From the IMG/VR virus record IMGVR_UViG_3300033571_016891, positions 1-54,676 of that record: a DNA stretch of 54,676 nt; one strand, 5' to 3'. This DNA comes from a virus. Shown here one piece after another: positions 1 to 54,676 of the stretch (its first letter is position 1; each line of letters starts with the position of its first letter). The translations under genes and the position numbers were made by a program. The notes beneath the pieces were generated by a model, which saw only the letters and a list, made by a program, of their open reading frames with translations, was not told where the DNA came from and did no database searches.

Positions 1-947
1 GCGTTACGTGTGGAATCCACACCAACGATTACCTGACTTGTGGATCCATTGAAAGTACTTCCACCGTAGGAAGTTCCACCAGCGAAGGCGGCGAATAGAT
101 CGTTGTACTTACGTCCAACACCTAGTTCTAGTAACTCATGGATTGTAACACCAAAGATCTCACTTGTTCCAGCACTGCGATAGATTTCCTCACGGATACT
201 ATCAGGTAGTGCAATGGCTGTGTTACTCTGTGTGGATCCAGTGGAACCAGTACGAGTATTCATTGGCTGATAAGCAAACCCACGGATCTGCTCCTTGACC
301 TCTGGACTTACGAATAAGTCTGTTAGACCACGGCTCTGTAGTGCGGAAGGTGTTCCACCAGTGTAGGCGGCATTCAATCTACGAACTAGTGTCCATAGCT
401 TGTTCATGTCGTCTAGCTGATATGTACCAGCTGTTCCAGAGCGGATGATGTGCTTCTGGGACTGAGTAGAAGCCTCGGCAAGAGCCTTGAGGACAACTGC
501 CCACGCATTACGCTCCTGCTTAACAAGAAGCTCGTTGGCCATACGCTCTAATCCAGCTGCAACAACGTCTAAACGTGCTCTGCGGACATAACGCTTCTCC
601 ATGGAGATTGCGCTATCTAAGCGATATGTACTAACCTTCATCTCCTGAGTGCCCTGTACGAAGTTAGTTGGTAGACCACCACCTACTGTCTGACTCCAGA
701 CACTAATGGTTCCTTCCTGTGCTCCATAGTATAGATCTAGAGGGATTGATGGAGAATCATCTTCATCAAACTCAATATCACGATAAATAGCGCTAGCAGT
801 ACCAGTCTGTAGTAGCACTTGCTGAACTACCTGACTAATGAAAGCTGCGAAAGCTTCCTGAGCCTCTAGGGCTGTTGATTTATTGTCCGAGGCAAGAGCC
901 TTGATTAGCTCAACCTGTTCTGGATTTTTTTCGAATTGGATTTTCAT
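1..947 (-). CDS. Major capsid protein (partial, C-terminus outside window)
   Basis: An open frame runs leftward from the ATG at 947 to the window edge without a stop, giving at least 315 residues (starts MKIQFEKNPEQ). It has the look of a HK97-fold capsid subunit: a helical N-terminal region, then a mixed beta region with many Gly/Thr/Ser-rich strands. The assignment rests mainly on order: it directly follows the decoration protein and the protease/scaffold gene, which in turn follow portal and terminase. Upstream is an A/T-rich leader with a TATAATAT box and no Shine-Dalgarno. The C-terminus is missing because the window ends. An alternative is another abundant head protein, but capsid is much the likeliest. 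Confidence 0.75.
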   Translation of the reverse strand, partial: MKIQFEKNPEQVELIKALASDNKSTALEAQEAFAAFISQVVQQVLLQTGTASAIYRDIEFDEDDSPSIPLDLYYGAQEGTISVWSQTVGGGLPTNFVQGTQEMKVSTYRLDSAISMEKRYVRRARLDVVAAGLERMANELLVKQERNAWAVVLKALAEASTQSQKHIIRSGTAGTYQLDDMNKLWTLVRRLNAAYTGGTPSALQSRGLTDLFVSPEVKEQIRGFAYQPMNTRTGSTGSTQSNTAIALPDSIREEIYRSAGTSEIFGVTIHELLELGVGRKYNDLFAAFAGGTSYGGSTFNGSTSQVIVGVDSTRN

Positions 948-966
948 ATTTTTAAATTTTTAGATA

Positions 967-1503
967 TTATAGCTCGATTTTTAGAAGAGCGAAACCTTCA
1001 TCATTCTTAGGGCCAAGGAACTTACCTACAGTTGCATTACCATAAGTAACAACCTTGATATCGCCATTTCCGGAATCGGAAACTGCTGCTCCACTGCCGA
1101 AAGCTGGTGTTCCAACGATAGGGCCAACTAGTACAACACCCTTTGTTAGAATTGGGGCTGCCTGTCCACTAATAATTACGTCCATTTCAGCGGCCTTACG
1201 GGGCTTAAATAGAAGTGCTTCGCCATTTTCATCAACGCTACGAACGTCCTTTAGAAGAAGACCAACAATCTGGCCCTTTGCTGCGCCAGATGGTGCTGGA
1301 GAAACTGTCCAAGGAACTCCTAGGTGGGATGAAACGCTATTTCCAAATACGGAAATGTTATCAACTAAAGTTGAATCTTTGAGGTTAATACCCTGCCCGT
1401 TGGCTACGACGACAGTGCCCTTATCGACACTTGCGCCAGAGACAGCGAATAGGTTAATAACATCGTGTTCACTATAATCACGGAATGGTTTTAAGTTACT
1501 CAT
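967..1503 (-). CDS. Head decoration/structural protein, copy 1
   Basis: A 178-residue soluble protein, rich in Gly, Val and Ala, without membrane segments. It lies between the protease/scaffold gene and the capsid gene, the usual place for a capsid-stabilising decoration protein. It has a clear paralogue at 49587-50144: both begin NLKPFR(D/N)YSEHDVINL and share blocks around KDVR.VDENGE, PRK.AEMD and PILTKG. Its leader and that of the capsid gene share an ATATCTAA..AAATTTAAA stretch before the ATG, which suggests matched expression. The function is inferred from position; no decoration family was named by a search. Confidence 0.6.
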   Translation of the reverse strand: MSNLKPFRDYSEHDVINLFAVSGASVDKGTVVVANGQGINLKDSTLVDNISVFGNSVSSHLGVPWTVSPAPSGAAKGQIVGLLLKDVRSVDENGEALLFKPRKAAEMDVIISGQAAPILTKGVVLVGPIVGTPAFGSGAAVSDSGNGDIKVVTYGNATVGKFLGPKNDEGFALLKIEL

Positions 1504-1534
1504 ATGTTTTTGTTTAAATTTTTGTTAGATATAA

Positions 1535-3247
1535 TTATCTATTGATCTTTACACTATTTTTATTGAAAGCGGCACTTATTTTTTCAACTAAGCTAATTTC
1601 TTGTGTGCTAGATGTGTTTGGGATGATTTGTTTCTCTTCTTTTACCGAAGAAACAATCTCTTCAACAGACTTCTCTTCTGATGGAGACTCTTCGGTTTCT
1701 ACAACAACAGCTTCTTCAGCGACCTCTTTGGCAGGAGCTTCAACAGCAGCTTCTTCCTCAACGGTACTAGCAACTACTTCTACTGTTTTATTTGTTTTTT
1801 TCTTAGCGGAAGCAATTGTGCTGAATTTATTGTACCACTTCTCGAAAGCCTCGTCATTCTCGATAGCATGTAAATCTTCTGCAATAATTTCACGATCCTC
1901 GTTGGATAGATTAAACTCTTCATCAACAAGCGACATACGACGCTGGAAAGTTGCTTCAATTTCCTGAGCCTTGATAGCGTCCTGAATGGAATTGAATTCT
2001 TCTTTAAGCTTTTCGCTCTCAGTCTTCATCGCTTCTAGCTCGCCCTTAAGCATGTTAACTTTTTCTTCGGCATTAACTAGTGCGTTATCTTTTTCTTCTA
2101 CTTTGGATTGCCAATCTCTTGAAAGGTCAGCAATACTATTAGAAATAAATTCACGAACTGCGCTTGCAGAAACTTCCTTAATGGAATCTTCTGTGATGTC
2201 TTCAATCTTATTAATTTGCATAGTACTTTTTACATCATAATTATCACAAGGGACACTTTTTTTATTAATTTCATTCTCTTGATTTTCATTTTTATTATTA
2301 GCGTCTTCTTGTACTATCTCAATTTCTTGCTTATCATAGGAAATAACTACACCCTTAACTTCCGCTGCCGGGTTGTTAGTGAAGCCTATTCCTAATGGCA
2401 ATACTGTTCCTTGCAGATTCAGTAAAAGTAAATTACCGTCCTCATCTGAACCCTTTCCGCCAAAGACTCTTAATGAATCTTTTAATTTTAAAATTTCTTC
2501 CTCATCGTCTATTATATAGGCTTCAGCTAAATTCTTGCTTCCTTTAGCTATATTAAACTCGTTAAAACCAAGTTCCCAACTCGCACTAACCGATAGATAG
2601 TCTGTAGAGCTTGGATCACTGCTCTTAACAAGTTCTTCCGCAAACTCTGGATTAACAATTTTCCATACATAGCCAGAAAGAACTACGTTGAAAGGCTCGT
2701 TACTTGCAGATACCTGTTCAAGAGTTAATGGATTGCTAGTACCAAATTCACTAAAACCATAACCAGTACAAAAACCTACAACAGTTTTTCTATTATGCTC
2801 AATATTAAAAGGCTTATTAACAAAATTTTCAACCATAGCTAGTGCTACTTCTGTACTAATGATATGACCATTTTTGTTACCACGATTTACAACAAATGCG
2901 TCAAAAGCTACGCCCATTAAGTCTTTATTTATATCCAAATCAACTTTTTGTGGCAGATATGATTTTAATTGATCAATAGATGCTACAGCTAAATACTTAT
3001 CTTCCTCAAATGGAACCATTGCCTGTACTATAATGCCATCAAACTTTACTTGGTATTTAAATTTATCCATGTTAAAATTTACACTGTCTGCCTGAATATG
3101 CGCAATATTTTTTAATTTACGATTTACTAATAATTCATTATTTGCATTATTTGCAAATTCAAATGCACATAAATTAGTTTTACTACCGGGTCTGTATTCT
3201 AGATCAGAATAATCAAAACCTGTTTGCGCTTTTTCTTCTATTATCAT
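1535..3247 (-). CDS. Prohead protease fused to scaffold protein
   Basis: A 570-residue protein with two parts. Residues about 100-230 look like a capsid maturation serine protease: His151 sits in PFNIEHNRKTVVG and Ser219/Ser221 in DYLSVSASWELGF, the spacing and context of prohead protease catalytic residues. Residues about 340-480 form a charged coiled coil (long Glu/Lys-rich heptads), followed by a Glu/Ala/Val-rich tail, typical of scaffolds that are digested during maturation. The gene lies between the lysis cassette and the capsid genes. A protease-scaffold fusion is known in several tailed phages. Exact catalytic residues are inferred, not aligned. Confidence 0.7.
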   Translation of the reverse strand: MIIEEKAQTGFDYSDLEYRPGSKTNLCAFEFANNANNELLVNRKLKNIAHIQADSVNFNMDKFKYQVKFDGIIVQAMVPFEEDKYLAVASIDQLKSYLPQKVDLDINKDLMGVAFDAFVVNRGNKNGHIISTEVALAMVENFVNKPFNIEHNRKTVVGFCTGYGFSEFGTSNPLTLEQVSASNEPFNVVLSGYVWKIVNPEFAEELVKSSDPSSTDYLSVSASWELGFNEFNIAKGSKNLAEAYIIDDEEEILKLKDSLRVFGGKGSDEDGNLLLLNLQGTVLPLGIGFTNNPAAEVKGVVISYDKQEIEIVQEDANNKNENQENEINKKSVPCDNYDVKSTMQINKIEDITEDSIKEVSASAVREFISNSIADLSRDWQSKVEEKDNALVNAEEKVNMLKGELEAMKTESEKLKEEFNSIQDAIKAQEIEATFQRRMSLVDEEFNLSNEDREIIAEDLHAIENDEAFEKWYNKFSTIASAKKKTNKTVEVVASTVEEEAAVEAPAKEVAEEAVVVETEESPSEEKSVEEIVSSVKEEKQIIPNTSSTQEISLVEKISAAFNKNSVKINR

Positions 3248-3283
3248 ATATTTATATTATAAATTTTTACAAATAAAAACAAA

Positions 3284-3898
3284 TTAATTTATACAGGAAA
3301 GGATTAAACTTGACTCTGCATCGCGTCTTTCCAATAGGCCATCTAGCCCCTTGTCCCTCCATATACGTTTCATTTTTTGAAACTCAAGGGCAATGCTTCT
3401 ATAATCCTTTTTCGGCACAAGGGTTTTTATTTCCCTCATTTCCCTACGACTATCACCAGTTAAGCTAGACCCACGGTTAAAAACTAATGAGACAATTGCA
3501 CCATACGCATTATCACATAGCTTATCTAGTTCTGGGAAAGCCCTTTCGGCAAGCTTGGCAAACTTAGGCCAAATAAGATCATTAAAAATATCTATAGCTT
3601 GATCCCAAGTTATAATTATACCACTATTTTTATATTGATTTGTATACTCCTTACCGGCTAGCCCCTTTTTGCCAGACGCGCCTTTAACAATGTCTAATTG
3701 CTTTTTAGGTAAAAAATTAAATATCTTTTCTAGTTCTGCAGGAGTATAGTAACCACAATCCACTCCTATACCGAGCGTCATACCACTTGCGCCACCGGGC
3801 CACGTTGGCTTGGCTAAAAACCTATCGTAATACGACTTACCACCCCCTACTTCGTACTTCAATATTAAATCTAGTGCTTTTGGTGAAGGTTTTTTCAT
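3284..3898 (-). CDS. Endolysin, lysozyme-like muramidase (pesticin/GH24 type)
   Basis: A 204-residue enzyme predicted to cut the glycan strands of peptidoglycan. The N-terminus has the lysozyme-like triad layout: Glu16 in LKYEVGGG, Asp25 in YYDRF and Thr41 in GASGMTLGIG. The block WPGGASGMTLGIGVDCGYYT is typical of the pesticin-like lysozyme group. No signal peptide is seen, so release would need a holin. It overlaps the next gene (holin candidate) by 4 bp and is followed by a spanin-like gene, forming a lysis cassette. Placement between scaffold and portal genes is unusual. Confidence 0.8.
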   Translation of the reverse strand: MKKPSPKALDLILKYEVGGGKSYYDRFLAKPTWPGGASGMTLGIGVDCGYYTPAELEKIFNFLPKKQLDIVKGASGKKGLAGKEYTNQYKNSGIIITWDQAIDIFNDLIWPKFAKLAERAFPELDKLCDNAYGAIVSLVFNRGSSLTGDSRREMREIKTLVPKKDYRSIALEFQKMKRIWRDKGLDGLLERRDAESSLILSCIN

Positions 3899-4332
3899 AT
3901 TAATATCTCAGAAATATCGTAATCATCTTCTTTTGTATTATGCGTAAGAATAACTTCTTTCTTTTCAACTGCAATCTCTCCCCTAACCTCTGCATTAGAA
4001 GCACTGTTATATTTTAAATCAACAACAGCCTCAACACCAAGGTACGAAGCGATGATAATTGCAAATATTTCTATAGTTTTAGAAAATAAGGTAACAAAGG
4101 CCGCCACATGTTCAGGCATTCTTATCGCAAAAAGTATTGCAACACTAGAATAATATAAGGCAGCCAACATTAATATTGAGGTAAATATAACAAAGAATTT
4201 TTTTGAAGAAAGGTGGTTAGTCTCTTCCATTTTTTGTTTTAAATAATCAGGAGTATTCGGGGGCGCCTTACCATTTTGTAGAAAAGCACTAGCTGACCTT
4301 GCAATATCCGTAATATTTTCAAATAAGCGCAT
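3895..4332 (-). CDS. Holin candidate, two membrane segments
   Basis: A 145-residue membrane protein with two hydrophobic helices at about 46-70 and 77-99, a charged N-terminal region and an acidic C-terminal tail. It overlaps the endolysin start and is separated by 1 bp from the spanin-like lipoprotein gene, so its genetic position is that of a holin. Nothing in the sequence identifies a known holin family; the call is from size, topology and neighbours. It could instead be an accessory membrane protein of lysis control. Confidence 0.55.
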   Translation of the reverse strand: MRLFENITDIARSASAFLQNGKAPPNTPDYLKQKMEETNHLSSKKFFVIFTSILMLAALYYSSVAILFAIRMPEHVAAFVTLFSKTIEIFAIIIASYLGVEAVVDLKYNSASNAEVRGEIAVEKKEVILTHNTKEDDYDISEILI

Positions 4333-4333
4333 A

Positions 4334-4918
4334 TTAAAATAATCTAAATCCGCTATTCATTCTAATATAGATATATCCACCAATTACTGCGATAAGAACT
4401 GCAATAATAATATTTCTCCAAAGTATAGCTAAGTCTTTCTCTAGCAGTTTCTTTTGCATAACATTAAGATCCCTTACCATCTTATTTTGCATTTCCTGTT
4501 GCTTTGTACGTTCAGCATCAAACTCACTTCTAGCCCTTGTTAAAATTTCATTATCTTTCTTTAATTGAACAGCAATATCTTTATCCTTTAATAAGTTATC
4601 ATAGTCCGTGGAGTTAACTACCACTACTTTATCACTTTTATACTGCTCTGGAACAATTACAATTCTCTGTTTTGAATCATTTACCTGTATAGGATTTTGA
4701 TAAATAGCACTAATTCCAATTCTTTTTTTAGGTGGATTAATTAACTTTACAGTTTCGTTAATATAACTTTCAGCTAAATCAATTCTAGCCAAATCAATAG
4801 AATCTTTGGTAGCATAAACAGATTGGCTTACTGCCTCTGTTTGCTTTTCGGTATAAACTGTACAACCACTTAGTACAAATATACTTAATATAATTAATAT
4901 ATTAAATGCTATTCTCAT
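4334..4918 (-). CDS. Unimolecular spanin-like lipoprotein
   Basis: A 194-residue protein beginning with a lipoprotein signal peptide ending in the lipobox LSGC (Cys19). The middle is a charged, largely helical periplasmic region, and a transmembrane helix lies near the C-terminus (about 166-187, rich in Ile/Val/Ala). A lipid anchor at one end and an inner-membrane helix at the other is the architecture of u-spanins such as phage T1 gp11, which fuse the two host membranes at lysis. This implies a Gram-negative host. A GTGTAAAT box lies just upstream of the ATG. Confidence 0.65.
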   Translation of the reverse strand: MRIAFNILIILSIFVLSGCTVYTEKQTEAVSQSVYATKDSIDLARIDLAESYINETVKLINPPKKRIGISAIYQNPIQVNDSKQRIVIVPEQYKSDKVVVVNSTDYDNLLKDKDIAVQLKKDNEILTRARSEFDAERTKQQEMQNKMVRDLNVMQKKLLEKDLAILWRNIIIAVLIAVIGGYIYIRMNSGFRLF

Positions 4919-4951
4919 ATTATGATTTACACATAATATTAATAACTTTAA

Positions 4952-6901
4952 CTATTCTATTTCGCTGTGTAGTAAAAGTATAGCTGTTTTACGATCAACC
5001 GAATGTTTTTGAGATATCTCATCAACCTTAGTCATATTATCCGTAACCTTGACTGGATTATTGATATAAGACGCGATACTCTCATTCCATTTATCTGGAG
5101 TTTCATTTGTTGCAATGGTCTCAGCAACTTCTTTAATTATATTTTTTTGCTCTTTAGATAACTTATTTTTCTTATAAGACTTCTTGAGGGAGTCTTCGAT
5201 ACTGGAAATAAGTGAATCAAATTTAACTAGATTCTCTGCTAATTTTTTTGCACTTAATTTTGACTGCTGTTTTTCTTCACTGCTTCCGCCAATTTTACCT
5301 ATTCTGTTTGTAATTTTAGGCGTACCTGTACCCGCTGGTCTACCGGGCATATTATTGGCTACTTTAGATTTTTTTTCTTCTGGCTTGCCACTTGAGCCAG
5401 TCTGTTGCACCTTATTTAGTAGTGGCTGATACAAGCCCTGATCTTGAAGTTCTACAAATTTTTTCTGAGACTCAATGCTCTCTTCGGGTAACGGAAGCCT
5501 ACCAGTTTCAATTGCAGTCATTCCTTCCTCTGGAGTTAATGCCCCCAACTCAACAAGTCTTGTATATATACGAGTAAGATTTGCGTCATCTCTAAAATCC
5601 GAATCTGTAAATCTAGCAGTAGGTATAGATTTAAATCCTAATTTTTTACCAATATCTTTCATTTCTGGTACAAGAAATTGATTTAAAAACGCCTCTCTAG
5701 CATGTTTTAATCTAGACAAAAATACTTCTACCTTTGTGCTAGTATTCGAATATTTTTCATCACCAACTAGTACGTTATTTAGTCCGTATCTAATATCTCT
5801 ATCAACAACTTCATATTTTTTAGGATCTAGTATTTGACCAATTTCTGGTATGACAAATTTTATATTAGTAGTATAATCAGTTACTAAAATACGACCCACA
5901 CTTTCATTTTCGAAAATTTTTCTTAAATTTACTATCTGCTCTTTACTTGGCATTCCAACCTCGTCGTTACCCATTGTAACCAATAAGATGGCCTGTTGTA
6001 CGGTTCGACTAATTGCCATGTCAATATTTTTTAATTCCTGTTTCCAGTTGATGTCTTCAAGAACGGGGAAACCCATTGGTACACTAAATGGCTCGTAGTC
6101 TTGTTTTTTATAAAAAACCGCCTTCACGCGACTAGGGTCTAAATTAAACATTAGAAACTGATTTCCCTGATTCATTTTTCCACCCTGACGTATTTCTCCG
6201 AATTCTTTTATTTTTTGAGCTAATTCCTTATCCTCATCCGTTTGTGGATTAGTCATTACCTGTATTTCAAAATCATTTAATACTTTTACGTAACGCGGAC
6301 TCACAAAAGATGCCGAACCAATAGATTGAATATCAGCTGGGTTTAATACTATATATCTTATAGGAATATCCTGATTTTGGGCAGCTAGAATTTCGCTGAT
6401 CTGCATCATATCATCTTTACTGAACTCTGCATTTAATTTATATAAAAATACGTTTCCACTACGGAAAAACTCCCTGAAAAACATATCTTGTAATTTCCAT
6501 AGGTTAACTCTTTCACCCCAAGCTTTAAAAAACTTGAGTGATTGCGAGTTTCCACCAGTAAAATATATTGACGAACATGTAAAATCCGTCATTAAGTCAA
6601 TTGTATTTCTAAAAATTGAAAAATTATAATAAGCCTTTTGGCAAAGAATGATAGCATCACGAATACTTACTGTAGAAGTGTACTTGCCGAGACCGCCACC
6701 ATAAGCGAATGGTATAACACCACCTTCTATATTTGCATACTTATCAGTACGGGCAATAGTAGATGCCGCGTTTCTACGAACGGCGGAACCCACTTCACCA
6801 CGAGAAGAGGCCGCGATTTCTATATTTTTTTTCTTACCATTGCTAGAACCCTCGATTATCTGTGGTTCTGGAAAAGATAAATTTTTCGCCTTATTGCTCA
6901 T
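4952..6901 (-). CDS. Portal protein
   Basis: A 649-residue protein directly downstream of the large terminase, the usual position of the portal, the dodecameric ring that DNA passes through. The first half has mixed alpha/beta stretches (for example IRYIVLNPADIQ and NIDMAISRTVQQAIL) and the region KYEVVDRDIRYGLNNVLVGDEK resembles the conserved portal core where the long stem helices begin. The C-terminal third is polar, helical and Lys/Glu-rich. A GTGTAATTA box sits about 18 nt before the ATG. The call is from size, order and these features. Confidence 0.75.
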   Translation of the reverse strand: MSNKAKNLSFPEPQIIEGSSNGKKKNIEIAASSRGEVGSAVRRNAASTIARTDKYANIEGGVIPFAYGGGLGKYTSTVSIRDAIILCQKAYYNFSIFRNTIDLMTDFTCSSIYFTGGNSQSLKFFKAWGERVNLWKLQDMFFREFFRSGNVFLYKLNAEFSKDDMMQISEILAAQNQDIPIRYIVLNPADIQSIGSASFVSPRYVKVLNDFEIQVMTNPQTDEDKELAQKIKEFGEIRQGGKMNQGNQFLMFNLDPSRVKAVFYKKQDYEPFSVPMGFPVLEDINWKQELKNIDMAISRTVQQAILLVTMGNDEVGMPSKEQIVNLRKIFENESVGRILVTDYTTNIKFVIPEIGQILDPKKYEVVDRDIRYGLNNVLVGDEKYSNTSTKVEVFLSRLKHAREAFLNQFLVPEMKDIGKKLGFKSIPTARFTDSDFRDDANLTRIYTRLVELGALTPEEGMTAIETGRLPLPEESIESQKKFVELQDQGLYQPLLNKVQQTGSSGKPEEKKSKVANNMPGRPAGTGTPKITNRIGKIGGSSEEKQQSKLSAKKLAENLVKFDSLISSIEDSLKKSYKKNKLSKEQKNIIKEVAETIATNETPDKWNESIASYINNPVKVTDNMTKVDEISQKHSVDRKTAILLLHSEIE

Positions 6902-6937
6902 ATTTTATTATAAAGATTAATTACACCAAAATCTGTT

Positions 6938-8839
6938 TTAAATCAGCACGGCTACAAATTCAGTGTTCTTTTTCTTATTATTTTCTGCAGATATCATATC
7001 AAAATAACATTTTACAGCCCAATTACCTAACATTAGTGTGGTATAATTATCCTTTCTAGCGCGATTAACGCTAGTTGACTTTCTTAAGTGCGAAGGTAGG
7101 TCAAAGCTTTGTGTTCCCCTAGAAGTGGTCGTAACTTCAACATTGGCACACTGGTCTTTTGTATCCTTAACAATAAAGTCTTGCTGTTCTATAAATTCTC
7201 TAACTGTTAATTTTTTTGTTTCATATTCATTATCAGCACGGTCTCCAATACCCCTTGGATAAACATAATCCATTGGCAAATTCATAGTAAACATATTTTC
7301 TAGAATTTCAGGGTGATTACTAGCTCTAGATGCAAACCATATTTTTTTATGATCAATACAAGTCTGCAAATAAGAGTTGGCTCTACCTAAAAACGCTGAT
7401 GTGAAATACTGCTTTACGCAAATCGCTCCAATATCTTTATTATATTGCCTAGCTGCCTCTTTTAACATTTTACTATAATCTTCATTTTCCGCATCGGAAT
7501 CAAAATCTATAAACTTAATAGACCTGTTCATGTCTTTAAAATATTGAGAATTATTTACAGCATCAATAAAGGTATCTGCACCAGCATGGTCAATAATCAT
7601 GAATGTTATATTAAAATTCTTAAATATATAATATAAATACTTAATATGATCCTGTAAAGAACTGCCAGCCGCTTGATACCCATGAACAAGTATTCCCTGT
7701 TTCTTTTCCTCGTCTAGCTCAATAACGCTCATTGCAAAATAGTCAGAGCTTCTAGAAGAAGAGAAGTTAGGATCTATAGCAAGTATATACTTTTTATCAG
7801 CATCTCCAATAATTTTTGTAGTTGGATATTCTCCATCTGGTATTGTACAAACATGCATTTTCTTTGGCGAAAAATAACTATCACCACCATCAATAAATCT
7901 TGCACAATATTCTCGAAGGAATGAGTTGTGTGAACTGCCTCCATTTTTGGCTAATTGAATTGCAGCCTGATCTACCATGTGATTAGGTAATGCCTCATAA
8001 CCTAACTGTGATATAAAGTACGTACCGGGTAATTCCCCTTCTTTTGCCTCTTGCTCTTCTGGATTTTCAATTAAATTCGCCCATTGCTCGTGTACCCTAA
8101 ACAAATGCTCGAAAGTATAGCTAGCAGAACTAAGTGCTAGCATTTGAGAAGTGTTTTCAAAAATTTGTTTATTATCTGGATGCAATAAACCCTTTTTAAT
8201 AAGTTCTTCTTCTAACTTTCTAGTTCTAATTCTATCACTAACATCTCTTGGTGAACTCAAGAACGGCATTAGCACGTTATCAATAATATCTGGAGGCAAC
8301 AATAGAAACTCGTCAAGAATAAGAACGTTTGCACGAATACCGCGAATCTTTTCGCCAGTAAGTGGAATAGCAGTAATGCTACCACCGTTGATTAGCCATT
8401 CGTATTGATCATTACGTTTCATTTTGTCACCAAAACATTGTCTTGCCAACGATGCCTCTGGACTTGCTAAAAATTTCTCAATTTCATTAAACAGTCTTCG
8501 ACTTGTACGAAAGTTGATTGACGCGATTAATATTTTAGTACCGGGCTCGAAAATGCATTTTAGTACGCAGTAAACAGCTGCACTAAAACTTTTTGCGCAA
8601 CCACGACCCCAAACCAACATGCAATAATTACGATTAAAAAATGATTTTATCGTTAATTCCTGATAGGACTCTAAAGTAATGCCAAGTGCTAACTCAGTGG
8701 TAAAGCCCAAGTTATGGCGCATGAATTTAGCCAGTGACCGTCTAGCGTCTTCATCACTAAGCTCACCAGTAAGTTTTAATAACTCCTCGTTAACGTTAGT
8801 GGGATTTTTACTGCGTTGACTTCCTACTATTAAGCTCAT
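6938..8839 (-). CDS. terL: Terminase large subunit
   Basis: A 633-residue packaging motor. The ATPase domain has a Walker A-like loop WGRGCAKS at about residues 77-84 and a Walker B motif VLILDEF about 90 residues later, followed by a coupling stretch with ALSSASYT. The C-terminal part has acidic nuclease motifs of the RNase H-like fold: ILAIDPNFSS and, further on, FMIIDHAGAD. Length and motif order fit a full-length large terminase that cuts and pumps DNA into proheads. It overlaps the next upstream gene by 4 bp, so both are probably translated from one message. Confidence 0.9.
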   Translation of the reverse strand: MSLIVGSQRSKNPTNVNEELLKLTGELSDEDARRSLAKFMRHNLGFTTELALGITLESYQELTIKSFFNRNYCMLVWGRGCAKSFSAAVYCVLKCIFEPGTKILIASINFRTSRRLFNEIEKFLASPEASLARQCFGDKMKRNDQYEWLINGGSITAIPLTGEKIRGIRANVLILDEFLLLPPDIIDNVLMPFLSSPRDVSDRIRTRKLEEELIKKGLLHPDNKQIFENTSQMLALSSASYTFEHLFRVHEQWANLIENPEEQEAKEGELPGTYFISQLGYEALPNHMVDQAAIQLAKNGGSSHNSFLREYCARFIDGGDSYFSPKKMHVCTIPDGEYPTTKIIGDADKKYILAIDPNFSSSRSSDYFAMSVIELDEEKKQGILVHGYQAAGSSLQDHIKYLYYIFKNFNITFMIIDHAGADTFIDAVNNSQYFKDMNRSIKFIDFDSDAENEDYSKMLKEAARQYNKDIGAICVKQYFTSAFLGRANSYLQTCIDHKKIWFASRASNHPEILENMFTMNLPMDYVYPRGIGDRADNEYETKKLTVREFIEQQDFIVKDTKDQCANVEVTTTSRGTQSFDLPSHLRKSTSVNRARKDNYTTLMLGNWAVKCYFDMISAENNKKKNTEFVAVLI

Positions 8840-9774
8840 AGCTTTACCTCGTTATCAAATAGATATTGTAAATCAGTAGTTTTAGCTTTTTCTTTCATAT
8901 CTAAAATGTATAATACTTTTTTTGTTAAATCTGCCCTGCCATCACAAAAGACAAACTGAACATTATCAAATTGTCTACATATTTTTCTCATATGGTGCAT
9001 TATATAGTCACCACTGCACATTCCGAAAGTTCTTTTGCAATAAAGCGCAGTATTTAGAGGTGATTCAATTAAAACTACTATATAAATCCCAAGTTTTTTA
9101 GCTCTTTCTATTTCCCTAACAAACCTATCAAACCCACCACTTAATGTAGAGAAGAAGTCACTTATACTTTTTCTCTCTATAACTAAACTATCATCTTTAT
9201 ATACAGCGTAATCCCCACATTCTAATTTAGAAGAAATTATTTTTAAATCATTAAACTGTAAGGGTTTTTGCTCTCTAGTATCTACAACAATTTGATCTAA
9301 TGATATGTTATTTAAGTCTTTTATAGTATGTTTTTCTTTATAATTAAAATTACATTTTAATTTCAATGAACTAGCAATCTCACAAAAAGATTTTCCACAA
9401 AACTCATGAAATGTTTCAATAGATGGCAAACAAGCTATTGTTTTTATTTGCGACTGACTTGGAATACAGTCTAATCCCTTAACTAAACAATAATCGGTAA
9501 GTTTAGATATTAAATAATTGCACGAAGATTCTGAATCAGACTCTTTTAGCCATTTTTTTAAATTTCTTTTATTGATAAAATCATTTAAATAGTATTGTTC
9601 AAAGGATTTATATTCTATTTTTTGCGCATCAAGGAAATCTGATTTTGGGTAGTACTGTGTAAAGTATTTTTTTGCAGTAATTTTGTGTATTTTTACGTGC
9701 TTTACAATTTCATCCCCATTTTCAAAATTCTTATTGCAAATTTTGCACTGTAAGTATATAGAATATTTATTCAT
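8836..9774 (-). CDS. ERCC4-type nuclease with N-terminal zinc finger
   Basis: A 312-residue protein. The N-terminus has a C2H2-like finger (CKICNKNF...HVKIH, about residues 10-31). The second half is an ERCC4/XPF-type nuclease: VVDTREQKP, then GDYAVY, then the metal-binding signature ERKSISDFF. Such nucleases cut branched DNA; in a phage, resolving replication or packaging intermediates is plausible, given that it overlaps the terminase gene. The finger probably binds DNA. Whether it acts in packaging or recombination is inference. Confidence 0.75.
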   Translation of the reverse strand: MNKYSIYLQCKICNKNFENGDEIVKHVKIHKITAKKYFTQYYPKSDFLDAQKIEYKSFEQYYLNDFINKRNLKKWLKESDSESSCNYLISKLTDYCLVKGLDCIPSQSQIKTIACLPSIETFHEFCGKSFCEIASSLKLKCNFNYKEKHTIKDLNNISLDQIVVDTREQKPLQFNDLKIISSKLECGDYAVYKDDSLVIERKSISDFFSTLSGGFDRFVREIERAKKLGIYIVVLIESPLNTALYCKRTFGMCSGDYIMHHMRKICRQFDNVQFVFCDGRADLTKKVLYILDMKEKAKTTDLQYLFDNEVKL

Positions 9775-9779
9775 AATTG

Positions 9780-10898
9780 TTATCCATTAACCATGTCATT
9801 TATATCTATTCCACGAATAACCGCCTTTAATTCGTCCATGGAAGATAATCTCGCAGCCTCCTGCTTTAAGTTTTCTTTTTGGGCTTCAGCTAGTAATATG
9901 ATACCCTTTCTTCTTTCCTCATCTTTCCATGCTTGTACTAAATTTAAAATACTGGCATTCTCATCTTTACGCTGCTGTAGGCGTTTAGACCTATCATCAA
10001 CAAGGGATTTATACAATTTTTGCTGTCGAGATCTACATTGGTTATATTCTGTATGTAGATTATTTATAGCGTCATTAAGTTGCATTTTAATATTTCTACC
10101 CTCGCCATCTCCACTACTATTTCTTAACATCTCTCTCAATTCTTCTACTTGCTGTAAAACACTTGCGGCAGTAACTACTTCAGTACATAGAACAATAAAC
10201 TGATCCAACTCTTCCTGACTAAGCGCTTCCTTGTCATACGTATATCTTATGAAAGCATCTTCAAATAACTGCCGATCTCCAGAAGTTTTATATGTATTTA
10301 TCTGATAACAAAAACTAAAAGTATTTAAATATCTTTGCAGTACATCAATTTGTTTTAACTGCGACGCTTTTAAAACGTCGAGTGACCAACCTAAATTTAA
10401 ATATTTATTTATTCTAAACAGAACCTGATCTTGCCTTCTGGGTGGGAAGTAAGCGCCCACTGGGGTTTCCGCATCCCTATCGGGGTTATAATTAATAGTT
10501 TCCAGATGTTCTGGATCTTGCTTTTGCAAAGACTGTATGTAAGCATTCACCTCCCTACATTCAAGAGTTACATGTGTTAACCTGTCATTAGTAAATAGTG
10601 TTTTTGCTAATTCAACATAATGCTGATCTTTATAATTATTTTTAATAAATTCCTTTTGCTCGTCCGTTAATTCAACCCTCTCTCTTTGGGTAACTGACTT
10701 GTTTTTATAAGTAATTTTATTATCAAGTAAAAATTTCTTTACATTCCGCCCTTCCTTACTTCTACTATCAATAGAATCGTCCTGATATGCATACGCAGTT
10801 AACTCAGTAATTGTTGCATCTGGGTTTTTGGCCACCAATTCTCTTATCCTCTGTTTTTGCTCTGGCAGTAAATCTGCATCAGTTATCTCTTCGCTCAT
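9780..10898 (-). CDS. Putative small terminase/DNA-binding packaging protein
   Basis: A 372-residue hydrophilic, mostly helical protein. The N-terminal 100 residues contain two helix-turn-helix-like stretches (around ITELTAYAYQD and YVELAKTLF), and the C-terminal 120 residues are strongly charged and likely coiled coil (QQRKDENAS..., EERRKGIILLAEAQKENLK). It lies two genes upstream of the large terminase on the same strand and overlaps the sigma-like gene by 4 bp. DNA binding plus coiled coil next to TerL suggests a terminase small subunit, but it is longer than usual and no family signature was recognised. Confidence 0.4.
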   Translation of the reverse strand: MSEEITDADLLPEQKQRIRELVAKNPDATITELTAYAYQDDSIDSRSKEGRNVKKFLLDNKITYKNKSVTQRERVELTDEQKEFIKNNYKDQHYVELAKTLFTNDRLTHVTLECREVNAYIQSLQKQDPEHLETINYNPDRDAETPVGAYFPPRRQDQVLFRINKYLNLGWSLDVLKASQLKQIDVLQRYLNTFSFCYQINTYKTSGDRQLFEDAFIRYTYDKEALSQEELDQFIVLCTEVVTAASVLQQVEELREMLRNSSGDGEGRNIKMQLNDAINNLHTEYNQCRSRQQKLYKSLVDDRSKRLQQRKDENASILNLVQAWKDEERRKGIILLAEAQKENLKQEAARLSSMDELKAVIRGIDINDMVNG

Positions 10899-11587
10899 AG
10901 TATTTCCTTTGCAAGTTCTCTAGCTTTTTGTAAAACTTTAGATTTAATTTTACTTATTTGTCTATAAGCTGGCCTGCCATCTTTATAACTTAATTTATAT
11001 CCCATTTTTTTTGCTATAGCGGCCTCCTCTAAGTGCTGTAAAAACATTAAATCATATAATTTCCATTCAATATTCGACAAGTTTTTTTTCATTATATCGT
11101 TAAATGATGGAATCATTCCTTCGATATCCATATAAGATTCCTTGCTTTCTATAAGAGACTCTAAATTTGTTTCTGGATTTTGTGTGTTTGGAGTATGTAT
11201 GCTTACTGGAAATTTTATATCATAAGCATTCTTTTTTGTTTTTTCCCATTTAGAATAAGATTTACAAGAATTGTTCTGTGTCCCGTATACCGAGCAATTA
11301 TGGTCTCCGGTATTGTATGGACATTTTAAACATGGTCGTGAAAAATTTGAATAATGATTTCTTAACATGTTCGTAATCTGATGGTTAATTACTTGATTTA
11401 ACCAAGGTCTTAATGGCCTTACGTCATCCCATTTATCCCATTTATTATAAATATGAATCCTAAGCCTCTGTGATACATCTTGAAAATCCATCCAAGCAAT
11501 AGCAGTTAAGTGCCAGCGATTTTTACGTTTACTAATTTCTTCATCAATAATATCAATACTATCTTCAAATGAAGGCTTTATTGTCAT
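10895..11587 (-). CDS. Phage sigma factor (gp55-like) with Cys-rich insertion
   Basis: A 230-residue protein. Residues about 30-80 (DFQDVSQRLRIHIYNKWD ... RPWLNQVINHQITNMLR) resemble sigma region 2, which binds core polymerase and opens the -10 box. The last 60 residues (IEWKLYDLMFLQHLEEAAIA ... RQISKIKSKVLQKARELA) resemble a sigma region 4 helix-turn-helix. Between them lies a compact Cys cluster (CLKCPY, HNC, NSC), a probable metal site not typical of sigma factors. A small divergent sigma beside packaging genes recalls T4 gp55, which directs late transcription. It may read the GTGTAATAT-like boxes seen upstream of late genes; that link is inference. Confidence 0.6.
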   Translation of the reverse strand: MTIKPSFEDSIDIIDEEISKRKNRWHLTAIAWMDFQDVSQRLRIHIYNKWDKWDDVRPLRPWLNQVINHQITNMLRNHYSNFSRPCLKCPYNTGDHNCSVYGTQNNSCKSYSKWEKTKKNAYDIKFPVSIHTPNTQNPETNLESLIESKESYMDIEGMIPSFNDIMKKNLSNIEWKLYDLMFLQHLEEAAIAKKMGYKLSYKDGRPAYRQISKIKSKVLQKARELAKEIL

Positions 11588-11598
11588 AATAAATTATT

Positions 11599-12138
11599 TT
11601 AAGCCTGTCCGTTATTACCACGAAGTGAACCCGCCTCTTTTTGAAAATCACTCAGAACATCATCAGCTGTCCTATTATGAATTGGGGCATTATCATTAAA
11701 TGAGTCACTTGATGGTTTATAATTATTCACGTAACCATTTGTTAATAAATTCTCGAAAGAAACTCCCTCGGCCCTTCGTGCTTCAACTTTAAATTGTGGC
11801 TTTATGTATTTAAATTTACTAGTATCAAAATCTTCAGAATCTATATATTCAATATCATCACTAGCGAACTGTTGCTCACTTGAAGTATCTTCGGATAAAA
11901 TATTTACCCTATATTGTGGCGGCATGATCTTTTCAAGAGTAGCATTTATACGAGCATTCTCTTCAGGACTTGGCGACTTTGCCTCTGCTGGCGCAACGTT
12001 ATTTTGCGGAAAAAGTTTTTTTAAATTAGTGGGAACATTTGGTTTGGTCGCAAAGCTAACACCACATTCCGAACAAAATTTTGGCATGTTTAAATTATAT
12101 ATAGTGGGCTTACCACACGAGGAGCAGAAATATTTCAT
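11599..12138 (-). CDS. Zinc-ribbon protein of unknown function
   Basis: A 179-residue protein with an N-terminal zinc ribbon: FCSSCGKP, then KFCSECGVSF about 15 residues later. The rest is polar, low in complexity and acidic (DIEYIDSEDFD), probably largely disordered. It precedes the sigma-like gene in the same operon, 12 bp away, so a role in transcription is possible, but nothing shows it directly. Upstream is a GTGTAATTA box about 18 nt before the ATG. Confidence 0.6.
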   Translation of the reverse strand: MKYFCSSCGKPTIYNLNMPKFCSECGVSFATKPNVPTNLKKLFPQNNVAPAEAKSPSPEENARINATLEKIMPPQYRVNILSEDTSSEQQFASDDIEYIDSEDFDTSKFKYIKPQFKVEARRAEGVSFENLLTNGYVNNYKPSSDSFNDNAPIHNRTADDVLSDFQKEAGSLRGNNGQA

Positions 12139-12155
12139 ACACTTATTATCAAATA

Positions 12156-12162
12156 ATTACAC
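12156..12162 (-). promoter_or_regulatory. Late-type GTGTAAT box
   Basis: The reverse strand reads TGTGTAATTATT about 18 nt before the ATG at 12138. It is one of the recurrent boxes upstream of structural and late-looking genes. Confidence 0.4.
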
Positions 12163-12209
12163 ATAAAATTCTAAATTCTCTTTTGAATGCCCTTTTGTTA
12201 ATATTCGCA

Positions 12210-12219
12210 GTGTAATATT
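12210..12219 (+). promoter_or_regulatory. Late-type GTGTAATATT box
   Basis: GTGTAATATT lies 6 nt before the ATG at 12226, and its core matches the minus-strand boxes at 17462, 18823 and 51842. Recurrence on both strands immediately before genes supports a promoter element. Confidence 0.5.
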
Positions 12220-12225
12220 ATATTA

Positions 12226-12816
12226 ATGCTTTCGTTAACTAGTTCGGATATTTTTAAAACAATACAAAACGATTTGGCTGAAAATGATGGTAAAATTTTT
12301 ATACAAAAAGGCAAGTATTGCGCTGGTCATAGCAAGTGCGAAGGAATCTTTTACTTTAATAGTAAAGAACAACCTATAATAAAAGTAGCAACTGGCGGCA
12401 AAACACAAGAAGAATGGGTTGGCGTATTAATTCATGAGTACTGTCATTTTTTACAATGGCATGAGAATAGTAAAATTTGGGAAGAGTTTGATAACCAAGA
12501 CTTTACGTTTGAAAATGTTATAAGTAATCCTAAAAAATTTAAGAAAGAGATTTTAATTTTATTGAAATTAGAATTAGACTGTGAAAAACGTGCGATTAAA
12601 ATAATAAAAAATAATAAACTATTTTGTACTAAAGAGTATGCCAAATTTGCTAACGCGATTCTCTATAAATATGGTTATTTATATGTAAATAACATTTGGC
12701 CGAATTCTGGCGCCAAATATAGAGCAATAGCAGATCACTGCCCAAATGTTCTATTAAAATCGCATCTTAACTATATAGAAATACCTAATTCTATAAGTAC
12801 ACTATACTCAAGTTAA
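12226..12816 (+). CDS. Zinc metallopeptidase-like protein (HExxH)
   Basis: A 196-residue protein with the zinc-protease signature HEYCH in VLIHEYCHFLQWHE (about residues 69-82), where the two His bind zinc and the Glu is catalytic. An extra acidic residue downstream (for example in the region of LELDCEKRA) could be the third ligand. No signal peptide or membrane segment is seen, so it is cytoplasmic. It is the only plus-strand gene here and converges with phoH, whose stop codon is 1 bp away. The target is unknown; it may be a structural or regulatory peptidase. Confidence 0.6.
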   Translation: MLSLTSSDIFKTIQNDLAENDGKIFIQKGKYCAGHSKCEGIFYFNSKEQPIIKVATGGKTQEEWVGVLIHEYCHFLQWHENSKIWEEFDNQDFTFENVISNPKKFKKEILILLKLELDCEKRAIKIIKNNKLFCTKEYAKFANAILYKYGYLYVNNIWPNSGAKYRAIADHCPNVLLKSHLNYIEIPNSISTLYSS

Positions 12817-12817
12817 C

Positions 12818-13552
12818 TTATCCGCCCCGTCTAAGGCTCTCAAAGCTTTCAATAACATACGAAAGAATTTCAGATCTTACAATATCTTCTTTTCCAAATT
12901 GGAAAGTATGTATACCATGTTGTTTTGATACATCATTATCAAACAGATTATAAACACGGTTAAAACCGCTGTTTTTAATATCTGATTGTTGATCATCACC
13001 AAGGATGTATAGATTTGAAAAATTAGCCATACGGCTCATTACGAGTAGGAAGTCTTCCACGCGGCAGTTCTGGGCTTCGTCCATAATAAATGCGGCGTTT
13101 GCAATATTTAAACCACGTAGGAACCCTAGTGGCAAACCTATAAAACGATTGTCATTAGTTAATGCCCTGACTTGTGGTTCTGGTAATAGCTCATTTAATT
13201 TGTCCATTAATGGCTGTATGTATGGACTCATTTTTTCATCTGTTGTTCCCTTTATATATCCGATACCATGAATTGAACTCTCGACAGGTACTCTGCTATA
13301 ATAAATTTCTGATATCTTTTTTTCCTTTATCTTTTTCAGGGCCATGTATGTGGCAAGTAATGTTTTGGATGTTCCAGCGACACCCTTGATTATGATAACC
13401 CTTGTATTTTTATCATTTGCTAGTTCAAAAAACTGCTTTTGTTTATCAGTCCAAGGTAATTCTCTTAAACTTAAATCAATACTTACTTTTGTTCTTTTCT
13501 TGTCAACATAAGGAGAAGTATCTTTTTTGTTTTTATCTGTTTTATTTTTCAT
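12818..13552 (-). CDS. phoH: PhoH-like ATPase
   Basis: A 244-residue P-loop ATPase of the PhoH family, common in large phages. A Walker A motif (IIKGVAGTSKTLLATY, about residues 54-69) and a Walker B motif (AAFIMDEAQNC) followed by RMANFSNLYILGDDQQ are all present, so it appears intact. PhoH proteins are predicted RNA-linked ATPases; their phage role is unsettled. A leader of about 140 nt with a strong hairpin precedes the ATG. Confidence 0.88.
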   Translation of the reverse strand: MKNKTDKNKKDTSPYVDKKRTKVSIDLSLRELPWTDKQKQFFELANDKNTRVIIIKGVAGTSKTLLATYMALKKIKEKKISEIYYSRVPVESSIHGIGYIKGTTDEKMSPYIQPLMDKLNELLPEPQVRALTNDNRFIGLPLGFLRGLNIANAAFIMDEAQNCRVEDFLLVMSRMANFSNLYILGDDQQSDIKNSGFNRVYNLFDNDVSKQHGIHTFQFGKEDIVRSEILSYVIESFESLRRGG

Positions 13553-13690
13553 AAAAATTTTTGTAGGAACAAATTCTCGAACGTGAGAATTTATGGGGCG
13601 AAGTTTTGAAAAAGTGTCTGAAGACAGTTTTGGCCACTTGAAAATCTATTCCCGAACTATGGGAGGCCAATATATTCACTACTATATATA
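13553..13690 (-). promoter_or_regulatory. Long leader of phoH with hairpin
   Basis: This 138-nt stretch has no gene. On the minus strand a GTGTAATATATA box (13684-13693) overlaps the end of the next gene and would start transcription into it. Just before the phoH ATG lies a perfect 8-bp inverted repeat, AAATTCTC and GAGAATTT with a 6-nt loop (13571-13592). Other short complementary stretches (GGCC...GGCC, TGTCTTCAGACA) lie upstream. It could be a translational control region. Confidence 0.4.
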
Positions 13691-14368
13691 TTACACTTTA
13701 TGTAATGTAATTTTACCTAAATTATCTATTGTAATGTAAGAACATTCCGCATAGGTAAAACATCCGGTATTGGCATAGGTGATATCTTCAACATTTGTGT
13801 GTTCGTGCTGATGAACATGTGAACAAATAATTGAATTATAATTTTGATTTTTTGCCCACTTAATTGCATTTTGCCGCACTCTACTGGCGGCATGTATCCA
13901 ATTCTTGCTACGCTTTTTGAAAAAACCCGGCACACGCTGTTCTTTTGGGTCTATTGCCTGTAACCAGTAATATATTCCGCCCGCTATATGTGTTAATATA
14001 GGATGATCTCCTATGAAACTATCAAATTGGTCGCCATGAGTTACAATAATTTTATTATTATTAACATTAATCCTAACTTCCCTTGAGTGCTCATATCCTA
14101 TGAATTCAGACAGTATCTTTGAAACATCTTCATCATGATTACCGGCATTCCAGTAACACTTGCTATTTTTAGTTAGTTTTCGTAAACTCGATAACAGGTG
14201 CCAATCTTTTTTGCCTAATCTTTTTGTATGGTTTACATCTATTATATCACCATTTAGTATAATATTTTTAGCCGGAATATTTTTTATAACCCATTCAAAC
14301 TTATCATGTTGACAAACCAAACTCGTAAGGTGTAAATCTGAAACAATTAAATACTCATATTCTTTCAC
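13691..14368 (-). CDS. Metallophosphoesterase (LpxH-like fold)
   Basis: A calcineurin-like metallophosphoesterase of about 225 residues with all metal-binding motifs in order: SDLHLTS, NGDIIDVNH, NAGNHDED, VTHGDQFDS and CSHVHQHEH. The layout resembles the UDP-diacylglucosamine hydrolase (LpxH-like) group, but phage members may act on other phosphoesters or cyclic nucleotides. The start chosen is GTG at 14368, right before the conserved EYEYLIVSDLHL stretch; an ATG at 14419 would add 17 poorly conserved residues and run close to the divergent heat-shock gene. A TTGTAATATA box sits just upstream of the GTG. Confidence 0.75.
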   Translation of the reverse strand: MKEYEYLIVSDLHLTSLVCQHDKFEWVIKNIPAKNIILNGDIIDVNHTKRLGKKDWHLLSSLRKLTKNSKCYWNAGNHDEDVSKILSEFIGYEHSREVRINVNNNKIIVTHGDQFDSFIGDHPILTHIAGGIYYWLQAIDPKEQRVPGFFKKRSKNWIHAASRVRQNAIKWAKNQNYNSIICSHVHQHEHTNVEDITYANTGCFTYAECSYITIDNLGKITLHKV

Positions 14369-14443
14369 ACTATATATTACAAAGTTTTTTTGAACATTCC
14401 AACAAAAGTTTTGTCTCAATATTGTAACAAAAATTACAACAAT

Positions 14444-14893
14444 ATGAATATAACACTAGTACCTAAAAAAATAGTAAACATGCCCAATTATACAGTTGGA
14501 AATATCAACACGTCCTATGATCCATTTAATATACTTGACATATGGTCCAGTAAATGGTCGGGAATTTGGGACGACTTCGATGCCGTCACCAGTCCATCAT
14601 TCAACTCTAAGCTATTGAACAAGTGGAAGCAAGACGAGACCAATCAGGATAAATTCAAACTTGAAATTGAACTTCCAAGGTTTAAATCTGAGAATATTAA
14701 TGTATCCATAGATAATGGCGTACTACATGTGTCCGCCGAACAGGATAGTTTAAAATTCTATTCTTCTGAAAGTTTTCCTGACTTTTTAGATGCGAAAACC
14801 ATTGCGGCCAAACTTGACCACGGCGTTCTTTACGTATCCGCAAGTAAATTAGAAGCGGCGAAATTAAGAAAAATTAAAGTACAGGTTGGGTAA
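14444..14893 (+). CDS. Hsp20/alpha-crystallin small heat-shock protein
   Basis: A 149-residue small heat-shock protein. The alpha-crystallin domain lies at about residues 60-148: FKLEIELPRFKSENINVSID, then NGVLHVSAE, and near the end a second strand pattern LDHGVLYVSASKLE. The N-terminal arm is rich in aromatic residues (WSSKWSGIWDDF), as usual for substrate binding. The ATG at 14444 is preferred to an in-frame ATG at 14390 because the family fits from there. It is transcribed divergently from the phosphoesterase and ends at a strong terminator. Such genes occur in several large phages and probably help virion protein folding. Confidence 0.8.
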   Translation: MNITLVPKKIVNMPNYTVGNINTSYDPFNILDIWSSKWSGIWDDFDAVTSPSFNSKLLNKWKQDETNQDKFKLEIELPRFKSENINVSIDNGVLHVSAEQDSLKFYSSESFPDFLDAKTIAAKLDHGVLYVSASKLEAAKLRKIKVQVG

Positions 14894-14899
14894 GTAATA

Positions 14900-15172
14900 C
14901 TAAACCGAATCTTTGGTTGGCGAGTCAGGCTCTTGTTTGGCTCGCCAATTTTTTTTGTACTCACTAACCTTGTTTAAATTATTCTTTTGCCACTCTCTGA
15001 CTTCGGCAATACGATCCTTTTTTATTATTTCGTACCTTTCGCGCTCTACCTTGCGGCAACAGGTTTTACACCAAGCGTGAAAACCATCCCTGCTCTTGCG
15101 GTTAATACTAAAACAAATTACGGGTATTTCCGTCCGACAAAGACCGCAGATTTTAGTGACTTCTGCTTGCAT
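14900..15172 (-). CDS. Small Cys-rich zinc-finger protein
   Basis: A 90-residue protein with two CxxC knuckles, CGLC and CKTCC, about 27 residues apart, then a basic helix (RKVERERYEIIKKDRIAEVREWQ). This looks like the N-terminal finger and linker of HNH-type phage proteins but has no HNH core, so it may be a truncated relative or a DNA-binding factor. Its 3' end overlaps the terminator of the convergent Hsp20 gene. It lies 10 bp downstream of the 110-residue gene in the same operon. Confidence 0.55.
   Translation of the reverse strand: MQAEVTKICGLCRTEIPVICFSINRKSRDGFHAWCKTCCRKVERERYEIIKKDRIAEVREWQKNNLNKVSEYKKNWRAKQEPDSPTKDSV
14917..14956 (+). terminator. Rho-independent terminator after hsp20
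   Basis: TTGGCGAG and CTCGCCAA form an 8-bp stem followed by eight T residues. It lies inside the 3' coding end of the convergent zinc-finger gene. Confidence 0.8.
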
Positions 15173-15182
15173 TCGGAAAGTT

Positions 15183-15515
15183 TTAATTTATATCCTCTTC
15201 AGTTGTGACTGGTTCGGTTGCGTCCTCTTCAGTTGTGACTGGTTCGGTAATATCCCATTGTATTGGAGGCGCGTCCTCTATCACTTGAGGAACAGGCACT
15301 TCCTCCATCACGGGAGGGCGAACCAAATTGTTGTCAATTATATATTGCTCACACTCCTCTAGCGTTCCGATGAAAAGACTCGCCTGTGTTGATGTATATA
15401 AAGATTCCACATTATAAGAAATAATATTTTTACTGTCATCAAAAAGTAGATGCCAAAGGTTTTTGTGGTCGTCTGTGCTAAATGACCATCCTTGTGAATT
15501 TTTTTCTATAATCAT
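15183..15515 (-). CDS. Small protein with C-terminal duplicated acidic motif
   Basis: A 110-residue soluble protein of unknown function. The C-terminus carries a tandem duplication, TEPVTTEEDA followed by TEPVTTEEDI, visible in the DNA as a direct repeat of about 25 bp at 15190-15245, preceded by a Pro-rich linker. It starts 7 bp after the stop of the long beta-repeat surface protein, so it is probably co-expressed and may be an accessory of that tail-side protein (a chaperone or adaptor). That role is a guess from position and size. Confidence 0.55.
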   Translation of the reverse strand: MIIEKNSQGWSFSTDDHKNLWHLLFDDSKNIISYNVESLYTSTQASLFIGTLEECEQYIIDNNLVRPPVMEEVPVPQVIEDAPPIQWDITEPVTTEEDATEPVTTEEDIN

Positions 15516-15522
15516 ATTATTT

Positions 15523-17454
15523 TTAGTTAGTTAGTGTTAGTGTGGAACTGGCGCTATCATACGTGGCAGTTCTTCCGGCAGCTGAACCCTGTAGGGTTAT
15601 TACGGAATAATTATTAACCGTAGGTCCGGCGAATAGTTGAAAAGACTCTCCACTTGCGGGGGAAGAACGAAAACCAACAATTAAACTCGTGCCTGCACTG
15701 AACACTCCAGAAGTTATTCTTGAAAATGGGTCACTAAATGGTATACGGTTTACTAGTGTACCGCCTGTTATGGTTGTGGATCCAGTATATATCGGACCAA
15801 CATTTAAAGCAGGGACACCTGAAAGAACTAATGTATTAAATTGATTTGTTTTAATTAAATTAATATTACCAGAAATGCTCCCTATGTATGTTACTGTGGG
15901 AAATCCGGGATTGATTGTTAAATTAGCAACGGTTGAGGAGTTATTAAATATTCTAGTATTCGCCCCTCCGCCGACAATATTTTTTAAAATTTGACCGTTT
16001 CCATTTAAATCAATACTTTCCACGCCACCACCAAAAGTTATATTAACATCATTGATTGCAAATGGAACATCACATCTAACATCACTGTTAAAAAGTCTTA
16101 AGCTTACAAACCTATTCCCAGTAACAGCTATAATTGCTGGCTTTATATTTGTTAAAGTGAAATTATTACTTGAAACATTAAAAATTACAGGAGACCCACT
16201 GAAAATAACGGTTGAACCAGCAGCGACTTGTGATTGGAGTGTTACAAGAGCTGATGTCCAAGTTGGTGTTCCTGAAATACCACCATTAAATATTCCGGTA
16301 AGTCCAGTAACCATAAAATTAATTACAGCATTTTGATTAGGTGTAACTGGATTACCGCCACTAGTAAAAATAATTGGACTATTAAATGTTGTAGATTTGT
16401 ATGTTCTGAATCCCACAGAGTTTGTGCCTGAAACATAAGACAAATAAATAGGATTATTAATAACAACAGTTGATGGTATGGCAGTTTGTTCTATTGTAAA
16501 AGCGGGAGCAAACTCAGGTGCAGGTGTTTGCAAATAAACATTCCCAGTTCCGAATGGGTTGTTATTAAAAACGCTCACAGTACCATTACGAATAAATGTA
16601 TGTCCTGTATAAGAATTATTACCACTCAATGATAATACTCCTGTTCCAAATTTTGTGAAATTTCCAGAGCCGCCGATATTTCCACCAAGAACAATTGCAC
16701 CACTATGACAATTTACACCCCTACGCGTTCCAGATAGTATAATATCATTACGAACTGTCTGGGTGCTTGTGGAATTATTTACGATTCCACTATAGGTTAG
16801 AATAAATCTATTACCACTAATATTAAAAGCTCCGGCACCCGAATTAAAGATCATTCCATTTAATTGCGTATCTACAGGTAAGTCGTTAAAGCCGCCCAAT
16901 CTTGTTGTGCCGCGAAAATAAAGCGCGTCATACTCAAGGGGAGATACCGAATTTGCCCAATTTGCAGCGGTGCTAAAATTGTTATCGCCCCCCATACCAG
17001 TCCACGTCTGATCGGTTTCTCCATTGACATTATAACCAACATTAAAACCCAACTTATCTATTTCCGCCTGATATTTATTAACATTATTTACCCTAATGGT
17101 TCTATCCATTTTACCCATTTGTGCCCCGGTTAGATTAAAATTAACTATTTTATTAGTGGCCCCGGTGATAGAATTACGATTGGCATAAATACCAGTTGCC
17201 ACATTCTCTAAATTCTCTTTTGTTAGGTAGTTGTTTTCAAAACGCAGCGTTTGTAAACGTGGGGCGCCAGATGTAGATATACCAGTGAGTACTGTTATGC
17301 CATTACCAGATGCGGTAATGCCGGTAAGGTTAGGAAATATTGATAAATCAACAGTACCGCCCAGTGGCGTACCACCAACGCCAGTTGGGGAAGTTAACTC
17401 CAACCCGAGTTCCCTGATAAATGTTCCACCTAAAATTCCAATTTGTTCTGGCAT
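15523..17454 (-). CDS. Surface/tail protein with LRR and autotransporter-type beta repeats
   Basis: A 643-residue protein, very rich in Gly, Asn, Thr and Ser. Residues about 25-110 look like leucine-rich repeats (LSIFPNLTGITASGNGITVL, then LQTLRFENNYLT). Then comes WTGMGGDNNFSTAANW, the start of an autotransporter-associated beta-strand unit, with GNNSYTGHTFIRNGTVSV and NPFGTGNVYL further on, the classic passenger-repeat phrases. Such repeats build a beta helix in Verrucomicrobiota and related surface proteins. No signal peptide or beta-barrel domain is seen, so it is more likely a phage fibre or adhesin than a secreted autotransporter. A GTGTAATATA box lies before the ATG. Confidence 0.65.
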   Translation of the reverse strand: MPEQIGILGGTFIRELGLELTSPTGVGGTPLGGTVDLSIFPNLTGITASGNGITVLTGISTSGAPRLQTLRFENNYLTKENLENVATGIYANRNSITGATNKIVNFNLTGAQMGKMDRTIRVNNVNKYQAEIDKLGFNVGYNVNGETDQTWTGMGGDNNFSTAANWANSVSPLEYDALYFRGTTRLGGFNDLPVDTQLNGMIFNSGAGAFNISGNRFILTYSGIVNNSTSTQTVRNDIILSGTRRGVNCHSGAIVLGGNIGGSGNFTKFGTGVLSLSGNNSYTGHTFIRNGTVSVFNNNPFGTGNVYLQTPAPEFAPAFTIEQTAIPSTVVINNPIYLSYVSGTNSVGFRTYKSTTFNSPIIFTSGGNPVTPNQNAVINFMVTGLTGIFNGGISGTPTWTSALVTLQSQVAAGSTVIFSGSPVIFNVSSNNFTLTNIKPAIIAVTGNRFVSLRLFNSDVRCDVPFAINDVNITFGGGVESIDLNGNGQILKNIVGGGANTRIFNNSSTVANLTINPGFPTVTYIGSISGNINLIKTNQFNTLVLSGVPALNVGPIYTGSTTITGGTLVNRIPFSDPFSRITSGVFSAGTSLIVGFRSSPASGESFQLFAGPTVNNYSVITLQGSAAGRTATYDSASSTLTLTN

Positions 17455-17461
17455 ATTAATT

Positions 17462-17471
17462 TATATTACAC
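17462..17471 (-). promoter_or_regulatory. Late-type GTGTAATATA box
   Basis: On the minus strand GTGTAATATA sits 7 nt before the ATG of the beta-repeat surface protein. Confidence 0.5.
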
Positions 17472-17555
17472 TGTGAGGAAATACCTGACACCTTGTATTG
17501 TATTATACAAAATGTATTATATTATAAAAAATGTATTATACTATACATAATTAGT

Positions 17556-17747
17556 ATGAAAAGTACATTAAATAAATTTAAACTAAATGATAATATTGAG
17601 TTTTTAGAGAAAAGTACTAGAAACTGGCGTTATGGCAAGATTGTCGAAATAATCAATGAGAATAAATACAAAATATATAGCGGAACGGATATTTTTTGGG
17701 CTAAACAAGTTAAAAGCGGCGAAAAGTTTCAGCTTGAGACATTCTAA
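17556..17747 (+). CDS. Small KOW/SH3-like protein
   Basis: A 63-residue basic protein (KSTLNKFKLNDNIEFLEKST) whose strand-rich pattern NWRYGKIVEIINENKYKIY recalls small SH3/Tudor-like folds; that is only a resemblance. Start chosen at 17556 because the DNA before it is a short AT-rich repeat (three copies of an ATGTATTATA-like unit at 17507-17545), which looks like promoter or spacer rather than coding. It converges with the next surface protein gene. Confidence 0.5.
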   Translation: MKSTLNKFKLNDNIEFLEKSTRNWRYGKIVEIINENKYKIYSGTDIFWAKQVKSGEKFQLETF

Positions 17748-17753
17748 TGCTGT

Positions 17754-18809
17754 TTATATATAAATTAACGGGCTAACTATATCAAGGCCATTTTGTATTA
17801 TTTCCCGTGCAATTGGCTCGTCACAGCTTGCAACAATAGTTCCACCAGTGCCAATAAACGACCCGCTGAGTCTAGGTACTACCGCACCAGTGCCTAATCT
17901 TAAATCCATAAAACGTGTTTGCGGCCCGGTCCATGGGACTTCCGTAGGGTTAACGCCAACACCGTTAATTTTACTATTCCAATTACCCAGCGTTCCCCAC
18001 AATTGGTTGCCATTGGCATTTGTATAATATAGCGTGTTAATCGGTACTATTTGACCACTTATATATTCACGATTGTTCCATATGCCGTTACCATTTTCGT
18101 CAAGGGTGGTCGGCACTCCGCTTATATAATAAAATATGGCCAATGTTCTAGTAGAGTTATAAACAGAATTTCCGCCGGGATAAACACCACCTCCGCCATA
18201 GTATCTAGTTGTAAATGTTGTGGGCGTGGCTTGTGATATTTGTCCAGTTATAGTTCCCGGTCCAGTAAAAATAGAATAACTTGTTAACCTTATCCGGTCT
18301 CCGGTATTATAACCATGTCTAACGTCGGTATAGTTTTGGTCATTATATGTTGATGTACTGTCGCATCTTTTCCATATTAGATCTACATACAATGGACCAC
18401 CCAAGGGTTCTTCAGGGTAAGGGCCATCTGTACCACTAAAAAGCTTAACCCTACCAACGTTATTATCTCCGAACCCCAAAACATTAGATCTTGGAGTGCC
18501 AGCAACTCCAGTATAACCTAGGCCTGATACCTGACTAACTTGCAGCGAGGGCCAATTAACCAGCCAAGGAATCGCGCCAGTTGTTGTTGAGGTTTGTAAC
18601 AGCACATCCAAATCACCGTCACCACGATAAATACTCCAAAACTCCCAATACCCGCTAGTGTTAACTTCTATATTAAAACTAGTGGTAGCGCCGTTTCTCG
18701 ATTCTACCCATGTATAAATAACCCTTCCAAATGGATAATCCCCTCGTGGTTCATTTAGGACTAAATCATATATATTATTATTTGCTATTATGCTGTTTAC
18801 GCTTGCCAT
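17754..18809 (-). CDS. Putative tail fibre/receptor-binding protein
   Basis: A 351-residue protein rich in Gly, Thr, Tyr and Asn, mostly predicted strand, without membrane segments. Near the C-terminus it has GNQLWGTLGNWNSKINGV, similar in style to the W..GNW entry motif of the neighbouring beta-repeat protein, so the two may be related or work together at the virion surface. It is the first gene of the leftward block at the strand switch, with a GTGTAATAC box 14 nt before the ATG. No enzymatic motif is seen. Confidence 0.5.
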   Translation of the reverse strand: MASVNSIIANNNIYDLVLNEPRGDYPFGRVIYTWVESRNGATTSFNIEVNTSGYWEFWSIYRGDGDLDVLLQTSTTTGAIPWLVNWPSLQVSQVSGLGYTGVAGTPRSNVLGFGDNNVGRVKLFSGTDGPYPEEPLGGPLYVDLIWKRCDSTSTYNDQNYTDVRHGYNTGDRIRLTSYSIFTGPGTITGQISQATPTTFTTRYYGGGGVYPGGNSVYNSTRTLAIFYYISGVPTTLDENGNGIWNNREYISGQIVPINTLYYTNANGNQLWGTLGNWNSKINGVGVNPTEVPWTGPQTRFMDLRLGTGAVVPRLSGSFIGTGGTIVASCDEPIAREIIQNGLDIVSPLIYI

Positions 18810-18822
18810 AGGTTTCTTGAAT

Positions 18823-18832
18823 AGTATTACAC
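18823..18832 (-). promoter_or_regulatory. Late-type GTGTAATACT box
   Basis: The minus strand reads GTGTAATACT 14 nt before the ATG at 18809. Confidence 0.45.
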
Positions 18833-18865
18833 ATGAATATTACATATACCTTATAGTAAAAGTTT

Positions 18866-18935
18866 TATTAGGGTTACTGGGATTTATTAGGGTTAGATTA
18901 GGGTTAGGTTTAGGTTAGGTTGGGTTAGGTTTACT
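18866..18935 (+). repeat. Degenerate TTAGGG-like G-rich tract
   Basis: About 70 nt built from TTAGGGTTA, TTAGGTTTAGG and similar units, with four GGG runs separated by loops of 5-8 nt in its first half. It lies exactly where leftward and rightward genes diverge. A G-quadruplex or a replication/transcription boundary element is possible. Confidence 0.6.
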
Positions 18936-19167
18936 AATTAGTCGCGCGTAGCAGTGGCGAGCTGCGGAGATTTCTGAATAATGTAGTTTTATTATTAGTG
19001 GAGATTGAAATTTGACCCTACCGGCATCTTACCCGGTCTTACAACGTCAATTTTTCGGAAAAAGGGGGGGGTATGCCTATGTGTGCGTGTTGTCATACAT
19101 ACTCACACTCAAAATAAAACAAAAATAATTCTTGCATTCTTTGCATGAATGACCCTAGTATAGACGC
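18936..19167. other. Intergenic strand-switch region
   Basis: No gene is seen in these 232 nt. They hold a GC-rich patch, a run of eight G (19064-19071), two copies of a TCWTACA-type word (19034, 19092), and at the right end the early promoter of the tiny-gene operon. Confidence 0.5.
19132..19167 (+). promoter_or_regulatory. Early promoter, predicted leaderless (18-nt spacer)
   Basis: TTGCAT, 18 nt, TAGTAT, then 6 nt and the ATG at 19168. Confidence 0.6.
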
Positions 19168-19275
19168 ATGAACAATAAGAACACGCAGACGCTCGACGAG
19201 AGGATCGCAGAGGCTAATCGTAAGGCCGCACAGATCGCCCTTGCCAACCTCAAGGCTGATCCCTTGAATCAGTAA
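19168..19275 (+). CDS. Tiny Ala/Asn-rich helical protein
   Basis: A 35-residue polar, probably helical peptide (MNNKNTQTLDERIAEANRK...). First gene of a run of seven tiny plus-strand genes (19168-20074). Its promoter has the -10 box exactly 6 nt before the ATG. Function unknown. Confidence 0.55.
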   Translation: MNNKNTQTLDERIAEANRKAAQIALANLKADPLNQ

Positions 19276-19321
19276 TAAAAAAAACTTTACAACACACCAC
19301 AAAACAACCACACTAGAACAA

Positions 19322-19435
19322 ATGAAACACCACATCAAAACGCTCCTAATCCTCATCGACTTTATCGCCTTTGGTCTTGTCGCGCTGTTTGCGGTCGGCT
19401 CGCTTGTCCTTGCAATGCAGGCTTTCTCACACTAA
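19322..19435 (+). CDS. Small single-span membrane protein
   Basis: A 37-residue peptide with one hydrophobic helix covering most of its length (LLILIDFIAFGLVALF...). Second gene of the tiny-gene operon. It is a candidate membrane-acting early peptide; function unknown. Confidence 0.5.
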   Translation: MKHHIKTLLILIDFIAFGLVALFAVGSLVLAMQAFSH

Positions 19436-19445
19436 TCTCTCTACC

Positions 19446-19541
19446 ATGAAACGCATCGCTTTCCTTGTCTTACTTACCATAATCACCATGCTTCCCTTCG
19501 CTGGTATCCTTTACTACGCTGACCAACTCTGTAACCACTAA
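19446..19541 (+). CDS. Small membrane peptide
   Basis: A 31-residue peptide, hydrophobic from residue 4 to 24 (IAFLVLLTIITMLPFAGIL). Its stop overlaps the ATG of the next gene in a TAATG junction, a sign of translational coupling. Confidence 0.5.
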   Translation: MKRIAFLVLLTIITMLPFAGILYYADQLCNH

Positions 19542-19600
19542 TGGAACTTCTTTTGATTTCTTTTGTGATTGCTGTTGCAATCTATCACAACAACGCATAG
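19541..19600 (+). CDS. 19-residue membrane peptide (MELLLI family)
   Basis: MELLLISFVIAVAIYHNNA is almost wholly one hydrophobic helix. It overlaps the previous stop codon. A related peptide beginning MELLLI lies at 26821, which supports it being real despite its length. Confidence 0.45.
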   Translation: MELLLISFVIAVAIYHNNA

Positions 19601-19609
19601 AATAAACGC

Positions 19610-19756
19610 ATGATCCTCGCCATCTACAAACTATCACAACAATTCTTCCATCGCTCTGCATACCATGGTCGCAGGGGAAACCCTGTCAGGATGTGGGTTA
19701 GCTACTATATCAGTCAGGCATTGCTTGAGACAAAGACATTCATCCAATCACGATGA
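19610..19756 (+). CDS. Small basic protein, unknown
   Basis: A 48-residue basic protein with several aromatic residues (QQFFHRSAYHGRR). Its TGA overlaps the next ATG (ATGA). Function unknown; the call rests on tight operon packing. Confidence 0.5.
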   Translation: MILAIYKLSQQFFHRSAYHGRRGNPVRMWVSYYISQALLETKTFIQSR

Positions 19757-19902
19757 ACATTGTCACACAACTGCAATGCAAGAAGGCGTTTGCCGAATGG
19801 TGCGCCCTGCATCGCATACCCATTAAGAAGTATCCTGCTTACGGCTTGCGCCTGTATGGTATATGGGAACGCAAATGGAATAGAAGGTACAACACTGTAT
19901 AA
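19753..19902 (+). CDS. Small basic protein, unknown
   Basis: A 49-residue basic protein rich in Trp, Arg and Lys (GIWERKWNRRYN near the end), suggestive of nucleic-acid or ribosome contact but with no family recognised. Overlaps the previous gene by 4 bp; the next ATG follows after 1 nt. Confidence 0.5.
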   Translation: MNIVTQLQCKKAFAEWCALHRIPIKKYPAYGLRLYGIWERKWNRRYNTV

Positions 19903-19903
19903 C

Positions 19904-20074
19904 ATGAAGAAGATCATAGTAGAATCAAGATGGAAGGGTGACACCAAGTGGAGCTATCGTGCCGAGCTAGTAGGTAGCACAGAGACCAAGGCCCTGCTAC
20001 AATACTATAAGCTTGTCGCACAAGATGAGCGGCTCAGGTGCAAGAATGAATATAGGGTAAGGCTAGTGGAATAG
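19904..20074 (+). CDS. Small protein, unknown
   Basis: A 56-residue protein (MKKIIVESRWKGDTKWSY...) with alternating strand-like and helical stretches, last gene of the tiny operon. Start at 19904 is preferred to an upstream in-frame ATG because it sits just after the previous stop. It ends next to repeat R1. Confidence 0.55.
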   Translation: MKKIIVESRWKGDTKWSYRAELVGSTETKALLQYYKLVAQDERLRCKNEYRVRLVE

Positions 20075-20075
20075 C

Positions 20076-20121
20076 TAAAGCCCTGAGAATCAACGACTTA
20101 CAACGCCGGGCCCCGCCGGGC
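20076..20121 (+). repeat. Composite hairpin/GC-block repeat R1
   Basis: Contains the right arm ATCAACGACTTAC and the block GCCGGGC-CCC-GCCGGGC. First of about 14 copies; followed by a GACAATTGT palindrome. Confidence 0.75.
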
Positions 20122-20280
20122 ATACGATGCAAGACAATTGTATGACAACATAATAAGCGAAGATGGTCGCGTGTGGCGCGGCTTTCTTCGCCGGTAGTGT
20201 CAAGCCTTTTCGCAAAAAAAAGTTTACAAAAAAGAAAAAAATATCTTCTAAAAAAGGCCGCCATGCCCTATCTTAAAACC

Positions 20281-20490
20281 ATGAAGAACAAGACCGCCCC
20301 TCTCAACTTTGACAACGTGTGCAACATCCGCACTTACCTCGCCCTTTCGATCAAGGGGGAAATCAAGTCACGACGCGAAACTGTGACTTACTGGGGCGCA
20401 TCTAGCGCAATGGCTAAACTGCACAATCAGCGTGTGCGTGACATGGTCATGGCATACAGGGCGGCGAAAGGAATCGAAATAAAGTTTTGA
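20281..20490 (+). CDS. Small early protein, copy A of a duplicated gene
   Basis: A 69-residue basic protein. It is clearly paralogous to the gene at 24303-24509: both share LNF(D/N)NVCNIRT(Y/F)LA and then EIKSRRE.V.YWGA, and RDM..AYRA near the end. A TATCTT box 6 nt before the ATG fits the leaderless pattern. The conserved Arg/Lys/Trp core suggests a small regulatory or DNA-binding protein; function unknown. Confidence 0.7.
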   Translation: MKNKTAPLNFDNVCNIRTYLALSIKGEIKSRRETVTYWGASSAMAKLHNQRVRDMVMAYRAAKGIEIKF

Positions 20491-20515
20491 CACGGCAACA
20501 CCAAAAGACGAAACT

Positions 20516-20752
20516 ATGAATATGAAAACCGACATCACACACAACACCACCTCCGAACTCATGCTCCGCGCCGTTAACGACCGCGAGCTTTCCACCCTCG
20601 TTGAGAGGAGCTTTGAGGAGTGCGACTTGGGGATCATCAAGCGTCAACTGATGAGGGCCTTTGTTTACACAGGGGCGCAGATGACGGCCTTTGAGCAGGA
20701 ATGGGCGTTGTCATACAATGAATGGTATTGGGAAAATTGCCCGAACGAATAA
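20516..20752 (+). CDS. Small acidic early protein
   Basis: A 78-residue acidic, helical protein ending in an aromatic cluster (EQEWALSYNEWYWE). It follows the previous gene by 25 nt and the next ATG starts 4 nt after its stop. Function unknown. Confidence 0.6.
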   Translation: MNMKTDITHNTTSELMLRAVNDRELSTLVERSFEECDLGIIKRQLMRAFVYTGAQMTAFEQEWALSYNEWYWENCPNE

Positions 20753-20756
20753 TCAC

Positions 20757-20888
20757 ATGAACACCGAACGCTTTGTCATACAAGTGAAAGACATCCGCAA
20801 GCGTCAACGCTTTGCACCCCTGCAGAAGTTAATTGCTTCAAAAAAGCTCTATAAAAGGAGAGCTAAACATCGGGCCGAACGGGATTAA
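20757..20888 (+). CDS. Small Lys/Arg-rich protein
   Basis: A 43-residue strongly basic peptide (KDIRKRQRFAPLQKL, then KKLYKRRAKHRAERD). Probably binds nucleic acid; function unknown. Start chosen at the ATG just after the previous stop. Repeat R2 follows. Confidence 0.5.
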   Translation: MNTERFVIQVKDIRKRQRFAPLQKLIASKKLYKRRAKHRAERD

Positions 20889-20890
20889 CA

Positions 20891-20936
20891 CAAAGCCCTG
20901 ATAATCAACGACTTACGAAGCCGGGCCCCGCCGGGC
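20891..20936 (+). repeat. Composite hairpin/GC-block repeat R2
   Basis: TGATAATCAACGACTTAC followed by the GCCGGGC direct repeat. Downstream on the minus strand lies TTGACA, 18 nt, TATAAC (20963-20992), a possible antisense promoter reading back through the block. Confidence 0.75.
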
Positions 20937-21035
20937 GCGCGTTGTCTTACAATCTCTTACTTGTTATATCATAGTTGCTCAGCCAGTGTCAAGCATTTTC
21001 TGCAAAAAAAATTTAAAAAAACAAAAAAATACCTG

Positions 21036-21070
21036 TTGCTTTTCTCATGGGCGCATGATACATTTTAATC
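21036..21070 (+). promoter_or_regulatory. Early promoter, predicted leaderless
   Basis: TTGCTT, 17 nt, TACATT, 6 nt, then ATG at 21071. Confidence 0.55.
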
Positions 21071-21289
21071 ATGAAAACGAAACTGACACTAAACGGAAGG
21101 GAAGTTGATTCCCAGTCAATCAACATTGAAGGCGTGAATCGCGCTGACTATCCAGACTTCGCAGATGCCTTCATCGGTGAGGCGGTTTGGATGAACGATG
21201 GAACTGCCTTGGATGACGAGGAGTTAGAGCAACTCACCGAGGAAAATGGCGAACTGGTAAACCAGTTGGCGCATGAAAACTTTTTCTAA
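21071..21289 (+). CDS. Conserved small acidic phage-type protein
   Basis: A 72-residue acidic protein: LTLNGREVDSQSINIEGV, then DYPDFADAFI.EA and DDEELEQLTEENGELV. The order strand-strand-DYPDF-acidic helix is familiar from small hypothetical proteins of bacteria and phages, with no known function. It has its own predicted leaderless promoter. Confidence 0.65.
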   Translation: MKTKLTLNGREVDSQSINIEGVNRADYPDFADAFIGEAVWMNDGTALDDEELEQLTEENGELVNQLAHENFF

Positions 21290-21296
21290 TCTCCTG

Positions 21297-21330
21297 TTGA
21301 CAAAATCGCAAAAACTGAAATAATCAAATC
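21297..21330 (+). promoter_or_regulatory. Early promoter, predicted leaderless (16-nt spacer)
   Basis: TTGACA, 16 nt, AATAAT, 6 nt, then ATG at 21331. Confidence 0.5.
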
Positions 21331-21642
21331 ATGAACAACACGAACACCAAAGAAGCAATCAGGGAACAGGCAAAGCAGAAACTCGCCGCGCTTGTGGTTG
21401 GCAAGGTCTACTCTCACGAAAACGAAACTTTCGTTTACGAGGGCGACGACCGCGCAACTCTTCGCAACATGTCGGTTTCTAGCGGTGATGTTCCGTTGCT
21501 TCGGCATGACGGAAATCTGGTGAACATGTCTGTCCTCCTTGGTCTCAAGGAGTCTTACATGAGCAGGGAGGAGTTTGATGCGTCTTACAGCAACACCTCT
21601 AACGCCATGACTGAATGGTGCCACAAAAACAATCAATACTAA
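21331..21642 (+). CDS. Small early protein, unknown
   Basis: A 103-residue soluble protein with a helical N-terminus (KEAIREQAKQKLAALVVGKV) followed by a strand-rich centre (ETFVYEGDDRATLRNMSVS). No family recognised. It follows the 72-residue gene by 41 nt and has its own TTGACA/AATAAT promoter. Confidence 0.6.
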   Translation: MNNTNTKEAIREQAKQKLAALVVGKVYSHENETFVYEGDDRATLRNMSVSSGDVPLLRHDGNLVNMSVLLGLKESYMSREEFDASYSNTSNAMTEWCHKNNQY

Positions 21643-21653
21643 TATAATATAAC

Positions 21654-21755
21654 ATGAGCCTACATAGAATCTCACTACATATAAATTGCTTGATTAATAG
21701 GCCAAAAAATTGGCGTTTCTACATGTTAGGTATTCTGAGAGAGCTGTCTCTATAA
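21654..21755 (+). CDS. Doubtful 33-residue ORF
   Basis: MSLHRISLHINCLI... follows the previous gene by 11 nt, but it overlaps a small terminator-like hairpin (GCCAA-AAAA-TTGGC at 21701-21714), so this stretch may be the 3' untranslated end instead. Confidence 0.25.
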   Translation: MSLHRISLHINCLINRPKNWRFYMLGILRELSL

Positions 21756-21798
21756 AGTGTTGAGGATCAGGGACTTACAGAGCCCGGCCCCGCCGGGC
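21752..21798 (+). repeat. Composite hairpin/GC-block repeat R3
   Basis: TTGAGGATCAGGGACTTAC plus a hybrid block (GCCCGGC-CCC-GCCGGGC). A strong minus-strand promoter (TTGACT, 17 nt, TATACT at 21828-21800) ends right at its edge. Confidence 0.7.
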
Positions 21799-21870
21799 AA
21801 GTATACTGTAAGACAAGCGAGTAGTCAAGTATAAAATAAAAAATAATTTTTAATTTGATGAAAGTTTTTA

Positions 21871-21904
21871 TTGCGTTCTGGTGGCCTCTTGCTATTCTGT
21901 ATCT
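21871..21904 (+). promoter_or_regulatory. Early promoter, predicted leaderless (16-nt spacer)
   Basis: TTGCGT, 16 nt, TATTCT, 6 nt, then ATG at 21905. Confidence 0.55.
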
Positions 21905-22180
21905 ATGAACAACATCAACACCACCACCGATCTCACCGCCGCCTCTGTCGTTCTCGACGACCTCCTTTGTCGTCAGCAATGCGAGGAGGTTTACGAGCCC
22001 ACACACGCAGAGCTGCAAGCCCGTGAGGACGCGATCCATGCGCGTGAAATGGCGGAATACGAGGCGAGTATGATGGAGGCAGATAAGGCCGCTTGTCCTA
22101 CAGCGGAAGACCCCGTAGACCTCTATGGGGGCGACGACTACTACAACGAGTATATAGAAGGAGATCAGGGGGAGTGGTAA
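21905..22180 (+). CDS. Small acidic helical early protein
   Basis: A 91-residue, strongly acidic, Ala/Glu-rich protein with a long helix (HAELQAREDAIHAREMAEYE) and an acidic C-terminal tail rich in Asp, Glu and Tyr. Acidic small proteins in early regions often mimic DNA or inhibit host enzymes, but nothing specific is shown here. The start is set by the promoter geometry (-10 box 6 nt upstream). Confidence 0.6.
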   Translation: MNNINTTTDLTAASVVLDDLLCRQQCEEVYEPTHAELQAREDAIHAREMAEYEASMMEADKAACPTAEDPVDLYGGDDYYNEYIEGDQGEW

Positions 22181-22223
22181 ATCCATAATAGCCAAGCACT
22201 TACAGCGCCCGGCCCCGCCCGGC
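22177..22223 (+). repeat. Composite hairpin/GC-block repeat R4
   Basis: Right arm CACTTACAGC and the mirror block GCCCGGC-CCC-GCCCGGC, followed by TTGTCATACA. It overlaps the stop codon of the preceding gene. Confidence 0.7.
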
Positions 22224-22302
22224 GCGCGTTGTCATACATTCTCGCACCACGTGTTGTCAAGCCATTTCTCCCATCCGGTCGAAATTTTTTTATAAATAAT
22301 TA

Positions 22303-22336
22303 TTGCACACGGATCCCTTTGTGGTATTCTCTAATC
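22303..22336 (+). promoter_or_regulatory. Early promoter, predicted leaderless (16-nt spacer)
   Basis: TTGCAC, 16 nt, TATTCT, 6 nt, then ATG at 22337. Confidence 0.55.
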
Positions 22337-22468
22337 ATGGAAAACGAAATGAACCCGAAGGAACTAGCAATGGATGATCTCGCCGCCTATGCCGCCGAAT
22401 ACGAGGCATGGATTGACGAGATGGAAAAACTCGTCGCAGAGCATGGCAACCCGAATGCTTGGTTCTGA
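22337..22468 (+). CDS. Small acidic early peptide
   Basis: A 43-residue acidic helical peptide (ELAMDDLAAYAAEYEAWIDE). The start follows a -10 box by 6 nt. First gene of a seven-gene run to 24134. Function unknown. Confidence 0.55.
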   Translation: MENEMNPKELAMDDLAAYAAEYEAWIDEMEKLVAEHGNPNAWF

Positions 22469-22471
22469 TAC

Positions 22472-22506
22472 TTGACAACTGAATAAAAATCCTTTTTAAT
22501 TACTTT
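22472..22506 (+). promoter_or_regulatory. Early promoter, predicted leaderless
   Basis: TTGACA, 17 nt, TTTAAT, 6 nt, then ATG at 22507. It starts 3 nt after the previous stop codon. Confidence 0.6.
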
Positions 22507-22773
22507 ATGAAAAACACCACAAAGCAAATCGGTATCATCGCAATCGTCGCCCTCTCCTTTGGACTGGTTGACTCACTCGCAACTTCCCTCTACTGGCGGC
22601 ATCTCGCCATTAAGCACGGCGCGGCATTCTATGAAACAAATAGCTGGGGCATTCCTAGCTTCAAATGGAACGATGTCTCGTTCGCACAAGCTCCGTTTCA
22701 AGACGGCACTTACTATTCAAAGAAAATGGAAGAGGCTGAAAGCAAGCGCGTCCGTTCCCTTGGTATCAAATAA
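22507..22773 (+). CDS. Small membrane-anchored early protein
   Basis: An 88-residue protein with one N-terminal hydrophobic segment (about residues 8-28, IGIIAIVALSFGLVDSLATS), which could be an anchor or a signal sequence, and a polar domain ending KKMEEAESKRVRSLGIK. Function unknown. Confidence 0.6.
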   Translation: MKNTTKQIGIIAIVALSFGLVDSLATSLYWRHLAIKHGAAFYETNSWGIPSFKWNDVSFAQAPFQDGTYYSKKMEEAESKRVRSLGIK

Positions 22774-22782
22774 GAAAACAAT

Positions 22783-22989
22783 ATGACTAAAAAACACTTC
22801 ATTAAAATAGCTTCAAAGATAAAGCCCCTAATGGAAAGTGGGGAAGTGGATTACTGGAAGGGTAGAGAGATGATTGATGCCCTCTGTGATACCTTCAAGG
22901 ACATTAATCCAAACTTCAACCAAGCAACATTCAAAAAAGCGTGTGCATATGATTCCTTGCACAATGCAATCAATAGCCTTAAAGTCTAA
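22783..22989 (+). CDS. Small early protein, unknown
   Basis: A 68-residue basic helical protein (MTKKHFIKIASKIKPLMES...). It follows the membrane-anchored protein by 9 nt, so it is in the same transcript. No family recognised. Confidence 0.6.
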   Translation: MTKKHFIKIASKIKPLMESGEVDYWKGREMIDALCDTFKDINPNFNQATFKKACAYDSLHNAINSLKV

Positions 22990-22999
22990 AAATAATAAT

Positions 23000-23227
23000 A
23001 TGATTAAAAACAATTTTAATAAAATGGATTTTGATCTTATGCTTAATGCCTTTGAAGAGGCAACGGCAAATGTTCCTCGCCGTGAGATGGTAAAGAAACT
23101 CCTGCAAATACAGGTTGAGCGTGATGCGGCAATTACCTTTGGCCTTGCGTTCTGCGAGACTACCGGCAATGTCTCTGGACTGATTAACGACTTCCGCGCA
23201 TTCGCAAGGGCAATCGGAGAGGCTTGA
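23000..23227 (+). CDS. Small helical early protein
   Basis: A 75-residue helical protein (FDLMLNAFEEATANVPRREM then KKLLQIQVERDAAITFGLAF). The ATG at 23000 is chosen because it directly follows the previous stop by 10 nt. Its TGA lies within the TTGACA of the next promoter. Function unknown. Confidence 0.6.
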   Translation: MIKNNFNKMDFDLMLNAFEEATANVPRREMVKKLLQIQVERDAAITFGLAFCETTGNVSGLINDFRAFARAIGEA

Positions 23228-23258
23228 CACTATAACCAAAAAATATACTCATCATAGT

Positions 23259-23465
23259 ATGAAAAACAAGAAAGCCCCAACAGCCCTAACAAAGGAAGAG
23301 ATTGCCGACCTTATCATTTCTTCTATTACTGATTACGATGTAGGCTGGGCTACACTTGCAAACCCAGTTGTCACTTCCAACGCAAAGATGACCAGATTCT
23401 TTATCGAATCGACTCAATGGAATACAGCCGATCAGAAGTTTAAGATTACCATCGAAGAGGCTTGA
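23259..23465 (+). CDS. Small early protein, unknown
   Basis: A 68-residue protein with a helical N-terminus (TKEEIADLIISSITDYDVGW) and strand-like C-terminus. Upstream TTGACA, 17 nt, a weak ACTCAT box and 6 nt fit the leaderless geometry. Its own 3' end and following spacer (GAGGCTTGACC...ATAACCAAAAAATA) nearly copy the spacer before it, a local duplication of the promoter. Confidence 0.55.
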   Translation: MKNKKAPTALTKEEIADLIISSITDYDVGWATLANPVVTSNAKMTRFFIESTQWNTADQKFKITIEEA

Positions 23466-23496
23466 CCCCATAACCAAAAAATACTTTAATAAGATT
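23462..23496 (+). promoter_or_regulatory. Early promoter, predicted leaderless
   Basis: TTGACC, 17 nt, TTTAAT, 6 nt, then ATG at 23497. The TTGA overlaps the stop codon of the gene before. Confidence 0.6.
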
Positions 23497-23715
23497 ATGA
23501 ACAAGGAACTCTCTGAAAAAATTGTATTACTCATGAGTGCAGTTTGTCTTGGGGGATTAATTGTATTCCTTAACGCTGTTCTGGTAGCCTTTCTCTGGAA
23601 CTGGCTAATGCCCGCAATTTTCGGAATCAAGACGATTACCTATCTCCAAGCGATAGGCATTACTTGGCTTGCTCAAATACTTTTTAAGTCTAGCAATTCA
23701 AATAAAAATAGCTAA
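23497..23715 (+). CDS. Small membrane protein
   Basis: A 72-residue protein with two hydrophobic helices (about residues 8-28 and 45-64) and a short basic, Asn-rich tail. Likely inner-membrane. Function unknown. Confidence 0.6.
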   Translation: MNKELSEKIVLLMSAVCLGGLIVFLNAVLVAFLWNWLMPAIFGIKTITYLQAIGITWLAQILFKSSNSNKNS

Positions 23716-23719
23716 TACT

Positions 23720-23893
23720 ATGACTATGACAGACCCCAACCACGACGAAAACGAACCCGAAATCTACAACGATGAGCATGAGCTTGGTCATACGCCGAGA
23801 GACATGGACGAACCACGGGAGAGTCAGCCAGACGATTATCTGGATGCATCCTATGAAGATCGTTTTGATATAGGAGATGATTATGGAGTTTAA
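23720..23893 (+). CDS. Small very acidic protein
   Basis: A 57-residue protein dominated by Asp, Glu, Pro and His (DPNHDENEPEIYNDEHE). Likely disordered. The 3' end overlaps the next gene. Function unknown; strong negative charge would suit a DNA mimic, which is only a guess. Confidence 0.5.
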   Translation: MTMTDPNHDENEPEIYNDEHELGHTPRDMDEPRESQPDDYLDASYEDRFDIGDDYGV

Positions 23894-24134
23894 TCTTGAA
23901 GAACTTTTGGAAAGGGTGGATCCCGATGTTCTCAAGGCAGACGGCTTTGATGATGCGGTAATCGGCGTTGCTTCTCGTTGCGGTTCCGTTGATGTTCTGG
24001 CATACGATGTCGAGAAAATAATTCTCAAACTAATGTTGGACGGAATGAGTCGCGAAGAGGCTGAAGAATACTTTGAATTTAACATCCTTGGCGCATATGT
24101 CGGAGAGTATACGCCAGTATTCATAAGTCGCTGA
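23883..24134 (+). CDS. Small acidic early protein
   Basis: An 83-residue acidic helical protein (LEELLERVDPDVLKADGF ...). The ATG at 23883 is favoured over 23877 because an AGGAG Shine-Dalgarno sits 6 nt before it, one of few clear ribosome sites in this island. It overlaps the previous gene and its TGA is part of the left arm of repeat R5. Confidence 0.6.
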   Translation: MEFNLEELLERVDPDVLKADGFDDAVIGVASRCGSVDVLAYDVEKIILKLMLDGMSREEAEEYFEFNILGAYVGEYTPVFISR

Positions 24135-24168
24135 TAATCAAAGGGTTACAGCGCCCGGCCCCGCCCGG
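24124..24168 (+). repeat. Composite hairpin/GC-block repeat R5
   Basis: ATAAGTCGCTGATAATCA, then GGGTTACAGC and the block GCCCGGC-CCC-GCCCGG. A minus-strand promoter TTGACA, 17 nt, TATAAG lies just beyond (24225-24197). Confidence 0.75.
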
Positions 24169-24302
24169 TAAACAATGCAAGACAATTGTCATACATCTTA
24201 TATCATAGTGCGCGAATCTTGTCAAGCCTTTTCGCAAAAAAAAGTTTCGCCTAGCCGCATTTTTTTCTGGGTTTTTTTGTGGGCGCATAGTATTCTTTAA
24301 TC

Positions 24303-24509
24303 ATGAAAAAGAAAGCATCCCTCAACTTCAACAATGTCTGCAACATCCGCACCTTCCTCGCGATTTCAATTCAGAACGAAATCAAGAGCCGTCGCGAAGC
24401 GGTGAAATACTGGGGCGCGACTAGCGGACTTGTGAAGCTACAGAACAACCGCATCCGCGACATGATCGGCGCATATAGGGCATCACAAAGCATCGAAATC
24501 GTCTCTTGA
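24303..24509 (+). CDS. Small early protein, copy B of a duplicated gene
   Basis: A 68-residue basic protein paralogous to 20281-20490, sharing NVCNIRTFLA, EIKSRREAV, YWGA and RDMIGAYRA-type blocks. A TATTCT box 6 nt before the ATG fits the leaderless pattern, and the promoter surroundings (GGGCGCAT..) match those of the 21071 gene. Function unknown. Confidence 0.7.
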   Translation: MKKKASLNFNNVCNIRTFLAISIQNEIKSRREAVKYWGATSGLVKLQNNRIRDMIGAYRASQSIEIVS

Positions 24510-24575
24510 CACCACGCACAAAAATTGTAAAAATAGAATCACACTAAACACCAACACAACCAACAAAACAAAACA

Positions 24576-24845
24576 ATGAAAAAACTAAACCTCAACCTCA
24601 TGTTCATCAAGATTGCTTATGCCATCGGATTGTGCAAGACCTACCGCATCGTTTACAAGGCAGAGTCGAATCGCTTTGAGCCGAAGGAGTATCATGTTTC
24701 CCGTCCTTTCGGAAAGTTCTTCTATAAAGAGGACAAGGGTGTCAACTCTCCTGCTGGCGAGGGAATCACCTGTTATGTCCCTGCTGTGGATGATATCCGT
24801 AGGTTCCGCTTGGATCGCATTGTCAGGTTTGAACTGATCGCCTAA
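24576..24845 (+). CDS. Small protein with WYL-like C-terminal strand motif
   Basis: An 89-residue basic protein. The pattern TYRIVYKAESNRFEPKEYHV and the ending RRFRLDRIVRFELIA recall the beta-barrel part of WYL-type ligand-sensing domains (..R.F.LDRI..), but the domain would be incomplete. A rho-independent terminator follows 8 nt after the stop. Function unknown; the resemblance is weak. Confidence 0.5.
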   Translation: MKKLNLNLMFIKIAYAIGLCKTYRIVYKAESNRFEPKEYHVSRPFGKFFYKEDKGVNSPAGEGITCYVPAVDDIRRFRLDRIVRFELIA

Positions 24846-24853
24846 TTGCCTTG

Positions 24854-24890
24854 CTCGACTAGGGGGAAGCGTCTCCCTAGTCGGGCTTTT
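24854..24890 (+). terminator. Rho-independent terminator
   Basis: CGACTAGGG and CCCTAGTCG form a 9-bp stem, followed by GGCTTTT. Confidence 0.85.
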
Positions 24891-24907
24891 GTCGTAAACA
24901 AATAAAA

Positions 24908-25333
24908 ATGCAATTAAAAACAAATGCAACAGACGGAGGCCGCTCTAGTTCTGGAATCGAAGAGAAAGGAGATTGCACAATCCGAGCTTTGGCGATTAGT
25001 GCAGGCATCCCATACAAATTTGCGCACAAGATCGGAGCGGAAGCAGGACGCAAGAATAAAAAAGGATTTAGTCCAGAAAAACTTTTGAAGTATGCCAAAC
25101 GAGAGTATGGCATAGCATATAAGAAAAAGCATTACAAAAGTGTAACGATTGGGAGGTTCATTAAAGAGAACCCAACTGGTCGCTACTATGTCGCAACTAA
25201 TGTTCACGCTTTTGCTATCATAAACGGAACAATTTACGACACGGGATTAAATCGTCCGCTTCAGCGTCTAGAAGAGGCTTACTTAATATCTAATCATCGC
25301 CTAACATACCTCCGAGAGACGCAATCTTTCTAA
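24908..25333 (+). CDS. Papain-fold cysteine-peptidase-like protein
   Basis: A 141-residue protein. GDCTIRALAISAGIPYKFAH near the N-terminus gives a candidate catalytic Cys23, and NVHAFAIINGTIYD near residue 105 a candidate His and Asp, the C-H-D order of papain-like peptidase folds found in small phage proteins. Whether it is active is unknown. It stands alone between a terminator and repeat R6; its stop TAA begins the left arm of R6. Confidence 0.5.
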   Translation: MQLKTNATDGGRSSSGIEEKGDCTIRALAISAGIPYKFAHKIGAEAGRKNKKGFSPEKLLKYAKREYGIAYKKKHYKSVTIGRFIKENPTGRYYVATNVHAFAIINGTIYDTGLNRPLQRLEEAYLISNHRLTYLRETQSF

Positions 25334-25376
25334 GTCGCTGATCTTCAACTACTTACAACGCCGGGCCCCGCCGGGC
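25331..25376 (+). repeat. Composite hairpin/GC-block repeat R6
   Basis: TAAGTCGCTGA and TCAACTACTTA form the arms, followed by GCCGGGC-CCC-GCCGGGC and GTTGTCTTACAA. Confidence 0.75.
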
Positions 25377-25394
25377 GAGTTGTCTTACAATGTC

Positions 25395-25476
25395 GAAGCC
25401 GCATAAACACAGGCTCTAGAAGCAGGGCATGGGCTGGGGATTGAATAACCCACGGAGCCGCATAAACACAGGCTCT
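25395..25476 (+). repeat. Two-hairpin element E2, copy a
   Basis: Two copies of AGCCGCATAAACACAGGCT (25397 and 25456), each a small hairpin, start 59 nt apart. The same arrangement and spacing recur at 26998-27079. Unknown function. Confidence 0.65.
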
Positions 25477-25531
25477 GCGGGCTGTCAACAAGTTTCGCAC
25501 AAAAAAAGTTTCAGAAAAAGTGAAAAAGGTT

Positions 25532-25566
25532 TTGCAATCCGTCGCGCCTGATCGTAGTCTTTACCT
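25532..25566 (+). promoter_or_regulatory. Early promoter, predicted leaderless
   Basis: TTGCAA, 17 nt, TAGTCT, 6 nt, then ATG at 25567. Confidence 0.6.
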
Positions 25567-26073
25567 ATGACAACCAACACAACGCAACCCCCACACGCAA
25601 CCCTTCACGCCTTCGCTAACGAGATGATTTCATGTTATGGAAACGGCTTGGCACTTGGCCTTTCTGGAACCAAGACACAGATCGAACGCTCTTTCAATCG
25701 TTTTTTCAATCTCGGAATTGCAGGGGCAAATGTCACAAGCAACATCGACGAGGAGGGAGGATGGGCAAGCAACGGGCAAACGCTGGGAGATGGTTTCCTG
25801 CACTACATTGGCGAGAGATTCGCCTACTTCTTGACAACTGAAGCCGACATCGTGCGCGGTCTTACATGGGAAAACATTAGGCTTTGGCAAGATTCTCCAA
25901 TCTCCGCGCAATACAAGGGCAACGCCGAAAAGTTCAAAGCGGATGCACTACAAGCGGCAACGGATACTTTCAAGGCACTACCAAGGGAAAACTTCATGGG
26001 CTGGTCAACTGATCGTGTGCCAGAGGGTCACGCAATCCGCGAAGGTCAAAGTGACTGGTGCAATAATGAATAA
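25567..26073 (+). CDS. Early protein of unknown function
   Basis: A 168-residue soluble protein with alternating helices, Trp-rich towards the end (ENFMGWSTDR, SDWCNNE). No signal peptide, membrane segment or catalytic motif is evident. It follows the two-hairpin element and a leaderless-type promoter, and precedes the GP88-like gene by about 50 nt. Confidence 0.6.
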   Translation: MTTNTTQPPHATLHAFANEMISCYGNGLALGLSGTKTQIERSFNRFFNLGIAGANVTSNIDEEGGWASNGQTLGDGFLHYIGERFAYFLTTEADIVRGLTWENIRLWQDSPISAQYKGNAEKFKADALQAATDTFKALPRENFMGWSTDRVPEGHAIREGQSDWCNNE

Positions 26074-26125
26074 AATTGTAAAAAATATCTTTACCGAACA
26101 ACGAAACTCTGCCAACATATAAACC

Positions 26126-26806
26126 ATGAAACTCCTATCACCAAACAACACGAAAATCAAAAAGGGCGAAAAACTCGGTTGGCTTACGCTTGGCCTGTCC
26201 CTGTCACCTTACAATCTTTCCGGCAAAAACTTTTGTTCCCATGCTTCGGCAGGATGCGCGGCGGCTTGCCTCAACACTTCGGGCATGGGTGTTTTTTCTA
26301 ATGTGCAAGCGGCACGACTGAAAAAGTCGCGTTACTTCATCGAACAAAAGGAAACTTTCCTTGGACAACTGAACAAGGAAATCCGTTCGGCAATTAAAAC
26401 CTCAAAGCGGAAGGGCATGAAGCTCGCGGTGCGTCTAAATGTGCTTTCGGATCTCCCTTGGGAAAATCTTATCGACATGAAAGAGTTCCAAGATGTCACC
26501 TTTTACGACTACACGCCGAACCCTAAACGCATGATCGCACACTTGCGCGGTGAGTTGCCGAAAAATTATCACCTTACCTTTTCAAGAAAGGAAAATAATC
26601 AGGCAATGGTTGAATTGATTGCAAGCATGGGCGGAAACATCGCGGCGGTGTTTGCTGGTTCACTCCCTGAAACCTACCTTGGAAAAAAGGTTGTGAACGG
26701 CGACGACACCGATCTACGCTTTCTGGATGACAAGGGTGTGATCGTCGGCCTAGTCGCCAAGGGCAAGGGCAAGAAAGACGCTTCGGGCTTTGTCCTTCAG
26801 CCCTAA
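26126..26806 (+). CDS. GP88-like phage protein
   Basis: A 226-residue protein resembling the phage 'gene product 88' family: LGLSLSPYNLSGKNFCSHA, then a Cys-rich CAAACLNTSGMG, followed by a stretch (KLAVRLNVLSDLPWENL) and FYDYTPNP that recall a radical-SAM-like or TIM-barrel arrangement in that family. The family is widespread in phages and its activity is not established; the Cys cluster suggests metal or iron-sulphur binding. The identification is from remembered family features. Confidence 0.55.
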   Translation: MKLLSPNNTKIKKGEKLGWLTLGLSLSPYNLSGKNFCSHASAGCAAACLNTSGMGVFSNVQAARLKKSRYFIEQKETFLGQLNKEIRSAIKTSKRKGMKLAVRLNVLSDLPWENLIDMKEFQDVTFYDYTPNPKRMIAHLRGELPKNYHLTFSRKENNQAMVELIASMGGNIAAVFAGSLPETYLGKKVVNGDDTDLRFLDDKGVIVGLVAKGKGKKDASGFVLQP

Positions 26807-26820
26807 CCGGATGTCATACA

Positions 26821-26883
26821 ATGGAACTTTTACTAATATGCTTTTTAGTGGCCACAATAATTCACTTAAATCTAAAGAGATAA
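26821..26883 (+). CDS. 20-residue membrane peptide (MELLLI family)
   Basis: MELLLICFLVATIIHLNLKR is a single hydrophobic helix with a basic tail. It resembles the 19-residue peptide at 19541 (MELLLISFVIAVAIYHNNA), which supports both being translated. It follows the GP88-like gene by 14 nt. Confidence 0.4.
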   Translation: MELLLICFLVATIIHLNLKR

Positions 26884-26929
26884 AAAAGGAGAAGGAAATG
26901 CGCTAATATAACATCGCCAGAACCGGATC

Positions 26930-26979
26930 GCCGTAAGTTGCTGAATATCAACGACTTGCGGCACCGGGCCCCGCCGGGC
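26930..26979 (+). repeat. Composite hairpin/GC-block repeat R7 (best hairpin)
   Basis: GCCGTAAGTTGCTGA and TCAACGACTTGCGGC pair along 15 positions with one mismatch and two G-T pairs around a 3-nt loop, then the GC block follows. This copy shows the hairpin most clearly. Confidence 0.8.
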
Positions 26980-26997
26980 GGTTTGTCTTACAACGTC

Positions 26998-27079
26998 GAA
27001 GCCGCATGAATACAGGCTGTAGGGGTGGGGTACCGGCTGCGGATCAAATAGCCAGCCGAGCCGCATAAACACTAGCTCT
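26998..27079 (+). repeat. Two-hairpin element E2, copy b
   Basis: AGCCGCATGAATACAGGCT and AGCCGCATAAACACTAGCT start 59 nt apart (27000 and 27059), matching copy a in arrangement. Confidence 0.65.
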
Positions 27080-27172
27080 ATAACTGTCAACAGAAATCGT
27101 GAAAATGAAATCGCACAAAATTGTAAAAAAGGTATTGTGTCGCACCGAAAAAAGTAGGATGATTAGAACCTA

Positions 27173-27961
27173 ATGAAAGCACTAAACCTCACACTACACT
27201 GCGGCGGTCATGAAGTCTCCACGGAGCAGGTCGCAAACTCCATCACCCCTAACGCCACCGAGTCGTGGCATCCAATCCCGCACTCTCGCATCATCGAGGG
27301 ACTGCGCGAGACGGTCGCAACCGCTGGCCTTGAAATCGTGCAGGAGCGTCATGCTCTCGCTCGTGACGGTCAACGCTACTTCGGCCTTTTCCAAGTGTCG
27401 GGCATTCCTAACTTTTCCCTAGCGGAAACCGTGGGGACTGTTATCGGCTTGCGTAACTCTCACGACAAGTCATTCCCTGCTGGCATCAACGCTGGTTCCG
27501 CGCCTTTCGTGTGCGACAACCTCGCGTTTCACAACGAGATCAAGATCGCTCGTCGTCATACAAAGTTCATCTTGCGTGACCTTCCCATGCTTCTTGCTGG
27601 AGCGTTCGGCAAGCTCACCTCTGCATGGGGCAACCACGCGAAGCGTGTGGAGGCTTACCAGTCCTGCACTATCAACGACAAGGACGCTCACGATACCATC
27701 GTCAAGGCGTATCGTTGCGGCGCGGTCTCCAAGACTGCCCTTGCGGACGTGGTCGCACAATGGCACGAACCCGAACACGCGGTGTGGGGTTCCGAGCGCA
27801 ATCTGTGGGGTCTTCACAACGCCTTCACCAATGTCCTGCGCGGTAACGCAATGGCCTTGCCTCGTCGCTCGGACGCACTTCACGCCTTGCTCGACCCTCT
27901 GGCAGGGATCGCGGCCCAACAGGTCGTGGAGGCTCAGGATGCGGTTCTTGTAGAAGCCTAA
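27173..27961 (+). CDS. DUF932-like phage/plasmid protein
   Basis: A 262-residue protein with the recognisable run of DUF932 family members: WHPIPHSRIIEGLRETV, then VIGLRNSHDKSFPAGINAGS and FVCDNLAFHNEIKIARRHT. The family is common on phages and plasmids; its role is unknown, with a link to DNA maintenance suspected. It has a terminator immediately downstream. The codon usage is clearly GC-rich compared with the structural genes. Confidence 0.7.
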   Translation: MKALNLTLHCGGHEVSTEQVANSITPNATESWHPIPHSRIIEGLRETVATAGLEIVQERHALARDGQRYFGLFQVSGIPNFSLAETVGTVIGLRNSHDKSFPAGINAGSAPFVCDNLAFHNEIKIARRHTKFILRDLPMLLAGAFGKLTSAWGNHAKRVEAYQSCTINDKDAHDTIVKAYRCGAVSKTALADVVAQWHEPEHAVWGSERNLWGLHNAFTNVLRGNAMALPRRSDALHALLDPLAGIAAQQVVEAQDAVLVEA

Positions 27962-27979
27962 CATCTAGCCTAACATCAG

Positions 27980-28010
27980 CCGCTCCCGACTAACATCGGG
28001 CGCGGTTTTT
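27980..28010 (+). terminator. Rho-independent terminator
   Basis: CCGC-T-CCCGA and TCGGG-C-GCGG pair (9 bp with a T/C mismatch), followed by TTTTT. Confidence 0.85.
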
Positions 28011-28032
28011 GCTTGGTACGATTCCAATCTGT

Positions 28033-28079
28033 GTAAATGGTTGAACGTCAACAACTTACGGCGCCCGGCCCCGCCCGGC
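28033..28079 (+). repeat. Composite hairpin/GC-block repeat R8
   Basis: GTAAATGGTTGA and TCAACAACTTAC arms, then GCCCGGC-CCC-GCCCGGC; followed by GACAATTGTCATACAA. Confidence 0.75.
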
Positions 28080-28191
28080 CAACAATGCAAGACAATTGTC
28101 ATACAAGCTCTTATATGTCTTACTACCTATGACTAGTGATATGTGTCAAGCTTTTCTTAATAAATTAATTTTTATTCGTTGAAGATTTTTA

Positions 28192-28226
28192 TTGTGGTTT
28201 TTGTAATATGGCGATATACTGAATGT
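28192..28226 (+). promoter_or_regulatory. Early promoter, predicted leaderless
   Basis: TTGTGG, 17 nt, TATACT, 6 nt, then ATG at 28227. Confidence 0.55.
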
Positions 28227-28424
28227 ATGAAAAATAAGATCAAGTACGACATGGATGCCGTCTTAAAGGCTCGGGACTTCTTTGAAGCTATGAATGAAGC
28301 CAAGAAGGCGATGAAAGAGTATGATGAGTGCGATGGACCCGATTCTAACTTCTGGAGGGTGCCTGAGTCTATTCAGAGGCGATACTACATGAGCATGGAG
28401 ACATTCGGCAAATTCTTGGCTTGA
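28227..28424 (+). CDS. Small early protein, unknown
   Basis: A 65-residue helical, charged protein (VLKARDFFEAMNEAKKAMKE). Its TGA stop lies inside the TTGAAT -35 box of the next gene's promoter. Function unknown. Confidence 0.6.
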   Translation: MKNKIKYDMDAVLKARDFFEAMNEAKKAMKEYDECDGPDSNFWRVPESIQRRYYMSMETFGKFLA

Positions 28425-28455
28425 ATGTTCCTTTAAAGTACCTTATACTGATCGT
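28421..28455 (+). promoter_or_regulatory. Early promoter, predicted leaderless
   Basis: TTGAAT, 17 nt, TATACT, 6 nt, then ATG at 28456; the -35 box overlaps the preceding stop codon. Confidence 0.65.
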
Positions 28456-28704
28456 ATGAAAAATAAAGAAACGTTCATTAAAATGTGCTCACCCTCCTTT
28501 GTTAAAGACCTTCTGAAGGAGGCTAAGAGGGTCAAATACCTCATCGAGAAGGACGACATGTCATTCATCGTACGCGATGATGAGACTAACAATCTGGTCT
28601 TTAAAGGTATCCGAATGAATAGGACCTTCTATGCCGTTAACTTCTCTAAGAAGTACTGGGTGGAACCGGTCGGTCGAGACTACAAGGCCGAACAGCTCCA
28701 ATAG
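28456..28704 (+). CDS. Small basic early protein
   Basis: An 82-residue basic protein (LLKEAKRVKYLIEKDDMSFIV, then strand-like FKGIRMNRTFYAVNFSKK). No family recognised. Confidence 0.6.
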   Translation: MKNKETFIKMCSPSFVKDLLKEAKRVKYLIEKDDMSFIVRDDETNNLVFKGIRMNRTFYAVNFSKKYWVEPVGRDYKAEQLQ

Positions 28705-28706
28705 AC

Positions 28707-28741
28707 TTGCAGTTCCTTTTGAATTCCTTTATACTAATCAC
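28707..28741 (+). promoter_or_regulatory. Early promoter, predicted leaderless
   Basis: TTGCAG, 17 nt, TATACT, 6 nt, then ATG at 28742. It starts 2 nt after the previous stop codon. Confidence 0.65.
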
Positions 28742-28942
28742 ATGAAAGTAACACGCACCTCGCCCTTCACGGGCATCACCCGCACCCTCAACCTCAACAT
28801 CACTGCCGTACAGGTGGCGAGGTACAACAACGGATGGCTGTTGCAAGACGCCTTCCCTCAACTCTCCGATGGTGAGCGCGAGTTCTACAAGACGGGCATC
28901 ACGGATGAGGAGTGGGAGCAAACAATGGGAGGCGACGAGTAA
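28742..28942 (+). CDS. Conserved small phage protein (TSPFTG family)
   Basis: A 66-residue protein of a familiar small phage and bacterial type: MKVTRTSPFTG.TRTL at the start, then AFPQLSDGEREFYKTGIT.EEW near the end. Function unknown, but the conserved pattern gives good confidence that the ORF is real. It precedes repeat R9, which is inverted. Confidence 0.7.
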   Translation: MKVTRTSPFTGITRTLNLNITAVQVARYNNGWLLQDAFPQLSDGEREFYKTGITDEEWEQTMGGDE

Positions 28943-28970
28943 CGCCGAAAGCGCCTGTCTTACAAGGTAG

Positions 28971-29018
28971 GCCGGGCGGGGCCGGGCGCTGTAAGTCTCT
29001 GATACTCAATAACTTAAC
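28971..29018 (-). repeat. Composite hairpin/GC-block repeat R9, inverted
   Basis: GCCGGGC-GGG-GCCGGGC, then GTAAGTCTCTGA and TCAATAACTTAAC. The only clear copy in reverse orientation; it sits before the tRNA promoter. Confidence 0.7.
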
Positions 29019-29023
29019 TGGGG

Positions 29024-29052
29024 TTGACAAGCTATCCAAGTTGTGTTATACT
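29024..29052 (+). promoter_or_regulatory. Strong sigma-70 promoter P1
   Basis: TTGACA, 17 nt, TATACT. Exact -35 consensus and near-consensus -10. No gene starts at the expected place; the first downstream gene is tRNA-Met. Confidence 0.75.
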
Positions 29053-29229
29053 TATATAAGTGAGAAACTAATAAATCCCACAAATTAGTTATATAGTTTT
29101 TGGGTTAGTTTTTCAGATATGAGGGATGGGTATAAGTGCATCGGAAACTATTTAAGGGGACATGGCTCGTAAATCTCGCCCCTATTTGAAATAAACGGCA
29201 TTCGTAAATTGGATTTTTTGAAAAAGTGT
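29053..29229 (+). other. Non-coding leader between P1 and P2
   Basis: No plausible gene is seen. A small hairpin (AACTAAT...ATTAGTT, 29067-29091) lies near the start. It is probably the 5' part of a long RNA that includes the tRNA. Confidence 0.4.
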
Positions 29230-29258
29230 TTGACGCTATGGGAAAATAAGTTTATAGT
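29230..29258 (+). promoter_or_regulatory. Sigma-70 promoter P2
   Basis: TTGACG, 17 nt, TATAGT, ending about 65 nt before tRNA-Met. Confidence 0.7.
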
Positions 29259-29323
29259 AATAATAAGCACTGACCTAGCAGTGTCTAACACAATCTAGGA
29301 GGATCTTTAACAGAACATTTCGA

Positions 29324-29395
29324 CGCAGAGTAGAGAACTGGTATCTCGTCACGCTCATAACGTGAAGGTAGTGGGTTCGATTCCCACCTCTGCCA
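29324..29395 (+). tRNA. tRNA-Met, initiator-like (CAT)
   Basis: A 72-nt cloverleaf with CAT in loop CTCATAA, and no encoded CCA. Like bacterial initiator tRNAs it has an unpaired first position (C1 opposite C72) and an A11-T24 pair in the D stem, and much of the D-arm and loop sequence matches initiator tRNA. It lacks the three G-C pairs at the base of the anticodon stem usually needed by the initiation machinery. The phage also has an elongator-type CAT tRNA at 32296. Confidence 0.8.
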
Positions 29396-29691
29396 GACTT
29401 GACTAGGCGCAAGTTCCGAAAGCTAAAGGAACTCCCGCGATAGGTGATAGCGAATCCCAGTGCACAGGGAACGTGTAGCCTATAAGATAAATCTCCGCGA
29501 AAGTGAATGAGATTTTCTAGTCATAACAATTTCTTTAGTAATGCTACCAAACGCACGTCTCAAGTCGTGGGAGGTCGGATTCCGAAGCCGATGTGAATGC
29601 AGAGAGATAAAGAAAAGCAACACCCTGTGCGATTGCAACGCCGAATCCTTTAGCGAGGATAGCCCTCGACGGAGGGGCAGGGACAATTTTT
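29396..29691 (+). ncRNA. Structured transcript between tRNA-Met and tRNA-Trp
   Basis: These 296 nt hold no convincing gene but many hairpins: AGTTCC/GGAACT, ATAGG/CCTAT enclosing CCC/GGG, AATCTC/GAGATT, ATCCT/AGGAT and CCCTC/GAGGG. Flanked by two tRNAs and following two strong promoters, it should be transcribed and could be a stable RNA. No known RNA family was recognised. Confidence 0.35.
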
Positions 29692-29767
29692 ATACGGCAA
29701 TGTTCCAAGGCTGGCGAGTTGGTCTCCAAAACCGACTGGGAAAGTTCGATTCTTTCGCCGTGTGCCA
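29692..29767 (+). tRNA. tRNA-Trp (CCA)
   Basis: Acceptor ATACGGC pairs with GCCGTGT; anticodon CCA in loop CTCCAAA; discriminator G; 3' CCA is encoded. 76 nt. Confidence 0.85.
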
Positions 29768-29795
29768 TTCAGTTAAAAACCAATAAATTAAAACA

Positions 29796-30032
29796 ATGAA
29801 ATACTTCCCATTCTTTGCCGTTCTATCTGTAACAATAGTTTCTTTCCTTGTTTATCAGGATCACAAGTCACACAAGACGCCGATGTTCCGTTACTCTCCA
29901 AAACTTGCCACTTCGGAGGAACAGATAGCCGCACAAGAAAAACAATTGGTTAAACATATTCTTTGGCGCAAAATGCAAAACAAGGTAAAACGAATCAATT
30001 CCACTGAAGGAAAAGATTTTCTAACTTTCTAA
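29796..30032 (+). CDS. Small membrane-anchored protein
   Basis: A 78-residue protein with one N-terminal membrane helix (FFAVLSVTIVSFLVYQD) and a basic tail (ILWRKMQNKVKRINS). It starts 28 nt after tRNA-Trp and is probably on the same transcript. Function unknown. Confidence 0.55.
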   Translation: MKYFPFFAVLSVTIVSFLVYQDHKSHKTPMFRYSPKLATSEEQIAAQEKQLVKHILWRKMQNKVKRINSTEGKDFLTF

Positions 30033-30068
30033 TTGACACGGCAGTAATCTTTTTTTAATATAAAAGTC

Positions 30069-30248
30069 ATGGAAGATGTGCTATACTTTAGAGACTTGCC
30101 TGTTGGAACTATTGTGCAGTTCAGTCCATATAATTTTGCACAGCGTTGGATTAAATTAGAAAACAATACATACACTAGACATAACCATTCAAATACCACC
30201 ATCTACAAAGCAAGACCGAACCTAATTCATTACAAAATAATCAAATGA
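30069..30248 (+). CDS. Small protein, strand-rich
   Basis: A 59-residue protein (MEDVLYFRDLPVGTIVQFSP...) with a beta-rich, His/Asn-containing pattern that looks like a small barrel. It overlaps the next gene by 4 bp (ATGA). Function unknown. Confidence 0.55.
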   Translation: MEDVLYFRDLPVGTIVQFSPYNFAQRWIKLENNTYTRHNHSNTTIYKARPNLIHYKIIK

Positions 30249-30406
30249 GAGATCCCATCACATTACTGATTAACCTACTTGGTTACGAGAAGCGCAAGCC
30301 ATCACTGCTACTCATGCATATGATAGAGTTTACGCACTCTAATTGGCGGCAGGACTTGTTCGCGCAGAATCGTATTAGTGATTACGAGTATAAATTATAT
30401 AGTTAA
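30245..30406 (+). CDS. Small protein, unknown
   Basis: A 53-residue protein (MRDPITLLINLLGYEKRKPS...). Start codon overlaps the previous stop. The stop is at the edge of repeat R10. Confidence 0.5.
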   Translation: MRDPITLLINLLGYEKRKPSLLLMHMIEFTHSNWRQDLFAQNRISDYEYKLYS

Positions 30407-30480
30407 TTGTTGATAATCAATGGGTTACGTGGACCAAGGGGGCCAGGCGCTGTAAGTTGCTGATAACCAATGAGTTATTA
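30404..30480 (+). repeat. Composite repeat R10, degenerate and palindromic
   Basis: TGATAATCAATGGGTTAC on the left and GTAAGTTGCTGATAACCA on the right face each other around a decayed GC block (GGGGGCCAGGCGC). It may be two copies fused head to head. Confidence 0.6.
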
Positions 30481-30553
30481 AATTGTAAAACTGTTCTTGT
30501 GCTAGTAGGCAAGAATGGCTATTATAAATACTCACCTCTAACACCACAACACC

Positions 30554-31312
30554 ATGCAACTCGACTTCATCGGGAACTCAATCTCAACTACTAATACTAA
30601 TGCAATCGAACAATCAAGATTCTGGGATAATGATTTTAATCGGATCACTATTAACCGCCCTCGCCTTGATACTACGAAAGTAGACAAGTTTTTTAATTCA
30701 ATTTTAGACGAGGAGATCGTCGCATACTCCGAATATTGGGATAGTGTTGTTCCTCGTAATGCTTCGGAAGTTTTTCAGCGTTGGTTGTTCGCATTCATGA
30801 GCGTTCATACCTCATGGCGTTCCAACATCAACGGGTATCTAATGATCCGTAACTGGTGGGAGTGGCTGAACAAGTCAGAAGAGCTTGAGCGTAGGATCGT
30901 AGAGAGTGGTGCTGGCCTCCATAAAAACCGCACAAAATTCATTACAGCTTTTGCTGAACACTATTGGGCTAACATTGATTTCTACAAGAAAGCAGAGGAC
31001 GAGTCATGGGTAGAATTTCGTGATCGTCTGGTAGACCAAGTGCTTGGCCTTGGCATGGCGAAAGTTAGCTTTAGCCTTGAGATGGTTTATCCCTCTATTG
31101 CCGAGGTGACTTGCATGGACACTCACTTGTTCCAGTTGTTCGGATTGGATCAGACCAAAGACAGCAAGCAGTATCACGCGATGGAGCGTCATTGGATTGA
31201 AATGTGCAAAATGTGGAATGTTAGCTCGTATGTCGCCCGTTGTATCTGGTGGGACAGGAACCAAGGCTATACGGATAGCCGATACTGGAGCTTTGTTTTA
31301 GAGAAGGAGTAG
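30554..31312 (+). CDS. HhH-GPD DNA glycosylase-like protein
   Basis: A 252-residue protein. Residues about 165-210 read LGLGMAKVSFSLEMVYPSIA and then VTCMDTHLFQLFGLD, the helix-hairpin-helix plus D.H context of DNA glycosylases of the HhH-GPD fold, in which the Asp is catalytic. The N-terminal half is helical and aromatic-rich. No Fe-S Cys cluster is seen. Base repair of phage DNA, or removal of modified bases from host DNA, are possible roles. The fold call is by motif only. A leader of about 40 nt separates the promoter from the ATG, unlike the leaderless genes. Confidence 0.5.
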   Translation: MQLDFIGNSISTTNTNAIEQSRFWDNDFNRITINRPRLDTTKVDKFFNSILDEEIVAYSEYWDSVVPRNASEVFQRWLFAFMSVHTSWRSNINGYLMIRNWWEWLNKSEELERRIVESGAGLHKNRTKFITAFAEHYWANIDFYKKAEDESWVEFRDRLVDQVLGLGMAKVSFSLEMVYPSIAEVTCMDTHLFQLFGLDQTKDSKQYHAMERHWIEMCKMWNVSSYVARCIWWDRNQGYTDSRYWSFVLEKE

Positions 31313-31331
31313 TCAGCAGGAAGGGGAAAAG

Positions 31332-31379
31332 CTGTAACTCGTTTGTGGTGAGCGGGTTACAGCGCCCGGCCCCGCCCGG
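31332..31379 (+). repeat. Composite hairpin/GC-block repeat R11
   Basis: CTGTAACTCG and GCGGGTTACAG pair around a 10-nt loop, followed by GCCCGGC-CCC-GCCCGG. It closes the plus-strand island, just before the minus-strand tRNA cluster. Confidence 0.7.
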
Positions 31380-31418
31380 ATGTTATACCCGAATATATAC
31401 CGGATTATACCAGAAAAA

Positions 31419-39443: not shown

Positions 39444-39656
39444 TTATAATTCGTGTATTGTAACTTCTTCAGTTGTTTCCTTGATACGATAGCAAGTGTG
39501 GATAGGATCCGCATGGCCATTCAGATAGTGTTCGTCTTGCTTGTGAAACTCTCTTGCCCTCTCTTCCGCCTCTTCGCGGGTGCTGTAGGTGCAGGAGTAT
39601 TTGTCTGACCACTTCCTGCGATTGTAGACCTCGATTGTGTAGTAGGTTTGTTTCAT
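39444..39656 (-). CDS. Small protein, unknown
   Basis: A 70-residue protein (MKQTYYTIEVYNRRKWSDKY...) with a strand-helix pattern and many Arg/Tyr/Glu. Its start overlaps the stop of the preceding 60-residue gene. Function unknown. Confidence 0.55.
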   Translation of the reverse strand: MKQTYYTIEVYNRRKWSDKYSCTYSTREEAEERAREFHKQDEHYLNGHADPIHTCYRIKETTEEVTIHEL

Positions 39657-39657
39657 A

Positions 39658-39840
39658 CTAGACACACTCGGCATACTCTTCCTCGTCGATCTCTTCGATC
39701 ATCTCGATGTCGTCGGTCTCGGCAGGAGATAGCGTTGCCTCTTCAAGCATCGCCTTGATAAGGTCTGGCTCATCAAGTGGCCGCTTGCTTTCATGATAAT
39801 ATTCCTCACCATTTTCCAGTATTACTTTATAGTATCTCAT
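39658..39840 (-). CDS. Small acidic protein, unknown
   Basis: A 60-residue protein with a strand-rich start (MRYYKVILENGEEYYHES) and a strongly acidic end (IEMIEEIDEEEYAE). First gene of a pair with the 70-residue protein. A TTGATA, 18 nt, TATATT promoter lies about 60 nt upstream, within the neighbouring small membrane ORF. Confidence 0.55.
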   Translation of the reverse strand: MRYYKVILENGEEYYHESKRPLDEPDLIKAMLEEATLSPAETDDIEMIEEIDEEEYAECV

Positions 39841-39856
39841 TTTTGTTTTTGTTTAT

Positions 39857-39961
39857 TTAAGGATTTGATTTCTTCTTTAATGCAATATAGACTAGTATGC
39901 TATTTATTATCAACATAAAGAAATTGAATGTTATCGTGTCTGCGTTTTCATTTTTCAACAT
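39857..39961 (-). CDS. Small membrane peptide after RuvB-like gene
   Basis: A 34-residue peptide with one hydrophobic helix (FNFFMLIINSILVYIAL) between polar ends. It starts 4 bp after the stop of the AAA+ gene. Function unknown; it may be a translated tail of that operon. Confidence 0.4.
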   Translation of the reverse strand: MLKNENADTITFNFFMLIINSILVYIALKKKSNP

Positions 39962-39965
39962 AGTA

Positions 39966-40970
39966 TTAACCCACTATCGTAACACCATCTGCTAGCGCAG
40001 TCAACTCTTTCTGGTCGTTTTGTGGGCACAATCCGTCCAGTTGCTTGAGATAGTTCAAACCATGTTGGGTAATCTTTCTACCACCTTGTGCAACCTCCAT
40101 TAGGCCATGCTTGAGAAGGTAAAGCTCAAACTCGCTACGGATCGCATTTGCTGAAAGCCCAGTAACCGCACTCAAATTTGTGAGCGAGCAAGTGCCACGA
40201 TCCTTGAGTATTCTCAATACCTGTAGTTCAGTATTCTCTAGTCCTAGCGGCAGGATACCGAGGACGCACTTTACGTCTTCCCACTCTTTACGACCAATGT
40301 CATTCAAATTGTGCCGCTTGGCAAATTGAGTAAGATTATCTTTTGCCATTAGGGTTGCATTTCTGGCATTACCACGGCAAGTAGAACTAATCTCCTTGAG
40401 AACTTCTGGACTATAAGTAAGCTCATCCGAATTGTGCTCGACAATCTTTGCCAAATCGTCATAGTTATACTCTTCCATGTGGATCATCTTGCACCTATCC
40501 TTTAGCGGCGTAATGACCTTCTGTGGATCTGTAGTAGCAAATATAAAACTCACCTTGGTAAAATCAAATTCTATATTATAGTCATCAAACCTAAGAGTAT
40601 TTCTATTATACTTATTAGGATTAAGAACTGTTAGTAGGCAAGTCTGAACTGGTTCCGGCATCTCGTGCGCCTCGTCAAAGAAAACCGTGATGTGCTGGTC
40701 TCTGATGTAGGTCAGGGCAATGTCCTCGACAAACTGGCGAACGTTCTTGAGCGTAGAGCAGTTGATCGTGAGCATGGGTTTAACACGCCCTAGAGTCTTG
40801 CTACGTAGGTTCTTTGCCACCTGTGTAGCCAACATGGTTTTTCCCTGTCCACGCTGACCTACCACGAATAAATGAGGGAGTATTTCACTCTTCTCAAATG
40901 CATCTATATAGAAAGACAAGACGCGCTTGGTTTTGTCCTGACCGATCATCTCCTCGAAGTAATTTTCCAT
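39966..40970 (-). CDS. RuvB-like AAA+ ATPase
   Basis: A 334-residue protein with the layout of the Holliday-junction motor RuvB: EMIGQDKTKRVLSFYI at the start, Walker A in VGQRGQGKTMLA (about residues 37-48), Walker B in VFFDEAHEMP, sensor 1 in FIFATTDP, an arginine-finger-like PLKDRC, and a C-terminal winged helix (NLSAVTGLSANAIRSEF). It is close in length to bacterial RuvB (about 340). No RuvA or RuvC is seen here. Phage copies are uncommon; it may drive branch migration, or load another protein. Confidence 0.75.
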   Translation of the reverse strand: MENYFEEMIGQDKTKRVLSFYIDAFEKSEILPHLFVVGQRGQGKTMLATQVAKNLRSKTLGRVKPMLTINCSTLKNVRQFVEDIALTYIRDQHITVFFDEAHEMPEPVQTCLLTVLNPNKYNRNTLRFDDYNIEFDFTKVSFIFATTDPQKVITPLKDRCKMIHMEEYNYDDLAKIVEHNSDELTYSPEVLKEISSTCRGNARNATLMAKDNLTQFAKRHNLNDIGRKEWEDVKCVLGILPLGLENTELQVLRILKDRGTCSLTNLSAVTGLSANAIRSEFELYLLKHGLMEVAQGGRKITQHGLNYLKQLDGLCPQNDQKELTALADGVTIVG

Positions 40971-41010
40971 ACCTTCTTTTAAACTAGTTTTGGGTGTGGG
41001 TCAATACTTT

Positions 41011-41331
41011 TTATTCGAAACTTTCAAGCTCGACCGAAACCTTCTGAACAAGTTCGGTCAATAGAGGCGCACCGGATTTCTCTGTCTTTTCCGTTGCCTC
41101 CACCTTCTCTTCAAAGGTGTCCAATTCCACGTCGCTCTTGCCACCAGCAACTGCAGCGATAAGTGCGTCTGGCTTGGCATCGATCTTCTTGCCGGATAGT
41201 CCTAGCATCTGTGCATATCTACCCCACACAATTACTCGTGCGTTTGGTTTAAGATTTGCATTAAGCTCCGCGAGTGAAACACTCATGAAACTTCCACTGC
41301 CAGCTTTACGTCCTCGTTTGTTGTTTGTCAT
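41011..41331 (-). CDS. Small conserved phage protein
   Basis: A 106-residue protein. The N-terminus is basic and Gly-rich (KRGRKAGSGSFMSVSLAELN) and continues with a stretch ending WGRYAQMLGL, a pattern seen in small phage proteins of unknown function; the C-terminus is acidic. It precedes the RuvB-like gene by 40 bp on the same strand and follows tRNA-Leu, so the three may be one transcript. Confidence 0.55.
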   Translation of the reverse strand: MTNNKRGRKAGSGSFMSVSLAELNANLKPNARVIVWGRYAQMLGLSGKKIDAKPDALIAAVAGGKSDVELDTFEEKVEATEKTEKSGAPLLTELVQKVSVELESFE

Positions 41332-41351
41332 TTTTAATTTGTTTTTAATTG

Positions 41352-41436
41352 TGGTGCTCTAGGAGAGACTCGAACTCTCACGCCTTGCGGCACGGGTGCC
41401 TAAAACCCGGGCGTCTGCCAATTCCGCCACCAGAGC
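41352..41436 (-). tRNA. tRNA-Leu (TAG)
   Basis: Acceptor GCTCTGG/CTAGAGC; anticodon TAG in loop TTTAGGC; long variable arm (TGCCGCAAGGCGT), CCA encoded; 85 nt. Normal class II shape. Confidence 0.88.
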
Positions 41437-41653
41437 ATGGTATTATATTACAGGTAATTGTCCCTTGTGTCAACTTTTAATTCATTTTTATTCTAACCCC
41501 GAATTAATTGCCTGATATTAATTTTAATAAAAATACTATGATTTCTGATATAATTAAACATGTTTTTCCGTCCATGTTTATTATACGTATTATTTGGCAT
41601 TTTTCTATTCGTAAATAAGTATTATATTATTTGGCCGTTTCGCGTTCGTAAAT

Positions 41654-41785
41654 TTACTTATCAGTCTTACGTTTCTTTTTCCAATCAATTAAATCATAGT
41701 TATCTTTATATTTTTTTGAATAGCTTGACCTATCCTTATCACCCTTCCCGACGCCGGTACTCTTATTTGGCGTGTTTTCGTTCAT
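41654..41785 (-). CDS. Small Lys-rich protein
   Basis: A 43-residue basic, polar peptide (starts MNENTPNKSTGVGKGDKDRS, ends KKKRKTDK). Its first codons overlap a copy of repeat S. It starts 12 bp after the endonuclease-like gene. Function unknown. Confidence 0.4.
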   Translation of the reverse strand: MNENTPNKSTGVGKGDKDRSSYSKKYKDNYDLIDWKKKRKTDK

Positions 41786-41797
41786 AAATTATTTAAA

Positions 41798-42277
41798 TTA
41801 AATTTCTTCTAGTTCTGCTATTGGTAGGTTATGGCAATCCCCTTTGAATTTCCAACCAAGGTGGCTCTTCTCGTCAACGTCGCCCTTTTTGCAAAACCTA
41901 GCCTGTTTAAAATACTTTTTTGGCTTTTTCTTTCCTAGTATCCATGCTTTTGAAAAATCATCCATAACACGTACAAATACATAATAATCACATTCTTGTC
42001 CTGTATTTGCTTCTGATATACTGCATTCGTATTCTGGCTTTGGCTTACTAGTACAACGCTTTGTCTTTACTTCATATCTAATCTCATCTTTTATTACATC
42101 ATATTCATATGTATCGGCGTCCTCGGCTTTTAAATGTCTAGCCACTAGACCCTGACCAATATAACCAGCAATATTTCCGGCACCTTTTGTAATACTATTA
42201 TGTAAACGTCCTAATTTTTTACTACGTTTAATAGCATTTATTAAAATATATTGTGGTATATCAGTTATTTCGATCAT
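41798..42277 (-). CDS. PD-(D/E)XK endonuclease-like protein
   Basis: A 159-residue protein. The stretch YEYDVIKDEIRYEVKTKRC gives a D...E.K core like that of PD-(D/E)XK nucleases, and a helical N-terminus precedes it. A role in repair, or in degradation of host DNA, is possible. The start at 42277 is used because the longer frame (from 42340) would be translated from the adjacent tRNA-Ser. The region before the ATG holds one repeat S copy. Confidence 0.5.
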   Translation of the reverse strand: MIEITDIPQYILINAIKRSKKLGRLHNSITKGAGNIAGYIGQGLVARHLKAEDADTYEYDVIKDEIRYEVKTKRCTSKPKPEYECSISEANTGQECDYYVFVRVMDDFSKAWILGKKKPKKYFKQARFCKKGDVDEKSHLGWKFKGDCHNLPIAELEEI

Positions 42278-42312
42278 ATTATTTGGCAATTTCGTGTTCG
42301 TAAATAAGGAGG

Positions 42313-42403
42313 TGGAGGAGCGAGTGGGATTCGAACCCACGGAACCGGTTAGGGTTCGGCTGTTTAGTAAACAGCTCCTTTATGACCGCTCAGGCACCGC
42401 TCC
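42313..42403 (-). tRNA. tRNA-Ser with ACT anticodon
   Basis: Class II, 91 nt, CCA encoded; acceptor GGAGCGG/TCGCTCC. Anticodon loop TTACTAA gives ACT, for the AGT codon; bacterial AGY-Ser tRNAs normally use GCT. Discriminator T is also unusual. Confidence 0.75.
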
Positions 42404-42408
42404 CAGTA

Positions 42409-42879
42409 TCATACATTATATCTTAATTTTCTTCCTTTGCCAATATTTTTTCCTTTAAATGTTGGCAGTACAGAGTCACAATTATTGCATATAATTCTAA
42501 AATTAGAAATTTCATTATTAGTAGAATCTCCATCTATATGATCAGTAACTAAAGGTATAGGCACGTTCTGCCACTCGGTCAAAGCACACATCATGCATTT
42601 ATGTCCATGTTTATGAATTAAATACTTTTTAACCCTTCTTCTTATATGTGCTTCCCCAAATCTTTTATAATTACCAGTTTCTATTTGTTGTATAACTCTT
42701 TCTAAATTTTCATTTTCATAAACCATTCCCTTATTCCAAGCAATTGACCCTTTTTGTTTACCAGCATTGGGAGAATGAAAAAATTTAATTTTATTTGGAT
42801 TTTCTTTGCATGTTTTTTGGTGTGCAGTTAATGACCCGTTATTTAAAATTTCTTTATTACAAAATATACAATTACTCAT
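42409..42879 (-). CDS. HNH endonuclease, homing type
   Basis: A 156-residue protein: an N-terminal finger (CIFCNKEI...AHQKTC), a basic linker, then an HNH core (CMMCALTEW, then VTDHIDGDSTNNEISNFRIICNNCDS). It is probably a free-standing homing endonuclease. It begins with a palindromic ATGTAATATTACAT box before the ATG. It lies next to tRNA-Ser and the UV-endonuclease gene. Confidence 0.75.
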   Translation of the reverse strand: MSNCIFCNKEILNNGSLTAHQKTCKENPNKIKFFHSPNAGKQKGSIAWNKGMVYENENLERVIQQIETGNYKRFGEAHIRRRVKKYLIHKHGHKCMMCALTEWQNVPIPLVTDHIDGDSTNNEISNFRIICNNCDSVLPTFKGKNIGKGRKLRYNV

Positions 42880-42956
42880 ATTGGTTTAATGTAATATTAC
42901 ATCAAATAACAGCATTTAACCATTACTTATTATTTAGCAACTTTTTGTTCACAAAT

Positions 42957-43868
42957 TCAATATAATACATTACTTATTTGGCAATTTCTATTTCGCAAAT
43001 GTGGTATTACACTCAATTCTTTTTTCTTTGCTTCTACTTCTATATCATATGGAGAATCCGGCATCTTGGATACGTAGTCACTGTGGGCCACATCCTTTTC
43101 GTGGGCCCGGCCCTCTGACCAATGCTGTACGGGGTCATTATTTGGCCAACTTTCGCTCGTAAATTTGACTATTTCGTCCAGAGTATACTCATCTTCATGA
43201 TGTGGATTAATTAATAGATGATGAAAATCTAATGTAATAGGTACTTTAAAGTGTTTCTTTATATTGCCGGGCTTCCAATAGCCACTCTGCTCGTTCTCAA
43301 ATACCAATCTTCTAGTAACACTTAAAGATAGTAGTTCTAAACTCTCCTTAACATTATCAACTACAGCTTCTCCTTTAGTACCATTACTTATATGTATATT
43401 TATAGGACAATCATAATTACAAGGTAGTTCTAATAAGTCTAAAAGTTCTCCATGATACTCTAGATGGGCTATACTATTAACCCTTGTCTGCTTATTTGGC
43501 GAACTCAAGCTCACAAATTGGCCGGGGTGAATAGTTAGCCTGCCGCCTAGACTTCTATAAAGTCTTAGGACATGCCGGGCCGGTTCTACCAACTCCCTCA
43601 TCCACTCACTGTCTAGACTATCCTTCCAAAGATACCCCCACTTCTCATGATCTGCAAAAGGAATAAGATCACTACTAATCCTATATAAGAATATATTATT
43701 TGCAATATTCCAATTAGTAATTTTTACCAATAAGTTTATATTATGTTCTACTATACTCTTCCACTTTTCTTCTACTATGTTCTCATTCTTATTTGCCCAA
43801 GTGAGCTTCATAGTTTTGAAACTCTCATCTAGGGTAAGATTTATACAGCAATAACCAGTACGGTGCAT
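42957..43868 (-). CDS. uvsE: UV-damage endonuclease (UvdE/UvsE)
   Basis: A 303-residue TIM-barrel nuclease of the UV-damage endonuclease family, which nicks DNA at UV lesions. The family pattern is complete: YRISSDLIPFADHEKW, RLTIHPGQFVSLSSP, INIHISNGTKGE, RLVFENEQSGYW, PITLDFHHLLINPH and YDIEVEAKKKE. Metal ligands would be the His and Asp/Glu in those blocks. The gene carries two or three copies of repeat S, and four GCCGGGC-type words in an otherwise AT-rich gene. Phage copies are known but not common. Confidence 0.88.
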   Translation of the reverse strand: MHRTGYCCINLTLDESFKTMKLTWANKNENIVEEKWKSIVEHNINLLVKITNWNIANNIFLYRISSDLIPFADHEKWGYLWKDSLDSEWMRELVEPARHVLRLYRSLGGRLTIHPGQFVSLSSPNKQTRVNSIAHLEYHGELLDLLELPCNYDCPINIHISNGTKGEAVVDNVKESLELLSLSVTRRLVFENEQSGYWKPGNIKKHFKVPITLDFHHLLINPHHEDEYTLDEIVKFTSESWPNNDPVQHWSEGRAHEKDVAHSDYVSKMPDSPYDIEVEAKKKELSVIPHLRNRNCQISNVLY

Positions 43869-44580
43869 GGTTTTATGATAGTTCTAAATGGGTACAAATG
43901 CAAGATAATTCTATATAATCCTTACAGATATGACTAAATGTATCTAAATTTGTTATTATTTTAATTGACTTTTAAATCAAAAATGGCCCCAATCAGCCGG
44001 GCCGATATGTCCAATTTACTCTGTAGTTATTAAGCCGGGCCTAGGGGTAAATACAAAAAATTAATACATGCTATAAATGATCTTACTCAACCAAAAACTA
44101 ATTGAATTATACTGCACTGTATCAACCACGTTCCTATATAATCTTATGTTTTTTATTTTTCTTCTAATTTTCTCCCTGCGCTTTTTTCTTTGCGGACAAC
44201 TCAACACCGGAACACTCTCCCTTAACATTTTTAATATATGAATTGGCATTTTACTCTGTTAATTAGGGGTTTTATAAGGAATTCATACTATGAATGAGAA
44301 TATGTTTATGTAAATTACTCTACACACGATTTATTTTTACAATTATTTTTTATTTTTGTAAATTTTTATAATTATATAAGTGGCAATGTTCTTTTTACTT
44401 TATAACACTACTACTTCTATATACAATATATACGGTATATCTATTATATTCCTTTCATTACTACTTACTGTTTACTTTATTCCTATTACTTATTATATTC
44501 TACTTATATATGAAACGTTTATTTACCCTATTAGAAGAAGTGTTTATTTCTTTTGTTTCTACAGTGTTATTTTGTGTTTT
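43869..44580. other. AT-rich intergenic region with two GCCGGGCC words
   Basis: No gene can be supported. GCCGGGCC occurs twice about 50 nt apart (43998, 44031). Weak open frames at 44061-44249 (minus) and 44380-44583 (plus, hydrophobic) look like chance in AT-rich DNA. Confidence 0.4.
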
Positions 44581-44845
44581 TAGGGTGTTTGGGAGGTAGG
44601 TTTTTGTGGGGGGTGTGATAGGGTATTATAGGGTGTAATTGGGGGTGCGATAGGGCGGGTGATTGGGTGTTTAAAACTGTACCCGATAGGGGCGGTACGG
44701 ATTAGTAGTACAGGGAAATAGGGGGTAAGATGTTCCCGATAGGGTATAGTAAAATTAAATGTAAATATATTTAAATCTTGTAAGTATATAAAAGGATAGG
44801 GTAAACTGTATTTAGGGTTTATTAAGGGTATATATGTGAGTATAA
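44581..44845 (+). repeat. G-rich TAGGGT-like tract
   Basis: About 265 nt with many GGG/GGGG runs in units such as GATAGGGT, TATAGGGTG and CCCGATAGGG. Strand-asymmetric (G on plus). Like the 18.9-kb tract it lies at a divergence of transcription. It may form G-quadruplexes and could be an origin or boundary element. Confidence 0.55.
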
Positions 44846-44896
44846 ACAGTATAAGAATTGTATTTTAACGTGCCGGGCTTGTATTTTAATATATAA

Positions 44897-44927
44897 TTGT
44901 GTAATTTATATGCGTTAGTGTAATATG
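44897..44927 (+). promoter_or_regulatory. Two tandem late-type boxes
   Basis: TTGTGTAATTTATA (44897) and AGTGTAATATG (44917) lie about 45 and 25 nt before the ATG at 44955. Confidence 0.45.
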
Positions 44928-44954
44928 TTATAAATAATTTAGCTTAAAGCACTT

Positions 44955-45599
44955 ATGAATATAACCCTTCTTCCTGCTGGAATTTATAGTACCCCATACC
45001 GTATAATAGTAAATCTCCAATGGGAAATGGATATGGTATACGGATGGAAAAGAAATCTTGTTAAAGATGGTCTAATTTGGTCTTATCAATGGGAACTATA
45101 TGTGGATGTACCATTTTCTAGCGTTTTCCCGCGAGTGAACAATTGGTCGCCACTAGATAACATTATACCACCATGTTGTGGTGGTAACAATCAAAACCTG
45201 TTACTTTTTAAGACTTGGGCGACGGATTGGGCAATGGGGAGTATTGTAAGACAAACAAAAGCCAATATGTTGTATGACCTTCGAAGAAGGCCTAGTGAAT
45301 GGCCACCTAGACCACAACAGAATGGAGTGCCAAATGAATTTGATCTTTGTAATCGTAGAACACATAGGGATATTGGTAATACAAATATTGAAATACCAAT
45401 TGTACTCATACGTAAGCAAAACTGTGATCAAACTTGTCAATGTACAATAAAATCAGTTGGTGGCGATTGGCGATTAAATCTCCAACCATTCCAAATACAG
45501 CCTATAAATAACTGTCCAGGCCCAGTCGGGGTTCCATATCTACAACCCCTTGTTCCTCCACTTCCAACCGTCTTTAGCGTAGATTTAAATACAGCATAG
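44955..45599 (+). CDS. Putative tail/virion protein, unknown
   Basis: A 214-residue protein rich in Pro, Asn, Trp and Cys (WSPLDNIIPPCCGGNNQN, NCDQTCQCTIK). No membrane segment or signal peptide. It is the only plus-strand gene among the tail block and has late-type promoter boxes, so it is read as a virion component. Function unknown. Confidence 0.55.
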   Translation: MNITLLPAGIYSTPYRIIVNLQWEMDMVYGWKRNLVKDGLIWSYQWELYVDVPFSSVFPRVNNWSPLDNIIPPCCGGNNQNLLLFKTWATDWAMGSIVRQTKANMLYDLRRRPSEWPPRPQQNGVPNEFDLCNRRTHRDIGNTNIEIPIVLIRKQNCDQTCQCTIKSVGGDWRLNLQPFQIQPINNCPGPVGVPYLQPLVPPLPTVFSVDLNTA

Positions 45600-45667
45600 G
45601 TAATTACTTATTAAGGGGAAGGGTTCCCGATACCTAACTGTTTACATTAGGTTGTTATAATAATGTA

Positions 45668-47059
45668 TTAGGGGCATGGACACCAAATACCACCGCACTG
45701 TAATGGTGCATTCATAGTTAGGGACGCACCATTAATTACTAGCGAGGCGCCAGCTGCGGCCTCTTGGCCTTCTAGTAGTTTGTTGTTAGAATAAACTCTA
45801 TTACCGCAGTTATCAATGGCCAGAGCTTCAACACTGGAACGGGTTACGGAAAATGCTACGGGTTGGGCGGGCCAAGATACTGTAATAGTATCATCTGGCC
45901 CCTCTAAAGTACCAACGAGTACTGGATCGCATCCAGCAAACGTCGCTTGATAGCCCGGACTTCCTGCATATCCACCATTTCTATAAACGCTGACTGGATA
46001 CGAGATTCCTGTTTTACATCCATTTGCTGATACGTATTCTTCTTGCAGTGGGGAGCATCCACTCAAGTCGGTACGCTCACGTCTCTGGGTGAAAGCTTCA
46101 CCATAACATACCTGTTCACAAGAAGGTGTCCATTCAGTCCATTCGCTCCAGTTTTCTTGACAGCAGAATTGTCCCGAAGGTTCGGTACTAAATACCCTAT
46201 CATAACAATCCGAATAATCAAATGTAACAAAAGCGTGTTCAAGTATTCCACCTATTCTTTGGGGTTCATCAATTGTACAGCGTTTGTAAGAAACTATCTG
46301 ACCGTTTCTATCAATAGCGACTCCTTCTACGTGGGAAAATGTTTCTCCGCCGCCACAAGTTATTTTTGTGAACTCTTTTGAGCGCATCATTGGCTTGTCA
46401 AATTTAGGTAAGTTTGGAGTACTTGACATGCTCAAAAAAGAATATGTTGTATTCCAGAACTCCGGATAAGCTTGAACACCATTAATGTCGGGAGGTGGCG
46501 TATAATTTGCCGTTCCCAATGCTTCAAAACTGCCAATTAGCCCCTCATTTCCTACTGAAGTAATGGGAATAATTGGGTATTTGTTCCAACTAAATGCTAT
46601 TTGTGGCTTTGGGGGTTCACTGGGGTTGGCGGCAATTTGAGCATCATTTGCGCGCGATAGAATGTTAAGATCATAAAAATTATCAGAAAGAGAAAAATAA
46701 CCGGGACCACTAAGCGTAACACCCTTACGAACTGGCTTTGTTATCTGTCCAACCAACTCCCAATTACAGCCAGAGGCGTAATAAGTACGAATTCCGCTTA
46801 CGCCAGTCGTATATGAAATGCTAGCTGTTTTATATATTGATATTGGACACATTTCGTCTTGCTCATAACAAGGAGAGCCGTTAGATTCTAAACAGGTTAA
46901 ACAGTTTTCGTCATTTTGACACGTGTCACATCCTGTTCCGCTAAATGGGGGAATTGTTGTAAACTGTGCGCCATTATAAATTAATGCCGCCTCCTGATCA
47001 TATTGTGCTACTTTTTCGCGCAAAAGGCTTATTAATGTAGCGGTGTCAAGTACACTCAT
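45668..47059 (-). CDS. Cys-rich virion protein with thrombospondin-like repeat
   Basis: A 463-residue protein with more than 20 Cys. Residues about 300-345 (WSEWTEWTPSCEQVCYGEAF, then QRRER) follow the thrombospondin type 1 pattern W..W..W...C...C.G......R.R. Two further segments of about 90 residues (starting near ASGCNWELVG and FAGCDPVLVG, each ending near VE..AID..G) match each other and a third copy in the protein at 50226. It starts 10 bp after the fibre gene, so it is probably a virion adsorption protein. Confidence 0.55.
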   Translation of the reverse strand: MSVLDTATLISLLREKVAQYDQEAALIYNGAQFTTIPPFSGTGCDTCQNDENCLTCLESNGSPCYEQDEMCPISIYKTASISYTTGVSGIRTYYASGCNWELVGQITKPVRKGVTLSGPGYFSLSDNFYDLNILSRANDAQIAANPSEPPKPQIAFSWNKYPIIPITSVGNEGLIGSFEALGTANYTPPPDINGVQAYPEFWNTTYSFLSMSSTPNLPKFDKPMMRSKEFTKITCGGGETFSHVEGVAIDRNGQIVSYKRCTIDEPQRIGGILEHAFVTFDYSDCYDRVFSTEPSGQFCCQENWSEWTEWTPSCEQVCYGEAFTQRRERTDLSGCSPLQEEYVSANGCKTGISYPVSVYRNGGYAGSPGYQATFAGCDPVLVGTLEGPDDTITVSWPAQPVAFSVTRSSVEALAIDNCGNRVYSNNKLLEGQEAAAGASLVINGASLTMNAPLQCGGIWCPCP

Positions 47060-47069
47060 TTTGATTAAA

Positions 47070-49430
47070 TTAGTTTGATGAAGAGGTCGCCATTAAAACA
47101 TATACAGTTTCAGTTTGTCCACCTGTACATATCCTTAGTGGTCTAAATCTGGCCGTCCTACCCCCCAGAGCCGCGACATCCATTATAATTTCTCCCCCAC
47201 CTCCCGTCATATGTAACACCTGTGGAGCTATCGATACATTGCCAGTAGAATTTGTTACACGTAGAGCATCATGTCCAATTTCTACTTTATCAGAGTTAAG
47301 CTTAAATCGTAAGCCAGAACTGCTCATTTCCGCTTCGTGTTGAGTTGGGCCTGAGAATTTTAACCCTTCCGCCCCATATTCCCCCTTGAATTGAAAGGCG
47401 TTTAAAATTTTTATTCCTGTTTCTGCTATTAAAAGTTTTGCAGCTGTCGCTATGCTCTGTGCATTTAATGCGGTAATATTATCTAAATTAGGTACTATAG
47501 CTATGGTATTTGAAAACAGTGTATTCACTCTTAACATGGGAAGAGCTGCTGCCATAACTACTCGTGCTAAAACTTCTAATGAGCCCCCATTTATTATATT
47601 GCCAGTATCACTAGTGTAGAATACTTGATTTAAAATCTGGGGGCCGTTTGCGCCCACAAACGCCTTGATAGAATTCTTGATCAAATTGCTAGTTGTACCA
47701 GCTTGGTCGATAAACTTTTCAAAAATGTTGTCTCTTTTATCCCCAATCTTCTGATATAATGGAGGGTTTAAATTTGTAAGGCTAGTAGCAAACATTGGCG
47801 ACAAAATTTGGTCTTGGTTGTCGTCAATGAATTCCACAATTGAGTCCTTAATTTGGGTACTTGTTTCCCCTGTAGCAGAAATTATTTGATTGAATATACC
47901 ATCCCTATTTTGTTTTACATACTTCTCTAAACGATCTTTTATTTCTTGGGTAACAGTACCATTTGCATCTATTATTTTAAATACAATATCATTTTTATTT
48001 CTATCAATAAATTCTATAATCGAATCTTTGATTTCAGGTTTTGTATCGCCATTTGGTTTAATAATTTTAGCAAACAAGTCCTTATCATTTTTTCCTACGA
48101 ATTCTACAATTGCATCCTTAATTTGGGTAGTTTGGGCATTGCCGTTTTGATCTATAAATTTATAAAAAAGATTATTTATAGTGCCACTAGTACAACCAGC
48201 GGAAATAATTTTATCTAAAACTAAACACCAGTCTATACAACTTTGGGAAACAGTGGTACTATTTATAACGTCATTTATAACTGTACATAAATTAAAACCA
48301 CAAACATTAGCTGGACCATTAAGTTGTATTTGTGCTGGCACTAGGCTTAAAATATCGCAAGGATTGGGTATAGATACGGCCCCACTTACGTAAGCACGTA
48401 TTCCACTTCTTAATTGACCTAATTTGGTTTGGTCGGAAACACAGTTAGCTACCCCCTCAGAAATAGATGCCGCTATATATGCATTTATTTTATTTTCTAC
48501 TTTTATAGAATATTCACAAGCTTGACCATTAGGGCTATTTGGGTTATTTGGATCATAGCTAGTACAATCAAATGCGGCTAAAAGCTTTTGATTATAATTT
48601 GCCATACCATTATAACTTTTGTCTAAGCCCGGATGATCACATAAATCGCCAGTATAGCCCGCCGAAACATTTGGCCCACTTGGGTTAGAAATAGTACATG
48701 GGTCAAAACTATTAAATAACTCTACTAAGTGATTTGAAACTCTAGTATCAATAGCACGGGCCAAATCACAATCACAATCGCCACTAATAACAGTGTCTAT
48801 CCCAGAGAAATTACATAGGTCTAGGTTTATACCACTAATATCTGAAGCATTATGCCTATGACCAACTAACGAATAATTACCCAACGCTTGTTTCCCACTC
48901 AGTGCCGATTGTAAGCCATTAACACCTGAGATTTCGTGACTATGTGTAGCATTTGCGTAGTTACCCGCAACTTGCTTCGCGTCCAGCGCAGACTGCAATG
49001 CTGTAACGTCTGAAATCGCATGATTGTGCGTAGCATTTGCGTAGTTACCCGCAACTTGCTTCGCGTCTAAAGCCGACTGTAATCCTGTAACATCTGGAAT
49101 AACTAGTGTAACGAAACCAACCTTTCCGGCGACGCTATCTACTGCGGAAATAGGTATTTCTATATACATACTTCCCGACCAGCGGTATCTCTTACGAGTA
49201 CCTATTGCTAAATAGATTTTTCCATTTTGGCCAGTAGTGGGAAAATTTTCAAAATTTGAGTATTCTAATATCTCATCTACGTAACTAGGAAGTTGGGATG
49301 ATGGAATTACACCATTTACTAAGGTTGAATAATTTCCAGTCTCTTGTTTTAAGTTTAGTGCAGTTTGTAGACCCCTAATTTGGGAAATTTCGTGTCCCTC
49401 TACCTTATCTACTGATGAAATTTTAATCAT
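47070..49430 (-). CDS. Long tail fibre protein with tandem repeats
   Basis: A 786-residue protein. Near the N-terminus a 30-odd-residue unit (LQSALDAKQVAGNYANATHN) is repeated three times, a classic fibre shaft pattern. Between about residues 420 and 620 a second repeat of 35-40 residues occurs several times (IKDSIVEFIDRNKNDI-type helical units). The C-terminal 150 residues are strand-rich (FSGPTQHEAEMSSSGLRF). This is a typical trimeric fibre layout: attachment domain, shaft repeats and tip. No enzymatic domain is seen. Confidence 0.75.
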   Translation of the reverse strand: MIKISSVDKVEGHEISQIRGLQTALNLKQETGNYSTLVNGVIPSSQLPSYVDEILEYSNFENFPTTGQNGKIYLAIGTRKRYRWSGSMYIEIPISAVDSVAGKVGFVTLVIPDVTGLQSALDAKQVAGNYANATHNHAISDVTALQSALDAKQVAGNYANATHSHEISGVNGLQSALSGKQALGNYSLVGHRHNASDISGINLDLCNFSGIDTVISGDCDCDLARAIDTRVSNHLVELFNSFDPCTISNPSGPNVSAGYTGDLCDHPGLDKSYNGMANYNQKLLAAFDCTSYDPNNPNSPNGQACEYSIKVENKINAYIAASISEGVANCVSDQTKLGQLRSGIRAYVSGAVSIPNPCDILSLVPAQIQLNGPANVCGFNLCTVINDVINSTTVSQSCIDWCLVLDKIISAGCTSGTINNLFYKFIDQNGNAQTTQIKDAIVEFVGKNDKDLFAKIIKPNGDTKPEIKDSIIEFIDRNKNDIVFKIIDANGTVTQEIKDRLEKYVKQNRDGIFNQIISATGETSTQIKDSIVEFIDDNQDQILSPMFATSLTNLNPPLYQKIGDKRDNIFEKFIDQAGTTSNLIKNSIKAFVGANGPQILNQVFYTSDTGNIINGGSLEVLARVVMAAALPMLRVNTLFSNTIAIVPNLDNITALNAQSIATAAKLLIAETGIKILNAFQFKGEYGAEGLKFSGPTQHEAEMSSSGLRFKLNSDKVEIGHDALRVTNSTGNVSIAPQVLHMTGGGGEIIMDVAALGGRTARFRPLRICTGGQTETVYVLMATSSSN

Positions 49431-49586
49431 AAGAGTATTTACACTAAGTGTAGCATATTATGATCGATTTAGTTTTCTATTTTTATTATGCGTATAGACG
49501 GAACATTAATTCTTTAATGCCTATACCATTAAATGGTGCCCTTATAGTTTAAAACGCATCATTAATTACTAAATATAAATTAATAA

Positions 49587-50144
49587 TTATAGGTCAATTT
49601 TTACAAGAGCGTAACCTTCTGTGTCTACAGCACTTAAAAACTTACCCACTACAACAATTCCATCGGTAGCAATTTTACCGTCATCACCTGCGTAAGCGGC
49701 ATCACCAACATCTGGTAATCCGCCACCAGCACCACGATCAGTTAAATCAAAATCATTTACGAAAATAATACCCTTTGTTAAAATTGGCACTGCTTGGTTT
49801 GGTAACACGGCATCCATTTCAGCAAGTTTTCTTGGGTTATAGATAAGATACTCACCATTTTCATCAACTTCTCTTACGTCTTTTAAGATAACACCAAAAG
49901 GTGCTGGAACTGTATTGTAAGTTGGTGTAGCAGTTACCTCTGCGACAACATCAAATCTGGCTGATACAGCATTTGCCACACTTGAAAGGTTTGTTGGCAA
50001 TTGTGATACGCCACCGTCAGTATTTTTCCAAGTATATACTGGTGTAACTAAAGTGCCCTTGGTTGCTGGGGCCTGTCCGGAATAAGAATACAAGTTTATT
50101 ACGTCGTGCTCGCTATAGTTACGAAATGGTTTTAAATTTGGCAT
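49587..50144 (-). CDS. Structural protein paralogous to head decoration protein (copy 2)
   Basis: A 185-residue protein paralogous to 967-1503, sharing the N-terminal NLKPFRNYSEHDVINL and the blocks KDVREVDENGE and PILTKG. It lies in the tail-fibre region about 48 kb away. It may decorate another virion part or be an alternative capsid cement. A GTGTAATTG box lies about 27 nt before the ATG. Confidence 0.65.
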   Translation of the reverse strand: MPNLKPFRNYSEHDVINLYSYSGQAPATKGTLVTPVYTWKNTDGGVSQLPTNLSSVANAVSARFDVVAEVTATPTYNTVPAPFGVILKDVREVDENGEYLIYNPRKLAEMDAVLPNQAVPILTKGIIFVNDFDLTDRGAGGGLPDVGDAAYAGDDGKIATDGIVVVGKFLSAVDTEGYALVKIDL

Positions 50145-50171
50145 AATCTTTAATAATGATTGTTAAATACA

Positions 50172-50178
50172 ATTACAC
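50172..50178 (-). promoter_or_regulatory. Late-type GTGTAAT box
   Basis: Minus strand AAGTGTAATTG about 27 nt before the ATG at 50144. Confidence 0.45.
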
Positions 50179-50225
50179 TTATTTTTATAAATCTGTAATA
50201 TTTTTAATTTAAAAAAATACAAGTA

Positions 50226-50705
50226 TTATACGCCACTAGGTAGCGGCCAAACTGACGGCCCCCAACCGCAAGATCCATCTAACAGAGTATCAAACCTACG
50301 TCCTGTACAGTCTGCATAGGTTAATGTTAATGAACTACTACCCGTAATTCCCCTATAAGAATAGGTTATACCATTTGTGTCTACAGCTGCCATTTCAACA
50401 CTTGAATATGATAAACCACCAGAACAAATACCTAGAACCGAGTCCCCCGGTCCATTAATTGTTCCAAGATATTGCCAATCACAGCCTACGCAAAAAGTCG
50501 CCTGTGTGCCCTCTGGGGGTCTAGTAAAAGAAATTCCACCAACTTTATAAACCAAATAAGTAGTAACATTTCCTAATGGGGGACAGCACTCTATAGTACT
50601 GCCGTCCTGAGCAGTGGTTTGGAATCTATATTGCTCGTCGCATTCACAAGGTGATCTATATCCTTGTGCCTCGCAACATAAACATGGGGCGGCATTTGTA
50701 CTCAT
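50226..50705 (-). CDS. Cys-rich virion protein sharing a module with 45668-47059
   Basis: A 159-residue protein with many Cys in its first half (CLCCEAQGYRSPCECDEQ) and a central module (CVGCDWQYLGTINGPGDS ... VEMAAVDTNGITYSYRG) that matches the two repeated modules of the larger Cys-rich protein. It precedes the fibre cluster as an independent copy. Probable virion adsorption or adhesion protein. Confidence 0.55.
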   Translation of the reverse strand: MSTNAAPCLCCEAQGYRSPCECDEQYRFQTTAQDGSTIECCPPLGNVTTYLVYKVGGISFTRPPEGTQATFCVGCDWQYLGTINGPGDSVLGICSGGLSYSSVEMAAVDTNGITYSYRGITGSSSLTLTYADCTGRRFDTLLDGSCGWGPSVWPLPSGV

Positions 50706-50710
50706 ATTAT

Positions 50711-51835
50711 TTATATATAATTTACTTTAACGTTGAAAATAATTACCTGATTACAGTTACTTGCATTTACACATCTAAGTCTCCAAATAACGCCCTCAAT
50801 TCCAAGACTATTAAATGAGCTAACGTAAACTGGTTTAGCTATACGATATGAAGAGAATTGGCCCTGCGAGTTTAAAAGAGCAAATCTTTCAGTTTCTCCA
50901 ACATTAGGGTTGTCTCTTAAATATAAATTAACCTTATAAGCGTTAGACAAACTTGTTGACCCCAAGTAAGCGGCGCTTGGATATTCAATATTAACAGTAC
51001 TAGCTTGCTGTGGGGCTAATTGTACTGACGGAGTACATGTAATAAATGGTCTTCTACCAGTACACTTATCTACAACGTAACCTAATTTAATAAACCCAAC
51101 TTGGGTTGGTTCTGGTCTAAAGTCTGTTAAATTAGCATTTCTAAATTCTGCAAATTGATTTTTAATCTGTGCGGCTAGGTCAAATGTTTTAAATGCTGTT
51201 GTTCCTCCGGTTTGGTACTGTAATGTAAAAGTTCTAGTTATTGTTGCGGGAGGTGCTATTGTGATATTGGTAGATGTACTTGTAGGTGCTGCATGAAATT
51301 GATTATTACCACCTTGAGTATAATTAATTTTTATTGTTCCTATTTTTAGCAAACTCAATAAACGCGTTGCAGAGTTAATAGTTGCCTGTCCAGTACCATT
51401 TGTAACAGTTATTGTAACTGGTAGACCAGAAGTTGCCGTGCCAGCCGATAATGTAGTTGTGGTGCCACAAGTGTAAGGCCCCAAGTTAAGTGTTGCTGAA
51501 ATAGTCTGCTGTCTTTTGCAAACAAATTGAATAGATTTAGTTGCCGCTGTCCAAACATTACTGCCGCTATTGCTTCCTGTTAAAATAAAATCACCCGGCG
51601 TTGTAACGGTAATATCAACCAAGTTAGCACGATTACCAGTGCCCTGAGCAACTGTCGCTACCCCGCCATTACTACTAATAACTGTATAGTTAATAGTTAT
51701 AGCCGCATTACTTGTAAATGCATTAAATGTTATTATGGTCGAAGGACTGTTATAACTATAAAGCCTTGAGCTTTGAGTATTTGTAATACTCGAAACACTA
51801 ATTATTTGTGTTTTTTTTGCAGTTACGATGGACAT
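50711..51835 (-). CDS. Ig-like virion protein
   Basis: A 374-residue Thr/Ser/Asn-rich protein. The first half is two or more beta-sandwich units (VISSNGGVATVAQGTGNRAN and LPVTITVTNGTGQATINSAT) of the bacterial Ig-like kind, and the last 170 residues form a separate strand-rich domain. Ig-like domains on phage virions help weak cell-surface binding. It is preceded by a clear GTGTAATATA box 6 nt from the ATG. Confidence 0.6.
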   Translation of the reverse strand: MSIVTAKKTQIISVSSITNTQSSRLYSYNSPSTIITFNAFTSNAAITINYTVISSNGGVATVAQGTGNRANLVDITVTTPGDFILTGSNSGSNVWTAATKSIQFVCKRQQTISATLNLGPYTCGTTTTLSAGTATSGLPVTITVTNGTGQATINSATRLLSLLKIGTIKINYTQGGNNQFHAAPTSTSTNITIAPPATITRTFTLQYQTGGTTAFKTFDLAAQIKNQFAEFRNANLTDFRPEPTQVGFIKLGYVVDKCTGRRPFITCTPSVQLAPQQASTVNIEYPSAAYLGSTSLSNAYKVNLYLRDNPNVGETERFALLNSQGQFSSYRIAKPVYVSSFNSLGIEGVIWRLRCVNASNCNQVIIFNVKVNYI

Positions 51836-51841
51836 ACTTAG

Positions 51842-51851
51842 TATATTACAC
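51842..51851 (-). promoter_or_regulatory. Late-type GTGTAATATA box
   Basis: Minus strand GTGTAATATA 6 nt before the ATG at 51835. Confidence 0.5.
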
Positions 51852-51884
51852 GTAACTTTATTTTAATGCGTAAAAAATGATTTT

Positions 51885-52118
51885 TTACCCCATATTTAAA
51901 AGGTTTTGTATACCATTTATTTCAAAAGCAATTTCTTCACTACATGTAATGTGGTTTATTCTGAATTTATATTTATTGTTAAAATAGTTAACAGTAGATT
52001 CTAATTCTTTTTTTGCCTCTTCAAGCGTTTTGAACCTACTTCTCATTCCACAATCCTTCCAAGCGGTTGTGTCTGGTTCCAATATTTCTAATAAATAAGT
52101 ATCGCCTATGGTTGTCAT
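51885..52118 (-). CDS. Small protein, unknown
   Basis: A 77-residue soluble, mostly helical protein (MTTIGDTYLLEILEPDTTAW...). It starts 1 bp after the preceding gene's stop. No family recognised. Confidence 0.55.
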   Translation of the reverse strand: MTTIGDTYLLEILEPDTTAWKDCGMRSRFKTLEEAKKELESTVNYFNNKYKFRINHITCSEEIAFEINGIQNLLNMG

Positions 52119-52119
52119 A

Positions 52120-52359
52120 TTATATTTTAGTAAAACAATCGATATTCAAATAATCATGCCATTCAATATGTTCATCTATCTCACGAGAAAAAGCGGTTAG
52201 TAAAAAATTAACTACTTGTTTTCTGGTTTTGCCCTGTTGAAAACAGTTGATAATTGCCATTTCAATCTTAGTATCATTTTCTCCAGATGGTAAATCTATC
52301 ATCCAGCTGGCGGCATTTTTCCTTCTCTTTTCTAAAAAGATATTCATTGAGTCGTTCAT
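52120..52359 (-). CDS. Small helical protein, unknown
   Basis: A 79-residue helical protein (MNDSMNIFLEKRRKNAASWM...). A TGTAATTATAT box lies just before the ATG. Function unknown. Confidence 0.55.
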   Translation of the reverse strand: MNDSMNIFLEKRRKNAASWMIDLPSGENDTKIEMAIINCFQQGKTRKQVVNFLLTAFSREIDEHIEWHDYLNIDCFTKI

Positions 52360-52418
52360 ATATAATTACATTGATTAATTATGAGTTACCCTTTTTATTG
52401 TAGGGGTATTGTTAACTG

Positions 52419-52592
52419 TTAGTGATTGATAGCAAACCATGCTATTATAGTAGCAATTATTGCAAGTACAGTCAAGCAAAGAATGGCATAAATAGCTTTA
52501 CAAAAAAACGTGAATATTTTATACAAACCAAATAATAATACAAACGGTATTAGTATAAATCCCCAACACGCAGATAAAAAAGGATCTAACAT
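52419..52592 (-). CDS. Small membrane protein
   Basis: A 57-residue protein with two long hydrophobic helices (FILIPFVLLFGLYKIF and ILCLTVLAIIATIIAWF) and few charges. A GTGTAATAA box lies 7 nt before the ATG, just after tRNA-Ser. Possible second holin-like or regulatory membrane peptide; function unknown. Confidence 0.5.
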   Translation of the reverse strand: MLDPFLSACWGFILIPFVLLFGLYKIFTFFCKAIYAILCLTVLAIIATIIAWFAINH

Positions 52593-52613
52593 AATATTTA
52601 TTACACTAAAAAA

Positions 52614-52701
52614 TGGCGGAAGCAGTAGGATTCGAACCTACGAAGGCTTTAATACCTCAGCTGTTTTCAAGACAGTGTCCTCGACCAACCGGGCTACTTC
52701 C
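52614..52701 (-). tRNA. tRNA-Ser (TGA)
   Basis: Class II, 88 nt; anticodon TGA in loop CTTGAAA; acceptor GGAAGTA pairs with TGCTTCC; discriminator G; CCA encoded. Confidence 0.85.
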
Positions 52702-52710
52702 ATTAATATT

Positions 52711-52783
52711 TAGGACTAGTAGGGATCGAACCTACGACAAACACGTTATCAACATGCCACTCTACCAACTGAGTTATAGTCCT
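52711..52783 (-). tRNA. tRNA-Ile (GAT)
   Basis: Acceptor AGGACTA/TAGTCCT; anticodon GAT in loop TTGATAA; CCA not encoded; 73 nt. Confidence 0.82.
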
Positions 52784-52792
52784 GAGAAAATT

Positions 52793-52877
52793 TGGTGGGC
52801 AGAGAAGGACTCGAACCTTCGAAATCTAATGAGAGCGGATTTACAGTCCGCTGTAATTGCCGCTATACGATCTACCC
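52793..52877 (-). tRNA. tRNA-Tyr (GTA)
   Basis: Class II, 85 nt; anticodon GTA in loop CTGTAAA; discriminator A; CCA encoded. Confidence 0.85.
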
Positions 52878-52883
52878 AAAAAT

Positions 52884-52959
52884 TGGAGCCCCCGGTCGGG
52901 ATCAAACCGACGACCTCAAGTTTACAAAACTCGTGCTCTATCAACTGAGCTACAGGGGC
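52884..52959 (-). tRNA. tRNA-Thr (TGT)
   Basis: Acceptor GCCCCTG/CGGGGGC; anticodon TGT in loop TTTGTAA; CCA encoded; 76 nt. Confidence 0.85.
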
Positions 52960-53022
52960 ATGAATGGTGGAGTCGATCAGTTTTTATAGATAACTCCACT
53001 TTCAAAGTATAATATATTATAC

Positions 53023-53601
53023 ATGAAAATACAAGAACAAATTGGAAAAAAGTTTGCGAATATGGAAATACTTGAGGTTATTGGCTATAGAAAAGTTAAA
53101 TGTAGGTGTGATTGCGGTAATTTAAAAAATTGTGATTTTCAAGATCTTAGAAGGGGGAGAATTAAGGCTTGCGGTTGCAAGAGGCATACGCCTGAACTCA
53201 ATGAGCTTTCTAGAATTAGAGCGTACCAGCTTTTAGAGAAGGGGGTTTTAAATAAAGGTGGAGATAATTATCCGAAAGAAGATAGGGAATTTAAATATAT
53301 GTTATATAGAATAAAAACTAAAGGCAGAAAGGAATGTTTTATTAGTGTTCAGGATTTAAAAGACGTATGGGAATCACAAAACGGAATATGCGCATATAGC
53401 AAAATTAAATTATCTCTCCCAACTTTTTCCAACCCAAACTCGTTAGAACCTTATTATATGGCATCGGTCGATAGAATCGATTCTTTAAAACCATACTCAA
53501 AAGATAATATCCAATTCGTTAGCCGAACTATAAATTATGCTAAAAATTCTATGACACATGAACAAATGTGTGAATTTATTGAATTAATTAAATTTAGTTA
53601 A
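53023..53601 (+). CDS. Homing-type endonuclease next to tRNAs and tmRNA
   Basis: A 192-residue protein. An N-terminal Cys cluster (KCRCDCGNLKNCDFQD ... KACGCKRH) is a probable zinc-binding finger. The C-terminal half has a nuclease-like core (YMASVDRIDSLKPYSKDNIQ, then RTINYAKNSMT) like the HNH proteins adjacent to phage tRNA clusters. It faces against the tRNAs and the tmRNA. A TATAATATATTATAC stretch lies before the ATG. Likely a free-standing homing endonuclease. Confidence 0.6.
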   Translation: MKIQEQIGKKFANMEILEVIGYRKVKCRCDCGNLKNCDFQDLRRGRIKACGCKRHTPELNELSRIRAYQLLEKGVLNKGGDNYPKEDREFKYMLYRIKTKGRKECFISVQDLKDVWESQNGICAYSKIKLSLPTFSNPNSLEPYYMASVDRIDSLKPYSKDNIQFVSRTINYAKNSMTHEQMCEFIELIKFS

Positions 53602-53607
53602 GTAACC

Positions 53608-54043
53608 TGGACGCGAGGAGAGTCGAACTCCTGTCTTTAATATTGATTACTATATATTCATTCACATGTTTTGGTAAATTCAGCATTTGATTGACTAGAG
53701 GCTGCTATGGTTTACCGACCTATCTTTTAGAGTCTGCCTGATATAGTGAAGAGTCTACATCCACCCCCTACGCTTGTTTTACGAGTATCGTAGATACTAC
53801 TCTAACCTACTATATTTTCCAAAAGCTTAGTAGGATCTGCTTTTGGCGTTTATGCGGCCAACGCGTAAGACTCTTCTTCGGAGAAGAATTCTACAACATT
53901 TGTCATCGCTGACTTGACTGCATTAACTGCATTAGTAATAACTTTTGCATTTATGTTTTCGATCAGCTTTTAAGGTAGCCAGCTGATCAACTACCACATG
54001 CATATACAGTTTTCAACGATTAAATCGAAACCAGTACGCGCCC
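53608..54043 (-). ncRNA. ssrA: tmRNA (ssrA) with 32-residue tag
   Basis: A transfer-messenger RNA of about 436 nt that frees stalled ribosomes. The two ends pair as a tRNA-like acceptor stem (GGGCGCG with CGCGTCC), with a T arm (AGGAG TTCGACT CTCCT) near the 3' end. A pseudoknot (GTAG..GATCAGC..CTAC..GCTGATC) lies 12 nt before the predicted resume codon GCA at 53948-53946, the spacing seen in E. coli. From there an open frame runs 32 codons and ends in YALAA and a TAA stop at 53850, the standard degradation signal. The tag start is inferred; an internal start would shorten it. CCA is not encoded. Confidence 0.85.
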
Positions 54044-54160
54044 GTAAATTAGATTATACTATCAAAGATCATAAAAGGATCCTAGGATCCAGTATAAGTT
54101 TATTACACAAAGTAATTTGCCTACACACTTATAATAAAATTATTTATGTATATTGTCAAA
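54044..54160 (-). promoter_or_regulatory. tmRNA upstream region
   Basis: No gene is seen. On the minus strand TATAAT (54055) lies 9 nt before the mature 5' end, and a GTGTAATAA box lies further upstream. A 14-bp perfect palindrome GGATCCTAGGATCC sits at 54077-54090. Confidence 0.4.
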
Positions 54161-54355
54161 TTATTTCTTAACTTTTTTCCAAAACCAATATGGGCCAACT
54201 ATATCGTCAAAATATAAAGACAAATGCATGAATTTTTGGTAGTAATAAAAACAAAATTCATTATTAATCTTGCTTAAGAAATCCACACAATAGTAGAAAA
54301 ATACAACTAAAAATTTATAAAATAAAATTTTATTATTTAATAGAAGTGCGCGCAT
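54161..54355 (-). CDS. Small protein, unknown, doubtful
   Basis: A 64-residue aromatic-rich protein (MRALLLNNKILFYKFLVVFF) with one hydrophobic stretch, starting 5 bp after the end of the next small membrane gene. AT-rich; may be a chance frame. Confidence 0.3.
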   Translation of the reverse strand: MRALLLNNKILFYKFLVVFFYYCVDFLSKINNEFCFYYYQKFMHLSLYFDDIVGPYWFWKKVKK

Positions 54356-54360
54356 ACAGA

Positions 54361-54588
54361 TCAAAAGCAGTATTGATAAATTAAACTAATAAAAAAATAA
54401 ACAAGAGACGGAACGAATAAAAAGCCACCATACCCAATTAGGATATTTATCCAAGTGTTTTTAGGGTCTTCCACGAAAGCATCTACGTCTTCCTTGTAGA
54501 TGAGAAATATTGCAATAATAGAAAAAACTATTGTAATAAGGTATATAACATCAAAGGTTATAAGTATTCTATTAATCAAGTTAAACAT
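54361..54588 (-). CDS. Small two-span membrane protein
   Basis: A 75-residue protein with hydrophobic helices at about residues 9-30 (FDVIYLITIVFSIIAIFLIY) and 49-72. The start at 54588 is used because the longer frame would begin inside tRNA-Ala. It sits directly downstream of tRNA-Ala. Function unknown. Confidence 0.45.
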   Translation of the reverse strand: MFNLINRILITFDVIYLITIVFSIIAIFLIYKEDVDAFVEDPKNTWINILIGYGGFLFVPSLVYFFISLIYQYCF

Positions 54589-54603
54589 AATTATTAAAGG
54601 TTT

Positions 54604-54676
<73 letters not shown>

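Follow-up and report, generated by a model that had tools for sequence, protein, structure and literature searches.

Promoters six nucleotides before start codons and predicted leaderless transcription in a lineage of uncultivated phages

The window (the whole stretch of viral DNA analysed here, 54,676 nucleotides) carries many small genes between 19 and 29 kb, which are presumed to be early genes. A sequence-only reading had claimed that many of them have a -10 box exactly 6 nt before the ATG and had predicted leaderless mRNAs. Is this spacing real, and does it point to transcripts that begin at the start codon?

Spacing of promoter boxes and start codons in the window

The exact 6-nt gap was confirmed, and every site named in that reading was present. 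The host-type promoters are listed below as -35 box, spacer (nt), -10 box, gap (nt) and ATG. G numbers denote related phage records.

19132..19170 (+): TTGCAT-18-TAGTAT-6-ATG, 35-aa ORF 19168-19275; homologues in G003 and G017 also gap 6
20269..20283 (+): TATCTT-6-ATG, poor -35, 69-aa ORF; gap 6 in G003 and G004 orthologs, not in G017
21036..21073 (+): TTGCTT-17-TACATT-6-ATG, 72-aa ORF 21071-21289
21297..21333 (+): TTGACA-16-AATAAT-6-ATG, 103-aa ORF 21331-21642
21871..21907 (+): TTGCGT-16-TATTCT-6-ATG, 91-aa ORF 21905-22180
22303..22339 (+): TTGCAC-16-TATTCT-6-ATG, 43-aa ORF 22337-22468; gap 6 in 3 of 3 orthologs
22472..22509 (+): TTGACA-17-TTTAAT-6-ATG, 88-aa ORF 22507-22773; gap not conserved in orthologs
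23462..23499 (+): TTGACC-17-TTTAAT-6-ATG, 72-aa ORF 23497-23715; stop of upstream ORF within -35
24291..24305 (+): TATTCT-6-ATG, no clear -35, 68-aa ORF
25532..25569 (+): TTGCAA-17-TAGTCT-6-ATG, 168-aa ORF 25567-26073
28192..28229 (+): TTGTGG-17-TATACT-6-ATG, 65-aa ORF 28227-28424
28421..28458 (+): TTGAAT-17-TATACT-6-ATG, 82-aa ORF 28456-28704; stop of upstream gene within -35
28707..28744 (+): TTGCAG-17-TATACT-6-ATG, 66-aa ORF 28742-28942 (phrog_20898); gap 6 in 6 of 6 orthologs
33842..33880 (-): TTGCCA-17-TATAGT-7-ATG; gap 7 in G004 too
33378..33415 (-): TTGACG-17-TAAACT-6-ATG, 164-aa ORF 32886-33380; gap 6 kept in G004 ortholog
39345..39383 (-): TTGACT-18-TACTAT-6-ATG, 107-aa ORF 39024-39347
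43866..43903 (-): TTGCAT-17-TATCAT-6-ATG, UvdE-like UV endonuclease 42957-43868; 6 orthologs, all gap 6

Eight of the 11 main sites had a full TAnnnT at 6 nt (19168, 21071, 21905, 22337, 25567, 28227, 28456 and 28742). The other three kept the 6-nt gap, a -10 box correct at five of six positions and a strong -35, but did not fit TAnnnT (21331, AATAAT with TTGACA; 22507, TTTAAT with TTGACA; 23497, TTTAAT with TTGACC). The genes at 20281 (TATCTT) and 24303 (TATTCT) fitted at the -10 as claimed, with a poor -35 at 20281 and none at 24303, and the minus-strand sites fitted at 6 nt (39347) and 7 nt (33844). Two further fitting sites, absent from the earlier list, were found on the minus strand at 33380 and 43868 (UvdE). 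An overlap of the -35 box with the upstream stop codon had been described for several genes; it was seen at 23259, 23497 and 28456, where TGA lies within TTGA, but the -10 box of 23259 itself lies at 9 nt. The site at 3247 (-) was not counted as early: its gap of 6 fits, but several of its orthologs have the late GTGTAA motif upstream.

The sequence-only reading had proposed counting the 6-nt spacing against shuffled controls. The pattern TTGnnn-(15-19)-TAnnnT-6-ATG occurred 10 times on the plus strand of 18901-29000, where 500 shuffles gave 0.24 on average and 2 at most; each other gap in the same region gave only 0-2 matches. For both strands of the whole window the count was 24, compared with 5.15 +/- 2.2 after shuffling (maximum 12 in 200). 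With a simple promoter scanner the region scored 21, only slightly more than shuffles (13.5), since most of its -10 boxes fit TAnnnT and not TATAAT. The signal is the gap to the ATG, not the quality of the boxes.

Some gap-6 matches belonged to no gene start; several were intragenic, and two, at 41438 (-) and 32458 (-), were tRNA promoters:

41436..41473 (-): TTGACA-17-TAATAT, 8 nt before the 5' end of tRNA-Leu(tag); no ORF start
32456..32493 (-): TTGACA-17-TATTAT, 8 nt before the 5' end of tRNA-Leu(taa); no ORF start

The tRNA 5' ends lie 2 nt beyond the position of the 'ATG' in these matches. The two promoters are an internal ruler, with the mature 5' end 8 nt after the -10 box.

Promoter anatomy and orthologs in related phages

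All 13 records of related uncultivated phages had a sharp peak at exactly 6 nt. Of the ORF starts preceded by a perfect TTGACA, none had a gap of 0-4 nt, 4 had a gap of 5, 92 of 6, 16 of 7, 12 of 8, 16 of 9 and 5 of 10 nt, and perfect promoters were nearly absent 11-25 nt from ORF starts. A one-sided edge at 6 nt is what a transcription start point at the ATG predicts. The gaps of 7-10 nt would mean leaders of 1-4 nt, which counts against strict leaderlessness. The annotated phages T4, MaeS and DSS3_MAL1, used as controls, showed no gap-6 peak, and phiYS40 a faint one at most.

The gap-6 starts (n=252) fell into 166 protein clusters. In a separate comparison of start codons, gap 6 was found before ATG in 158 cases, GTG in 3, TTG in 2 and CTG in 2, and ATG alone was enriched. 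TTGACA-like and TATAAT-like boxes lay 16-18 nt apart, as in sigma-70 (host-type) promoters, and the gap-6 promoters had spacers of 16-17 nt, an A-tract at -45 to -40 and TGn in 35% (vs 6%). The base before the A of ATG was C or T in 87% of gap-6 starts, with C in 48% compared with 13% in other genes; an initiator-like Y(-1)A(+1) thus follows the -10 box by 7 nt as a sequence feature. As in leaderless (TA-led) genes, TAnnnT preceded the start codon by about 12 bp. For 26 of the 142 gap-6 promoters of the relatives that have an upstream ORF ending nearby, the stop of that ORF ended 30-31 nt before the ATG, in the -35 box.

Among orthologs the 6-nt gap was kept while the remaining promoter sequence diverged. 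UvdE had gap 6 in 7 phages, the 6 orthologs being 29-69% identical. For 25567 the close orthologs in G003, G004 and G017 had gap 6, and the distant ones in G022, G015 and G021 had no box there; these distant orthologs and those of 22507 speak against a leaderless reading. UvdE homology starts at residue 5, so that the gap-6 ATG is the true UvdE start, and the alignment of ORF 28742 to cultured-phage proteins starts at residue 1. The same register was found in 99 of 153 homologous pairs, and about a third were out of register.

Late-type motif and Shine-Dalgarno scarcity

Late-type genes were marked by a second motif, GTGTAA[AT], whose distance to the start codon had a sharp lower limit at 14 nt. 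Two ortholog clusters had it at 13 nt or less, 24, 11, 11 and 7 at 14, 15, 16 and 17 nt, respectively, followed by background. In the distant phage G020 it lay at 14 nt in 12 of 23 cases. The sites in the window and a candidate late sigma factor are as follows.

4926..4932 (-): GTGTAAA, 14 nt before the ATG of 4334-4918
49438..49444 (-): GTGTAAA, 14 nt before the ATG of 47070-49430 (tail-repeat protein)
12210..12216 (+): GTGTAAT, 16 nt before the ATG of 12226-12816
17465..17471 (-): GTGTAAT, 17 nt before the ATG of 15523-17454
51845..51851 (-): GTGTAAT, 16 nt before the ATG of 50711-51835
10895..11587 (-): 230-aa sigma-70-region-2-like protein near the terminase

Sigma70_r2 was detected in 14 of 15 records. 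The 230-aa protein had a Pfam E value of 1.9e-4, under the cut-off, and its structure model (pTM 0.38) matched sigma chains with E values of about 2e-3. These matches hint weakly but consistently at a sigma role.

Shine-Dalgarno (SD)-like motifs were at or near background in 14 records, in line with the lack of an SD site in TA-led genes; T4 had SD motifs at 44% vs 6% in its control, and MaeS at 56% vs 9%. Many intra-operon genes had neither promoter nor SD, and leaderless initiation therefore does not cover all translation here. A phage gene for bS21, an aid of Bacteroidetes-type SD-less initiation, was found in 0 of 15 records, WhiB in none of the phages of this lineage, and the phage tmRNA had no match among cultured phages.

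Predicted leaderless initiation, its alternatives and known systems

Very probably, to judge from these sequence patterns, host-type sigma-70 promoters produce leaderless early mRNAs in a lineage almost free of SD sites, and a phage sigma factor probably produces leaderless late ones. The host-type promoters would be set so that the A of ATG falls on the usual start point, the seventh base downstream of the -10 hexamer, and the mRNA of each small gene would have AUG as its 5' end. A ribosome, presumably a 70S with initiator tRNA, would bind this terminal AUG directly. After the early phase the sigma-like protein would probably redirect RNA polymerase to GTGTAA[AT] promoters, with start points 0-3 nt before the start codon. 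The shuffles, gap scan, 13 relatives, ortholog gaps, Y(-1)A(+1), restriction to ATG, missing SD and controls support the earlier suggestion of leaderless mRNAs, which is still a prediction. The pattern extends beyond that suggestion, being family-wide and apparently including late promoters. The data suggest that the lineage largely dispenses with the usual start signal of bacterial protein synthesis. For a wholly leaderless programme, with nearly every early and late unit starting at its start codon in an essentially SD-free genome, possibly linked to tmRNA, we see an even chance.

A chance or composition artefact of an AT-rich genome, picked out by a pattern-seeking reader, has next to no probability. 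TAnnnT and ATG are common, and certain gap-6 matches beyond the early region are clearly random, but the shuffles and the relatives refute it: apart from the excess in the region and the ortholog conservation, G020, at 49% GC, had 54 gap-6 matches with 2.65 expected. That the gap-6 ATGs are misassigned and the true starts lie elsewhere is very improbable; many ORFs are small and lack homologues, and the pairs out of register would fit, but the UvdE and 28742 alignments and the enrichment of ATG alone do not. It is only slightly less improbable that the mRNAs are leadered and SD-less, with incidental boxes near the ATG, true promoters upstream and A-rich leaders binding ribosomes as in Bacteroidetes. 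The regions upstream are A-rich, and the intra-operon genes lacking both signals would be explained, but the one-sided edge with few perfect promoters at 11-25 nt and the gap kept in diverged orthologs oppose this. Bacteroidetes promoters are of the type TTTG/TAnnTTTG, unlike the TTGACA/TAnnnT found here.

Whether leaderless starts are simply the habit of the host, as in Actinobacteria or Deinococcus-Thermus, with nothing specific to the phages, concerns their origin and is compatible with leaderless initiation; we lean slightly towards it. Phages tend to match the translation initiation of their hosts. The predicted share of leaderless genes is about 20% in Actinobacteria and about 40% in Deinococcus-Thermus (PMC3160421). 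Against this stand the absence of WhiB and the strong TTGACA, unlike promoters of M. tuberculosis, where no -35 motif was found (PMC3898074). Searches for relatives gave little on the host: terminase family A1 had no relative among GTDB genomes, the matches of the phage GDP-mannose dehydratase in the host search reached only 26-28%, and cultured phages gave distant matches or none.

If leaderless starts serve both temporal classes, the group would offer a natural setting for studying how ribosomes are recruited to a 5'-AUG, would bear on phage competition for ribosomes and would suggest that the host initiates translation in an unusual way. A start-site rule for uncultivated phages would follow, by which start codons are placed from a -10 box lying 6 nt upstream or a GTGTAA lying 14 nt upstream; it would reach 188 terminase relatives, in which SD-based gene callers would be misled.

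Leaderless mRNAs are known, including phage examples, and leaderless initiation has mostly been studied as an exception or a host trait. The literature searched contained no report of a whole SD-less phage lineage organised on leaderless starts. TA-led (leaderless) genes were described in Actinobacteria and Deinococcus-Thermus (Zheng et al. 2011, PMC3160421); the genes studied here share their TAnnnT position and lack of SD, but belong to phages, have a strong -35, form dense arrays of small genes and miss SD nearly genome-wide. The Thermus phage phiYS40 has leaderless middle and late mRNAs (review PMC3594737) and is likewise a lytic phage with abundant leaderless mRNAs, which here are predicted from sequence; in phiYS40 they are described for the middle and late classes, whereas here the presumed-early host-type class has leaderless geometry and the presumed-late class too. 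SD motifs occur in 30% of phiYS40 ORFs vs 11% in the control and are near absent in the present lineage. The putative late -10-like motif without a -35 may be a counterpart of T4 late promoters, and the small sigma-like protein a possible, not necessarily homologous, counterpart of gp55, but the motif is GTGTAA[AT], not TATAAATA, and T4 genes are SD-led. The lambda cI mRNA is the classical leaderless phage mRNA; cI is one gene, whereas here dozens per genome are predicted.

The -10 box and the start codon

The sequence-only reading had placed the -10 box of many early genes exactly 6 nt before the ATG (gap 6) and predicted leaderless mRNAs from this spacing. The promoter-ATG sites it listed were present in the window, but among the 11 main sites (+ strand) the full TAnnnT was found at eight and only a five-of-six match to the box at the other three. 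The excess over shuffled controls was confirmed. On the plus strand of 18901-29000, the cluster of early-type (host-type, sigma-70) promoters, TTGnnn-(15-19)-TAnnnT-6-ATG occurred 10 times versus 0.24 in shuffles, and each other gap 0-2 times; "early" and "late" denote gene type and promoter type only. In the whole window the gap-6 pattern was counted 24 times versus 5.15 ± 2.2, and two minus-strand matches were tRNA promoters, not gene starts. Tandem promoter copies in window 23224-23499, before 23259 and 23497, had GAGGCTTGACxCxATAACCAAAAAATA in common and a -10-to-ATG distance of 9 nt in one and 6 nt in the other.

The window, a virus record from IMG/VR, was 99.98% identical to record IMGVR_UViG_3300032324_000909 (G001, 140.5 kb). 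Window positions 40734-40856 span the joined contig ends of G001, which have a 123-base overlap in common; G001 therefore appears complete and circularly mapping, with a genome of about 140.4 kb. The phage encoded terminase, rIIA/rIIB, DNA polymerase III alpha, ribonucleotide reductase, DnaB, the UV endonuclease UvdE and sugar-modifying enzymes. IMG/VR contained 188 relatives of the terminase, and a search for a close cultured relative of it found none. The GC content was 46.5% in the early-type cluster (window 18900-29000) versus 35-36% in the structural regions.

All 13 related records had a peak at exactly 6 nt. In G001, which represents the window's own genome and is therefore not independent of it, gap 6 was counted 28 times, whereas the other gaps averaged 3.0; the corresponding figures were 26 versus 1.7 in G005, 26 versus 2.4 in G019, and 54 versus 2.65 in the distant phage G020 (49% GC). 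Only ATG was enriched at gap 6; GTG, TTG and CTG were not. With a perfect TTGACA box, no gaps of 0-4 nt were found, four of 5 nt, 92 of 6 nt, 49 of 7-10 nt and almost none beyond. Such a one-sided distribution would be expected of RNA beginning at the A of the ATG, because closer boxes would remove the start codon and farther ones leave a short leader. Bacteria seem to avoid short leaders, as those of 4-14 nt were not found in Lactococcus cremoris (PMC10986495).

The 252 gap-6 starts fell into 166 protein clusters, 39 of them present in at least two genomes. For UvdE (43868, minus strand) TAnnnT stood at 6 nt in 6/6 orthologs of 29-69% protein identity, and the homology began at residue 5, so the gap-6 ATG is the true start. 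The gap was also kept for ORFs 28742 (6/6 orthologs, identity down to 42%), 22337 (3/3), 33380 (1/1) and 25567 (3/3 close orthologs, the distant ones being exceptions); ORF 22507 was an exception. A near-identical promoter-ATG unit, TTGACACCTCCTCCTAAAGCATATAGAATAAGATTATG, occurred at G017:983, 1235, 2171 and 5059 and in a second phage at G008:108358, possibly as duplicated early cassettes.

Promoter anatomy and RNA genes

Gap-6 promoters had an A-tract at -45 to -40, TTG(A/C), a 16-17 nt spacer and TAnnnT, with TGn in 35% versus 6% elsewhere. The base at -1 was a pyrimidine in 87%, and C in 48% versus 13% in other genes. By these elements the unit is a complete sigma-70 promoter, with the start codon as putative initiator. 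It often lay inside the preceding gene, whose stop codon ended 30-31 nt before the ATG, within the -35 box, in 26/142 cases.

The window carried 17 tRNAs and one tmRNA (53607-54043, minus strand; Rfam RF00023, 79 bits), which ARAGORN did not detect. Full-length tmRNAs were also present in G002, G004, G007, G008, G016 and G020, and the tag candidates were unusually long (24-34 aa; window example AKVITNAVNAVKSAMTNVVEFFSEEESYALAA). At leading tRNA genes (window 41436-41473 and 32456-32493 (-)) the distance from the -10 box to the mature 5' end of the tRNA was 8 nt (seven cases across the set); the predicted pre-tRNA 5' leader is therefore only about 2 nt.

Late-type motif and candidate sigma protein

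GTGTAAT was the most enriched upstream 7-mer (108 genes versus 5 for the reversed word), and the genes behind it were structural-type. Its distance to the start was at most 13 nt in two ortholog clusters, 14 nt in 24, 15 nt in 11, 16 nt in 11 and 17 nt in seven, with a background of 0-4 clusters beyond; this is a hard edge, as for gap-6 promoters. The motif stood at 14 nt in 12/23 cases in G020, and exactly 14 nt from the GTG start of a gene common to eight phages. Late-type mRNAs are thus also predicted to be leaderless. The product of one gene under GTGTAAT (window 15523-17454, minus strand; 643 aa) contained a passenger-associated-transport-repeat (PATR, Pfam PF12951). A sigma-70-region-2 protein, a putative sigma for the motif, was found in 14/15 records; the window copy is:

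10895-11587, minus strand, sigma-70-region-2 protein, window ORF near terminase

Its predicted structure, a low-confidence model, resembles sigma chains.

Translation signals and known systems

Tetramers resembling a Shine-Dalgarno (SD) site before genes were at background or slightly above in 14/14 records. The same kind of measure gave 44% versus 6% in the control for T4 and 56% versus 9% for MaeS. No gap-6 peak was present in T4, MaeS or DSS3_MAL1; in phiYS40, 6/17 TTGAC-type promoters lay at 5-10 nt. In the proposed mechanism, host RNA polymerase with the main sigma factor would produce 5'-AUG mRNAs whose terminal AUG is bound by ribosomes, and a phage sigma would later act at GTGTAA promoters with the same geometry. 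Genes further down an operon had neither a promoter nor an SD and would therefore have to use coupling or an SD-free host mechanism.

Leaderless bacterial genes that carry TAnnnT close to the start are well documented (PMC3160421, PMC3898074), and phage transcripts in general were called "often leaderless" in the paper on phage AR9 (PMC5312081). The open-access literature searched contained no description of an SD-less phage lineage with host-type and late-type promoters both set at the start codon. Leaderless middle and late mRNAs are known from phiYS40 (PMC3594737), but this phage differs in its SD frequency, which was 30% versus 11% in the control, compared with 6% versus 3% for G001.
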